DNA of 64,000 nucleotides, taken from Branchiostoma floridae (Eukaryota; Chordata; Leptocardii; Amphioxiformes; Branchiostomatidae). The stretch covers positions 8,720,377 through 8,784,376 of the forward strand of contig NC_049981.1 of NCBI RefSeq assembly GCF_000003815.2. Reading direction: 5' to 3'. Below, piece after piece: positions 1 to 64,000 of this stretch. A program made the position numbers and the translations under genes. Every line of letters starts with the position of its first letter. Position 1 is the first letter of the stretch. The notes beneath the pieces are model-generated. The model was given only the letters and a program-made list of their open reading frames with translations, did not search any database and was not told the origin of the DNA.

Positions 1-479
1 ACATCAGACTTGGTATGTTCTCTATATGGTAGAATCAACACGGCCTTAATGTTTTACTGATGTTATAGTTACCGACGATACTGATAGCATGGGGAAGCAC
101 AGCTTAGTACTTCAACGCAACGCTACGAATGACGACAGAATGCATAGGCATACTGTTGTGTTCAAGCTGTGTCCAATTAAGCATCTGAGAGGTACACATG
201 ACGGGGTAATTTCACACATGCAAATGAAGACAAACCTTGTGTAAAATACCGTTTGACTCATTTCCTGTCACGGCTTTCAAAGATACTCGGTCCAAGGGCA
301 CTGTCTTTTTTCTTTTATCTCTGAAACAAATAAGTCAATGTCACATCAAAGGCCGTGAAATGAAAACACACAGCGAAATTTGACGTCTCAAACAGTTTTA
401 GACCATGGGACTTGCACGAAAATGGCAGTAATTCCCAGCAAAATTGCACGGACACGTTCATGACTTACTTAGACGTAGC
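1..479. other. Intergenic, nothing recognised
   Basis: No reading frame with recognisable domain, no RNA gene and no clear repeat was found here. The segment lies just beyond the C-terminal side of the minus-strand reverse transcriptase remnant that begins at about 480. Confidence 0.5.
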
Positions 480-1200
480 AAGCAGTCTCCATTCATGGCG
501 GCTTTGAGCAGGCATTTCCGATTCCTTCTGTGATTGTGATCCTAAGGGTTGTGTCTCCCTCATTTGATATACACTTCCTCTTTCGTGATTGTATCTCTGT
601 ACGCTATGTCCTGTATCTTCCGGAGGCTCCGTTGTTGGAAAGTTTTCTTTTAACTTTTTGCTGTTATCTTCCAAGTCTGAATGACATATATAGCAGTAGG
701 AAGTATTAATGATCAGAACAACTTCACTTTTAGTTTTCTGGATAGTGCCCTGCTATTCCAAACTGTGTTCATCCTTCTGAAGACTGGTGTTGTCTAACCA
801 ATACAGGAGTTAGTGTTTGTGTCTGAGTCTCCGTCAGCGGTGATAGCACTGCCCAGATGTGTGAACTGAGTAACGTTCTCTGTAGGCTCACCATTAGTGT
901 GCAGATATGCGCTTGTGAGCTGCTCTCCAACCTGCATTGGCCGCTAATTTTAATCAAGCCGTACTTTTCCTGAATCTGTCATAGTGCTCGTGGTCATATC
1001 TTGGTTTAATCAGATGGGTTTCATCTGTTAAAGCAATATTATACGCCCGCAAAGTCCAGGTCGATGAGGCGCCTGCCCTCCTTCCATACTAGACCAACGT
1101 TATGGTTACTCATGGCTCTGCGCACCAAGTCGACTATAGTGGTGCTGAATAACAGACAGGACACAACCAAGTCTTACTCCCGTGACTATCCGTATAGCCC
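480..1200 (-). pseudogene. Decayed non-LTR reverse transcriptase remnant
   Basis: Reading the minus strand from about 1170 downward and changing frame several times gives the late part of a retrotransposon reverse transcriptase. A piece reading GLVWKEGRRLIDLDFA matches the block before the catalytic aspartates. It is followed by a THLGSAITADG block, a segment resembling 'RxxNTVWNSRALSRKLK', then 'RSLRKIQDIAYRDTITKEEV'. These are the standard order of the palm end, thumb and C-terminal region in RTE-like elements of invertebrate genomes. The frame is broken by at least three shifts or stops, so it is not functional. The family assignment beyond non-LTR rests on my recall of the motif order, not on alignment. 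Confidence 0.72.
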
Positions 1201-1339
1201 GAGTCAACCTTCACGCAACAACCTGTGACCTCATACAGGTTTCTGAAGGTATTTGTGAACGTATGCTGTATGCTATATGTTTTACCTGGCTTTTACCTAC
1301 GGTGCTGTAGATGGCTTGGTACGTAAGTGCGTTTGTCTG

Positions 1340-1520
1340 TGAATGCTGTTAATGAATTCTCATGATATTTGGTAGTTGGTTAGGGGTGGCAAAAAGGAAG
1401 TTCAAGTTCACTAATTGACTTCTTTGCGGCGCGTTACGATACTGCGGCGGAGGTTCAAAGTTGAAGGTCAAATTTTCTGCAGGTGCCAGGTCCATGATAT
1501 TTAAGTGGTGGGAAGGTCTT
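1340..1520 (-). repeat. Interspersed repeat, GCTAGGGGG-type family, fragment
   Basis: In reverse complement this carries the phrase about pacing 'CCACCACTTAAATATCATGGACCT' and a CCTAACCAACTACCAAATATCATG-like end (given here only in part), which recurs in other copies in the window as 'ACCCACATACCAAATATCAT'. It is a diverged partial copy. Confidence 0.4.
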
Positions 1521-1639
1521 GGAACAGGGAGTAAGTGGTGTATGTTTGGGTCCCCCAGAGTGTTTTGAACTGCAACATGTGTTGTTGTTATTATTATCCT
1601 TGGAAGGGAATACAACGAGTTCATTCATTTCCATTGTTT

Positions 1640-4600
1640 TGGGCTGAAAGGTACTTTATGTTATAATCTACATGGAGAGATGCATTAAATTGTATTAATC
1701 AGTGGACAATTAACAGAAATAAACAGAGTTTTCTATATTTCTATTCAACCATCTCATTATGACCTATATCTAAGGACACATCTGTTCCTCACATGTTTAG
1801 CCCAGTCTTTATTACATCAATTTGACCATTCCATTCCATCAGCGGGTGGGAATTGTCTATAAATAGAAACATTAATTGAACTGCACAAGAATAACGTTTT
1901 ATCCACATGATGGCCATCCGGTGTGTTTTGTATAGGAGTTATGTGAGTAGTTTTGCAGATGTTTACTCATTCAGTTTACTGAATGAACAGTTGAGCCTAA
2001 AACGTACTCTTTGGATTTAAGTTCTGATTCAACACTATTAATTTGAATTAAAAGCCATACTTCACTCCAGAGAGTATTCTGGTTCTGGTAACGATATATA
2101 TCATTTTTCAAAGAAATGAATAAAGAAGGGGTCATGATTTTTAGTCTCCAAGCAGACGTGTCAGCTACTGTAGATGAAAATGAGAAGAATTGGGACAAAT
2201 AAGCTGCTACGGGATTTCAGTCAGTGTTTTGCAGTCTATCCAGCGCCGGCCGGCCAGGTCACTCCTAGACCAGTTAACCCCTACTAGGCTTTTATTCTTA
2301 ATTTGGGCAAAGCCCTCTATCGTTATTTGCTATTTGGCCAGGCCTAGGCGGAGTCTGGTAGAGACAACATGATTTTAACAAAGTACTATATATGAAAGTT
2401 GCGCTGGAAAGGATCACAACAGTGTGCATAAGTTTATTGTTACCTTCGACAAAGAAGGTTTAATATGCTTTTGGTAGCGTCCATGGGTTTTTGAAACACA
2501 CATGCATGCAGTCGTTTGATTTAAATTTTGGGGTATGTACTCTTTAGTAACACATGAATAAGAGTTAAAGTCTTTAATAAAGGCATGATTATTTGTCGAA
2601 GGGATGTGTTCTGGGACCTCAAGTTTTATTATAAAAAGACAGTATGTGGGTTTAATGCTGTTACTTCATTGACAAAAATCTGATTTATTAGATACAGTCA
2701 AATTCTACTGCAAATAATCATAGTAAGATAAATACGGGCGTTTGTGATTGTTATTATTATGACGGTAATACGAGTATAAGCTACAGTGTTACTGCATGTG
2801 TTTTAAGAAGGGTTACACTTCATATCCGCTACACTTCAAAACACGGTTAGGAATCTGCAAATGGTTCCGTCTATTTTGTCTTCATCCAAGTTAGAAGATG
2901 AACAACTTGTCAAACGACCGTGAGGGAAGCATTTGACGCTTCCAGGAATCACCACGATCGCCTTCCTTAGAGACATAGGCGTGCTACATCTTGCTACTTG
3001 TCGTATCTCAAGACGTTATCAAAGGGCCCAATTTGCAGCCAGTGGGCTGTTAACAAAAGGGTACACAATCCAATCTATCATGACACATGTATCGCGAGAC
3101 TAGCAACATGCTTAGAACTGCTATCAACCACAAGGTAGCAAAGAACCCATATATGCTTTCTACATGTCCCCATTGACCATCGCACGCATTTTTCTTTAGT
3201 GCAACATCATCAATTCTTTCGTTAATTCACGGTCGTCAATTCTGAAGAACCTTCCTTTGGTAGGTAAGTGGCATCTCAGGGAGACATTTTATCACAACTT
3301 GTAATGTTCCTTGGGGTTAGAAATACCAGGTTACCCAGTTGCACCAAATTACTTGCAACTTAGTTGCAACTTATCCTTGACAGATAAACTGTGTTGGTAG
3401 AAGTCATTATACCAATAGATCGATATAAAACTGTGTACGTGAGTTCCAACACAAGAAATTGAACCCAAATCTTCGACTGATGGACTATAAAGTGAACAAC
3501 AAAATGCTTGATTTTGCATTTTTTTTGGTCATTTTATGACCAAAAAAGAAACACTATTGGCTTTTTCAACCTGGCATTACAACCAAATGACCTATATTTG
3601 GCAAATGGATGCATTATACATATCTATTCAAAATCATTATTCATAATCTTTGGCATGAACCACTTCAAAATGATTTAGTTGTGGATTCGGGGGGTTAATT
3701 TCTAATGACCGGAGGGGTCAGCAAACTCAGTTTGTAAGATTCTGTTTGCTCATAAGTGTGATTAGTAGTTAGGATTCATTTTGGACAGAAGGTTCCATTT
3801 TCGCACATAGGGGATTTTGGAACAGTCTATTGTTTCATAGGAGAGATGGCTGACTGAAATATGCTGTATTTGCTCTCAAGCAAATGACGGCCTTACTAAT
3901 GCATATATGAACGCGATTCTTCGCCGCTACCGGTATGTCGACAATATCAACCGTGTAGAAATCCACGGAAACTTTTGGCTTTTCTACGGGACATGCGAGA
4001 AGCATGTCGCAAACTAAAAGCTTCCGTGTTGCTTTCACCTTGAGCAAACACGTAACGATACATCAGCCATTTACTTGGGCTAAGGATTGACGGCACCGGC
4101 TGGGGTAACACTTGTTAAGGTCCGGCGGGTTCCCAAATGGCTCTATGTCTGTCCACCATCCGGCGCCACAAGGTGAGTGCATCATGGCTGGCCATCTCTA
4201 TGAAATTCCAGGGCACAAACGTTTTGATCTCGGTTAAGCTCGAGTTTAGCTACAGGCTCATTACGGTCAGTCGGAAACCAAGCTATAGTGCATCGCCGTA
4301 CGCTTACTGACAACTTAAAGCACGGGTGCTTCAGACCCACAGATCAGTCGTTATCGGCAGTACTGGTGTGATTAACTGTCACTTCTTCATATATAGTACC
4401 GGAGATATGTATTCAATGTTAATATGAATGGTCTGTTTATTTAGAATTGAAATCGCGAACAACATATCACTCTTGCAGTCGTAGGAATGAATTGCGGTCA
4501 GATACATGACATATGGTATACAATTATCGTACACACTACTACACAGCACAACATAAAAGGTTGAAAAGTGGGAATTATTACATTCTATTATTCACAATAA

Positions 4601-5030
4601 GGTTGTAACCTAATGGAATGAATGATTATTACTAATATTACACTTTGAAATATTGTAGGTGATGTACTCTAAAATTGATACGCTAAACAAAAATAAATAA
4701 CTAGCTATACGGCACATAATGCAAAATCACGAATAAGTGTATACAGTTTAAGATGAGAAGAAACATCCAACAATTCGGCTATTTACAGTATAGGTGGATT
4801 CTGATATTATAAATTACAATTGTAAATATTTCGCCAAAAAACTATGAATTTGATTCACTAACTGGGAGTCTATGCCAACATCACATTATCACATTAATGC
4901 AAAATCACAAGATGCAGAACATTACAACTTAAAACAATGTCAGAAGACATTTGACATGTGTCCAGTTCATTCAAAGGGTTCGTTATGTATGAAATGGGAC
5001 TTCTTTTGTATCCGTCCGTACAGGTTTTGA
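1640..5030. other. Intergenic, no gene recognised
   Basis: AT-rich sequence with only short, unsupported reading frames. The one distinct structure is a short perfect hairpin at 3521-3547. No coding exon with plausible splice sites, tRNA or rRNA was found. Confidence 0.5.
3521..3547. repeat. Perfect 12 bp hairpin with 3 nt loop
   Basis: The arm TTTTTTGGTCAT at 3521-3532 is exactly complementary to ATGACCAAAAAA at 3536-3547, with loop TTT. It may be the closing point of a small palindromic element, but no longer flanking arms are obvious. Confidence 0.6.
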
Positions 5031-5159
5031 TAGTGTTCAGTAGTTGTGATGACCTTGTTGTTCTGGCACTAATCTCACCGCGGTATGGGGGTAGCCAGTC
5101 TCGTTGATACGAGTACCCGTCACATTTGGCGGAAATCGATCGGACGACGATTCTGCGGC

Positions 5160-5240
5160 AATCGCTCGAGCCTCGCGTATAATAATAACTTTATTGCACA
5201 ACAATTGTACAAGGTACAAAGTATGACTCATATATGACAG
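5160..5240 (-). mobile_element. Non-LTR retrotransposon 3' end
   Basis: On the minus strand the sequence runs through a TTGTACAATTG block into GCAATAAAG and then a TTATTATTAT tail. The same terminal signature (a GTAC-rich block, then GCAATAAA, then a simple-repeat tail) ends several other retroelement remnants in this window. Confidence 0.6.
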
Positions 5241-5784
5241 TTTTCATGTAAAAAATACGCGCAACCCTCTGTCGATCTTAGATATTGCCGATCTTCCATC
5301 GATACGCCCGAAGATTGATTGTGGATAATGTGACAGGGGTATTAGCAAACTAGTGGCACAGCTGGCGGCATCGGCTTTCTAGAGTATAGGAAGATCGAGA
5401 ACTTTGCATGCCTCTGAGTAGGATGTGTATGCGAGGCCTAGTATTGTCCGGCAAGCCAATTTCTGTAAGGTCTAGATCCTCTCGTGGTGTTTTCTTGTGA
5501 GGCTCGGGTGACAGGCAGCGACGGCATACTCACAAGCCGGTCGGACCAAGGTCTTGTAACAGCAGAGAAGGTTTTCTTTAGACAAGTCGATGCGTCGTAC
5601 GTCGTAGCTGTCCTAGAAGGAATAGTTTTCTATTACCTGAGTTCACTATGTGGTCAACTTGTGTTTGTTAGCCATCTTGCAAGGTCCGCTTGCACAAATA
5701 AGCCAAGTAATTAAGGACTTTGACTACATTCAGTGGTTCTCTGGCGATGGATAAATGTGGTGGCGTTGGGGCGTCTGATGAATA

Positions 5785-6300
5785 ATAGTAAAGTTTATTG
5801 CAAACTCTAGCCCTTGGGCTAATTGCAGGTAGCATGAGAGATTCATACAGTGTAATAACAATATCACAAGTGTCTTCTCTAGTCTAAAACTAGTAAAACG
5901 TAACTCTAGAACCTGGGTTATTGGGTTTGACTCCATTTTCGAAGACAGTGGAAGACGAAAGATATCACCTTTTCTATTATGTGTGAGTTTTGTGATGTTA
6001 GAAGGAGAATTTTTTTCTTTTTGTCAGTGAATGTAAAGAAGTTTGGGTGGGTTTAGTGGCCTCTTCAAACTGCTCCTTTTTTCGTGACCGTAGAAAGAGC
6101 AGTTTGACATAAAATGTGTTTCGTCTTCCACCATGTTTGACGTACATTGTTTGCACGTCCTTTTCACACACGGATAGCTTCCTGTACCGCCCTCTCTCAA
6201 CTTCAAGAGGCTGGGCACTAATTCTAATTTTGCTAAATGCCTAGCGTAGATCAAAGTATCTGATTCTAAGTATTTTTCCATAGTATGTGCTGTTTTTTCA
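5785..6300 (-). mobile_element. Non-LTR retrotransposon 3' remnant with C-terminal zinc-knuckle frame
   Basis: The minus-strand frame at 6281-6024 contains CKQC followed by DETHFMSNCSFY, the C..C...H....C pattern with 'DE-THF' that closes many non-LTR reverse transcriptase proteins. About 200 bp further on, the sequence ends in GCAATTAGCCC and GCAATAAACTT with a short ATT-rich tail, as expected of the element's 3' terminus. The upstream reverse transcriptase core is absent, consistent with 5' truncation. Confidence 0.65.
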
Positions 6301-7004
6301 TGTCTTATAAAACCTTAGCTTACCAGTATCAATGTTCAAGCTATGACGATAGGTTTGGATAAACATATCAGAGATTCTAGATCCTATCATGGTACATATA
6401 GATCTGATATCACTAAGCAATATTCACTAGACAGTGGGTAGTAGACCGGCCTGTAAGGCACGCGAATTGGGTTGGGTCGATGTTATTCTTAATGTCTGAG
6501 TAGAGTCGGGTCACCACAAATCTCTGCACGGCCTTTGCCAGCACTGGTGTGAGGGAGACTGGTTGGAGTTCCTCTATGGATGGAGGGCGGATTTTGGCAG
6601 AAGCAACACAAAAGTGTAAAGCCTATCTATGGCAACACTTAACTAAGTTGAGGTTTGAAGATCTGCTTTAAATTGTGCCTTGTATTTGTGCGTGAGAGCT
6701 GACGCTGATATATCGTATAGTAGGACAGTAGGTCGTGCTAAGGCAAGGGGAAGATTGTAGAAGATGGAACAAAAAATTTTGCGATGATCGCCAACATCAA
6801 ACAGAACTAAAGTCTGTTACATCATTGCTGTTTCTAAACAAAATTGTACAAAGCGATTGAGAATTGCTTTCCTGAATTGTGGTGTATTATTGTGATCCTT
6901 TACATTTTCTTCTGTCTTTATAAAGGAACAAGAACAGATTGTGTGCTGTCATTTGTAACGTGCTTCAATTGACAGACAAATAGACTGTTTCGATTGTCTG
7001 ATGC
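6301..7004. other. Intergenic, nothing recognised
   Basis: No coding exon, RNA gene or clear repeat boundary was found between the retroelement remnant and the inverted-repeat element that starts at 7005. Confidence 0.45.
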
Positions 7005-7208
7005 TTAGGCCATGTTGATTTGATTATATGGATGACATCCTCCGGGAACTCCAAAACTGATGCGAGCGAGCGAATAAAAAAAAAGTTTGGCCAAAAAAAA
7101 AAGTTGCCTTCAGTATGAAATCAAAGTGTCCAGGAAGGTTGAACATAGGACTAAACACACATAGTATGGTATACCAACAGTTAGCTGTAGGGACCAGTAC
7201 ATCATACG
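7005..7208 (+). mobile_element. Left end of small inverted-repeat DNA element (TTAGGCCA family)
   Basis: Begins TTAGGCCATG and then carries the terminal motif TATGGATGACATCC. The first 204 bases match 63156-63359 with only two mismatches that I can find. The rest of the copy lies in or beyond the assembly gap. No transposase frame is visible, so it is a non-autonomous element. Confidence 0.75.
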
Positions 7209-7443
7209 NNNNNNNNNNNNNNNNNNNNNNNNNNNNNNNNNNNNNNNNNNNNNNNNNNNNNNNNNNNNNNNNNNNNNNNNNNNNNNNNNNNNNNNNNNNN
7301 NNNNNNNNNNNNNNNNNNNNNNNNNNNNNNNNNNNNNNNNNNNNNNNNNNNNNNNNNNNNNNNNNNNNNNNNNNNNNNNNNNNNNNNNNNNNNNNNNNNN
7401 NNNNNNNNNNNNNNNNNNNNNNNNNNNNNNNNNNNNNNNNNNN
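7209..7443. other. Assembly gap (run of N)
   Basis: 235 undetermined bases. The gap interrupts a repeat that has a near-identical copy elsewhere, which probably explains the failed assembly. Confidence 0.99.
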
Positions 7444-7690
7444 CCTTATTACCGTACCGTAAGATACAATATTGTTCGGTGCAAACATGACATTGAAATG
7501 AAAAAGTGGCCTTACCTGGTGTAAAAATCGGTCACTATGTTGTGACATGCGTTTTCACATACCTAAACAATGTAACCAAAATTGCACATCGTTTTGAAAA
7601 AGTCAAAGTGTATTGTTGTAACAAACATTACCGGTAACGTTTGTTACACCTGCCTGTAAACATGAGCAAAATGTCGCTAGTAGAAAATAC

Positions 7691-8137
7691 CACGAGGGGT
7701 GATCAATATGTTCTTGGCCTCACCCGGAAATAATAAACACAACTCAAATTTCGAAGCACAACATCATAGTATGAAGCCTTTTAGCACTATCCTCCAAATT
7801 TCAAATCATTGCAGTCGTTACTTTCCAGACATTCGTGTGTTGTTGTTTTTTAATTAGAAGGTAGGGAGAAAAACAAGGGTGAATTGTGATCAGACATGTG
7901 TGGGTCGAGTTCCCCATACCGTAAATTCTTTGTCATTAGCAAAAACATTTTCAAAATGTTTGGTAATGATTCTCTTCCGATTTCAAGCAGAAATAAGTGG
8001 GTGTCTGACCCTCAGCAGCGCAAGTTGACCCGCACACCTCAGGTCGCAACTCAATTGTCCACGTTTTTTCCCTTCTCCCTTACCTACTTTTACTGGGTGT
8101 CGCCTGTAATGATCACAATAATTTGAATTTTGGTACC
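7691..8137 (+). mobile_element. Mariner-like MITE copy, right end diverged
   Basis: Starts CACGAGGGGTGATCAATATG, the same terminus as the element at 46320-47014, and follows it through the shared internal GGTCGAGTTCCCCAT and GATCACAATA blocks to about 8137, where similarity is lost. At 8111-8134 it keeps the uninterrupted form of a site that is occupied by another element at 46742-46931. No transposase frame is visible. Confidence 0.7.
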
Positions 8138-8700
8138 AAAATTATTGGTGGAATTTTCAGTAGAGTTTGTGTGTGTGTTGTATTATACGGGATGACATCA
8201 CATGTCCTGGCTTTTCTGTCAATTCTACAGGTGGCGTGACAAGTTGTGCAGGGAGTACAGGGAGCTGTAGAAATTGCAGGGGCAAGAGAAAGAGTGTAAG
8301 AGGAGAAACAACACTGGATGAAACAAAGAAAGCATGCATGTAAAAAACGTGCATTACAAAATGTTTATCTAGGGTTACAGTTTACTCCTAAGCAGCGTGG
8401 AGCATTGTGGCAATTGTGGAACTTTGATTGCGAGAAGTAACTGTCATTATTTGCCATATGCACCGAATTCACCCACTGCACTTACTGTTCTTGTGACACG
8501 TCGAGTGGGTCAAACTGTCCATCGTTACTTTGAGGTTCACATTCAGAGGTTCATTGCTAATAGATTTGATAGATTTACTACATCCTTTCGTTGACTATGA
8601 GGCCACTAGAGACACAAAAAAGGTCAGGATTAGAAAGCAGTTACCGTTAGGGTTAGCTTAGTTTCAGATAGTTTTACCATCAGACCTCAGATTATCCAAG
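8138..8700. other. Region upstream of the tachykinin receptor start codon
   Basis: Presumed promoter and 5' untranslated sequence of the receptor. I see no convincing TATA box or upstream coding exon. Short open frames here have no recognisable motif. Confidence 0.4.
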
Positions 8701-9309
8701 ATGGACAATTTTATCAATGAGTCCACCCATGTTGTGGAAAACTCGACCGGTGAGCCATTTTCCGCTACAAACCAGTTCAAACTGCCTGAGTGGCAGGTGG
8801 CACTCTGGAGTTTTCCTTACACAGCCATTGTGCTGGCGGCAATCGTTGGAAACGGCATAGTCATCTGGGTCGTGCTTGCCCACGCCAACATGCGGACAGT
8901 CACCAACTACTTTCTAGTCAACCTAGCCTTCGCCGACGTCAGTATCGCCAGTTTCAACACCATCTTCACATTTACCTTCTCCGTCACTGGGGACTGGTAC
9001 TACGGGAAATTCTACTGTTACTTCATGAACTTTGTCCCCACCACGGCGGTATCAGCCAGTATCTACACCCTCACGGCTATCTGCCTGGAACGCTACATTG
9101 CCATCGTTCACCCTCTCAAGCCTCGGATGTCCAGGGTGTGCGCCAAGTCTGTCATCATTGCCATTTGGCTGTGCGCTGCCACCGTGAACGTCCCTCTCTG
9201 TATATATTCTCACTTCTACACATTCAAGTACAGGGAGGAGGAATGGTCTGTCTGCAGATTCCAATGGCCTGATGACAACGTAAAGTTCTGGTACGAGACT
9301 TTTTTTCAT
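8701..9309 (+). CDS. Tachykinin receptor exon 1 (N-terminus to helix 5)
   Basis: ATG at 8701 opens a frame of 203 codons covering the extracellular N-terminus, helices 1-4 and the second extracellular loop with C185. The homology ends near residue 202. The best donor is the GTCATA at 9310, just after seven T residues at 9300-9306. That donor gives phase 0, while the next exon needs one base from itself to complete a split codon. Confidence 0.88.
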
Positions 9310-12300
9310 GTCATATATCTTCCCATTGTGGGTACTAAGAGATACCGAATATAGTTTATCTATTCATTTCACAGATTTGAAAGAGAACTTTTATTGACTG
9401 AGAGTAAGGCGTCAGCTTTAGCTCTGTTAAAGTCTTTAGATTGTTTGACACAGAAATACACAGTTTCTTATTATACAATGGGAAAACATAAACTCGGCAC
9501 GAAACGTTTGGAATACTAACTTTCCGTTATTTCTGCGTCAATGCATTATTTATCACTAAATTCATAATCACTAGATAGCTTGTGTAATGCTCGTTCCGAT
9601 GATATCCAACTTATAATGATCATAGATTCACTGGAATAGTACCAAGCCTGCTTATGTGAGGGGGTCAGACAAATAAAGTGCCGAAAATATCCGTCCGACG
9701 CCAAACACTTTAGTCGGTTTATATTTTTAGATTTATGCCTATAGACGTATAGATTTGTGCACGAAGGCAACTTGAGTTAATAGAACACATCAATCAGAGC
9801 CACTGTTCCTTTTTATTCAAGCAAAGTACTTCGGTATATCATACCCGGTCCGTATTTACGTTCGATATCGGTGTTCCGCCCGGTCCGTATTTTACGGTAC
9901 GGCCCAGGGCTCCATAGTTCGATTCGAACTCGCCTGAATGCACCGCTGTCGAAAATCTAAACAACTTTTCCCGGTTCTTTTATTTGAATTGACGAAGTTG
10001 TTGACGCAATGTGTAGTTGCTTTTGCTCTCCGATAAACATGAATTTTCTCGGTTTGGCATGATGTAGAGAACATACAACATGGGGTACTCTGTATCGTCC
10101 TCGGTCCCGGCCCTCCCACGGGTCGGATCGCCCGACGGCCGAAGACGATCCTCCCGCGGTCGAGTCGTCCCTTGGGCGATACGGAATGCTGCCATGTTGT
10201 GAAGTTATAACAGGTTTAAAGTCACTGTTTAAGGTGGGAAGAACCAACAGCTCTGAAGGTATGATTTTAGGAGGACATATATTACATGTATCTAGTGTCT
10301 TATTGGACAATATTATTATGACTAAATGTAATTTCAGTGCATCTTTATTTCTTACATCATTAGCACTTTAAGATCCAAAAATACCAAGAATCTTTACCCC
10401 AGGTATGATGTTGGCCTGATGACCATCAACTACTTCATGCCGCTCCTGGTCATGGCGGTGGCTTACTCCATCGTGGGCTTCACTCTCTGGGCCGGCAAGA
10501 TCCCGGGGGAGGCCACCCAGCGGCACCTGGAGCAGATGAAGGCGAAGAGAAAGGTAAGACGGGCTGACTTTTAGAAGCCAGTTGTACAGGAAATTCACAA
10601 TGGGAAGATGGGATCATAGAAACGATGGCTTAAAGTAGGGGAAGAAGAATTTTGTTTGCTTTTAGGTTATGAATGAATAAATGAATGATCGAACGAACGG
10701 ACGAATGAATTGATTGATGATTGATAATAGTAGCCAGTATGGGCCGAAGTGAGGTTTGATTTACAGAGCTGATAGGAGTTGATTTAATAGCTAATGACCC
10801 GCCCCGAGGTGTCATAACGCCTGGTGCTTTGCTATAACCACCGAATAAACCACCGAGTGAGCGAAGCGTGTTAGCGTGTTATGATACCATATACACCAAG
10901 GAACAGGTGGGTTATCATCAATACGGTGGCTCGGAAGTCCGATGCTACAAGGCCAGGCCAGGACACTAGCGCTAGCCGTTCATGAGTTATGCCGTATAAG
11001 AGTAGCTCCAGACCTCCCTGATCTGAATAGGGTTAGTGCAAAACGTCGTCCTTCTGATCTTTTGCATAAATTAAGATAATGAGCTGGAATTAGCAACACC
11101 TTAAAATGTCAAAATATTCCACTTACATTGACGAAGCAATGTATGTACAATAATTACCGATTTGAAATGAGATTTTATTGAACAAAACATCTCGCAAAGA
11201 AGGTCGGGTGTTTGAGGTTTAAAATACATAAAGGTGGGCAGTTTAGTAGGTAGGCAATCCATTTAGTAGTTAGTAGTAGTAGTAGTAGACTGGTTTGTTT
11301 ATTGATTTATTTAAAACAATCGTAACAAAGTAAAAACAGCCTTGCAGCCTGAGGGACTGAATTGCTCTGCTTGACAGTCTTTTTGTACAAATACAAAATA
11401 TACTACGATTACAATTTAAAATACATGCTTAGTTCATCGCAGTCGAAGACAAATTAGAACTATATACACTATTTACAACAATTGATTGCACTCTGTGATT
11501 ATAGCAAATGACTCTGACATAGAATGAAACGAGTCTTGGATAGCACTGTGGTCCAAAACTACAGAGGTTTAGAATTGTTGGGACTGGACTAGATAGATAC
11601 CGCTTTGTCCCGGTTGGCAGTTTGTATTGGCGAGTATGCCTGAGTTGCATGTGGTGAGCCGGGATTATTTATGACATATCTGGAAGTATGTAGTTGAAAT
11701 GAAATCCCTTTATCCCGTACTTTCTGTAAAATGTACGGAACGTACTTACCGTGAGTTGCTGTGTCGTCCCTGCTGACTTTGTTGCGATAGTTGACCCTTT
11801 TAAAGGACTAACGAAAACTGGCGCCATCGATGTCCCTGCCGTAATTGTTATGGCTTTATTTCTTAAGTGCACACATAGTTTTAATGATCCAGGGAATTTC
11901 CGACTTTTAAAACAATTAGTCAACTCAAATCTGAGCCTTTCTTTAATCTCTGATAGTTTATTCGGTAGTTATGACCGCTTTTCAACTAGGTCGAGTGGAG
12001 GGACGGGTCACGAATATAAGATTCACTCCATACGGTACTAGTAAACAATGCAGTAATAAATGAAAGAATAAACTAGAGTTTGGCGACCTCATGCCTCCAT
12101 GAAATATTTAGAGCTTTTGTTAATTTTGTGCAAATGACAAAAATAATTGATGCATGGTGATGTTCATCATTACTAACGTATACTTGTCACAAGTGTAAAA
12201 TTCCCATCGTCAATAATTAAGCGAATCAGCTCCATATTTGCATTTTGACATCTGCTTATGTTCAACCTATCATAAATTACATGTATTACTTAGAAAGAAT

Positions 12301-12699
12301 ATTTTCATTAATTATGCAAATGTGATACCATTTTGCATGATTATTATTTTATTTTGTACAACATTGTCTGCGGTACCCAGGTACCCAAAATGATGAATTC
12401 TGATATTCCTATCTTGAATTATCCTCTTTGGCAGTTTTTTTAGATAGCCTGCAATCCCAACCCAACCCGCTAGGAGGCCCAAACTCACATCGCTTCTTTC
12501 TGAGCGCAACAGCCATCTAACACCATAAAATGGTGTCTGGTGATCATAGCTTGTTCAGAACCCGCGATATCAAAACCGGAAGTTCCGTTGCAGTACCAAG
12601 AGAAGCCGCTAGGGGGCCCAAAATCTAAAGTTTTCGTTACATCCCACCAACACACCCAGTATAAAACCAATCCATCCAGCCGTCCTTGTTGACACACAC

Positions 12700-12735
<36 letters not shown>

Positions 12736-15700
12736 AGACACACACAGAGACAGACACACAAACGCTAGTAAAGATGAGAATATGAGAGCTTTATTTGTTC
12801 TTAGCAAAAAAAGAAATTTCAAACCTACCAAGAGAAGCCGCTAGGGGGCCCAAAATCTAAAGTTTTCGTTACATCCCACCAACACACCCAGTATAAAACC
12901 AATCCATCCAGCCGTCCTTGTTGACACACACACACTGATGTCTGATAACAAAACAAACAAACATTCGCTGTTCTCGAAACAATATTATAAAAATGTGAAA
13001 ATATAATCGCCATGAATATTTCATAGCGGTAGATCTAACCATAAATAGTACCCCATAGGTGGTCTTTAAATGTTCAGACTTGATTTCGTATTCAACATTT
13101 TGTAAATGTACATGTTATACTCTGAGCTGCTGTAAAAATCAATGCGTGTAAAAAGTCGATATCAAAGAATACAAAGTACAAAGTTGATAAGACACCAGAA
13201 ATTGACAACCACATTACTCCGTCAAAAATAAGAGTTGACGGTTCTGTGATCTATGGAGCGCGTGTCGACATGTACACCATTATCACGGTAAAACAGATTG
13301 CGCATGAAAGAACGTGGAACTAGCAGAATAATTTGAAGCCATTTTCTGTAAGTGTGTGGACTTGAATTATTCTTTAGAAACAGAGTATTTAATGGGCTAT
13401 CTCGGTAACACATTTATAAGATACGTATACAAATACACACATGGCAAGAATTTCTCTTATGCAAAATGTTGCTGTGGCACATGTTAATATTCCCCTGGGC
13501 TCCAAAAGGACCCATACGGCCGGATTTATAGGGTTAAAGCTATTTGTGCGTCTGAACATTCTAAATTTGTATTCTACTTTAGACATGAATACTTCAGCCA
13601 CACACAAAGCAAAGTTGATTCATTGTAAGGCACGCTTTAGAACAAGGCTTATCTCTCCAAACCACATTGCTTCTTCGTGTCAACTCTGGGAGCCAGACGC
13701 CGACTTTTGTGGGAAATGCGGCACCAAACAGGCTGTGCTATCTAAATCGTGTTGCAGACATACACCAGTGTAGATATTTTATGAGTAATGTCATAAATTC
13801 ACCTTTATCTTACCACTTACAGCTTACTGAATACCAGTGATTCCGGTTCCGTTGGTATGGCAGGGATAGCTTCCTGACCAATCCCAAACATGTTGTAACA
13901 TTCGCAACCATCCATGTAAATTGGCCGTACATCGCATACCAGCTTGTGTTAGCATCTAGCACTTTTACGTACATTTTATTTCTGAAGCCACTTTGGAACC
14001 ATTTAAGTCATTACGTCATAAAACAGGACAATAGTGGCCAAACGTCCTGTAATAAAGAACTAGACCTCCACGAATCCGTACCATCGCCAAATTATTTTAA
14101 CCATTAAGAATGATGTATAATAACGATTTCTCATTGATCATGAAAATAAGGTCAATATACATACATTATATCAGGCAATAATCTCATAATCATCATCATC
14201 ATCATCATTTGTAATCCTCATGGTGATGTGGAACAAGTGAAGTTTGATTTCCAGTATACAGTCTGTCATTCATCGCTGCGAGGAGTTCCGGACCGTCCAG
14301 TACAGTTTTTTAGTTCAATAATTAGTAAGCTTCTTCAAAGTTCGCTTTGTGCGATAAACACGTTTCTTAGAGAAAACAGGTGTCCAGAGCAAGAGTTTTC
14401 CGGCTGGCTCTCTACTACGAGCCACATGGGCGGCTAGGAGTAGTCGGCGTTGCTTAACAACAGATGTAACATTTGGTAACGATCCATATAGCTGACTATT
14501 TGTAATGTGTTTCATCCATGGTGTATCATACACTACCCTTAACATCCTTGTATAAGTACCATAAAGGTTTTTTGAACGTGACGTATTCATTAACGATGAT
14601 TCTAAACCATACAACAGAATTGCTTCAATACATGCTTTAAACACATTTGTCTTTAAGTTAGTTTGTTTTCTAATGGGTGCTTTCCAAATTTACGTAGAGA
14701 GTGAAGGGCACTCCATGCCTGAGCGATCCTTACATCCATGTCATGTACACTATCGGAGTAACCGCATAGGTAATGATGCCATCTACCTAAACGACACACG
14801 TTGGTCAAAGTTCTATTCTGGCAAAGAAAGTTATTTTAGTATTTTTCCATTGCTTATGAAAATAAGACCCTGACTTGCATAGATTATGTTTGACGAAGTT
14901 AGTCAATTGACTTTCATATGTCACATGTGTTGGTTGAGTTAACATCATGAACCGTTATGGAATGGTAGCATTTTTTTAAATATTACCTCAATATTGAAGT
15001 TCCTATCTATAAAGGAATTACCTACCTCCTCAGCCCAGATGACCAACAGACGGTGTTTTCTAATGCAGGTCTACTTCACATGATATAGTACAATACAACA
15101 GAACTGTACTTTTTCCTTCTCCGTTATGTGAATGAGGCCCTGATTTAAAATCACAGCACTACAGTTAAAAAAGCTGCTAGAGGCCTCAAAGTTACACCGC
15201 TAGCTCTCAGCCCCAAGAACTAATTACAATCACCTCTAAAAATCAGGGTCATAGCACTTCCAGAACATGACCTCTTAATCCTGGAAGTCCAGCTGCAGTA
15301 CCATAGCGAGCCGCTGGGAAGTCCATCATCTCCCCAACAGCAAAAGACGACCCGAATATCATGCAGATCAGAGCTCCTCGATTCACAAGTTGACGTTCCA
15401 CGGTAGTACTGTAGGAAGCCCATTGTCAAACTTTCATTGTCATTCCACAGCAGCTCCCCTCATTATGCCACTTACATACAAACCAAGGCATGCTCCAATG
15501 TAGTGCTGCTAGAAGTCACTTGGAAGATCATTATCAAACTTGAACGCTCCAAAACTCTCTCTAGCATATTCAACTTCTCGAGTTGTGCTGTTTGCATAAA
15601 AACACGCATACATCCTCCATAGTAAAACTGAAAAGAAAACATAACTTTCTAGCGAAGGTAAAGTCTTGACGTAGAACTACTGCCTTTACCAGCTAGTGGT

Positions 15701-18700
15701 CAGGGATATCAATGACTTATGGTTTGATATTTATTGTGTTCTTTCTGAGGACACGTCTTAAGTTTTACATTGAAACTTGTTAATTGTTATTTGTTTTCAC
15801 CTTGGATACGGTTATGAAATATGATCACAATCTTGTTTGAGATTGTCAGAGTAGGATATTTGAGCTACAGCTCACCCGCCGTGCATCATTCCCGTCTCCC
15901 CACGTGTTCTCTCCCGTAATCACAAAGTTATTACAAATCAGATGTATTTAGTAATGCTTAAGGACTTAATCACATTGTCCGGCGTGATTACAGAACAACC
16001 CTTACATTACTGATGCCTGCACTCAACTTCAAATTGCTAGTTCACCGCACGCAGCTGATGTAGTTAATGATCAGAATAAATATAACAGCTGGACGGAAAA
16101 GTGTCTGTCTGAGTCTAGGCCATTTAATTGACCCTTCCCACATAGTACTCAGGGCATGATGACCTTCTGGTCACAGAGAATGCATCATCATCATCATCAT
16201 CATCCGCCGGGATGGGGGATGCCAGTCTCTGGGAGGAACAGAGTGCAGAAGTTTTATTCTGAACATCCTGCAGACTTATTCTCTCCTGGACTGAATGGTG
16301 GGTAGTCAGAGTTGAATAAGGGCTTCTGAGTAGTGAGTTGCTCAGGATGATACGGCATGCACGACGTTGGTATGTCCAGAAATGGGGTAAATGTACGAAT
16401 TTAGTGTGTACGAAGTTGTACGAACTTGTACGAAGTTAAAGGTAGATATAGACCGTAATCGGTAAACTTCGGAAGTTTTAGGTGACGTCATCTAACTTCG
16501 TACAGGTAGGCAGGGTTGGTGTACGATGTACGATGTACGAAGATAACAAATCTAACTTCGTACAGGTAGGCAGGGTTGGTGTACGATGTACGATGTACGG
16601 AGTTAACAAATCTAACTTCGTACAGGCAGGCAGGGTTGGTGTACGATGTACGATACAGGTAGGCAGGGTTGGTGTACGATGTACGATGTACGGAGTTAAC
16701 AAATCTAACTTCGTACAGGCAGGCAGGGTTGGTGTACGATGTACGATACAGGTAGGCAGGGTTGGTGTACGATGTACGATGTACGGAGTTAACAAATCTA
16801 ACTTCGTACAGGTAGGCAGGGTTGGTGTACGATGTACGATGTACGAACTTAACAAATCTAACTTCGTACAGGTAGGCAGGGTTGGTGTACGATGTACGAT
16901 GTACGAACTTAACAAATCTAACTTCGTACAGGTAGGCAGGGTTGATGTACGATGTACGATGTTTAAAAATCTAACTTCGTACAGAGGAGCAGAGTTAGTG
17001 TACGATGTACGATGTACAAAGTTAACAGATCTTCAGTACAGATGGTCAGCCTTAACGTTGTACGAATCGTTAGAGTCGAATTAAAAAATGAGAGGTCTTA
17101 TTAAAACACCATATTGAACGATGACAAAATTACAAACTTTTCTAAATAAGACCTATATCTATGTTCATCAAGTGCATTGAAGAATGGGGATCACGTCAGA
17201 AATACAAAGTTGACAGCTCTAAGACCGTACAGAAGGCACTTGAATAAGTTTTAGATAATAAAAAGTAACAAAATTTAGAATGATGAAAATATTTTCGAGT
17301 TCCCATAAATGTTATCGTTCTCACTAAGGCATAATGGTATACAACAGTCACAAAAATGCTACCTAATGTTAGTCAAAACAAAATAATCTTGACTAAAACT
17401 CATTTCATATAAGTCATTCTATAGGAACCTCTTACTTTTATGAGATAGTTGATTCTAACGTTATCTGGCCTAACACCACTGTTTGTTACCAATAAGGGTG
17501 TCAGGCAGGAGTGTAAACTAAGCCCTAGACTTTTTAATATTTTTATAAACGATCTAGTTCACAAGTTAGATGATACAGATTGTTCTCCACCCGCACTCAA
17601 TAATTGGTGATCGATGATGAGAGCATGTGATTAACGCGTGGCTGACCATGTGCGACAGGTGAAAGTAGAATAGAATACTGCGTACGGAGTTAGCATAACC
17701 CACAGCATAGTCAAAACATCTTGACTTCGTACACCAGGCCCGACCCATATACGAAGATAGCATAACTCACAACAAAGTCAAAACATCTTAACTTCGTACA
17801 TCGTACTTCGTACATTAGGCCCGCCCCATGTACGAACTTAGCATAACCCACAAAATAGAAAACATTTTAACTTGGTACATCGTACTTCGTACATTAGGTC
17901 CGCCCCATGTACGAACTTAGCATAACCCACAAAATAGAAAACATTTTAACTTCGTACATCGTACTTCGTACATTAGGTCCGCCCCATGTACGAACTTAGC
18001 ATAACCCACAAAATAGAAAACATTTTAACTTCGTACATCGTATTTCGTACATTAGGTCCGCCCCATGTACGAACTTAGCGTAGCTACGTCACAGATAAAT
18101 GTCGACGTTTCCCGAACTTTGCCGACAGCGGTTGTCGGAAGTTGTCGGAAGCTAGAAGTTGTCGGAAATTACGTGTGACGTAGGCTGATCCAAACTTCGT
18201 ACATTTCACCTATTTCTGGACATGTATGGGTCTCTCGACGAGATGCCTGTTTTTAGTGAGTCGGGATTCCAAACTGGGACAGCATACTCACAGACATTGG
18301 GGCGCCTTTGTACATGGTGACTGGATCAAGTTTGGGAACTCTGAGCATCTTCAACCGTCGTAGGATGAAAAGGCGTTTTCTGTTTTGTTTAACCATGTGG
18401 GTAACAAGTCAAGTCAAGTCAAGTTTATTGCACGATTGTATCAGGTACAATGTATGGCAAGTAACATGTATTACTAGCAACTACGAACTATCTACATGGG
18501 TATACTAATCTAACATAATAGAAAATAAGGCGGCATAGTGCATTTTACATTGTTAAAGCACGACTTCTCTTTTGCATAGCATTATATATATATATTGGCC
18601 TAGATGGACAGATATGGAGTCGGGACATGATAGAAGTACATTGAATATTTCTCTACTTGTATTGGGTAGTGTTGTTCTGTTGTTACACATAGTCAATAAC

Positions 18701-21700
18701 TTTTTCCTTTCTTCATTATAACAAGGGCATATCATCAGGAAATGGTATTCATCTTCAATACTGTCTTTGCAGATGGGACACATTCTCTTTTCGGATGGTA
18801 TATTTTTGTGACGACCCTTTTCAATTTCTAAACAATGTGCTCCAATCCTTAGTTTTGTTATGCTATTAGTGAATGATCTGTTTTGAATTGATAACATATA
18901 GTTTTCTAGCGCAAAGGTTGTCTTAATTTTCGAATATGTTAACATGACTGTCCCACTTCAAGTTACTTTGTAACGGCTAGTTGGAGAAAAGGGAGAGGGG
19001 GAGGTGTTCGTCTGAAGAAAACGTGCATCACTTTGCATTCCGATTTTCTTTGGGTGCAACTGCATGTGGATTTTACTCGTCCATAGGCCAAGTCCATCAA
19101 GGTCATGTTGTAGATTGCTGTTTGATCTGCCTGCTTCCTATTATACTATATCATCCACTACGTTCCAGTGGTGTGATCGTGCGTCGTTTGCTGCACTGTT
19201 CCCCTCTCAGAAACTAGTGAGATTTAGTTAGAGACATGTTCCTGCTATTTATTTTTCACATTTACGTGTATAAGTTTAGGGTACATTTTCTATAATCACC
19301 TTCTAACTCAAAACAGAGACCATATACAACATATTTAAGTACCTCTGAGTGTAAGACAGGACACTACCAATCATTTAATTGCCTTTTTAATCATTTTAAG
19401 GCATTGCTATAGTTTTCTAAAAGGGTTTGAATTTTGGACCATCAAATTTTACCCTGTCGGCCATGTTTTAGTAAATCTGCCCATCACTCAAGTTCTCACG
19501 TTGACTGCATGGTCGTAATCAGCACCTCCATGGTAAATAATTATCTGTAATTTGCACTTGTGCCATGAAAAACATCCCAGGGTTTACTAGGGTAAATCAT
19601 CTATATAATGATAAGTTTAATAAAAGATTAGCCATATGTAAGATAAGAACAAGCGCACATCCGTGAGGGGCCGCTATAAACAGCTCCCTGTCCACGAGAG
19701 ATTGTGTAAGTATTGCTCAATGAATGCCGTAGAAAATAAAAGACATTTTATCAGTAAGTGTACCCACTATGAATCCGAAAGAAACAGAGTATTTCAAACA
19801 GTTGTCACAATTCCACCAAGCTTTTAGCACCTAAGAGATCACCAAAAGACTATATTTCTACTAAAAGCACAAAATCCCACCTTCGTACAGAACGTTGGAA
19901 AGTTCATTAACCGCTGCCTTCAGAGAAGAAGTTAAACCCGACAATAGTATTCATTGTACCATGTAGTTAATTAGACACTAGTTTTTTTAATGTATTTCCC
20001 TTAGTCTTTGAGACTGTATATGCAATTAGCCTTCGGGCATGATTTTGCAAATGAACAATTATTGTTATGCATAGACAGGTTTGTAACTTCTTGGAACTGC
20101 TATGGAGAAAGAAATTTAAAAACTTTTAATTTCTTAAACTCCTTGCATGGAGGCTACAAATATTCTTGCTAAAAGGATGGGAGTTTCTGTTAATTCACAA
20201 TTATGGAATATCTGGAGAAATCATGACCACTACCAAGGACGTTACGTCTATCATAATCTCCTTGCCACTACTACGTTGCCAATCGTAACCTCTGTTTGAC
20301 AGTTTCAAACTCTTGAAGTCTGTCAAAAAGCTGCCTGGTCGGCTTGGGGCGATTTACCGGCCCCTAACCTTCATAGTGCAAGTATCTGCCGCCTGTGTCT
20401 GTCAGCCTGAGTTTTCGATCGCCCATAAGAATTCCTTTTCGCGTGCTAAAAATAAGCATTACGGCGCCTTTAGAAAAAAAACAATAACCTTTGTTTTTGA
20501 TACGTTAACAGTCAGTTTCCACTTATTACCGTATGTTTCTAAAGTTACAGACATTGTTGGAGACCTTGTTTTGCCAATGAGATAAATGCAAGGTCGTCTG
20601 CCCAGGACAGACAATTGATAGATTTGGAAGTTAAAACAGCAGCATCGCATTTTTCACTATCTAAACATTAAGGTAGGTCATTGATAAATGATTTAAATAA
20701 CAAGGGACTGATATCACAACCCTGTCTGTTACCATGACTCTCCTGTAGGTTGTGAAGATGATGGTGATCGTGGTGGTGACGTTCTGTGTCTGCTGGCTCC
20801 CGTACCACGTCTTCTTCCTGCTTCCTCCCGGCTACAAGGAGTGGAAACACATCCAGCAAGTCTATCTCGCTGTCTTCTGGCTGGCTATGAGCAACTCCAT
20901 GTATAACCCATTCATCTATTGTTGGCTCAACAAAAGGTCAGATGTCAAAGTCCAATCAAAATGGAAGAGTTGAAATGATCCCCAGGTCAAGAAATTATTG
21001 GAAGTTGGTATCGCCTGTATTTAACCTTTCCATAGTGTAATTTGTCACATCAGATGAACTTTCACGCTAAAATGAAAGGTTTTAGATGACTCATCCTGTC
21101 ATATCCGCCCACCTCTTGTGTGCCGCAAATAACGTCATGCTTTTAGTATGTGTTCTGTTACTGAGTGAATCAGATGCCTGACCTCCTATTGTTAAAGTAA
21201 CCAGCCAATGACATGGCCGCATATGATCAATAGGCAAAGTCATTGGAAGGAAATTTTCCCTCTGAGAAATGAGAGTGTCTTAGTGGCTGACGACTGGCCA
21301 GCGATTACACGGCAAGAATGGCGGATCGTCGGCCGGTGATGTCTGTAATTGCCGTCAGATTTTGCGGACAGATTTTGCTGACTAAATGATAATGTAAAGT
21401 CTATTAAATTCTTGTCAATAAGCCTCCAAAACGTCTAAGGATGAGCAAGTCGCAACATTCAAACTTCTTGAACTTCGTAAATATGTTTAAATTCAGAACA
21501 ATATGACATCACTGAAACCCTGTTCTGCACACACATTGCAGATTCCGATATGGATTCCAGACGGCGCTTCGATGGTGTCCCGGCGTCCCGGCTCCGAAAG
21601 ACCCCGACTCGAGTCTAAAGATGAACCGTTTTACCAAGAGCACGAGCACGCAGATCAGCACAGTGCGGCTCCACACCATCCACAAGAGCGTCTCCGCCGG

Positions 21701-21743
21701 CAGCCGCATCGCTCGACGGGTTAGCGAAACGAGTGTGGTGTGA
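8701..21743 (+). CDS. Tachykinin receptor-like GPCR, four coding exons
   Basis: Rhodopsin-family neuropeptide receptor of about 382 residues, expected in the plasma membrane to couple tachykinin binding to a G protein. Coding exons: 8701-9309, 10403-10553, 20749-20936, 21542-21743. Visible marks: two N-glycosylation sites in the N-terminus (N6, N14); GN in helix 1; the block [16 protein letters not shown] in helix 2; C106 and C185 for the extracellular disulphide; ERY (not DRY) at 130-132; CWLPYH in helix 6; NPFIY in helix 7; and [13 protein letters not shown] as helix 8 with a palmitoylation-type Cys. These match vertebrate TACR1-3 along the length. Junctions 2-3 (phase 0) and 3-4 (phase 2) agree; junction 1-2 does not as sequenced (see findings). 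The specific TACR subtype is not resolved. Confidence 0.92.
9310..10402 (+). other. Receptor intron 1, no other gene seen
   Basis: About 1.1 kb. Contains a GC-rich patch at 9840-9910, where CCCGGTCCGTATTT occurs twice, and another at 10080-10200. Neither gives a recognisable coding or RNA feature. Confidence 0.5.
10403..10553 (+). CDS. Tachykinin receptor exon 2 (helix 5 and intracellular loop 3)
   Basis: Acceptor is a polypyrimidine run ending CCCCAG at 10402; donor AAG|GTAAGA at 10553. One leading base plus 50 codons. It encodes [15 protein letters not shown] of helix 5, then WAGKIPG and a basic third loop ending MKAKRK, all collinear with vertebrate TACR proteins. Confidence 0.93.
11275..11480 (-). 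mobile_element. Probable non-LTR retrotransposon 3' end with (TAC)n tail
   Basis: On the minus strand the sequence passes AATAAATCAATAAAC and ends in about six ACT/TAC triplets. The layout of A-rich terminus plus triplet tail matches other retroelement 3' ends in the window. No coding part is recognisable, so this is tentative. Confidence 0.4.
12350..12593 (+). repeat. Interspersed repeat, GCTAGGGGG-type family
   Basis: Contains the recurrent blocks CGCTAGGAGGCCC, 'AAAACCGGAAGTTCCG' and GCAGTACC found in the same order at 15150-15430, 24340-24870, 44790-45145 and 47040-47310. No coding capacity. Confidence 0.55.
12594..12702 (+). repeat. 109 bp direct duplication, unit A
   Basis: Identical, as far as I can read, to 12826-12934. 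Runs from TACCAAGAGAAGCCGCTAGG to the start of a CA microsatellite. Confidence 0.9.
12691..12755 (+). repeat. (CA)n microsatellite
   Basis: CA dinucleotide run with CACGCA and CAGAGA interruptions. It starts exactly where the interspersed repeat copy ends. Confidence 0.9.
12826..12934 (+). repeat. 109 bp direct duplication, unit B
   Basis: Second copy of 12594-12702, offset by 232 bases. Here the CA run is only about six repeats long, whereas unit A leads into a much longer run. Confidence 0.9.
14315..14644 (-). pseudogene. Reverse transcriptase C-terminal fragment (non-LTR)
   Basis: A 109-codon minus-strand frame reads [13 protein letters not shown], then [12 protein letters not shown] and [18 protein letters not shown] with [13 protein letters not shown]. 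This is the segment after the reverse transcriptase thumb that in related elements precedes the C-terminus ('LLYG-ES-W', 'TRMLR', 'RRLRLAGH'). No catalytic core lies upstream in frame, so it is a truncated copy. Confidence 0.75.
15150..15430 (+). repeat. Interspersed repeat, GCTAGGGGG-type family
   Basis: Carries the TTACACCGCTAG, TCAGCCCCAAGAACTA and GCAGTACC..GAGCCGCTGGGAAG blocks in family order. Diverged relative to the 24340 and 44790 copies. Confidence 0.45.
16491..17023. repeat. Minisatellite, 60 bp unit (nine units)
   Basis: Units start TCTAACTTCGTACAGG at 16491, 16551, 16611, 16704, 16797, 16857, 16917 and 16970, with a degenerate end unit. Most are 60 bp; those at 16611 and 16704 are 93 bp through an internal 33 bp duplication. 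All full unit lengths are multiples of three, so long frames stay open on both strands. I regard these as non-coding. Confidence 0.92.
17450..17600 (+). pseudogene. Reverse transcriptase fragment (RT domain 4 block)
   Basis: The plus frame reads [20 protein letters not shown], the highly conserved 'G-V-RQG-C-LSP-LFN-F-NDL' block of non-LTR reverse transcriptases, followed by a stop. Only about 50 codons survive. It sits between the two minisatellites of the surrounding element, so it was probably a separate insertion. Confidence 0.8.
17681..18080. repeat. Minisatellite, about 79 bp unit (five units)
   Basis: Units beginning TACGAACTTAGCATAACCCA occur at 17831, 17910, 17989 and 18068, with more diverged units at about 17682 and 17750. 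The 17831-18068 units are nearly identical, showing recent homogenisation. Confidence 0.9.
18406..18960 (-). mobile_element. Non-LTR retrotransposon 3' end with (CTTGA)n tail
   Basis: Minus-strand frame 18945-18553 contains [19 protein letters not shown], then [20 protein letters not shown], the zinc-knuckle C-terminus ('C..C...ED..HF...CP.Y..ER') of non-LTR elements. Downstream the strand reaches a GTACCTGATAC block and GCAATAAACTTG followed by four CTTGA repeats, which is the element's terminal tail. The 5' part including the polymerase core is missing. Confidence 0.82.
19600..20080 (+). mobile_element. Non-LTR retrotransposon 3' remnant
   Basis: The plus strand reads [20 protein letters not shown] and [16 protein letters not shown], a C-terminal zinc-knuckle pattern, then a diverged tail region. 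The end is TATGCAATTAGCCTTCGGGC, shared with the remnant at 38570-39080. In-frame stops and shifts show decay. Confidence 0.7.
20290..20733 (-). pseudogene. Reverse transcriptase remnant abutting receptor exon 3
   Basis: The minus strand reads [21 protein letters not shown] (domain 4 block, 20733-20671), then [11 protein letters not shown] with the catalytic ADD, then a broken frame rich in stops. The block ends 15 bases before exon 3 of the receptor, so the retroelement forms nearly the whole branch-point side of that intron. Confidence 0.78.
20749..20936 (+). CDS. Tachykinin receptor exon 3 (helices 6 and 7)
   Basis: Acceptor CTGTAG at 20748, donor AAAAG|GTCAGA at 20936, 62 codons plus two bases. 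Encodes [20 protein letters not shown], the [14 protein letters not shown] linker and [11 protein letters not shown]. The exon ends at the same place as in vertebrate TACR genes, after the helix 7 'CLN-R'. Confidence 0.95.
21542..21743 (+). CDS. Tachykinin receptor exon 4 (helix 8 and C-terminal tail)
   Basis: Acceptor ACATTGCAG at 21541. One base completes the split Arg codon from exon 3, then 66 codons and a TGA at 21741-21743. It begins [14 protein letters not shown], the tachykinin receptor helix 8 motif, and continues as a Ser/Thr-rich tail ending SETSVV, with many sites suited to GRK phosphorylation. An overlapping longer open frame in another phase is a shadow. Confidence 0.92.
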
Positions 21744-21889
21744 ACGGCGAGCATGCAAAACCGTTCCGCAGTGTCACAGTGCAGACACTGCGGTACATAC
21801 ACGGTCCCGAAATGTGTCAATTGCAACGGATGCAGAATAATTGTTGTATGAACATCTGAACTCTTACCTGCGCAAATAATGTATGTATC

Positions 21890-22080
21890 ATTGCATCTCT
21901 GTATGCTCTAGCATAACTCGAGAAGGCCTGGATGGATTGTCTGGATATTTGGTATGTGGATACGGCTTGATAAGACCTGAAGATTGTTTGATGGCCTCCT
22001 AGCGGCTTGTTCCGGTACTGCAGAGGAACTTCAGTTTTTGATATCTTGTGCTGTGGTCGTATATGGCTCTTAGGATAAGG
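21890..22080 (-). repeat. Interspersed repeat, GCTAGGGGG-type family
   Basis: Read in reverse it carries CTGCAGTACCGGAACAAGCC, GCTAGGAGGCC and the ACCAAATATCCAGACAATCCA end; its blocks appear in the same order as in the 24340-24870 copy. Confidence 0.5.
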
Positions 22081-22089
22081 TGGGGTCAC

Positions 22090-23520
22090 AGATGCGTATA
22101 TTTTCAAGTGCGCATGATTTCCGCACGAAATTTTGTCAATACCCGGCCGAACGCCCAACAGTTGGAATTTATTTGGAATAAATTAAATTGTACGTCGAGC
22201 CAATATGGCGTTTGAATTTCGAATTCAGCGTTTCCATTTCGCATGAGGTGCGTATGATTGCATATAAAATGCGCAAGAGAATTTTCCGTGCTGCGAATAG
22301 CTGCGTATGAGGTGCGTATGTTGGGCGTTTTCCGGACGCACACAACGTCTACCAACCGCATGCCTTAAGCACCTGGTGCTAATTGCATTCCAGACGCATT
22401 TCCGGTGTGTCAGTGGAACAGTTTCTATTACATATACTTTTGTCTGCGAGCATTGTCAATAGAGCATTTTTGTTAGAGGAACACATTCTGTTTTTAGGCA
22501 GTACAAGTAGAACATTGATAAGTAAACAGTGGAGAGTTTTTTGTTTTAATTCATTTGCGAAGCAGTGAAGCAGTGACACGGTACTTTTACAGTAATGTGG
22601 GTCATGATTTACATTTAGAAATTATATGCACTGTCAAGATTGTGTTTGTTTTAACTTTGTCCTTAATGATTCCCTATATCATCTTAATATTTCAACTACT
22701 GTAAAAATCACACTCATACACACCGCAAAACGTATTCAAGATGTTTATCAAACACGTAAATCAAACAATTATGAAATCTTATGCCCTCTTTCAAAGTTGT
22801 AATATGTCTCTATTTTGCACCTTTATATCATTTGGTTCTACAAAGAAAAAAGTAGTATTATCAGCAAATAGAGTCAAATATCTGTTACACAAAATGACAC
22901 GTGTGTTACACAAATTGACCCAGTGCTTCAGCAGGTTCCTCTGCATCTTCCTTTCCCTGGAGGCTCTGTTGGGACCAGTTACATTCATGGTGTCCTGCAA
23001 GTTGTGACCATCTCTCCATGCCCCCGGTACAAATTCGCCGGTCCTGGCCTGAATCTGCCATCTTGAGATGATCGGTTTTGTCTGGACCTTCGTATTTATT
23101 CCAAATCTGGAGTGTGTGTCGATCACGCTATCAGTACGCGTAGTATGCGCAACCCGATCGCAGAACGTACGGTACTAAATCGTGATCTATGTGGGCATTC
23201 GTTATACGATCGTTCATGGTGCGTTTTGTCTGCGCTGTAAGTACGCTATGTACTCGCAATACCGCGATATCCGTACAGCGTATAAAGCGCAAACATATAG
23301 CGTCTTCATACCGCACTCGCCATCGTGGGACCACTGCATTGCGTATTCATGACGTTTAGGCAACCAAACTGCGTACAAACGATAGTTTTGTGCATGTCCA
23401 AAACTACCGGGCGTGCTGGGCGTATATTTTCGTTTCCCTGCGTACTTGAAACTATCTAAAAACGATTCAGATGCGTTTGAGGTGCGTCTTGTGCGTGCGG
23501 CCGCGTATGGAAGAAATTAC
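22090..23520. other. CpG-rich intergenic stretch with recurrent GCGTA words
   Basis: Two segments, about 22090-22400 and 23110-23520, are strikingly rich in CpG and in GCGTA/TACGC and TGCGTATG words compared with the flanks. No coding exon, promoter or RNA fold was recognised. Confidence 0.45.
22177..22182 (+). promoter_or_regulatory. Candidate poly(A) signal for the receptor
   Basis: First AATAAA downstream of the receptor stop codon, about 430 bases past it, in the same orientation. Position only; not otherwise supported. Confidence 0.35.
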
Positions 23521-24339
23521 TTTTAATTAGCCAAAATGTCAAAACGGAACTCGTGCGGCTTGAAAACATACGCTGGTGTGACCTCACCTGTAGAAAGTGA
23601 CTTGGGGGGAAGGGCTCAGTGGCCGCTTTTTTACACGCAGGAGAAGGTTTTGTTTGAGATTGGAAAGAGAAAAACAATAGCAACAGTGTAATATGTATCA
23701 ACACATATGATTCAGCGCAATGTGAACCAGGAATACTTGCCTGAGGATGTTGACAGACGGTCACCAAAACGTGGGTTGAACAAAACACCAGGTACAAAGG
23801 ATCTTGTTATTCAGACATACGAACCTGATAAGACTATTCACGGATATGGAATGGAGAATTTTCTCATGTGGAAAAACATTAAAGACAAACAGTCATTATC
23901 TTCCTACCAAGCCACCTGCGCCTTGTAATCTTACAACGATGGTATGATACAGTCAGCAATGACGCGGTGAAATACTAGCTTGTTTTGTCGACAGCTTTGT
24001 CGCTTTTGTCCCTTGCTTTGCAAGAATTCTCCATCGCAACAGAAAACAAGAGTCCGTAGAACACAACCCTCCGTAAGGTAATCATAGTGTTTCGTTGAAG
24101 GTTAGGATTTTTGATACACTGTTTGCGATGTAAATTGTCCTCTGAGCTGGTGTTGTTTGGCTACGATCAGATGTCAAGTGTATGTGCCGCACTACTTTCA
24201 AGACAGGTGTGTCATTCTAATATTTTCAATATTTTAGAAAACTGCCAAAAATTGCATGGATCAACAAAACCTAGGTGCCTTCCAACATGCTAAAATTCAT
24301 GGAAAGGATATAAGTTACAGCAAACGGATAAAAGCAGAC

Positions 24340-24880
24340 AAATACATTTGATTCTGATTTGCATGATTAGTGTTAAATCAATTACGTAGCAAAAACCATG
24401 CCATTGGTCAAACCATTCTTGAGTTATTCTCGCTCCTTTAAAATCTGAAACAAAATCGGGTCCTGCAGTTTCCAAAGCCACTAGAGAACACAAACCGCTA
24501 GGGGGTCCAAACTCACAGCACTTACTCTCTGTCCCAAGGGCTATCTACCACTCAAAAATCACGACCACAGCATGTTCAAACGAGATATGTCAAAAATTAA
24601 AGTTTTGCTGCAGTACCTTAGAAAGCCGCTAAGTGCAATTATAGAACATGACCTTCGTTTTCCTGATCCCTACCCACCTACCAAATGTCATCAGGATCCA
24701 TTCAAGGCTTCTCGAGTTATGCGTTCCGCAAACAAACGGACACACACACTCGACTCGCTACCGACCTGAAGAGCTACGCATACCATTTTCAAACTCGACC
24801 TTCCTTTTCCCACCCGTTACTCAAATACCAAACATCATTAAAATCCATACCCAGTTTCTCGAGTTATATGCTGTTGACCT
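24340..24880 (+). repeat. Interspersed repeat, GCTAGGGGG-type family, long copy
   Basis: Shows the family in order: ATTTGCATGATTAG, AACCGCTAGGGGGTCC, ACTTACTCTCTGTCCCA, ATCTACCACTCAAAA, GCAGTACCTTAGAAAGCCGC, GACCTTCGTTTTCCTGATCC, CCCACCTACCAAATGTCATC and CTCGAGTTATGC. A second, partial end follows at 24780-24870. Confidence 0.65.
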
Positions 24881-25131
24881 ACATAAAGGGACACATCTTC
24901 TTGCCATAACCGAAAGTATATAAGTTTAAGTGACTATGAGTTACAGATGCGAACACTCAAATCAAGACGACTACAATATCCCAGTAGGAGGTGAACCTTC
25001 TTTACGGAGGTAAAAAAAAATACATACAATCAATATCTGTCTATATTGTTCGAGAGCTACCGAACTCATTTATACAATACATATGTGATAACTGAGACGT
25101 ACACAGTAATATAGTTATATTTATAACTGAG

Positions 25132-25526
25132 TTAGCCATACGTGTACCTTGTTATATGTGAATTCTTTTGTCTTTTTATCTGTGGATGGCATACGTGATT
25201 TCTGCAAAAGAAATGTGGGCGTGCCAAAAAAAATTAAACCCTTCGTTATGAAATCTATGTGGTCAGGAAGGTTCTGCAAATGGCTTTGAGCTACATAATG
25301 GTAAACCAAACTATAACTTTATTTTTGGTCTTTCACATGGGCGACTTGTCTAAGCGTCGACAATGATTGCTTACTGTGACAGGAGAATACCTGTTCCATA
25401 ACAATTTTCATGGCATGTTTTGGCTCATTCTGTAGCTGCAGTATGGTAAGAACTTTATTTTGGGAAACGGACGAAAGTTGATGCGCGCGCGGATGGCATG
25501 CATATAATTTAACCGACGTGGCCTAA
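25132..25526. mobile_element. Inverted-repeat DNA element, TTAGGCCA family
   Basis: Left end TTAGCCATACGTG, right end ACGTGGCCTAA, with the sub-terminal GGATGGCAT motif in opposite orientation near each end. Internal GTCAGGAAGGTT and CAAAAAAAATTAAACC blocks are shared with the 63156 copy. Diverged. Confidence 0.55.
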
Positions 25527-25708
25527 TTATAACGTTTCATGTAAAGCACTGGTTAATCAAATCAGTTAGCGTTAAAAAGGATAAGAAGCTACTATTGAGA
25601 ATGAATGGAGTTATCTGCACATCCCTATCTGCCTTACATCTAAATGACACACGATATCTACTGTTTATCAAAAATGAAAGCTCAAATAGTCCTCTTCATG
25701 ACCTAGAA

Positions 25709-25996
25709 TTATGCCATGCTGATTAAGTTGTATGGGTGATTCTGGGGACCCTGAAATTCGCCTCATTATGAAAACAATAAAACGTAGTCAGGAAGGTTGA
25801 ACAATGACTAAACACTTTGAGTATGGTACTACCTTACAATAGATTCTTTTGTTAATTTTTTGTCACATTGTCTACTTTGACCTTGGAATTTACTTTGACA
25901 TACTATGATATTAGCTGTCGTTTTACGACATTGCTTTTTTAGAAACAAAAATCCATACAAATGCGGATGTCATCCATATGATAGAATCAACATTGT
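25709..25996. mobile_element. Inverted-repeat DNA element, TTAGGCCA family, short copy
   Basis: About 290 bp. Left part TATGCCATGCTGATTAAG then the GTATGGGTGATTCTGGGGAC variant, right part GCGGATGTCATCCATATGAT followed by AGAATCAACAT, with the shared AGTCAGGAAGGTTGAACA block between. Confidence 0.55.
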
Positions 25997-27204
25997 CGTA
26001 TTATCATTATTAGAATCACATTATGAAATGTAAAATAACAGTATCACTCTTGATATGATAGTCTAAAGGAAGTGACGTGTATTGATGTATGTATGTGTGT
26101 GTGTGTTTGTGTTCAATGGTTGAAAAACAGCATAGAAGTAAGATGTTTTTGAACTGTTACTGACTCATTTATGCAGCACTGTTCCAAGCAAACAGAAAGA
26201 GCACTGTTGCTGTCAAAAGTAGTCTGCGCTTTCAAATACTTTTGTGATTTGTGTGTGTAGCAAAGTCTTGTGTAAGCAACTGTGTTATTGCATTTTTCAT
26301 GATGTACCTTAACAGAGTCTTGTGTACATAGAAATGTCATTGTATTTTCGATACAATATCTTGACAGAGATCTAGAACTGTAGCTAGGTGGAGAGTACAC
26401 ACCCTTCCCAGTCCACGGAAAGGGAAGGCGGATTTCGAGGTGGAAATGTGTCAGAGTAGAGATTGCGATGTGGCAGGATCGTCGACTCTAGAAGTAGAGA
26501 TGGCGATCAGCTCTCTGTCAGGATGGCGCAACCAGGATGCAAGGAATGTTATAGGCTGGTGTATTTAGCATGGTTCCTGAGTTTCAAGTTCATTGCTTAA
26601 GTGACGTGAATCAAAGTTGTCTCTTGATTCTGGAAGTTTGTATTTTTGTGAATCTTGCCACAAGATGTAATTTGCACATTTAAACACCATAGAGAATATA
26701 TAACTATGTGATTGTTACTTACCCAGAGACTGTGACTGGCATATTTCTGAGCAAACACTTCAACTATGCGTCTTAGTATAGAGGACCGGAAGCAATCATG
26801 CTGCAATGTCTTGGGGCTCGGAATAAACAGGTACGGTCTAAATTTTGCAGAGTTGGTCCACAGTTGCTCTGTTTACATGTTGTAGCTGTTGACAGGCCCA
26901 TTTCCCACTTGACGGTGATCGCTGAACGACGCTGAGTGACAGTTAGGCCTGTGTGATTCACATCAGTGTAGAACAATAGTCGGTGCAGACACACACTGCA
27001 GCTTGTGTTTTTACATACGGTGCACGAGCTAGGGGTGATAAATACGGTCCGCACCTCAAACAGCAATAAGGTGCACAACTCTAATTTCATAACTATCATG
27101 TATACCCTTACTCCCTCATCACCTCAAGGAAAAGCGGCCTGCAGGATTTGATCTTCTCATGAATAAATAAAGGTTCAAACTAAATACAGCCTTATATAAA
27201 TGTT

Positions 27205-27460
27205 TAACAACGTTCAAATCATGGCGATCATTACTTTGCAGGCGACACCCAGTAACGTTTGTTAAGGAAGACGGGAAAAGGCATGGACAATTTAGCGGTG
27301 ACCCAAAGTGTGGGGGTCAACTTGCTGTGCTGAAAGTCAGATAACCACTTCCCTCCAGTTGTAATACGAAGGGAACCTCCAACAAACATCTTGATAATGT
27401 CTTTGAAGATTTCATGGCATGAGAAACTCGGCACACAGGTCTGATCACACTCGCCGCTTA
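27205..27460 (-). mobile_element. Mariner-like MITE fragment
   Basis: In reverse complement this carries TACTGGGTGTCGCCTGCAAAGTAATGATC-type sequence (given here in outline) and the AGTTTCTCATGCCAT and GTGTGATCAGAC blocks of the elements at 7691 and 46320. Both ends are missing. Confidence 0.5.
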
Positions 27461-28439
27461 CTTATTTTAACATTAAAATGTTTAAAGGACGTGGAATGTA
27501 AAGTAAGCGCCACGATGATTTAGTAGACATTGATAAAAGACCTCATACTTTATTGATATGCCTCTAAAATTGCGTTGTGCACCTTATTGTTGGGCGAGAC
27601 AAACCTGAGTTTCCAGTCATACATCCTTTCAGCATTTCACAGTGAAATGCACAGGAATATGTAAGTGGCTTTGAACATTCCATGATATGTAACGGGGGCC
27701 GCCCTAAGATGTTATGCTTTTTTACGCACTCGAACTCATGGCGCTGCATCATCTAAAGACCATACTTTGATAAGTAATGCATTCATATGGTTCATGAACC
27801 CTTCATCCTCCGCGTTACAACTGGCAAACACCGAGGACGTTATCGTGAATATAACTTCCGATTTTGAGCTGCGTTAAACAGTGCGCCCTAACTTGGCACG
27901 CTTTTGTAAATTGTTTTCTTCGTATGCTGGTCACCAATTTAGATAAACATGTATAAACATTCTAATTTACTGATATATTAGCTTTCTTTTGACACTAGAA
28001 TTGTGATTGTGTGTGCTTCTTGTCTCCCGTGAGGAGGGCTGAGTCTATCACAATCCAGGTCGTGTCTTCATGGAAAATGGGCGAAATGCACTTAATGCGG
28101 TGGCCCGACCAACAAAATCATTACGAAAAACGACAACGCCAAAATCACAAAAAAAACTCAGTGTACGTATTGGGAAACATATTCGACATCACTCTGTGAA
28201 GTTTCATTCGTATAGACGGTACGAATCATTTGTCAGAGTAAGAAATCTTTTGGGCGTTCGCTCGTCTGCCACCTGCGAGGCCACGATCCCTGGGGAAAAC
28301 AACGGCGGTGATGCTTATGTTGATTTTTCTATGGCCGATCTTCTACTCAACAGACATTTGAAGACCAATATTTGTAGTGTTTACCTGCATGTATGCAGGT
28401 ATGGTTTTGATGCTGGTGGGAACTTTTCGGTAGCCGGGG

Positions 28440-28909
28440 ATGTAGGGCGCTGTATCTCGTGAACGGATGGTGCGAGCACGACGATTTTTGGTACGTGGGT
28501 TGGGGATGGTAGCCTGACACTCAGGTGTGATTTTGGGCCTCCTGGCGCTTGACCTTGACATTGAAGGTGGCATTTTTTGTGTTTTGGGGGCACTTTTGGC
28601 GCTGTGTGTCCGGAACGATACGCGCGATTGCGACGATTTTTGGTGCATGGGTGGGGGGTTGTTGCCTGTTGCCTAGGATTGACTTTGGGCCTTGTCGCGT
28701 TTGAACTTGACCCGGCAGGTCGAATTTTGTGTCCGGGAGGGGTGTTTCCGGAGTTATATCTTCTGAACGGCTGGTGCTGGCGCGATGATATTTGGCACAT
28801 GTGTCGGCGGTGGCTGAATAATGCTCAATTTTGATTTTGGCGCCCTTGGTGCTTGAACTTGACATTTTAGGTTACCTTTTGTGCGGGCACGGGGCGTGCG
28901 CTGTATCTC
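28440..28909. repeat. Degenerate tandem array, about 150 bp period, cut by gap
   Basis: The block 'TGAACGGATGGTGCGAGCACGACGATTTTTGG' (long form not quoted elsewhere) recurs in diverged form at about 28456, 28608 and 28757, each followed by a TTGGGCCT and TTGAACTTGACATT-like segment. A fourth unit begins at 28900 and enters the N run. Frames on either strand stay open by chance of composition. Confidence 0.75.
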
Positions 28910-29335
28910 NNNNNNNNNNNNNNNNNNNNNNNNNNNNNNNNNNNNNNNNNNNNNNNNNNNNNNNNNNNNNNNNNNNNNNNNNNNNNNNNNNNNNNNNNNN
29001 NNNNNNNNNNNNNNNNNNNNNNNNNNNNNNNNNNNNNNNNNNNNNNNNNNNNNNNNNNNNNNNNNNNNNNNNNNNNNNNNNNNNNNNNNNNNNNNNNNNN
29101 NNNNNNNNNNNNNNNNNNNNNNNNNNNNNNNNNNNNNNNNNNNNNNNNNNNNNNNNNNNNNNNNNNNNNNNNNNNNNNNNNNNNNNNNNNNNNNNNNNNN
29201 NNNNNNNNNNNNNNNNNNNNNNNNNNNNNNNNNNNNNNNNNNNNNNNNNNNNNNNNNNNNNNNNNNNNNNNNNNNNNNNNNNNNNNNNNNNNNNNNNNNN
29301 NNNNNNNNNNNNNNNNNNNNNNNNNNNNNNNNNNN
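28910..29335. other. Assembly gap (run of N)
   Basis: 426 undetermined bases interrupting a tandem array, so the true array length is unknown. Confidence 0.99.
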
Positions 29336-31413
29336 AATTTTCTATGTGGAGGAGACTGTATAGAGTGTGGGCATAAGAGAAAGGTATGTGTATGATTTGT
29401 CCTGTGTTTCTTTTTGTTTCTTTGGTAATGCCATTTCCATACTGTATACATGTAATTTGTTGTTTTGGGCTAGTCATATTCGCTTGGTTTTTGTGCCTGC
29501 TTAATCTATGGTACAGGCAGGGTTAAGTGGTGGAGGCTTAGCTTTGTTCTGTTTTAAATTCAGTATCGTTTGTTGCATTTTGTCGCGGCAAATATATGAT
29601 GAAATTCCCCTTCTAAGCAACTGCTCATTGGTTTGCGGGGATGTTTGCTGGGTGTTTGCTTTGACTACAACAGCTTCTGAACTTTTCAAAGCTTCCATTG
29701 CCAGCAGCTTGCCATCTATAAATGGGATTGACAAGGACATTTTTCATAGTAAATTATGCTGTTAAATTTGGCTTAGATACTACAGGAGATTTAGGTTTGG
29801 GTTGGATGGATTGAATGAAAATATCATACCACCCTGGGGACTAACTGTTGCTGCTGCATGGGGGCTACCACTATTCATGTTGTCTAATGTCTATGGAACT
29901 ACAGATAAAAGTATCATTGGTCAAATTATGCGAGTAACATTCCGATGTCAAGTGAATAACACCCCAGAAATAAATCTTTAATGAATATCATTGGAAGAAC
30001 ACAAACCAAGGAGACTTAGCAGCTGCATTAGGTAAGTACATTGAAATAGGAAGATATTAGTATATCATGTGACAGAGTAACTACATGTGCATGGGCCATC
30101 TGAGACAAAAAAAGGTAGCGTCTCAACAACTTCAAAGTACTGTGGTTGGTTACATACTTAAGAAATCCAAAATAAGTAATGTTCATCCCTGTCCAAACTT
30201 ACAAATTCAGAAAATGGAATTTCAGAGTCAGACTTTTGCATGGTGCACAACCAACACAGTAAAAAGCTCATTTTTCCAACCACGTACCACAGACAAAAAG
30301 GCAAAAATACACAATAGGTCTACAGAAACCCAATACATTTCATGCAGGCCTGAGGTCTACGAACTCTTGTTTGTGAAGCTTTATTTCTCATGTGTATGAT
30401 AATTGTGTGGCTGTTTTGTACAGGTTGTATATTTAGGGACATGAGCCACCTAATCATCATAGTCAGTGGCAACGAACATCGCATACTTATGCATAATAAG
30501 ATCAGCAAAAAATCCGTGCCATCTTAGGGCAGAAAGCATCTTAGGGCGGCCCCCTTTATGGTGTATGTATTCTGAGACTCATATTATGAGCAGTTCTCTA
30601 TTTGGGTGAGATTACTGTGTGTTTGAGATGAACAGAGAGTTTGAAAAAGTCAACACAAACGGATGTGGCGATGACAAATAAATATCATATGTGATATTGT
30701 TGTCTAGATATTCTGTCCATCTAATCACTTCACAGTGTAGAATTAAATAAGAATTTATATTTAGGTCCAGCTGAATTGTAATTTCCAATACAAAAATTGG
30801 ACTTGCACAATTTTCAACTCCAGTCTTACTCCATTCTTGTCAAGGAATGGGCAAAAAACATCTACATCAGGGCTTTACAACCATCCCTAGCATCAGAGCT
30901 AGGGGGTGCCATAGACCTCCTGCAACACTCACCGACTCACGCGTTCTATCTGCATATGTGACAGAAGCAGTGGATTGCTTATTCCTTGACACATATATAT
31001 AGAGAGAGATATATACATATATAACGTTACATATATATTGGAGTTTGAGCGTCGAAAATTTCAGTACGTCCAATTTTTCTGTTAATGATTCTACAACTTA
31101 TGTTCCATTAATGTACCCTTTCCCCATTAACGGATACACTTATCTGTCTGTTTCTATTATTATCATTATATCTCGATGTTCTATTTAAGTTTTTGGTTCG
31201 ATGGCGGCTCCAACATAAATTGACCTAACTTGAGTGCGCCCGCACATCTTGTCTCCATGGACGTTTGTTTATGTATAAATCATAATCTTAATCATAATCA
31301 GAGGATGACTAATGATGATGATGATGATATGAAATGGGACAATTACTACATTTGTGTATCCTCAGTAGGGTTGTACTGAATTACACCCTACGTCTTTCGC
31401 TTGAGAGCATGCA

Positions 31414-31550
31414 NNNNNNNNNNNNNNNNNNNNNNNNNNNNNNNNNNNNNNNNNNNNNNNNNNNNNNNNNNNNNNNNNNNNNNNNNNNNNNNNNNNNNNN
31501 NNNNNNNNNNNNNNNNNNNNNNNNNNNNNNNNNNNNNNNNNNNNNNNNNN
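31414..31550. other. Assembly gap (run of N)
   Basis: 137 undetermined bases. Flanks are unique-looking sequence with no recognised gene. Confidence 0.99.
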
Positions 31551-31739
31551 CTCGAGAGAAATCAGCAGCCCAAGTGCGACTGTACTGTAATGAATTAAAA
31601 GATGAGTTTATATATCTATTTCTTTTCACCAGTTGAACCGAAATCTGTCTCTGGTATTTGCTTATAACATGTAGATGACTTACAGGATTCTTTATTATGG
31701 CCTCTGCAAAAGATTCCGCAGTAAAGAAAGCCGTAGTTT

Positions 31740-31980
31740 GGGATGCATAGACTGGACAAAATCTGGCATCCTGATGTCATCAATGCACTCAGGGTGCAAG
31801 TTTCCTGCGCCATCATTGATCCACTTCTACCATTGACTACCCGTCTGGAGAAGACACTTGATGGTACATACACTTCACTTCTGCACAGGGCACGAAATAT
31901 TGACGGGAAAGAACATGCATCCAACAAGACCATCTATGATAATAGTAAAGGAATTAAAAATGAGAGGCCCTAATAAACTG
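31740..31980 (+). pseudogene. Reverse transcriptase C-terminal scrap
   Basis: The plus frame reads LLPLTTRLEKTLDGTYTSLL followed by HRARN, equivalent to the 'T-RLEK-LDGTYTRLLR' segment in the C-terminal part of non-LTR elements and to the fragment at 14315-14644. Only about 40 codons are recognisable. Confidence 0.6.
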
Positions 31981-32194
31981 CAGAATATTTTAAAGACCGC
32001 TGACGAGAGCCCGTTAATTCCTGGAGCCTTGTTGTTATTCTAATGTTACTCTAATGCACATTCACATTCTTTCTCTTTTCTTCTCATCACTTTCTCCTCA
32101 TCACTTAGGTTGTAATCTAATTCTATATCTGACAAGTATTTCTCCACATGTTCATGGTTATTGTTTTCTCGTCCAAACAAGTCTTTCATTTCAT

Positions 32195-32540
32195 ATTTCA
32201 TTCCCTCCGTGAAACGGAGGGTTTGTTTTCACTGCTGTTTATATGTCAGGGAGACGTTTGTCAGCATGATAACTAGAGAAGACATGGATGGATTGTTTTC
32301 ATATTTGGTATGTGGGTAGGGTTGGACATGACAAAGAAATGGTAGGAATTACGGTACGGCATGATGCTCTAAGGTACGCTGTTAAGGTACTGTAGCAGAA
32401 CTTCCGGCTTAGTTATTCTTTGTTTGGGACTTGTTTGGGTGATAAATTTTCAGTGGTATGTAGCTGTGTAGAGCCTTAGTAAGGTGCGTAAGTTTTGGCC
32501 CCCTAGCGGTTTCTCAGGGGCGGTGAAGGTAAATTTTGTG
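32195..32540 (-). repeat. Interspersed repeat, GCTAGGGGG-type family
   Basis: In reverse orientation: CCGCTAGGGGGCCAAAACTT, AAGGCTCTACACAGC, 'GGAAGTTCTGCTACAGTACC' and a CCTACCCACATACCAAATAT block, then CTTCTCTAGTTATC and AAACCCTCCGTTTCACGGAG. The last hairpin-like CCTCC..GGAGG piece also occurs at 47720-47745. Confidence 0.6.
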
Positions 32541-32710
32541 TTTTGAGAAGCAATAATGCAAACAGGGGTCGATAGATCGTAATGACTCTAGGTATGCAGA
32601 TAGCTTATGTAATGATATACGTAATTGTATGCTTGTTATGCAAAATAGGTAGGTTATTTGCATAATGAATTTGTTACGTGTAGAATGTTCTTACATTGCA
32701 TGTCTGTGAA

Positions 32711-32746
32711 CAGCTCACTCTGATAACGCCCGGACAGAGTGAGCTG
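32711..32746. repeat. 12 bp perfect stem-loop
   Basis: CAGCTCACTCTG at 32711-32722 pairs exactly with CAGAGTGAGCTG at 32735-32746, loop of 12 bases, 30 bases before an assembly gap. Confidence 0.7.
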
Positions 32747-32776
32747 ATATTGGTATGTGGGTAGGTTTTTAGAGGA

Positions 32777-32927
32777 NNNNNNNNNNNNNNNNNNNNNNNN
32801 NNNNNNNNNNNNNNNNNNNNNNNNNNNNNNNNNNNNNNNNNNNNNNNNNNNNNNNNNNNNNNNNNNNNNNNNNNNNNNNNNNNNNNNNNNNNNNNNNNNN
32901 NNNNNNNNNNNNNNNNNNNNNNNNNNN
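32777..32927. other. Assembly gap (run of N)
   Basis: 151 undetermined bases, adjoining a repeat copy and a strong stem-loop. Confidence 0.99.
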
Positions 32928-34285
32928 AAGTGCTAGTAAGAAGATTGACAAGAAGTGACACCAAAGGTTGTAGTTGCTGCAAAAGAGGTCAACACGACTA
33001 TATACAGGACGATAAGATTACAAGAAAATTGTTTATAGGGATAGTACATTATACATGATGGGGTGTACATGTTATGTACACATAATATTCAATAATCTGT
33101 TGCGGAGCCAGGTAGCAATGTTCATACTTCATATCTTTAAATGTTTCTTTTTTCAGTTAGAAATGTAATACATTTGACTGTCCTGTCACAATTTTCTTGC
33201 ATGTTTTACTTAAAAATGAGTTATTTGGGGATACATTTTTGGCTCCTGTGCCCTTGTATCAAAACCAAATGACCTGGAATTTTGTATAGAGGTGTGTAGA
33301 GTACATGCCCACAGTACTTCATTTTTCACTCCTGGCATGCATTACGTAAAATTGTTGACTTTTGGGAATTTTGCCATCTTTAGACTAAAAATATATATTA
33401 TTGGTGCCTTTGTATTAAAACAAAATGAATTTTGTATGTATACAGTATGTGGCCACAGGACTCCATTCACACTTATGGTGTACATAATTTAAAATTTGTT
33501 AGATTTGGATTAAACTGGGTAACAAAACACTGTATCAATAAGAACTAAGTAATTTATACAGACAGATGTGTTCCAACACGGAAGATTCATTAAGCCACAA
33601 AATTTATTGATTAAGTTACACGACACAAGGGATTTCCTGGCTCAATACAACAATCTCTGTAATGCTATACACAAACAATAGAACACTACCGGGTCAGTAT
33701 GGGGATCCATACATAGATGCCGAATTTCAACCAAAACAGCTCGGAATTTTGAAGACCACATTTATTCTTTTAGACAAACTTACATCTTAGACTCTATAAA
33801 ACAAGGTAAAAACACCAGATGCAGGTCAGTTTCGCCGGACAGGTGTCGAAGTGAACCCTTACCCGGCCCGGCCCACAAACTGGGACGTCAACATGATGAT
33901 AATGTTAATGAACATCATCTTCGGACCACATGATGTCTGTCTACTATGTGCACATTATCATGAAAACGCACCAAGACACACTGTCGCAAACAAAACATAC
34001 AAACACACACTTTCAAGGAGGTGATTTATCAATGTTTTCCGAGCTGTTGGGGACCTGTCTGTATAGGAACGATGTTCCAGAACAAGATAAACGTACCGTT
34101 GTAGTTCTTTCTTGCCACGTGACTAGTAACCTGGTAACCAGGAACATAAGTGCAGAAACAATCTACCATATCGCTTTTTGTTAACTATATGCTTAAAACT
34201 TTGCTTTATCTCACCTAAAATGTGGAATAGCAATCGTGGAGACATATAATCTTATATAGTCGACACCTGATAACAAACGGAAAAT

Positions 34286-34378
34286 ATGGCGGCTGAACCG
34301 AGCCATTTCGCTTTTGAGTTAGAGGATGAGGAAGAAGAGACAAAAAGGTGTGACCATCGCTTCCAGCAAATCATAAAG
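34286..34378 (+). CDS. CATSPER3: CATSPER3 exon 1
   Basis: ATG in a good context (AATATGG). 31 codons, phase 0, donor AAG|GTAGAC. Encodes the short cytosolic N-terminus with an acidic run ELEDEEEETK. The next in-frame Met is not until S1, so this start is preferred. Confidence 0.85.
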
Positions 34379-35260
34379 GTAGACCGACTCCTATTACTGT
34401 ATATTGTACATGTGGTAATGTGCTTAAAATGTATTTTGACACCATGTAGCTTTATGCGTATATGTGTGCAGGACTGGGGTACTGATGCCCATATTCCGCA
34501 CATGGAGTGACCCGTCCATGATTCTGTTTCCTTTTAGTTTGTCTCAGTATCTCTTTCTCTCTCTGTGTCCCTCTTTCGTTCTATTACTCTGTCTCGCGCT
34601 CCCTGGCTTTCTCTTTTTCGTCACCTTTTCTTTCTTACTTTCTCTCTCACCCTCTTACGTTACGTATGGTGTTGAATGTGGTAACCTACGCGTAGTCAAC
34701 TCTGTCGGTAGAGCGTTTTCGTACAATATGTTCAATAGATGACATTATTCGATGATTGCCGGTAATATGCGGCATGGTGGCTTTCTATCCATGCGTTTTT
34801 CTGTATACATGTAGCTAAAACAACGTTGACATAACACTTGAGGCCAGTTTTCGGGTCAGCAACTACATCATTCTTGTTTACATTATCACCAAGTTCTAAA
34901 AGAATATTGGAACTGCTCCTATTGTCCAGAAAATCACAGAGTCGGGCTGGTTCAACGGTTTCATCATGTTCGTGATCTTCCTGAACGCGGTCTTCATGGC
35001 ACTGGAGACCAGTGAGATGAAGGTGACCCACCGCACAATGCTGGAGACTATGGATAATATATTCCTCAGCATCTACAGTGTTGAGATGGTGCTCAAGGTA
35101 CGAACATTGGTCAGGTAACTAAGAAAAATGAGAAAAATAGAAAGGTAATATTTGCGGTGTAACAAAGTACTACTATGCTTATTCTTTCTTCACGGTACAC
35201 ACACACCACAGACACATACAGACAGACACACGCCTACACATACACACAAACACACATACA

Positions 35261-35299
<39 letters not shown>

Positions 35300-38200
35300 C
35301 ACAAATACAGACACACACATACACATACACACACGTACATACATATATACATACAGACAGACAGACAGACAGACATACACACACAGACACCACAGACACT
35401 AGAATTGATGTGTTCAAAAATTCGTATTTTCCCAGAACCATCGTAGTGGAATTTGTTATCACCAAGCACAGTAGGGGCATCTTCATTGGGTTGTTTTAAA
35501 GAACGCTTCTTCTTCTTCTTCGTATATAGATATATATGCAAAAAATAGGTGTGGAGGATCGTTCAGTGTAATATAACCAGCTGCTGTCGCACCGCGTGCC
35601 TGCGAAGCTCGTGTGTTACGCCGAGGGGCGGTTATACCGGCAATATAGATACAGACATACACATACACGCACGCGCATGCACACGCACGCAAATCACACG
35701 CACACACACACACACACAAACACACGCATACACACACACACCACGGACAAATACAAACACACAAAACGATTTCCAAAACCGCTAACTGTTACACACCTAA
35801 CAAATATCACCAAGATCCATCCACAACTGCTTGAGTTATATGCTGTACACACCCAACAATACCTGGCTCAACCAATTGCACAGGCTTCTGGGGAATGCAA
35901 AGGAAGCTATTTGCTGACATCACTTGCTCAACAGGGTCAGACAGAAGCCACAAGGTCAGTGACCCCTTGCTACCTACAGTGACACTGAAACTACGTGATG
36001 TTTACTCCTGTTCACACAGATCTACGCCGAGCCGAAGAACTACTGGTTCAGTGGCTACAATCTGTTCGACTTTGCGATCGTGATGATCTCGTACGTGCAG
36101 AACATCGTGACCGCCGTGCAGGACGACCCAGAGGGCGGCAACTATTTCGCCATCCTGCGGGTTCTCCGCGCCATGAGATCTCTGCGGACACTCCGCACCA
36201 TTTCCTTTGTGCGAGGATTACAAGTGAGAAATAGTTGCTGTAGTATCATTGTGTTTCCTTTACTATACCGCTTCGGAAATGTTGAAAACATCACTAAGAC
36301 AATACATTAACATGAAAGATTGTCTGATAAATCAACTTAATTGTGATGTAGCATAATATAAAAGTGTACTTCCTTAATCATGATTTATCTAAAATGTAGT
36401 CATTTGATCGCTTTATACATCAGGTTCATGCACAAGGTATAGGTCCGAGTTGTTTTTTGCGATTCAAAGTCAATATGACTCTTTCTCAGGAAGACGCCAG
36501 TGCTTGTCCATCTTCTTCCGGACAATTCAATGTTTACGATAGGAAGGAGTGCCTTGCTACAGACCAAAACCACTGACCGAATTTTCCTAATAACTAACAC
36601 AGCAATTAAGGTCATCATTCTGTCTGTCTGTTTGTTTGTTTGTTTGTTTGTTTGTTTGTAAATATAAAGGGAAAAAATCTTGAGAGTGTGGTTTTCACAA
36701 TCCCTGATCGGCAGAACCACCAAAAACGCAAATATATAGGACGCACTATTTGGGTAATCAGGAGAAATGACCATTTTAACGTTATGAAGCACCAAGCCAG
36801 GACGCATCGCCGGACGACCAAATCTGCTCCAACGAAAATCGTTACGAAGAGTTTTTACAGGAAATATAAATCCATAGTAATAGCCGAAAACAAAATCACG
36901 GGTCTCAGTGGCAAGTGTGAAGATGTTGACACACTGGCAACACCAAATCCGTAGGTGTTTTTTGGCACCTTTAGACAGATTAGCCGTGAGGCTCGGTGGG
37001 CGTCACTCCACCGTCATGGGGGCAGGGGCATGGCGAGTTTAGAACTCAGGACCTGCTGATTCTGATTCCAACGCTCTAGCCGTTGCGCCACACCCCTAGC
37101 CGAAAAACCTACCGAGAAAACCTATGATTTGCGTCTTATTTTTCGCCATACGGTCAATCTATGCAAATTTATTCAAAGACGTCCCAACCGGAACAGTAAT
37201 AAACACATTTTATTGGACAGTAGAATCTGAAATGAACCTTTGATATTCCAGGTGCTGGTGACCGCCTTGGTGGAGACCATACGGTCAACCGTGGTGAACA
37301 TCGTGCTCTTGCTCCTCCTGCTAATGTTTCTCTTCGGGATCATGGGGTACTACTTCTTTGGGTACCCTACCCACGGAGACAAGAAGTACTGGGGAAACTT
37401 GGGGAGAGCCATGCTGACTTTGTTCACCTATGTTACTGTGAGTTGTTTACAGCGTCATTGGGGTATTGTAGTCACTTTGGTTTGGTTTGTGGTCTCTTTC
37501 GTAGCCAATGGTACTTGTTTTTTAGCAGACGGGGTTGGCGCCAAGTATTCATCTTACAGTTGGTGTAGGGCTGTCAGAGGAAAGTGTGCATCTCGTTTTT
37601 GTACCGTGTGAACAGCTGATGTTATGACATATTGGTGGAAAATCAAATCACCATCTGACTAAAGTTGGCCACATCCCTTCTTCTTTCTGAGTTTCCCAAC
37701 TTCCTCCCACCACACAGCTCTGAGGCACATAGTCGAACCTCAATAATGCTGACAACCTTAGACATTTTAAATGCCAAACATCAAGCTTAAGGAACACCAC
37801 GCTACCATATGCCGTCGACCTCTTAAACGCACATTACACAATTAAGTGTCACATTTTGATAATTACTAATCAGATGGACAACCTCTGTGTCATTAAATAA
37901 ATACACCACTACTTTCCCATTACATTTATATTATATAACCATTACTCTCAAATACAACCGACTATAAACATACATACCATCCACAAAAAAGCAATAAATA
38001 CTTCATGGAGGTATGAGGTCCCCGAACTCTAGTTTTGTTTTGTTTTGATTTATAATGTACGTTTATTCTCAGCAGCCAATATTTCCACGGATATGCATCA
38101 GCTACTTGATGGCTACTACGAAACTACTTGATTATCACAATTTATCAGATCTGTAGCCAATTGTAAACTTGTCGACCGAAGAACAAACTAAGATATCTAT

Positions 38201-41200
38201 ACCTTAACTTTAAAAGTGCTAGAGTCACCGGTGCACCAATGACACTGTAAAATAAGAGCTCCTGATTACAAGCAACCATCATAGGTAGTAAACAATGAAC
38301 ATAGACGTTTGTACAAAATTTTCAACCACCTGATGTTCTTGAACCTCGAATCTCATTCTTACGTTTATTGATTCCTGCTGCCCGGTAAGCAAGTTAATTT
38401 CTGCCCCTGGCGCCTTTATTAACAAGTAAACGCACTCTTGGAACAGCACAACTCCGTTGTAAACGGCCGGAGAAGACATTTTTACAGCGTGTTCGAGTTG
38501 ATAATAGTGGATATTCTTATCTCTGGTACTCTGACAACTCACTCTGTGACCCTGTATATGTATATAATCTGATAAGGGACAGAATGACCAATATGTATAT
38601 CCAGACGTCTCTACATAATATAAGTATAGATACCGGTAAGCTGAGGTTCTACAAAACTTGTAAATCTGTATACGCTAGAGAGAAGTATTTGTAGATACTG
38701 TACATTTAAAGCAGTGGAGACGAAACACATTTTATTTCCAAATGTTCATTCAACCAAACCGAAAGAATCACTCAGTTTACAGAACCCACAAAGACTTATC
38801 CCAACTTCCCTACATTGACAGACGAACAGAAAGCCACTTTTCTTATCAAATCTTAGAACCCACAAATTTTAGAAAAGGTGGGGATTCTCGTATCCCTCTG
38901 CTTCCGAAAAAGAAGTCAAACCCAACCTGTTTAGAAATAGCCAGTACTAGTATTAGAGTAGAATATTGTTTATAACTGTTCATTGTCACTTGTATATTTT
39001 ATCTACTATTATACCATGTACTTGCAATTAGCCCTCGGACACGAACTTGCAAAAATAAATTTCAATTATTATCTAATCAAGTTGATTTCCGACATTACTT
39101 CATAGTAAACACGGCAGCCCGTTTGGAACCTATTTCAAGATTTTCCTAATGTTTGCTATTCTGAGAATCACTTTCCGAACTGGCTGCCATGTTTACTATG
39201 ACGTAAGGCAGGAATCAAGAACTGTAACGTAAACTTTAATGCTAAACTTTGGTGTAGGTTGACGGTTGGACAGACTTACAGGAAAGTCTCCCAGCGTCCA
39301 GCGCCATCTACTCCATTATATTCATCTTCCTGGGACACTTTATCTTCACAAACGTCTTCATCGCCGTCATCATCATGAATATTCATGAGGCAACGGAGGC
39401 CTATCAGCAGGTAGGAGCTTGTTCTTCAAGATCTCAGAACAGAGTATTCATCCGTGACTAACGTGGGTCTCTATGACTCGCTACATACATGTTAAATAGC
39501 ACGGATGAGATTCAGGAAGACTGATTAGAACGTATTCGCTTATATTGATGCGGTATTTATTCAACAGCGTATTTCTAACAGAATAATAGGCCATGTCAAG
39601 ACGGTTAAAACATTGTTATTCAACGAAGAAACGTGATATAGATGTTGACTAAAAGAGTCTACTCCCCTGCATAATGGTATTGTCAAGTGGTCATTAATTA
39701 CGCTATTTGGCTGATTAATGCGTCATAACCAACATGAAATGCGGCCTTCTAATTGGTTGATGTCGCCTGGCTATATGGTAATGATGGACAACACTACAGG
39801 CCTTGGATTCCAATAAGAACCATATTCACAGCCAATGTCATGGTTTAGCTTGATTCATCGGGCTTCCTTTACCGTCTGCAGGAGAAAATGGATGAGAAAG
39901 AAGCAGTCGTCGCACAGAAGAAGGAGTACATGCTGCAGCGTCACCACGAGGAGATCCAAAAACTCATGGAAAAACAGGTGCCCTTGATGAAATATCCTTG
40001 TCTGTTTCTTCTCTGTCTATACACCATCATTATTCCACGCTACAGAGCAGATTGCATATTATGAACGTTTATGTGTATGTTTTCTACTTTGCTACACGGT
40101 GGAGTGGCTGTGGATGCATGTGTGTTTGATGAAGACATCATGATATTTGGTAGGTGGGAAGGTGTTTGGAAGACGAAGTTTATTTTCAATAATGAGCCTC
40201 CTAGCGACTTGCTATGGTTCTGCAGTGGTTTAGTTTGAGACCTCTAGAATAGCTATGATCGTGATTTTAAGCGTTAGATTTGTGTAGCTCATAGAGTAGT
40301 TTAGTAAGTAAGTAAGTTAGGTTTGGGCCGCCAACCTTTGTTTCCCCGACCCCTACCCACACACCAAATATCATAAGGATCCATTAACAGCTTCTCGAGA
40401 TTTTCTATCGACAAAGACACACTGACCTGCAAGGTCTGCTGCAGTACCGTAGGAATCCGCCAGGAGGTACTGTCCAAGCAGAAGTTAATGGGAAAAATCG
40501 TGACTTTTTCCTTTCATCTTTTTTTTTCTTGATTGGCATTCCCACCAACGAATGCCGATCGAAAAAATTGGATGAAAGAAAAAGCTTACGATTTTTCCCA
40601 CCAGCCTCTGCTTGGAGAGTAGCCAGAAGGCCCAATCTCGCCCAAACCTAACTAGCTACTCACCTACCAAATATCATAAAAATATATTCACAGCTTCTTG
40701 AGTTTATATATATACTGTCTACATCCACAGCCGAAAACATAACCTTCTTTCCGAACAGTATTAGCGATTGACTAATTTTTTTGGCATCCTGACTCCGCCA
40801 GAAAGGGAGCCGTTATGCAAATTTCACCGAGATGGCGGCTCAGTTTGAGAGGACCCTCCGTCACGAGGATTACATCATCATGGAGGAGATGTGTGCCGAC
40901 CTGATGTGGATAGAGACATATCTGACGTCACTAGATCACCAGGAGAACACCTTGTACAGGTGAGTGGTCACGTGACAGTGTTTCCGCAGGCACATCCCGT
41001 CCTTAAGCACTTCAGAGAACAGCGCGTCAGCGACGTAATGTCACAAATACAGCAGTCTACATTGCTCAAGATACCACTTTTTGTAAGTCTTTGGAAAAAA
41101 GTTGTGTTTCCAGCTAAGGCCACAGCAAGTAAATTTTATGGATGACATCCTCTGCAGACTGCATAAATAGTGCGATAGGGCGAAAAAAAACAAGATGGGT

Positions 41201-42125
41201 GAAAAAAAACAAGATGGCTACATTTTCAAAAATAGGCACCATAACTGAGTTGTGATGAATGTTGGAACAAGAATTAAAAGGACAAAACATGGTATCAGAG
41301 CCAGCAAGGCATTCATTCCTGTACGTATTCAAGACATGTACTGGTGTGGTAAAAGTGACACTAGTGTGGTAGACTGGCATCACCAACAAAGTTGGTAACC
41401 ACACTCATGGCTTCCATATTGGTGTCACTTTTACAACTATACAATAAGTTTCATTTCTACAACTACAGCCCTGGGTACCTCGCAAGTGTCACTTCTACAA
41501 GTACAATTATTAGGCTACCATACAACATATTTGCTCATTTTGGTACTTTATCGTCATGTTGACCATCCCTGGAGAAGAAAAAAATTCTTGTTTTTTTTTC
41601 TGAAATCAGGCGAAAATTAATGCGCGCGCTGATGTCATCCATAGAATTTACTTGCTGTGACCTAAGCTATTAAGCTGCAAATACCTGCCGGTCCAAGTTT
41701 TCTTGGGCCCACTGAAAAGAAGGGTCATAACAAATTTCGATTTCAATCAAATAATAAGTGATATAAGTTGTAGGTTATTTTCTATCAGTTCCTCAAATTT
41801 GTTACAATGCAAAACCTGATATAAACAGACGCACCTAACCTAGGTTCCCTTTGTGTTGACACCCTGCATAAGTCAGTAAGAAAGGGTTTACATAGTTTCA
41901 GATATTTGGTTGTCACCTCCAATGAGCGAGAAATTTCATTCACAGCAAGACTTTCTTGTTCGTTTTGCTGACTAAATGCAACGAGCACTAGCACTCTAAG
42001 ATCATTACAATGGCGCCCCCTGTCGTTTATCCCGCAGGTTGCAGCAACTGTACTATGAGATGGCCCACGTGCTGGTGCAGTACGCAGACGACAGGCTGGC
42101 TGAAGATCCCGAGAATATGTCTTAG
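34286..42125 (+). CDS. CATSPER3: CatSper3, sperm-specific calcium channel pore subunit, eight exons
   Basis: One of four pore-forming subunits of the CatSper channel in the sperm flagellar membrane, which admits calcium to control motility. Exons: 34286-34378, 34930-35097, 36020-36223, 37252-37437, 39258-39410, 39882-39977, 40802-40959, 42038-42125. All seven junctions agree in phase and give 381 residues, close to the human protein. Order: acidic N-terminus; S1 about 39-56; S2 68-87; S3 100-117; S4 with R134, R137, R140, R143, R146 and R152; S5 168-190; pore helix and TVDGW filter at 217-221; S6 233-257; coiled coil 258-300. The CatSper3 subtype is shown by the C-terminal SLDHQENTLYRLQQLYYEMA, which matches the human CATSPER3 tail as I recall it, against the other CatSpers. 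No defect seen. Confidence 0.95.
34930..35097 (+). CDS. CATSPER3: CATSPER3 exon 2 (S1-S2)
   Basis: Acceptor ATTGTCCAG, donor AAG|GTACGA, 56 codons. Contains FIMFVIFLNAVFMALET (S1) and NIFLSIYSVEMVLK (S2), with the S2 acidic residue that serves as a counter-charge in voltage sensors. Confidence 0.95.
35190..35400 (+). repeat. (CA)n-rich microsatellite in CATSPER3 intron 2
   Basis: CA run with CAGA and TACA interruptions and a (CAGA)n patch at 35354-35376. A second CA tract lies at 35645-35762. Confidence 0.9.
35645..35765 (+). repeat. (CA)n-rich microsatellite, second tract
   Basis: Interrupted CA run followed at 35790-35860 by the 'CTAACAAATATCACCAAGATCCATCCACA' end (fragment) of the interspersed repeat family seen at 44790-45145, where the order of repeat and CA run is reversed. 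Confidence 0.8.
36020..36223 (+). CDS. CATSPER3: CATSPER3 exon 3 (S3-S4)
   Basis: Acceptor TTCACACAG, donor CAA|GTGAGA, 68 codons. S3 YNLFDFAIVMISYVQ and S4 with arginines spaced every third residue (ILRVLRAMRSLRTLRTI), the hallmark of a voltage sensor. Confidence 0.96.
36624..36660 (+). repeat. (TTTG)n microsatellite
   Basis: CTGT repeats passing into about six TTTG repeats in CATSPER3 intron 3. Confidence 0.9.
37020..37096 (-). repeat. tRNA-like SINE head
   Basis: On the minus strand, GGGGTGTGGCGCAACGGCTA provides an A-box-like D arm and GGTCCTGAGTTCTAAACTC a decayed B-box. The intervening anticodon arm does not fold well, and the B-box departs from GGTTCGANTCC, so this is a tRNA-derived SINE fragment, not a working tRNA gene. 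Confidence 0.5.
37252..37437 (+). CDS. CATSPER3: CATSPER3 exon 4 (S5 and pore helix)
   Basis: Acceptor ATATTCCAG, donor ACT|GTGAGT, 62 codons. S5 is very leucine-rich (NIVLLLLLLMFLFGIMGYYFFG); the pore helix ends ...LFTYVT, supplying the first residue of the selectivity filter. The splice site falls inside the filter. Confidence 0.95.
38570..39080 (+). mobile_element. Non-LTR retrotransposon 3' remnant in CATSPER3 intron 4
   Basis: The plus strand reads GDETHFISKCSFNQTERITQ and later a NPQILEKVGILVSLCFRKR segment, the end of the retroelement zinc-knuckle region with one stop inside. The sequence ends TTGCAATTAGCCCTCGGAC then AAATAAATTTC, the same terminus as the remnant at 19600-20080. Confidence 0.7.
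39258..39410 (+). CDS. CATSPER3: CATSPER3 exon 5 (filter and S6)
   Basis: Acceptor GGTGTAG, donor CAG|GTAGGA, 51 codons. Starts VDGWTDLQ, completing the T-x-D-x-W filter in which the Asp sets calcium selectivity, then S6 AIYSIIFIFLGHFIF and VFIAVIIMNIHE. Confidence 0.96.
39882..39977 (+). CDS. CATSPER3: CATSPER3 exon 6 (coiled coil)
   Basis: Acceptor CGTCTGCAG, donor CAG|GTGCCC, 32 codons of charged helix with heptad-like spacing (EEIQKLMEKQ), the region after S6 thought to help CatSper subunit assembly. Confidence 0.9.
40120..40430. repeat. Interspersed repeat, GCTAGGGGG-type family, both orientations
   Basis: 40130-40270 reads in reverse (ATGATATTTGGTAGGTGGGA, CCTAGCGACTTGC) while 40325-40470 reads forward (CGACCCCTACCCACACACCA, TCTCGAG, GCAGTACCGTAGGAATCCGC). 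Two oppositely oriented partial copies. Confidence 0.5.
40474..40615. mobile_element. 142 bp foldback element in CATSPER3 intron 6
   Basis: Arms of about 65 bases beginning CCAAGCAGAAG and ending CTCTGCTTGG pair along most of their length with an eight-base loop (CCACCAAC). It interrupts a copy of the interspersed repeat family. Mismatches between the arms suggest moderate age. Confidence 0.8.
40802..40959 (+). CDS. CATSPER3: CATSPER3 exon 7 (C-terminal domain)
   Basis: Acceptor CTCCGCCAG, donor CAG|GTGAGT, 52 codons plus two bases. Reads FTEMAAQFERTLRHEDYI and LTSLDHQENTLY, aligning with the human CATSPER3 C-terminus. Confidence 0.93.
41115..41665. mobile_element. Inverted-repeat DNA element, TTAGGCCA family
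   Basis: 551 bp with terminal inverted repeats of about 36 bases: left TAAGGCCACAGCAAGTAAAT then TATGGATGACATC; right, reversed, TTAGGTCACAGCAAGTAAAT then TATGGATGACATC. Best-bounded member of the family in the window. No transposase frame; lies wholly in CATSPER3 intron 7. Confidence 0.85.
42038..42125 (+). CDS. CATSPER3: CATSPER3 exon 8 (terminal)
   Basis: Acceptor TATCCCGCAG. One base completes the split Arg codon, then 28 codons (LQQLYYEMAHVLVQ...) and TAG at 42123-42125. Confidence 0.93.
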
Positions 42126-42152
42126 GCTAACATTGAACGTATTATATTTCAA

Positions 42153-42158
42153 AATAAA
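42153..42158 (+). promoter_or_regulatory. Poly(A) signal of CATSPER3
   Basis: AATAAA 28 bases after the stop codon, in the same orientation. It would give a very short 3' untranslated region. Confidence 0.75.
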
Positions 42159-42897
42159 GCATTCATTTCTTGCAGTGACATTTACCACATTTTATTTGAT
42201 TCGAATACGGTGTACCGGTACAAAACCGTTTTCTTGTTGGACCAGTACAGAAAAACCGGACCTGAAAAAAATCAGTGTATCGGATTTTGGACCGGTTAGA
42301 AAATGAAATTCTATGCCGGCACGTGTTTTGCGGCTTACTGGTCCAAGAAAATAATAAGAGCAAAGTAAAGGAGAATCGATGAAGTCTTTTTTTTTCTTTC
42401 ATGTTTCTACAGTCAAACCTGGGCACCAAACTCCGTAGTTACTGCTGGCTAGCGAGTGATTAGGTGCAGGTTCAGTTCGGACGTAAACTGTACCAGCTGT
42501 ACCTAAGTTTTCTGTACCGGAACCCACGCCTACTTACATTTTGTGCAAAACACCTGAGAACATGTAGCATATGCACAAGTCATGTGCCGCAAAATGAGCA
42601 AATATATGCCATGAATTGTGCAAAAAATATCGGAAAACGCCAAAGCCAATTTCATGGTCAAGAAAGATATGAAAGAACAAAAATGAAGAATCAATTGTTC
42701 AGTATACATTACTGTGTGTTTTCAACCTTCCTGGCCCTTCACTGATTTCATAATGGATTAAGACAACCTTTCTTTCGCACAGTCGTATAATTGCTGAGAT
42801 TCCCAGGGGTTCTTATCCATATAATCTTGTCCAGAAATACAGAAAGTCCGAAGTGATACAATAAAAACCTACATGGGGTCTAGATCTTTCAAACGAT

Positions 42898-42903
42898 TTT
42901 ATT
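42898..42903 (-). promoter_or_regulatory. Poly(A) signal of the 101-residue gene
   Basis: AATAAA on the minus strand, about 160 bases beyond the TAA of the terminal exon at 43064. Confidence 0.65.
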
Positions 42904-43063
42904 TGGTACATCAGTGCAGTACAAAGACATTGCAAAATGCCCATCTAGGTTCTTGCGTATTTTTATACCATGGATTTCACGATAGTAAAGGTGATAACTT
43001 ATGGCGGAGTTCTAGTTTGGTACCACCAGCCATACTAGTATCTGAGCATCTTCAACCCATGGT

Positions 43064-43149
43064 TTAGTCCAGATTGTACACGTTCTTTACAGCTCGAATG
43101 TTGATGTTTTTCCGCTCCCTCTCTCTCTCCCTCTCACGATCCAAGATGG
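43064..43149 (-). CDS. 101-residue gene, exon 3 (terminal)
   Basis: Acceptor CATTTTGTAG. Two bases complete a split Ser codon, then 27 codons and TAA. The run RERERERER is encoded by a purine GAGAGG/GAGAGA tract, seen on the plus strand as CTCTCTCTCC. Confidence 0.68.
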
Positions 43150-45109
43150 CTACAAAATGGAGAAATTAACAGATAAACTTTCCAGAGGACAACAATTTAA
43201 ACTACAGTTACCACATGTTAAACTGGACATACGCAAGAAGTTCGCCATCCGTGCGAGTTATTCAAGCATTGAATAAACTACTTCAACAGAAGGTGAACCA
43301 CACTACAATAAATGGCTTTAAGATCGGCATTGGCATTTTCATTGACGAGAAGACCACGAATTTATCAGAAGCTAAACAGTGTTGAGTTTTTATTTTACAC
43401 CCAAGTACAGCAGATCAGGACGCTTCACGTTGGGATATAGCTTTAGGGTACAGACCTCCAAAGGCTGGCAGGCACCTGTTGCATGCATAAGATGAAGGGA
43501 AAAGGCTGTCAAAAGTCACCTACCTAAGGTTTAGTTGGTGAAAATCTCACATTGGTAGGCAAATCTGACTTCTAAAGAGTGCATATGGCGATTTTGAAAA
43601 CATTCGGTTCAGCGCAATGCGCCCCCACAAACAGAATAAGAAACTCTGGTGACCTTTGACCTCCCTGATAACACCCAAACTATATATACTCTAGACTGTC
43701 TAAAACACTCCAAACATGGTAGAAAGCTTATTTTTCTCACGAAATAAAATAGCCAGAATACCTGAACATAATTTCCAGCTCCAAAATGCCAACATTTCCC
43801 AACAAAAAGGCTTCTTACACTTACGTTTGCAAGCCATCTTCTGCGCATGTCTGTAATGGTGACCTTTCACCTTTACGGGAACACGCCATTCTGATTGCAA
43901 ATCTATTACTTTCTGCCAGGAGGCGCAACTACACACGTGGAAGGTCGGACCGCTTTTTGCTAGTCTACTCTACCCTACCCCATAAAAATTCCCAGAAAAC
44001 TTTTTAAAAAAATATCTCACCGAACTCGAAGGCGGGAACTCCCTCCAAGGTAAGACGATGGTTAGCTTTGACTGTTCTGGGTGGGCTGGAAGAGAGAACG
44101 TCTGTTTCTTTAACATGAATATGTACAAACTGGACGCAGCCTGCGTGATAGGTCGTTGACCCCGAAATACGCAGCGTGCGAGGATATTTGCGCGGCGCCT
44201 CTAGGAGGGAGCAGTAGTAAACTTATACTTGCTTTTCTGAATAGCTTTAGACAAATTGGAGGTGGCAATGGTCAGAGTGAGTTGAAGATTAAATGCTGAC
44301 TAAGAATTCTTCCCGAGCCAAGTTGTTATGTGGTACTCTTTCGAGTGAAATATTTATATTTTTTCTCATTTCATTATGCAAATAAGGTCATGATTTGCAT
44401 AAATTGTCTAGGTGGATCATCCTCTCTATGTAAGAGGTACAGGTCCAAAGTATGAACGTGTAGAGAAGGTCATTTTAGTGTTTCCTGATTAATTATGTAA
44501 ACATTAAACTGATTTGCATGATTTATACCTCATAATGTTCACCTTCATTAAGCTTCATTATGTTGTAAGTATGAAATTCCTATCATTTACCACTATGGAA
44601 TTATCATACTTTCTCAATGATTATGCAAATGAGGTCGTCATTCGCATAATCATTGACACTTCTCTCTTTCTCAGTTACATCATGCGATAAGCTTAAAGTC
44701 CTGTTATGGATTTATTAAGTTTCCTCATTAATCATACAAATTAGCCATTGACTTGCATAATTAGTATATCATTATGTAAGTCATCATGTAAGCTATCTAT
44801 ATACCAAAAATCATAACGATCTGTCAACACGTTCTCCAGTTATTCTTGTTCAAAGTTTAAAGGAAATCGACGCCTGCAGTTCCAAAAAAGCCACTTGGGA
44901 ACCCAAACTTACAGCACTTACTCTCTGCCCCAATGGCTATCTACCGCTCAAAAGCTAAGACCACAGCATGTCCAGAACAAGAGTAATAGGGGGCATATTA
45001 TCGAACTTGACCTTCGTTTTCGTAACCCCTACCCAAATACCAAATACCATCCAAGGCTTCTCGACTTATGCTGTTAACACACACACACACACAGACACAC
45101 GCACACACA

Positions 45110-45149
<40 letters not shown>

Positions 45150-48100
45150 TCTGTGCACATTATTATGTCATACTTAACACATGCATGAGGGTAAAAAGTT
45201 AATACTAACATACAACCGTCGTCTGGGCTTATCGTCTCAGACATGGAGATCCCGCTGTCCTTGTCTACCAGCTTCTCGCACGACTTGACCTCCACCAGCG
45301 TGTCTGAGGGGCTCTTCGTCAGCGTCTTGCCGTTATTGTCCAGATTCAGGACTGTGCGTTTACGGATCAGCCTGCTGCAGGAGGGGCGGAATCATCTCAT
45401 ACAATAGAAGTAGAGCCATGTTGTGTAGATTATATTGGTTATTTGGGTGGGCCAACTACTCACTATATGCAGCCAGGGGCTGAATTGCGAGGAGCTTACA
45501 ATAGGCAGGGCTAAATCGCAAGGGTCTGGAACGAGCTGCCATTCGGCGCCACTCAGGTGACCTCAATACGACTGTCGCAAGTGTCTGGAGCGAGCTGCCA
45601 TTTGGCGTCACTCAGGTGACCTCAATATGACAGTAATTGCCCCAGGTGCGGCCAAGGTACTGTAGGTTTTGAACCACTCACACCGCACTATCGCACTTGT
45701 GGCGGGTTCTTTAACGTGTCCGACAGGGGTATGGCTCTCCCCAGACACGGGACCTCCATTTAACGTCCTATCCGAGGGACTGCCCTAGCCGAAGCTAGGT
45801 ACTACTCATTTTCACCTGAGTAAAGTGAGGAAAGTAGTGTTAAGTGCTTTTCCCAAGGGCACAAAATCGGTAACACGGCAGCCGGATTCGAACCCGCAAC
45901 CTCTCGGTCACGGGCTGAACACGGGCTGAGCTACGCGGCCCCACTACTGATGCATCAGCGCGCGCATCAATTTTCCCTCATTTCAAAAAGTTTTCAACCA
46001 CACTGTAAATCGCTACAAAATGAGCAAATGTATAAGGAAAAGTTTAAAAAAAAGAAAACGGATACATATGTCGTAGAATGCCAATTCAAAACAGGTATAT
46101 TCCAAGTCAACCAAGCGTTCAGAGACCTCATACCTCCGTGAAATGGGTGATGGTGGTGTGGTTTAGTTGTTTACTATAAATGTATTTATGTTCGCGGGGA
46201 TTTAATTTCGCGGTAGCGGGAAAAGGGACTTTTCGCGGTGGATTTAAGTTCACGGTAAAGTGGTCACCGCGAAAACCGCGAACATTAATCCACCGCGAAC
46301 ATTTTTGCATTTACAATAGTACGAGGGGAAATTGATAAGTTCTCGGCCTCGCTCAGAAATGATAAGCACAACTCAAATTTCGGGGAACACCTTCGTAGTA
46401 TGAAGTTTTTTTATCAATATCCTCCACATTAAACATCATTGCAGTCATTACTTTACAGGCAACGTCTTTTTGAAAATCAGACGGTAAGTGGCGAGAAAAA
46501 CAATTGTGAACTGTGATCAGCCATGTGTGGGTCGAGTTCCCCATGCCGTAAATTCTTCGAAGACATTGTCAAAATGTTTCATAATAATTCCCTTCGTATT
46601 TCAAGTAGACCGAAGTGGGTGACTGACTTCCAGTAGAGCATGTTGACCCTCACCCCTCAGGTCGCAGCTCAATTGTCCATGTTTTTTTCCTTCTCTCTTA
46701 TCTACCGTTACTGGGTGCAGCCTGCAAAGTAATGATCACAATACTGTAAATGCAGAAATGTTCGCGGTGGATTAATGTTCGCGGTTTTCGCGGCGGCCGC
46801 TTCACCGCGAATTTAAAACCAGTAAGAGAATACAGTGCATGGTGCTACCGGGAAATTAAAACCACCGCGAAAAGGCCATTTTCCCGCTGCCGCGACATTA
46901 AATCCCCGTGAACTTAAATGCATTTACAGTAACTTGAATTTTGGTACACATTTATAAAAGACTTTATACTTGACAGCTATGCTTCGAAAGAGAACTTATT
47001 GATCACCCCTCGTATACTCGTATATCCGATTGGCACAATTTCCCAATTCTATTATGTAAATTAGCTCCTGAATTGCATAACAAGCTTGCAATTATGTGAA
47101 TATCTACATAAGGTATCTGCATACCTACAGTCATCACGATCCCGCATCTTGTCTTCACGCCCACGGAAAACCGCTAGGGGGCCAAAACTTACACACCTTA
47201 TCATCGTTGAACGCAGCTACCTACCACTGAAAAATCATGACTAGAGCCAGTCCAAAACAAAAAATATCAAAACCGGAAGTTCCGCTACAGTAACGTTACA
47301 CCGCTAGAGCGTCAAACCAAACCACATTCCTACCATTTCATTGATATATGTCCTGCTGATATATCTGCCTATGTCGGTCAATTTATATATAACTCATTTA
47401 AAAAACGTGACAATATTATACTATCATGAACCAGCACATAATGATAGCCTGATTGTAAATATTATATACCATGTGTAAAATAGATTAATCTCTTAGATTT
47501 TTAGATACTAGTAACTCATGTAGTGTTCTGTTCTGTATGTATTGTATGTACAAGTTGCCAAACACTGTATCCTTTACAGTTGTCGTGCAATAAAGTTCTT
47601 TTTCTTCTTCTTCTATCAAGACCTACCCACAAACTAAATATCAAAATAATCCAATATCCGTTCTCTAGTTATCTTGACGACAAACGTCCCTCTTACATAC
47701 AGACACTAGTGAAAACAAACCTCCCGTTTCACGGAGGGAAAAAGAACAATCTACATGTTCCGTACTCTGTATGTTTGATCTACAGTAGTCATTTGTTCAA
47801 CCTTTGATCACTTAGTTATCTTGATGAAGACATTTCTTTAAAATTTTGTTTACTCCCACGCTCGCATGAGTTTTGGAGTTCCTAGAGGATGTTATCCATA
47901 TAATCGATGTACGTGCGTTCTAGAATGGCGGAAACATCGTCAGTCACTGAATTAAGAACAATGAGATGACATATATTGGGACGTCATACACGGTTTGAAA
48001 AGGGTCCATCTATATACTATTAGTCAAATGTACAAAGATCAGTAATCACAGATAAAGTTGTACGTGCTTTTCAATGACTATCCTGAATCGCAGTCATGTT

Positions 48101-48574
48101 TTCGTTCCCTAAACTTTTGTCGAGCCAATGATTTCAGTCCAGGAGTCACCTTTTCTGCTATTTCATGATGCCATACCGACATTCACAGCTTGTTCGATTT
48201 TTTCCAAACAAGCGTCGACACAGCGCCACATAGCAGTTACTCATTGACAAACAGCTGGATATGATTTTGAAAACGGCCAGACGTTTCGCGTAGCATCCAC
48301 TACCAGTATCTTTTGTCAGTGACACTGAGCAACATCTGTTGAAGAGCAGGTTTCTCATCAAAAACTATGAATTGATATGTAAATGAGGTGGAGACCAATT
48401 TTCGATAGTCCAATAATAAACAAAAGAAGAAAAACTGGTTTTGTACAGGTACGATGTGCAGGTACCCACTCTTAATCGTTAGTGACTACTTCGAAACAAG
48501 AACCGTGCTTACCTTGGGTCTCCGCTTTGGAATTTCTCCTGAGAGCAGGCGTCTCCGACATTGACCTCAGACAT
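43064..48574 (-). CDS. Unrecognised three-exon gene, 101-residue protein
   Basis: Exons in order: 48574-48513, 45371-45214, 43149-43064. Donors are AAG|GTAAGC and GTT|GTATGT; acceptors are CAG and TTTTGTAG; both junctions agree in phase (2, then 1), and a minus-strand AATAAA follows the stop. The predicted protein starts MSEVNVGDACSQEKF. Its middle is acidic and polar with LIRKRTVLNLDNNGK and DSGISMSETISPDDG, and it ends with an Arg-Glu run and NIRAVKNVYNLD. No signal peptide, membrane segment or named domain is visible, and I do not recognise the family; function unknown. Consistent splicing over 5.5 kb and protein-like composition argue that it is real. It ends tail-to-tail with CATSPER3. 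Confidence 0.7.
44790..45070 (+). repeat. Interspersed repeat, GCTAGGGGG-type family
   Basis: Good copy: ACACGTTCTCCAGTTATTC, GCCACTTGGGAACCCAAAC, ACAGCACTTACTCTCTGCCC, ATCTACCGCTCAAAA, then GACCTTCGTTTTCGTAACCC, ACCCAAATACCAAATACCAT and TCTCGACTTATGCTGTTAAC, running straight into a CA microsatellite. Confidence 0.65.
45079..45146 (+). repeat. (CA)n microsatellite
   Basis: CA run with CAGA and CACGCA interruptions starting directly after the TGCTGTTAAC end of the interspersed repeat. Confidence 0.92.
45214..45371 (-). CDS. 101-residue gene, exon 2
   Basis: 52 complete codons. The acceptor is a tandem GCAGCAG (NAGNAG): using the first AG would add one Ser (GDPSRLIRK instead of GDPRLIRK) without breaking the frame. 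Donor GTT|GTATGT. The exon contains LVEVKSCEKLVDKD and a Ser-rich DSGISMSET stretch. Confidence 0.72.
45515..45634. repeat. 60 bp tandem duplication
   Basis: TCGCAAGGGTCTGGAACGAG at 45515 recurs as TCGCAAGTGTCTGGAGCGAG at 45575, both followed by CTGCCATT.GGCG..ACTCAGGTGACCTCAATA. It sits at the 3' side of the SINE-like repeat. Confidence 0.8.
45640..45942 (-). mobile_element. tRNA-derived SINE
   Basis: On the minus strand the head GGGGCCGCGTAGCTCAGCCC carries a D-arm with A-box, and GGTTGCGGGTTCGAATCCGG an intact B-box GGTTCGAATCC. A duplicated TTCAGCCCGTG lies between them where an anticodon arm should be. The body continues for over 200 bases (CTTGGGAAAAGCACTTAACA and so on). Polymerase III promoter elements look intact, but it is not a tRNA gene. 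Confidence 0.7.
46172..46321. mobile_element. Palindromic MITE (TACTGTAAATG family), 150 bp
   Basis: Ends TACTATAAATG and CATTTACAATAGTA. The inner arms carry TTCGCGG and CCGCGAA words that pair. The right terminal TA is shared with the next element. Confidence 0.8.
46320..47014. mobile_element. Mariner-like MITE, host of a nested insertion
   Basis: Terminal repeats CGAGGGGAAATTGATAAGTTC at the left and, reversed, CGAGGGGTGATCAATAAGTTC at the right, flanked by TA on both sides as in Tc1/mariner elements. Without the inserted 46742-46931 element it is about 505 bp. Terminal sequences resemble mariner ends, but no transposase frame remains. Confidence 0.8.
46742..46931. mobile_element. Palindromic MITE (TACTGTAAATG family), 190 bp, nested
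   Basis: Ends TACTGTAAATGCA and TGCATTTACAGTA with long GC-rich arms (TTCGCGGTGGATTAATGTTC). It splits the mariner-like MITE at a TA that is intact in the copy at 8119-8120. Confidence 0.9.
47040..47310 (+). repeat. Interspersed repeat, GCTAGGGGG-type family
   Basis: Contains CTATTATGTAAATTAGCTCC, AACCGCTAGGGGGCCAAAAC, TACCTACCACTGAAAAATCA, AAAACCGGAAGTTCCGC and CAGTAACG. The 3' portion appears at 47620-47745 after an inserted retroelement end. Confidence 0.6.
47345..47616 (+). mobile_element. Non-LTR retrotransposon 3' end with (TTC)n tail
   Basis: Ends in GTGCAATAAAGTTC followed by TTTTTCTTCTTCTTC. The upstream 250 bases are AT-rich and non-coding, as in the 3' untranslated region of such elements. 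It separates two parts of an interspersed repeat copy, suggesting insertion into it. Confidence 0.6.
48513..48574 (-). CDS. 101-residue gene, exon 1
   Basis: ATG at 48574-48572 preceded by GTAGCC, 20 codons plus two bases, donor AAG|GTAAGC. Encodes MSEVNVGDACSQEKFQSGDP. A TATATAA sequence lies about 25-30 bases upstream on this strand, which is too close to be a conventional TATA box unless the untranslated leader is almost absent. Confidence 0.68.
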
Positions 48575-49269
48575 GGCTACCACGCTCGCTAGTTATTATA
48601 TAAAGTACGGGGTGGATAAGAATTGTGAAATATAGAAGAAGCGAGCGCCCCTTCGTTGCGTTGTAGAATTACTGTAAACATGTTATGACTGTCACTCACA
48701 ATTTATTCTAAAACTTGATGATTCTGCTTTGTTTTGTCATTTGCCATCACTATGACGTCATATGTTCTTTCATTTAAAATAAAGAACCTGGCTCATATCA
48801 ACATATACATTAAGATATACATACATGTAACACATAACAATATATCAGCAAAATAAAAACGGCGATCTAGAAAGTTTATGTTGCGCTTCCAGAATGTGCA
48901 GTGATAGCAAACATCTCATTAGACTAGCTAGGGGCGGGAGGGGCTTGATGACGGCATTGTCAGAACAAAGAAGGCAGGTATATTAATATTCAAGTTTACC
49001 ATCAAAATTGTCGATCCTGTTATTGGTAAAAATGTGACTGGTACTAGAGCGCTAACTTAAATTCATATGACGAAACCTTTTATCCAATTCAGTTTAAAGC
49101 CCTATATTCAACTACCGTGTTTGCAGTAGAAGAATGTGACTGAATGTGAATGCAGCTGCAGAAACCAAAGAATGAAAATAATAAATCTACCAGAAGTTTC
49201 AGAAATTTGCGTTTGAGATACATGATTTGATGATTAGAATGTTATACATCGAGCAATATAATATAACTG

Positions 49270-49330
49270 CCTCATTTCATTTCATTTTATTTGTTTTACC
49301 AGAGTACAGAGTACATTGTATACCAACGCA
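49270..49330 (-). mobile_element. Probable retrotransposon 3' end with (ATGAA)n tail
   Basis: On the minus strand a GTACTCTGGTAAAAC block leads to AAATAAAATGAAATGAAATGAGG. Terminal layout only; no coding remnant. Confidence 0.45.
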
Positions 49331-49589
49331 ATATTTTACAACACTGATCCTCTTCACAACTGTCCAACCAATACTGAATATTGCATATTGAAAAAACATA
49401 CATGGCATGACTTATAGAAACCTGTATGATACTGACACTTAAATATTAAGGAAAAAAAATAACTCCATTACTCATAATATTTTCAGGTTGTTCTCCTTGA
49501 TACAGTTTTTTCGGTGTGGTAATTTGTGTGTGTGTGTGGGAGTGTGCGTGGGAGTGTGTGTAGAAGACCTGCATAAATCAGAAATACCT

Positions 49590-49790
49590 GGATGTTTTTT
49601 TCATTTCTTAGATTCAGTACAAGTATGTGGATAGGTCGTTATGAGACCTCGGAATGGTTACATTTTGGCCCCCTAGGGGACGGTACGGTACAGCAACAGA
49701 ACGTCTAGACCTGCTATAGTCATGATCTTGAGTGGTAGATAGTTCTTTGGAAAGAGAATAAGTGGTGGACATCTAGAGTCGTGTTTTGAG
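49590..49790 (-). repeat. Interspersed repeat, GCTAGGGGG-type family
   Basis: Reverse copy: GTCCCCTAGGGGGCCAAAAT, ATCTACCACTCAAGATCATG and CTGTACCGTACC blocks. Diverged. Confidence 0.45.
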
Positions 49791-50922
49791 CTGCAGGTAC
49801 CAATTTAGTTTCAGACTTTGAAAAAAATTGTCTCAAAAAGAGTTGACAGATTGTCATAATTTTGGTAACGTTATGTGGATGGATTCAGTGATGCTTGACA
49901 TAATTTCATGGTAAATACGCAAATCTGTAGATTTGCATAATTCATGACAAAATTCGAGTCTATTTCCATTCAGCTTCTGGCTGCGAAGAACTACGTTTGT
50001 TCGTTCGTTCATTCATTCATTCATTCTGGTCATAGATGGGGTTGTCATACTTGCATTTGGATGATACATAAATGTGAACATATACTATAGCTATAGTATG
50101 CACCTCATTGTATAAATGATCAGATAATGCTAGTATAGCCTTCCTTCTACATTTTGTAAAAGTAAGATTGTCTACTTCTGTTATTTGGGTGGATGAGAAG
50201 ATCAACAATAATTCATGCCACTGAGGACCTATTTTGTACAATAAATGAGAAAACATGGAGAAACATTGTACACCAGTCGTAAAAGTTAAAATCATTTGGC
50301 ACTTTATGTTTGATTATGCATATCAATATTTCTTCCCTAGTACATGGTCAAGAAATACACTTATCAGAAGGACTCATTCCCCTTTGCTGGGGATGCAATG
50401 GTTACCGTACTTTTGATTGGTCAACAATTCTTGTATCTCTCAGAGTCCTGGTCAGAGTCCTGTGTATGTGTCGCTTCTCTGATTGGATCATTCTTTCGAA
50501 CATCATTGACATATTTATCTGTTAAATAACCAGTTCTTAATGATTTTCCATATGTTTCATAACCAACATGAAACAAGGCCTTCTGATTAGTCAAGGCCCC
50601 CTGGCTGTATGATAATACTAATAGAGATTAGTTTACTGATTAACTTGTACAAAATGTACAGCTTTAGACAAGGGGGTAGGCGAAGAGAAGACAGAAACAA
50701 AAGTTTGTCAGTGGTATTGAGTATACATGTAAACCTCCACGATCATTTCTGCATTCACAATTTAATCCTGAGAAAGTTTTGGTACAATGAAGATCAGTCA
50801 AAAATTCTAGCCTCTACCAGGCCTTCCTAAATGATAGAGATTGCAGAAAGAGATTGCAGAAAGAGATTGCAGAAATTGGAAAATTAATATATATACTACC
50901 AGGCCAAAAGAGTCAGTCCAAG

Positions 50923-50928
50923 TTTAAT
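50923..50928 (-). promoter_or_regulatory. Candidate variant poly(A) signal of NUDT13
   Basis: ATTAAA on the minus strand about 195 bases past the NUDT13 stop. No canonical AATAAA was noticed closer. Confidence 0.35.
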
Positions 50929-51121
50929 AATTAATAAGGTTAATAGTTGGCCCAACTGAATGAGGAAATTTCGAAACCCAATGGTGGCCAAACTTCCCTG
51001 GCAAACTGTTCTCCCTATAGCCAAAGTAGTTAGGCCGGTAGAGTCTGCGTGGGCAGCTTTGCACTGATGAGTTTTCATGTCAAAAGACCCTGTGAAAGTC
51101 AAACATCATTTTCAGACTTCA

Positions 51122-51322
51122 TCACAACGATTTCAACTTTTTTTCTGCCCAGTTCCTAATAAGTTGATGCGCGATAGCTTCACGAGGTGGTATCCACAGA
51201 GGGATGGACTCCGATGTTTTCTTGGAATGGTCGAATCCCAAGGGACCTGCCATCAAGGCTACTTGAATCTGAGGCAGACTGAACCACTGTGCATCTTCCA
51301 GCTCAGTCTTGTCCACTTCCAA
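51122..51322 (-). CDS. NUDT13: NUDT13 exon 6 (terminal)
   Basis: Acceptor GGTTCTAG, phase 0, 66 codons and TGA. Reads DKTELEDAQWFSLPQIQVAL and IPPREAIAHQLIRNWAEKK, the end of the Nudix fold and the family's C-terminal helix. Confidence 0.94.
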   Translation of the reverse strand: MEVDKTELEDAQWFSLPQIQVALMAGPLGFDHSKKTSESIPLWIPPREAIAHQLIRNWAEKKLKSL

Positions 51323-54300
51323 CTAGAACCAGAAATGATATAATTTAGTATTAAGGTGTCACAATATTTAGTAAGTCAGACACTCAAAGAGAGCCATTTT
51401 GATTTGACAATATGGATGATGACTTCTGGGAACACAAAAACTGATGCAAGCTTGCTGCCTTCACTACAAAATCTAAGTCAGGATTGTTGAATGAATAATA
51501 CAATGGTGTACCAAACAATAGGTTTTTCATTTCTCTTCTTTCACATCTTCCTCTTTGACCTTGGAATCAATCTTGAAGAGGACAGTTGGTTGCTCCCAAT
51601 AATTTGGTTGGTTGGCAAAAAAAACTGGAAACATACATTTGTATCTACAAATTGCACACAGTTTTTAATCTCCATGCTGTTATTCAAACAATTCTCAAGA
51701 AACCATAATTTTGATTGTTTAAAGGGATATATTGTAAAAAAATAAAGTGACTACTTTTGGTAATTTTTCTACATTATGAGTTGAATTGACCTTATCACAC
51801 TGCACAGCAGTATTTATAATGTATGGATACAAACCAAGGAATGCCTCAGAACGTGTTCGGTGGTTCATTAGAAGTTCTACTGACTGTAGTTTGTTGAATG
51901 TCCCTGCTAAGCTTCGAAGACCTGTGATCACAACTGTCTATTCAAAAATCTAGGACTGACTTACTTCTGGTAGACTACCCGGAAGTGGCTTACTTTCGAG
52001 TTAATTAATGCTAGAAATGTTACAAAATGCTGCAGAGAAGTTGAAAATAAGTTACAAATGTCACTCTGACTGGTGATTTTAAAGTTAAGAAAATTTGTTA
52101 TTTGGGTGCCAAGATCTTAGAATATATCCCTTTAACAATCAGAGCTGAGTTTCTCTAACAATTAAACATGGTTTGTTTTGTAGTTGACTGTCTGTACAGC
52201 CCAAACAAGACTTTTGAGATTTTCTATCAGAAAGTCAAAATTCCTACTGATTCATTTTGCAATGTGCACAAAAAGGTACGAAATTTTCTCGAGTAAAGTA
52301 CTCACTTTTAAAACTTTTCATCATTGAAAAGGTGCTACATTTGTACAAGGACGTTATATGATCTCATATAACGTCCTTGATTTGTACAAGTTGTTGCTAA
52401 AGTTGGGTCCTTTATTAGAGGTTATTGCACGGATAAATGGTAAAAAAGCCTAAAATAAAGCCAGGATGAGCTACACTTCTAGGAAGGTTTCAAAACATAC
52501 ACATTGGTGTTGTCTTGGTGTTGCCAAAAACTGTCTAAACATAAGTTAGAGTGGCATTTGCATATAATCCTTTTGAGTTAGTGACTTAGCTGGTGTGTTA
52601 TGCCGAACGACGGTTATACCGGCTATACAGATACAGACATGTCGACAATTGTTCAACTGTTTTCTTCCAGTTAAATGTACAGTGCCGTAACTGATATCAG
52701 TGCAGATGCCATCCATATACATATTATGTAATCAAATCAAAATGGCTTTGTTATATATACATGTACATGTAATCATGTACCTCCATGGACCTGACAGTTG
52801 CATTACAGCCCAACATGATGGAGCTGTGTGGGAATGGCCAGTGCTGGGAGGACATGTAGGAGACAGTGTCCACCTCCAGGCCAACCTCCTCAGCTACCTC
52901 CCTCCTCACAGTGTCCTCCAGAGATTCTCCTGTCACAACAGACATGCTCAGTTATCACATGTTCCACCGCTTGAAAGGCAATAGTTTCTGTAGGTTGGTA
53001 AATACTACTGGATGTCGGGGAGCCCCTACGACCACTGAGGTTACGGGCCGTGAGTGAGTGAGTGAGTGAGTGAGTGAGTGAGTGGTAAATGACAGTCACT
53101 GGATAACAATGAAAGTTCACAACCACACGTTTTTCAAGAGTCATTGCTTCAATGACCACCTACAACATCTTGTTTAGGGCAAAAATGACTCACAGGTACA
53201 TGACATGTACATGTAGGTGTAATAATCATTGACAAGGAGGGTTGCCGGATCTGTTACTACCACTGATTGTGACAGGAGAAAGAAAGAAGAAAAAAAGAAG
53301 AAACATTACGAAGACAATATATTTCATCATACCTATGCTATGGCTGAAATATAACAAGTCCATGCAAACAGCTGTCATTTGCATTCAGAATATACCTTAC
53401 TTAATAATATATATTCATTTCTAGTTCAATTGACATTAATACTTATATAAATAATTGTTACTGCATACTGACCGAAGGAGGCCATATATATATATACTGG
53501 TACGTACCCATATCACAGAACCCAGCCAGTGCACTGTACATGCCAGGAGGGAACTGTTTCTGTCTGGCTAACAGACATTTGTCCTCATGGCTCACCAGCA
53601 CAATTCCCACTGGGGCCATCTGCACAGATGGAAAGTTGGCATGAGAACAACGTTATTTTTGGCCAAAAATCACTTCAAAATGATTACTGCGGAATTTAGC
53701 GAGGGTTCTCCAACATTTCACCATATATGATAAATGCCCAAACGGGCAGTGTGCCAAGTGTGTGTGCTTGCTAATTGAATTATTACGGGGCAGCCAATAG
53801 GCACTCAACATTTAGCATAAGCAATGGCCTGATTGGTCAGCTCGGATTAAGCCAATGTCTTTCAAATTACACCTGCTTGCTCTACTTAATATTGAACACG
53901 CATCACAAACATGATCCAGTGAGTGCAGGTGTCAAAATTCGCTCTAATTTATATTCATGAACAACAAGTATACTGACTAAACCGAGAAAAAGTGAGTGTG
54001 AAGACATCATTCTCAGAGGTATTACCAGCAGTGCATGTGCAAACTGGGTCAGAACTCTTGATGTCACCAGATTCCACCATCAAGTGCAGGATTCACGGCA
54101 AAACAAGTCAATACCTTAGTCTGTCCACAATGAAGCCGCTACATGCCAACTGACTGTTTGCCATCGACCACCTTAAGAAGATTCAGTTTAACATGGAACT
54201 GTTGTTGTTTTTAGAAATCTAACAGACTTTTGCTGCCAAACACGTAAATTTGTCAGTTGCAACCAATGCTATAGTATGACTGTCACAATATATATTTGTT

Positions 54301-57300
54301 TTTTGATCTATACAGAAGAGAATGACGCCTGACTGGGGGTATAATCATTTTTACTATTATTCACAAATAAAATTGAAAAATAAATTTTTCTCCACAGGAC
54401 AAACAATTACATACAAAAATTATGTACAGTCACTGTGGTATTTCTTTGTTTGTTTACGGTTGTGGTTGGGTGAGTATTTGCTACCACACCATCTGACAGC
54501 AGTCCAGGAATGATCCCCAACCATTGTTGGTATAAGACATGCCAAACCACATACGAAAGCAGGGAACGGAACATAGGGTCTCATTCCTGTATTACTTCGA
54601 GTGTAGAGTCTAGACGAATCCGGGCGAAAAAATTATCTGGCCCGCAAAGCGTTGTTTTAGGTGGACCATCAATTCCCATTAATAAACCATAACTGATATG
54701 AAAAGGAATTTAGATGAAAGCTTGTGTATTACTGGCATGATCATGCACGAAAGTTTCGTGACCCGATCGATCCTCAGACGTTTACATTTATTTGTACTGA
54801 GTGCTCCGGTCAGGCTCCGGGTATTGAAGACGACCTCTAGCGGATAGCGGCTAGGTGCATTTTGAAATGTGATAGAAATTGTTGCGTCAGCTAGATTTGG
54901 GTGACAATTTTTTTATTGTCTAACAAACGTGTGTGCTTACAATAGAAAGCAAAACATCTCCAAATATCCAAGTATCAAGTATCTTGTATGACTGCGGAGA
55001 TATTGTAATCTTGCATATATTTCTGACCCGGAGAAATATATGGCGTAATTTTCAGGCTTTTGATGGCCATAACTCTCCAACGGTATGTCCGATTTTTTCG
55101 CAATAAAAAACATTCTATTTCTTTCACTAACTATCCAATGATATCAAGTTTGAAAAGCTGTGAAGAGTTTGACATTTTTGTACAATTTGAGACAGATACT
55201 CTGACCTTGAAATTTAGCCAACAAATAGCAACATTTGATGGCCAAGTATGTTATATTATAAAAATAGAAGTACATATCTACTAACATTGATGGTTATTTT
55301 TCGGAAAGAAATCTTGCTCAGACATACCTTCTGGCTACCTTAAGTTAGACCAAGTCTGACTGTAGAAACTTAGAATGACTTACATCAACTCTTCTCTACT
55401 TTGCTCTTGTTATTTTGTATGCCCCAAATAAAACATGTGAAAGCCTGCTGGCATGCATAATCTGTTTATTTTCTAATTGGTCAAACATCTGGTCCAAATA
55501 TGACTTCTTTAAAACAAACAAATTAATGTACTCTTAGGTATCCATGTTACCTGTGGATAGTGTTCCGCCTCACATGCTGCACACCTGCGTTTACTGCCAG
55601 CCAGGTTCTTGGTGTTGTTTCCTCCACACTGTGAACAGAACTGGTGGGAAGCATGCCATGACAGGAGAGAGTGAGCCTGTGGAAAACAGTACTAATGGTA
55701 TAATGTCTGTGGCAATCAGATACAGGTCTAGTATAGGCAGGGCTTGAAATATTTTTCATCTACATGTTCATGTAAGTGCAAGCAGATATCAGTAATACCT
55801 GCACAAACACAAAGCATTTTTCCTCAACAAAATTGACTGTAAACAAAGTCAATGACTGCTACTTATGTGTCCATGAGGTAAGTGTCAGACTGACCCATGC
55901 AGATCCTAGTCCCAGTCTTGTAAACTTTTTCTTAGAGTCCAATCACTTTTTTCAAACCTAGCTTCACTTAGTGCCCTCCCTCAGATAGGAAGTTAAATGG
56001 AGGTTCTGTGTTTGAGACCCTGGCACCTTAAGCATGTTAAAGAAGCAACAATTACAACAAGTAGCATTTCCTAGTCTAAGACTGCCAGTTAGAAATGTTT
56101 CTACTAGTACTAGACTAATTGCTTTCTATCTCTACTTGAGACTGGAAGGACTCCACTTAACTTAAGACCACTTACTGCACATTTAGAATCTATTACCTGT
56201 GACATGAGTTGTCCCTCCGTAGGTGACACCACAAACAATGCTTTACGCACGTTGAAAACAGAAGCACCAAAAGTCTCCTCTACTTGTGTCTGAAGGTCCA
56301 ACGGCACATCTTTTGTTCCAGCTATATTCTTGCTAGAAATGTTGAAGGCAAACCTTGCTGTATGCTGTTCAGTACACCCATTCAGTAAGATACATTGTGG
56401 AAGGATTGCTTCTGGATCAACTCTGTGATGAGAGAAAGGCAGAAATGATGTGAGTGAGTGAGTGATGAGTGCACTTGTACGTGTGTAGTGATGAGTGCAC
56501 TTGTACGTGTGTACTCTTGTTTTGTGAGTGAGTGAGTGTGTGTGAGGCAGCTACAGGACATTTTAAAGACAGATGCTGAACACTGAATGATGATGAATTT
56601 TCTAGGGCCCTCCCCTCTGTTCAAATATTTTTGCAATGGCCTAATCCCCCCCACACACGCCAAAAAGAATTTTTGATGGGCCTCCCCAAAGTCTTTTCCA
56701 TTTCTCTGTCTCCCTTTGATAATCTTGATATAAGATAGATTTGATTGCGATCGTGATGTTTGAACAGGACAGCAACCGTCATAAGTTGAGGTGGATTTTG
56801 GACAGGTACTCCAGGCTGAGCTGGTAGGATAGAAGTTCAGTTATTCAAATCTTTCTGTTTCTTTTATGAATGATTGAACATAATGTAGAAGTTAAGTGTT
56901 AATTGAGCCAGATAGGAATCCAGGCCCTCGAATCATCGGATAAGGCATTATCAGAAAGATCATCCATGTTTATGGCAAATCCTAACATCTTCTATGTAAA
57001 TTGCTGAGGAAGTTGCTACTAACAGTATTAAGTGTAGTTGGGACAGTACAAAAGATAATGATAAATGCTTTCACAAGGATGGCCACATGTGCAAGCCATA
57101 CTAGTAACAAGATTGACCCAAGAACTGGCCTTGACCAGGAAATGGCAACACACATGTATAAGACGCTTGTGCATCCGCATGTGGAAATTGAAGAAGATTC
57201 ATTCTTTACTTCTGGATAATTATCAAATTTTGATAGACGTTTTGAACGGTGTCCACCGTTCTTCATCGGTGTCACCGTTCTTCATCGGTGGACACCGTTC

Positions 57301-60300
57301 TTCATCGGTGGACACCGTTCTTCATCGGTGGACACGGTTCTTCATCGGTGGACACCGTTCTTCATCGGTGGACACCGTTCTTCATCGGTGGACACGGTTC
57401 TTCATAGGTGGACACGGTTCTTCATCGGTGGACACGGTTCTTCATCGGTGGACACCGTTCTTCATCGGTGGACACGGTTCTTCATCGGTGTCACCGTTCT
57501 TCATCGGTGTCCACCGTTCTTCATCGGTGGACACCGTTCTTCATCGGTGGACACCGTTCTTCATCGGTGGACACCGTTCTTCATCGGTGGACACCGTTCT
57601 TCATCGGTGGACACCGTTCTTCATCGGTGGACACCGTTCTTCATCGGTGTCACCGTTCTTCATCGTTCTTCACCGTTCTTCATCGGTGTCCACCGTTCTT
57701 CATCGGTGTCCACCGTTCTTCATCGGTGTCCACCGTTCTTCATCGGTGTCCACCGTTCTTCATCGGTGTCCACTGTTCTTCATCGGTGGACACCGTTCTT
57801 CATCGGTGGACACCGTTCTTCATCGGTGTCACCGTTCTTCATCGGTGGACACGGTTCTTCATCGGTGGACACCGTTTTTCATTGGTGGACACCGTTTGAA
57901 ACGTCTATTAAAATTTGATAATTATCCAGAAGTAAAGAGTGAATCTTCTTCAATTTTAATGTATCCTGGATGACTAATCTTCACAAACGTATCCACATGT
58001 TGAGTACAGAGTAGCACTGATGATAAATGCGACACACACTGCAGTAAAGCAGCTAGAAGGAGAACAGAAACAAGCTCTATTGAAAACAACCGGGTGCCTG
58101 ACACACACTGCAACTGAAGCACTGGAAGTACTAACGAACATGACTCCCGTGGATATCTACTAATATTAATAAGAGAAGTCCAGGCTATGGAGTATGCCAG
58201 ACTCCTAATGAAATGGAAGAACTCTCTGATAGGTCACATGTTAAATAGGTGGCAAGTTAGACAACAGGAAAGAACACCAACAACACTGACATTATTACAC
58301 AATTGTTATAGACACAGCATGGGGAAAAGGTTACTAGTAGTGGAACCAGTTGAAGAGTTGTATCAGTACAAGAGTGATACAGTCACTTAAACTCACTTTT
58401 AAACCAGTGCAAATTTATAGAATCTTCAACATGCAGGAGGCACTTAGCAAAAAAGGAAGGAGCAGTCAAAATCCAGAAAATGCTTAGAGAGGTGTCACAT
58501 GAGGATGTCATATGCTTCACAGATGATCAGTAATCCATCCCGACTGGCAGTGGTGCTGCGATTTACCTGAAAGGTTTAGAAAGTACACCTGTGTGCCTAA
58601 AGAAAACAGTGTCAAGGTAATGCAACAATTACATTGGCAAACTACATAGGTTGTTGCTGGCGGCTCTACTTCTAAAGAACAGCAATACACATGGGAAAAA
58701 CATCTTCATAGTCATACTGTGTGATTGCAAAGCTGCAATAGAATCAGTGACACATGCAGGACCGCCCAGAAGTTATAGCGACATCACCATGAAGACCAGA
58801 AAATCATTGTCTGAGACAACAGAAATCAAAACAAGCTACAGATAAACGTGGACCCCGGGGCACATGGGAATGGCAGGTAACGAAATTGCAGACGGACTGG
58901 CGAAGGAAGCAGCAAAGGAATGTATAAAAGAAAGAGCACATCATGATTGCACCCATGACAAAACAAGACATTAAGAGAGAAAGAGAGACAAACTCCACTC
59001 AGAGATGACAGCACAGATATAACTTGTCAACACAAAGTTTCACAACTCATAGCGCTTAGCCGCTATCAAAAAAGTGGGAGAAAGAAGAATAGTAAACATG
59101 ACGGACAGAAGAGGAAAACATACTGCTAAACCATGTGCTCAGCGGGTATACTAAGCTGAACAATATGGAGAAGATAACCAACCCTGAGTGTGAGTCTGAA
59201 TTGTGTAATCACTGCTTGTCACCGGAAACTGTAGAACATTATTTATGGGAATGTGAACTGTACACAGAACAAAGAGAGGAATTACAAAGAGACACCTACC
59301 TCTGTCTGAGAGAAGAGGAAATGCTGTATATGAACACAGAGAATCTAGGAATTTACGCAGAAACAGAGGAGATAAGCAAGGAAGGAGCAGAAAAACTCCA
59401 AAAAGCCATGGTCAATTTTTCCGGAGTACAGGAAGATTTGAATAATTATAAGAAGAGAATGAGAACTATGACAAAAGTGATAGGAGAAAGGAAGTAGAAT
59501 TGAAACCGCCTACATTGTGCAGAAGCCGACCAATTGGAAACAGCAGCGAGTGTGAAACACATGTACACGTGTGTTTGGAAGCACAAAGAGAGATGGAAGA
59601 GAAGGAAAGCACATGTGAACAACTACCGACGTATTGAAGCGGTTAGAGAGACAACAACAACAACATGGCCATTAACAATTTTGTAGGAGGAAATAAGAGT
59701 CTGAACGTGGCGGCATTCGGATAATTTTTCCCATCCCAGTTCAGTATGTAGATTATGAGGAACCCCTGATGGCACCAGCTACAGTTATAGAATATTCGTA
59801 TTGTAAACATTCAATGAGATTTAAGTCTGAAGTAGTGCAACCGTACCATACTACACTGACATATAAGCCTTCTCACGTTAGACAGGAATTCTAGGTAATA
59901 TTAAATATGTCAAAGGGTAAGGCACACAGAACATTAAACCACCGCGAAAGTTTCTGCATTTACAGTATGTACAATAGAATACGCGCATATTATTATAAAC
60001 CCGCACATAAACACATACCATGATAAGCCCTTTCACAGAGGTCAGAACGCATGTGTGGCGACAGGGATTCTAGATAATATGTCAAAGTTGGGCCCCAAGG
60101 CTGTGAATGGGGTTTGGGCCCATAATGGATTTTTTAAAACCTAAAACTGGGTAACCGATATTTCCAGTGCATGCAATGTGCATTGGACAGAAGGCAACAG
60201 TTTGCTCATATTCATGGAGCATTGGGGTTGGTTTATGAATGAAACAGCAATGAACAATCAATGAACATCCACAGGAACTCCCAGGTTTAGTACATTTTCT

Positions 60301-61456
60301 TTTCCTTTGACTATACTGCCAGTCATTCTTACAAGACTTATAGTGGCTATCCCCCTCACATACAAGTTGACACATATAAACACATAACATGCATCCATTC
60401 CTGCATCCATGCTCACTGACACTTGATGGTGGAGACATCTGTTTCAAATTTGATGTTTTGGCAAACAGCCTCCACCCTAGGGTCCCAAGTGTTGCCTTGG
60501 GTTACCACTGACCCAGTTTTTCTACAAGGAAATTTCATAAGAGGTCCAACCATTCTTTCTGTAGGCCTGACTGGAAGAATAACCAAAGAGAATACATTGT
60601 GTTCATATGTAAAATAACTGTGGATGCTGGTAGTTCATTGCTGCCTCCCCCTGTGACCAAATGTGAAAAACAGTTACCTTCTGTACAATGCCCCCAGCAG
60701 CAGCAGTAGTTATCGTTACCCTGTTAGCTTTGAAAAATCCATTAGGTGCCAAACCCCCATTCATAGCCTTGGGGCCCCAAAAGGGGCTCAGAAAAGTATG
60801 CTGGCTAGCCTGCTGGGCCCAGGCTTTTCCGTAAACCCACCATGATAAGCCCTTTCACAGAGGTCAGAACGCATGTGTGGCGACAGGGATTCTAGATAAT
60901 ATGTCAAAGGGTAAGACCCCGAAATTCAAAACAAAAACGCGTCTGGACATTGTTATGCAAATGAGAACAACGATCGCCACGTACAAGGATTGTTTACAAA
61001 TATATATTTCGATTTTTTTCGGGGTTTTACCCTTTGACATATTACCTAGAATTCCTGCCGCCGTAAATGCGTTCTAACCTTCGTGAAAGGGCTTACACAT
61101 GGATTAAATGTTAAGATGTAGTGTTGCTGATGTAAAATGCTGATATTTTCCTTACCGTTTGTGTCCCACCACGGTATTGAAAGCCCTCTCCTTCCCGTGG
61201 CCTTCACCAACAGCGGCTTCATATCGTACAGAACTGTGAACACGCCTCTCTCCAGCGCGTCTTTACACAAATCGTCATTTTCTTTCAGTATTTGCACAGC
61301 CCTGGTGTCCCTGACGTAGGTTGACATTTCTCGACACAGTTTCCCGTTGTTAGATAGTGTTATTAATCTTTCTAGTGTCCGGAAAGGTCGAAAGAAAGAG
61401 GGAAAACAGCTCGTCAAACGGTACATTCTGCACTTCCTGTAGCTGGTAGAGGGCAA
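51122..61456 (-). CDS. NUDT13: NUDT13, Nudix NAD(P)H diphosphatase, six exons
   Basis: Predicted to hydrolyse NAD(P)H to NMNH and an adenosine nucleotide in mitochondria, as known for the family. Exons in order: 61456-61156, 56420-56197, 55676-55551, 53619-53508, 52929-52781, 51322-51122; all junctions agree in phase and give 370 residues. Arg-rich, Phe-rich N-terminus (presequence-like); STYVRDTRAVQILKEND as in human NUDT13; zinc ribbon C189, C192, C207, C210; MAPVGIVLV opens the Nudix fold; perfect Nudix box G250-L272 (GX5EX7REVAEEVGL); NADH-diphosphatase motif SQHWPFPHS 282-290; C-terminus PPREAIAHQLIRNWAE. Exon 2 must use the second AG of CACAGAG. Divergent from CFAP299. NUDT12 is the main alternative, but no ankyrin repeats are present. 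Confidence 0.93.
51400..51500 (+). mobile_element. TTAGGCCA-family element fragment
   Basis: GACAATATGGATGATGACTT, CTGGGAACACAAAAACTGATGC and CTAAGTCAGGATTGTTGAA match the left part of the 63156 copy. The right end is not found before the next repeat at 51713. Confidence 0.5.
51713..52142. mobile_element. Possible MITE with 20 bp inverted ends
   Basis: GATTGTTTAAAGGGATATATT at 51713 is mirrored by AATATATCCCTTTAACAATC at 52123-52142. About 430 bp, no coding content, in NUDT13 intron 5. Confidence 0.6.
52346..52379. repeat. Perfect 34 bp palindrome
   Basis: CAAGGACGTTATATGA at 52346-52361 pairs exactly with TCATATAACGTCCTTG at 52364-52379 around a TC spacer. Lies in NUDT13 intron 5. Confidence 0.95.
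52781..52929 (-). CDS. NUDT13: NUDT13 exon 5 (Nudix box, SQHWPFP motif)
   Basis: Acceptor GTGACAG, donor GAG|GTACAT. Encodes ESLEDTVRREVAEEVGLEV, holding most of the metal-binding Nudix box, then SYMSSQHWPFPHSS. The final SQ-W-PFP motif separates NADH diphosphatases from other Nudix enzymes. Confidence 0.96.
53050..53087 (+). repeat. (TGAG)n microsatellite
   Basis: About eight GTGA repeats in NUDT13 intron 4. Similar GTGAGTGA runs occur at 56450-56470 and 56526-56545. Confidence 0.92.
53508..53619 (-). CDS. NUDT13: NUDT13 exon 4
   Basis: Acceptor CTGTGCAG, donor ATGG|GTACGT, 37 codons plus one base. Reads MAPVGIVLV, KCLLARQKQFP and GMYSALAGFCDM; the intron splits the codon of the Gly before the Nudix box Glu. 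Confidence 0.95.
53620..55550 (-). other. NUDT13 intron 3, no other gene seen
   Basis: AT-rich. Open frames at about 54510-54690 and 55060-55284 show no motif or splice support. Confidence 0.5.
55551..55676 (-). CDS. NUDT13: NUDT13 exon 3 (zinc ribbon)
   Basis: Acceptor TTCCACAG, donor CAG|GTAACA, 42 codons. AHSLLSWHASHQFCSQCGG then GSKRRCAACEAEHYPQ gives a complete C-x2-C ... C-x2-C zinc-binding set. Confidence 0.95.
56197..56420 (-). CDS. NUDT13: NUDT13 exon 2
   Basis: Acceptor CATCACAGAG|TT, donor CAG|GTAATA, 74 codons after two bases that complete a Val codon. Reads LPQCILLNGCTEQHTARFAF and NVRKALFVV, collinear with the human N-terminal domain. Confidence 0.9.
57184..57957. mobile_element. 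Foldback element: 75 bp inverted arms around a 20 bp minisatellite
   Basis: The left arm, starting GAAATTGAAGAAGATTCATT at 57184, pairs with the right arm at about 57884-57957 (reversed: AAAATTGAAGAAGATTCACT). The arms share the TTCTGGATAATTATCAAATT block and end GTGTCCACC. Between them is the minisatellite. The element splits the retrotransposon reading frame at HPHVE, and a similar sequence, YPHVE, resumes on the other side. Confidence 0.85.
57259..57883. repeat. Minisatellite, 20 bp unit, about 31 copies
   Basis: Unit CACCGTTCTTCATCGGTGGA with a GGTGTC variant in blocks and a few GTTCTT deletions. Each unit is itself a small inverted repeat (CACCG/CGGTG around eight bases). Since 20 is not a multiple of three, long frames stay open in all three plus frames; these are artefacts of the repeat. 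Confidence 0.97.
59865..59930. repeat. Partial copy of TAAGCCCTTTCAC inverted-repeat element
   Basis: ATAAGCCTTCTCACGTTAGAC then AATTCTAGGTAATATTAAATATGTCAAAGGGTAA-type sequence, a diverged copy of the end at 61018-61097. Confidence 0.6.
59935..59975. repeat. Fragment of TACTGTAAATG MITE
   Basis: AACCACCGCGAAAGTTTCTGC followed by ATTTACAGTA is the right end of the palindromic MITE found at 46172 and 46742. Confidence 0.7.
60017..60087 (+). repeat. 71 bp direct repeat, left copy
   Basis: Identical to 60839-60909. It is the terminal repeat of the TAAGCCCTTTCAC element, cut off abruptly by the next inverted-repeat element. Confidence 0.92.
60088..60790. mobile_element. Inverted-repeat DNA element, about 700 bp
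   Basis: Arms of about 70 bases: left TTGGGCCCCAAGGCTGTGAA ... AATGGATTTTTTAAAAC; right, reversed, TTGGGGCCCCAAGGCTATGA ... TAATGGATTTTTCAAAGC. No coding content recognised between the arms. Confidence 0.75.
60839..61097. mobile_element. TAAGCCCTTTCAC inverted-repeat element, about 255 bp
   Basis: The first 71 bases are the right copy of the direct repeat. The end at 61018-61097 is their diverged inverted match (reversed: TAAGCCCTTTCACGAAGGTT, GAATTCTAGGTAATATGTC, GGGTAAAACCCCGAAA). It ends 58 bases from the NUDT13 exon 1 boundary. Confidence 0.8.
61156..61456 (-). CDS. NUDT13: NUDT13 exon 1
   Basis: ATG at 61456-61454, 100 codons plus one base, donor ACG|GTAAGG. N-terminus MPSTSYRKCRMYRLTSCFPS with many Arg and no acidic residue before E29 fits a mitochondrial presequence; Met11 is an alternative start. 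Then STYVRDTRAVQILKEND and VLYDMKPLL align with human NUDT13. Confidence 0.9.
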
Positions 61457-61771
61457 AGGTTAAAGTTTAAACTCATGTCCCGTCATGCTCTGCTTTAAAA
61501 CGATACCACTTTACATGGTGGGTATTTTCTCCGAACGACATATCTACAAATTTGGCTACTTCATCAGGTTAATACAAATCAACAAAAGAATACAGAAAAG
61601 TAACGAATATATTTATTTTCATATAACGGTGTGGATATTGCCTTTAAGTGATACAAACTTAACATTTTTGTCTTTCAAACAATGGACCATTCCGAATCGT
61701 TGCTTGGCTACCGGTACTATATTGTATACCATAAACAACGATTCGTAGCACCACTATCACTGAAGGCCAAG
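61457..61771. promoter_or_regulatory. Shared NUDT13/CFAP299 divergent promoter region
   Basis: 315 bases separate the two start codons on opposite strands, so both core promoters and untranslated leaders must lie here or overlap. An X-box-like word GTTGCTTGGCTACC (61699-61712) sits about 60 bases before the CFAP299 start; it differs from the RFX consensus in the second half-site. In-frame ATG at 61682 lies upstream of the chosen CFAP299 start. Confidence 0.55.
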
Positions 61772-62011
61772 ATGGAGGAAGAACTTCCGTCAGGAACAGA
61801 CAACATAGTGACAGAATATAACACGTACGAGGACTTCTTAGATTCCCAGATCACGTCCCTGGATCTTTATTACCTGGAGGATGAGGAGCTAGCGAGGCAG
61901 TTGGTGGAACTAGGCTACCGCGGCAGCGGGGAGGTCCTGAAGCGAGAGGAGTTCGAGGCTAGGAAACAAGCAGCCGAAGCCAGCAGACTGTCCAAACGAA
62001 GCCAGCAAAAG
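61772..62011 (+). CDS. CFAP299: CFAP299 exon 1
   Basis: 80 codons, phase 0, donor AAG|GTAACA. Covers the N-terminal conserved block and a charged helix ending [10 protein letters not shown]. Confidence 0.95.
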
Positions 62012-62778
62012 GTAACACTGACGAGATTTTGATTGTCCTTCTTTTATTTACAAGTTAATACGATTTTCTTTGAACGGTTCCCCGTCAAGTGAGACGTTTC
62101 CCCGTCATGTTGGACGGTTCCCCGTCATGGTTGTGTCACTCCATGTTGTGTTGAATTTTGTAAACTATAAAGCGTTTGCTAGTTTGTGTAATATCCGTGT
62201 TCTGTAGTAATTTTCTTTCAATTTTGACGAATTTTGCTATATTTCTTGTCTTGGGGGGGGGGGTTGCATTGCTAAATTACAGTATCTAAAACAGTACCGT
62301 TTTTCCATGTCTTCAGGCCTTGGCTAGCTCTGGAAAGGACTTGAAGAACCCATTTCTTAAGTGTCTGGCTCAGAGAGAAGAAGCGAATCGCAGTGGCAAG
62401 ATGACAACTATCATATTCATCCGTGACTTCAACACTCGTGGTCAGGAGATCTCTGGCTACATTGACTATGCCCACCGGTTGAAGACCGAGGACTTTGAAC
62501 CGTATTTCTCCGGGAAGAAAAGGCTTCTGCCTCGGCCCTCTGATCTCAGCTTCTACAACTGGGAGACTCAGACATCCACCTCCAACCCCACCCCAAACTA
62601 CCAGGTCATTGCAGAAAGTGCATCTGGCCTGCTGTTCAAAAACAAACGAGATCGCAAGATTTTGAATGTGGATCCCAAGGCAGCCTCTCCAGGGGACAAC
62701 TCCACTCGAACCGTGGTTGACAGTCCGCAGTACACGCAAGTGGTCATCTACGACCACATCACTCGCAGAAAGACTTAG
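61772..62778 (+). CDS. CFAP299: CFAP299, cilia- and flagella-associated protein 299, two exons
   Basis: Conserved cytosolic/axoneme-associated protein (human C4orf22) implicated in sperm flagella and cilia; no enzymatic domain is known. Exons 61772-62011 and 62317-62778 join in phase 0 to give 233 residues, full length for the family. It matches the human protein nearly throughout: [81 protein letters not shown], and ends [12 protein letters not shown]. The start at 61772 (AAGATGG) was chosen over the upstream in-frame ATG at 61682 because homology begins near [11 protein letters not shown]. Divergent from NUDT13. Confidence 0.96.
62040..62130 (+). repeat. Short tandem repeat, TTCCCCGTCA word
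   Basis: GACGTTTCCCCGTCATGTTG and related words occur three times with a spacing of about 25 bases in CFAP299 intron 1. Confidence 0.6.
62317..62778 (+). CDS. CFAP299: CFAP299 exon 2 (terminal)
   Basis: Acceptor ATGTCTTCAG, 153 codons and TAG. Holds [20 protein letters not shown] through the C-terminal [12 protein letters not shown]. Confidence 0.96.
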
Positions 62779-63087
62779 AACTCAGTCAAAAACTTTTGTT
62801 AAATCAGTGATAGCCTTTTTACTTTCAACTGACCACTGTGTTATCCTGTAGATTCCCTTTGATGTATACCTACCTACCTACCTAGTCCCTAATGATGATG
62901 TATAAAGTGTACAAAACCATGATATAATTTTCAGCTTAAAAACAAGAGAGGAAGACCTACTTGTTTGACTGGACAAAGTTTTGTTGCCGATAATGATTTT
63001 GTCACTTCTAAGACTAAGATGAAGCATTAGCTTGAATGTTTTCTTTTGTTGGTAGAAGTCTGATTCTGAATCAAATTTGTGATACAA

Positions 63088-63093
63088 AATAAA
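63088..63093 (+). promoter_or_regulatory. Poly(A) signal of CFAP299
   Basis: AATAAA about 310 bases after the CFAP299 stop codon, same strand. Confidence 0.6.
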
Positions 63094-63155
63094 GATGGGA
63101 CTTTTGCCTGTTGTACTGATAATGGATCTCCTTAGAATTTTTTTGCCATTGTTCT

Positions 63156-64000
63156 TTAGGCCATGTTGATTTGATTATATGGATGACATCCTCCGGGAAC
63201 TCCAAAACTGATGCGAGCGAGCGAATAAAAAAAAAGTTTGGCCAAAAAAAAAAGTTGCCTTCAGTATGAAATCAAAGTGGCCAGGAAGGTTGAACATAGG
63301 ACTAAACACACATAGTATGGTATACCAACAGTTAGGTGTAGGGACCAGTACATCATACGGGTGCAAAACATTTTTTTCTTCTTGGACCAATCCGAAAAAA
63401 AAACAGACCTCAAAAAAACAACAGAGGAACAGGTTTCGCCAATTACAAAATGGACACACTATGTCGGCAGCCATTTGGGGTCTAACCGGGGGGCCAAGAA
63501 GACAACAAGAGCGAAGTCAAGTAGAGTTTATAGTCAATTGTACCAAGTTTCTACAGTCAAAGGTACAGAGCCTTTATTACATGGAGATGGGATTTTAAAA
63601 TGCAGTCCAATAATCCACCAAACAGATTCCTTTGTAGCAAAATTGACCAATTACCATTGTTTTGAGTATTGCCAGTTCTCAAGTTTCCACAGACAATCAG
63701 GTTCATGTCCGGACCTGGAAATGATCGTCTGGACCTGAATTTTCTGTACTGGTATCTCCCCCAACCAACAATAGATTTTTTTTTTCTTTCTGTCCTTTCA
63801 CATCATATTCTTTGACTTTAGATTCATTTTGGCATTCTATGGCATTAGCTATCTGTTTTCTGATACTTTTTTTTCAATCTACGGAATATTTGTGTTCATT
63901 TTACAGCTGCTTTGCACAATTTATTGTGTGGTCGAAAACTTTTTTTTTTTGTGGAAATGGCCGAAAATTGGTGCGAGCGCGGATGTCATCCATATAATCA
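63156..64000 (+). mobile_element. TTAGGCCA-family inverted-repeat element, runs off the window
   Basis: Left end TTAGGCCATG with TATGGATGACATCCTCC; the last bases of the window, GCGGATGTCATCCATATAAT, are the start of the matching right terminal repeat, so the element is about 860 bp and nearly complete here. It includes sequence missing from the gapped copy at 7005. No transposase frame recognised. Confidence 0.8.

Follow-up and report, generated by a model that had tools for sequence, protein, structure and literature searches.

Background

The closest described systems for the locus reported here are the orphan small genes of animals. The small gene is like them in being a short multi-exon gene with a small product and no Pfam domain; the search for homologues behind this comparison spanned Pfam, PDB sequences and viral contigs. 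A second point of reference is ubiquitin, as a stretch of about 25 residues encoded by exon 2 (GKTLT..SPSDT) resembles its second strand and helix region, whereas the small protein has no terminal GG and leaves the rest of the fold unmatched. The third is the sperm channel family, of which PMC2572835 reports four genes in Branchiostoma floridae. A CATSPER3-like gene lies next to the small gene, and the two products differ when compared by Pfam, with Ion_trans in the channel and nothing in the small protein.

The window is the whole stretch of B. floridae DNA that was analysed (64,000 nucleotides), and all positions given below are counted from its first letter. It spans 8720377-8784376 of contig 3, which places the small gene at about 8,763,440-8,768,950 of that contig. 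Judged by its sequence, the small gene is very probably real and coding. The best explanation overall, and one that we hold to be somewhat better than even, is an ordinary small protein-coding gene of the minus strand with three coding exons.

Proposed structure of the small gene

The gene had been proposed in an earlier sequence-only reading, and its elements are as follows.

48513..48574, minus strand: coding part of exon 1, 62 nt from the ATG, left in phase 2
45214..45371, minus strand: exon 2, 158 nt, entered in phase 2 and left in phase 1
44021..44085, minus strand: candidate additional exon of 65 nt (if begun at 44071 it would be 51 nt long and preserve the frame)
43064..43149, minus strand: coding part of exon 3, 86 nt ending in TAA, entered in phase 1; of the three exons the least certain
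42898..42903, minus strand: poly(A) signal AATAAA, some 160 nt past the stop of the small gene

Translation confirmed the three exons at the proposed coordinates: joined in phases 2 then 1, they give a CDS of 306 nt that encodes 101 residues. The proposed stop and poly(A) signal are also present, as exon 3 ends in TAA and AATAAA is found at 42903 on the minus strand. The frame is open from ATG to stop across the phased exons, with GT-AG introns as in a spliced coding gene, and an in-frame TAA is located 21 nt 5' of the ATG. The G+C content of exon 1 is 53%, compared with 38% in its flanks, and the frame of exon 3 runs partly through a GA run. The transcript would start near 48.6 kb and would then be spliced and translated.

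A small gene finder was applied to the minus strand between 42800 and 49200, with dinucleotide shuffles of the same region as a null model. At an exon penalty of 14 the best chain scored 21.8 bits and was exactly the proposed three exons; the shuffles reached a maximum of 1.5 bits, and none of 300 reached the observed score. With a penalty of 12 the best chain scored 28.9 bits against a shuffle maximum of 9.5, again with 0 of 300 at the observed value. Among the penalties used (9, 10, 12 and 14), only 14 returned the proposed model as the exact best chain. The chain at penalty 12 contains the same exons and two weak mini-exons (48335-48304 and 47173-47125); at penalty 10, exon 2 is additionally shortened to 45269 and 44200-44161 is added, and at penalty 9 one further small exon appears.

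The chain was also compared with 38 overlapping 6.4-kb segments covering both strands, none of which contains all three exons of the small gene; the null models are the shuffles and the segments of this window. The minus-strand segment 44801-51200, which holds exons 1 and 2, scored 21.1 bits and ranked fourth of the 38, its chain ending in an alternative exon (44873-44857) because exon 3 is outside the segment. The higher-ranked segments belong to a GPCR gene (44.2 bits), the channel gene (29.7 bits) and a DUF4464 gene (23.8 bits). The segments of a Nudix gene scored 16.6 and 14.8 bits, partial segments of known genes lower still, and the best segments of the four known genes of the window cover a range of 16.6 to 44.2 bits. 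A segment with exons 2 and 3 and without exon 1 scored 13.6 bits, and exons 1 and 2 supply most of the signal of the chain. The antisense shadow of a GPCR exon (minus strand, 9601-16000) scored 20.0 bits, and such a segment score alone therefore proves nothing. The plus strand opposite the small gene scored -0.4 and -5.1 bits, and the small gene is therefore not itself the shadow of a gene on that strand.

Codon use and splice sites

The joined frame has a codon score of +30.7 bits, of which the synonymous part contributes +28.0 bits over 101 codons. Per codon, the synonymous score is about equal to those of three exons scored for comparison, two from the channel gene and one from the Nudix gene; by this score and by the shuffles, the codon use of the small gene is coding-like above chance. 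Exon 2 is the peak of the sliding codon score over 42900-49000 on the minus strand, with +18.8 bits in total and a synonymous score of +17.6 over 52 codons, the highest of the six frames. By the full codon score, one antisense frame slightly exceeds that of exon 2 itself (20.1 vs 18.8), but it contains a stop. Exon 3 has a synonymous score of +6.2 over 27 codons. Exon 1 is weak on codon score alone, as its synonymous score of +2.8 over 20 codons is close to that of the best other frame (+2.5). In each exon the highest synonymous score among the six frames is that of the joined frame, in exon 1 only narrowly.

To train the codon model, 42 of 60 fetched loci were used. They are matches to TCP-1 chaperonin and DEAD-box sequences in the same genome and supply 3430 codons. 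The other 18 were dropped by eye with no fixed rule, being near-duplicates, matches with stops or long frames that look like mobile elements. Three loci (L016, L023 and L042) were retained despite stops in their matches, with the stops omitted, and retrogenes or frames of mobile elements may be present among the retained loci. As its background the model uses the window itself, genes included.

The splice sites had been described as good. The donor of exon 1 and the acceptor of exon 2 fit this description, the acceptor of exon 3 fits it less well, and the donor of exon 2 does not fit it. Relative to the sites of the same kind on that strand of the window, the exon 1 donor (AAG/gtaagc, 11.1 bits) and the exon 2 acceptor (12.0 bits) both rank within the top 0.1%, of GT and AG sites respectively; the exon 3 acceptor (7.0 bits) is in the top 2.7%, and the weak exon 2 donor (2.7 bits) is in the top 13.6%. 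The splice models start from human frequencies and are based on 24 donors and 26 acceptors that were chosen automatically in 34 loci. Overall, frame, splice sites, shuffle test and comparison with the segments of the window support the proposed gene.

The 3' part of the transcript

There is a lesser but appreciable chance that the gene is real and that its main transcript differs past exon 2, either by including an exon that starts at 44085 or 44071 and ends at 44021, by including a 180-nt form of it (44200-44021), or by ending at 44857. The first form is suggested by the strong acceptor at 44085 (10.8 bits) and by the raised G+C content of 44085-44021 (55%, compared with 39% in the flanks), where the codon score is +3.3 (synonymous +2.9) over 21 codons. 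This frame requires phase 2 at 44085, however, and exon 2 leaves phase 1 instead. The in-frame acceptor at 44071 is weak (1.3 bits), as is the donor (-1.6 bits); the 51-nt form that this acceptor would create is symmetric in phase and would extend the protein to 118 residues. The 180-nt form is also symmetric and would give 160 residues with another exon 2 donor, but its codon score is -3.1 (synonymous -1.1) over 59 codons, the donor that it requires has -9.4 bits, and with the claimed donor the junction creates a stop. In no form of the extra exon or of its 180-nt extension do good splice sites coincide with good codon use, and neither was added to the model.

Exon 3 is the best of 13 terminal exons of phase 1 with an acceptor of at least 3 bits, with a score of 12.6 bits, and the runner-up, 44873-44857, follows at 11.8 bits, less than 1 bit below. 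The weak exon 2 donor would also fit a different continuation, but the 44873 exon contributes only 4 whole codons. The exact three-exon form is probably the main product of the gene.

Homologues and copy number

The sequence-only reading could place the protein in no family, and database searches agree. At an E-value limit of 10, Pfam returned no family for the 100-, 101-, 118- and 160-residue forms, nor for an out-of-frame 94-residue form or for fragments of 21 and 60 residues. PDB sequences at the same limit gave no match to exon 2 alone or to the 160-residue form, and the sole match of the 100-residue form, Borealin, has an E-value of 3.9, which is chance level, and was discarded. In viral contigs, exon 2 gave 41 pattern matches, of which none was confirmed. 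ARAGORN found no tRNA genes and Rfam no family at gathering score. Among titles and abstract openings we found no publication on the small gene.

Searches of the amphioxus genome itself covered 513 Mb in 431 contigs. With the cut-offs used, the regions of exons 1, 2 and 3 each match once, to themselves only, and so the exons are not repeats. The exon 2 peptide likewise has no second copy, a single row with an E-value of 1.83 (32% identity over 37 residues) being taken as chance. The small gene may occur in amphioxus only, or it may evolve too fast for its relatives to be recognised.

The same lack of a homologue across Pfam, PDB sequences and viral contigs would fit a locus that is transcribed without coding, is a gene in decay or is a chain produced by chance, in which exons 1 and 2 look coding-like and no protein is maintained. 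This is improbable, since the joined frame has the top synonymous score in each exon and carries no stop or frameshift, exon 1 has a strong donor and exon 2 a strong acceptor, and 0 of 300 shuffles reached the observed chain. We prefer a three-exon coding gene. It may well be present, as an uncharacterised locus, in annotation built from transcripts. If it is real and was missed by annotation, the amphioxus catalogue would gain a small gene, and it would follow that short split genes can be discovered by reading sequence.

Neighbouring genes

The tail-to-tail arrangement with a channel gene that had been noted from the letters is borne out, as the last exon of the plus-strand chain is at 42038-42125 and is followed by AATAAA at 42153 on the plus strand. 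This convergent neighbour encodes an Ion_trans protein according to Pfam. Joined into one query, its ORF pieces hit Cation channel sperm-associated protein 3 (E-value 2.2e-26; residues 10-197 of 197) and, more weakly, CATSPER1 (1.7e-15), among the best 60 of 132 PDB matches. Four-domain calcium and sodium channels have lower E-values than CATSPER3 among the same best 60 of 132 matches, and the CATSPER3 name is used here because of the one-domain match and the earlier label.

Upstream of the small gene, on the minus strand, is the Nudix gene (PF00293). Its closest PDB sequence is NUDT12, and NUDT13 is presumably nearer. The DUF4464 gene (61850-62778, plus strand; Pfam E-value 1.3e-97) starts approximately 13 kb upstream of the small gene, and we take it to be CFAP299, a ciliary and sperm protein. 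The GPCR gene is also in the window.

A germline role for the small gene is at most hinted at by its position next to the CATSPER3-like gene. Two sperm- or cilium-related genes (CATSPER3-like and DUF4464) are nearby, yet so are the Nudix gene and the GPCR. We consider it very unlikely that the product is an unnamed small sperm or cilia protein that is co-expressed with the CATSPER3-like and DUF4464 genes in a stretch of about 28 kb, conserved among deuterostomes, and both too short and too fast-evolving for family models. By itself the small gene settles no open question, and its value would rise only if expression or conservation linked it to sperm.

Protein product

The product had been called acidic, which overstates its composition: with a pI of 5.56, a net charge of -1.5, and 19 D/E against 18 K/R, it is slightly acidic only. 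With a charge-hydropathy value of 0.400, where the boundary is 0.417, the protein is just within the disordered range, a marginal call, and the window-averaged TOP-IDP is above 0 for 90% of the residues. The 101 residues contain two SP sites, five CK2-type sites and one RKRT; with the patterns tried, no RVxF, PxIxIT or 14-3-3 motif was found. Phosphorylation-type motifs are found in most disordered proteins. Tentatively, the product may be mostly disordered and act as a small regulatory or adaptor protein, in which the middle of the protein, with the SP, CK2-type and RKRT sites, would be phosphorylated and the charged C-terminal segment would bind a partner as a helix. Of the ways in which the protein might work this is the likeliest, but we consider it less likely than not.

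The ubiquitin likeness of exon 2 was spotted by eye before it was tested, and the shuffle counts therefore overstate its significance: aligned locally, exon 2 has a raw BLOSUM62 score of 47 and the whole protein one of 51, each reached by 2 of 3000 shuffles. The exon 2 frame has the highest ubiquitin score among 791 ORF peptides of the window. NEDD8 is not matched by the small protein, as 300 of 2000 shuffles reach its score. That the product is a ubiquitin-like protein is thus hardly credible despite the two alignment scores and the rank of the exon 2 frame, since there is no match to NEDD8 or in the rest of the protein, Pfam at E 10 and the PDB matches at E 10 yield nothing of ubiquitin, and the terminal GG is missing; we take the likeness to be chance.

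Repeats in the introns and the window

Both introns of the small gene contain repeated sequence. In intron 1, the minus-strand stretch 45480-45944 is a high-copy dispersed repeat with at least 45 matches (40 of 4649 candidates were scored), and the copies among the matches listed are mostly 84-95% identical. By eye it has a tRNA-like promoter box and a SINE-like appearance; ARAGORN calls no tRNA there. The query ended at 45480, 109 nt from exon 2, and the repeat may extend further. The same intron has nested inverted repeats at 46171-46932, with arms of 87 and 80 nt that are 87-89% complementary and a foldback or MITE-type look. Five copies of a 30-nt direct repeat of the ATTATGCAAAT type are found at 44373-44760 and 47051-47080; intron 2 holds four of them and intron 1 the fifth.

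Elsewhere in the window, 57250-57970 is a tandem minisatellite-like stretch with repeats such as HRSSSVDTVLHRW, several frames of which stay open. The same dispersed sequence, recognised by common ORF peptides, lies near both ends of the window (7024-7554 and 63175-63598), and its copy at 7024-7554 contains unread residues (X).
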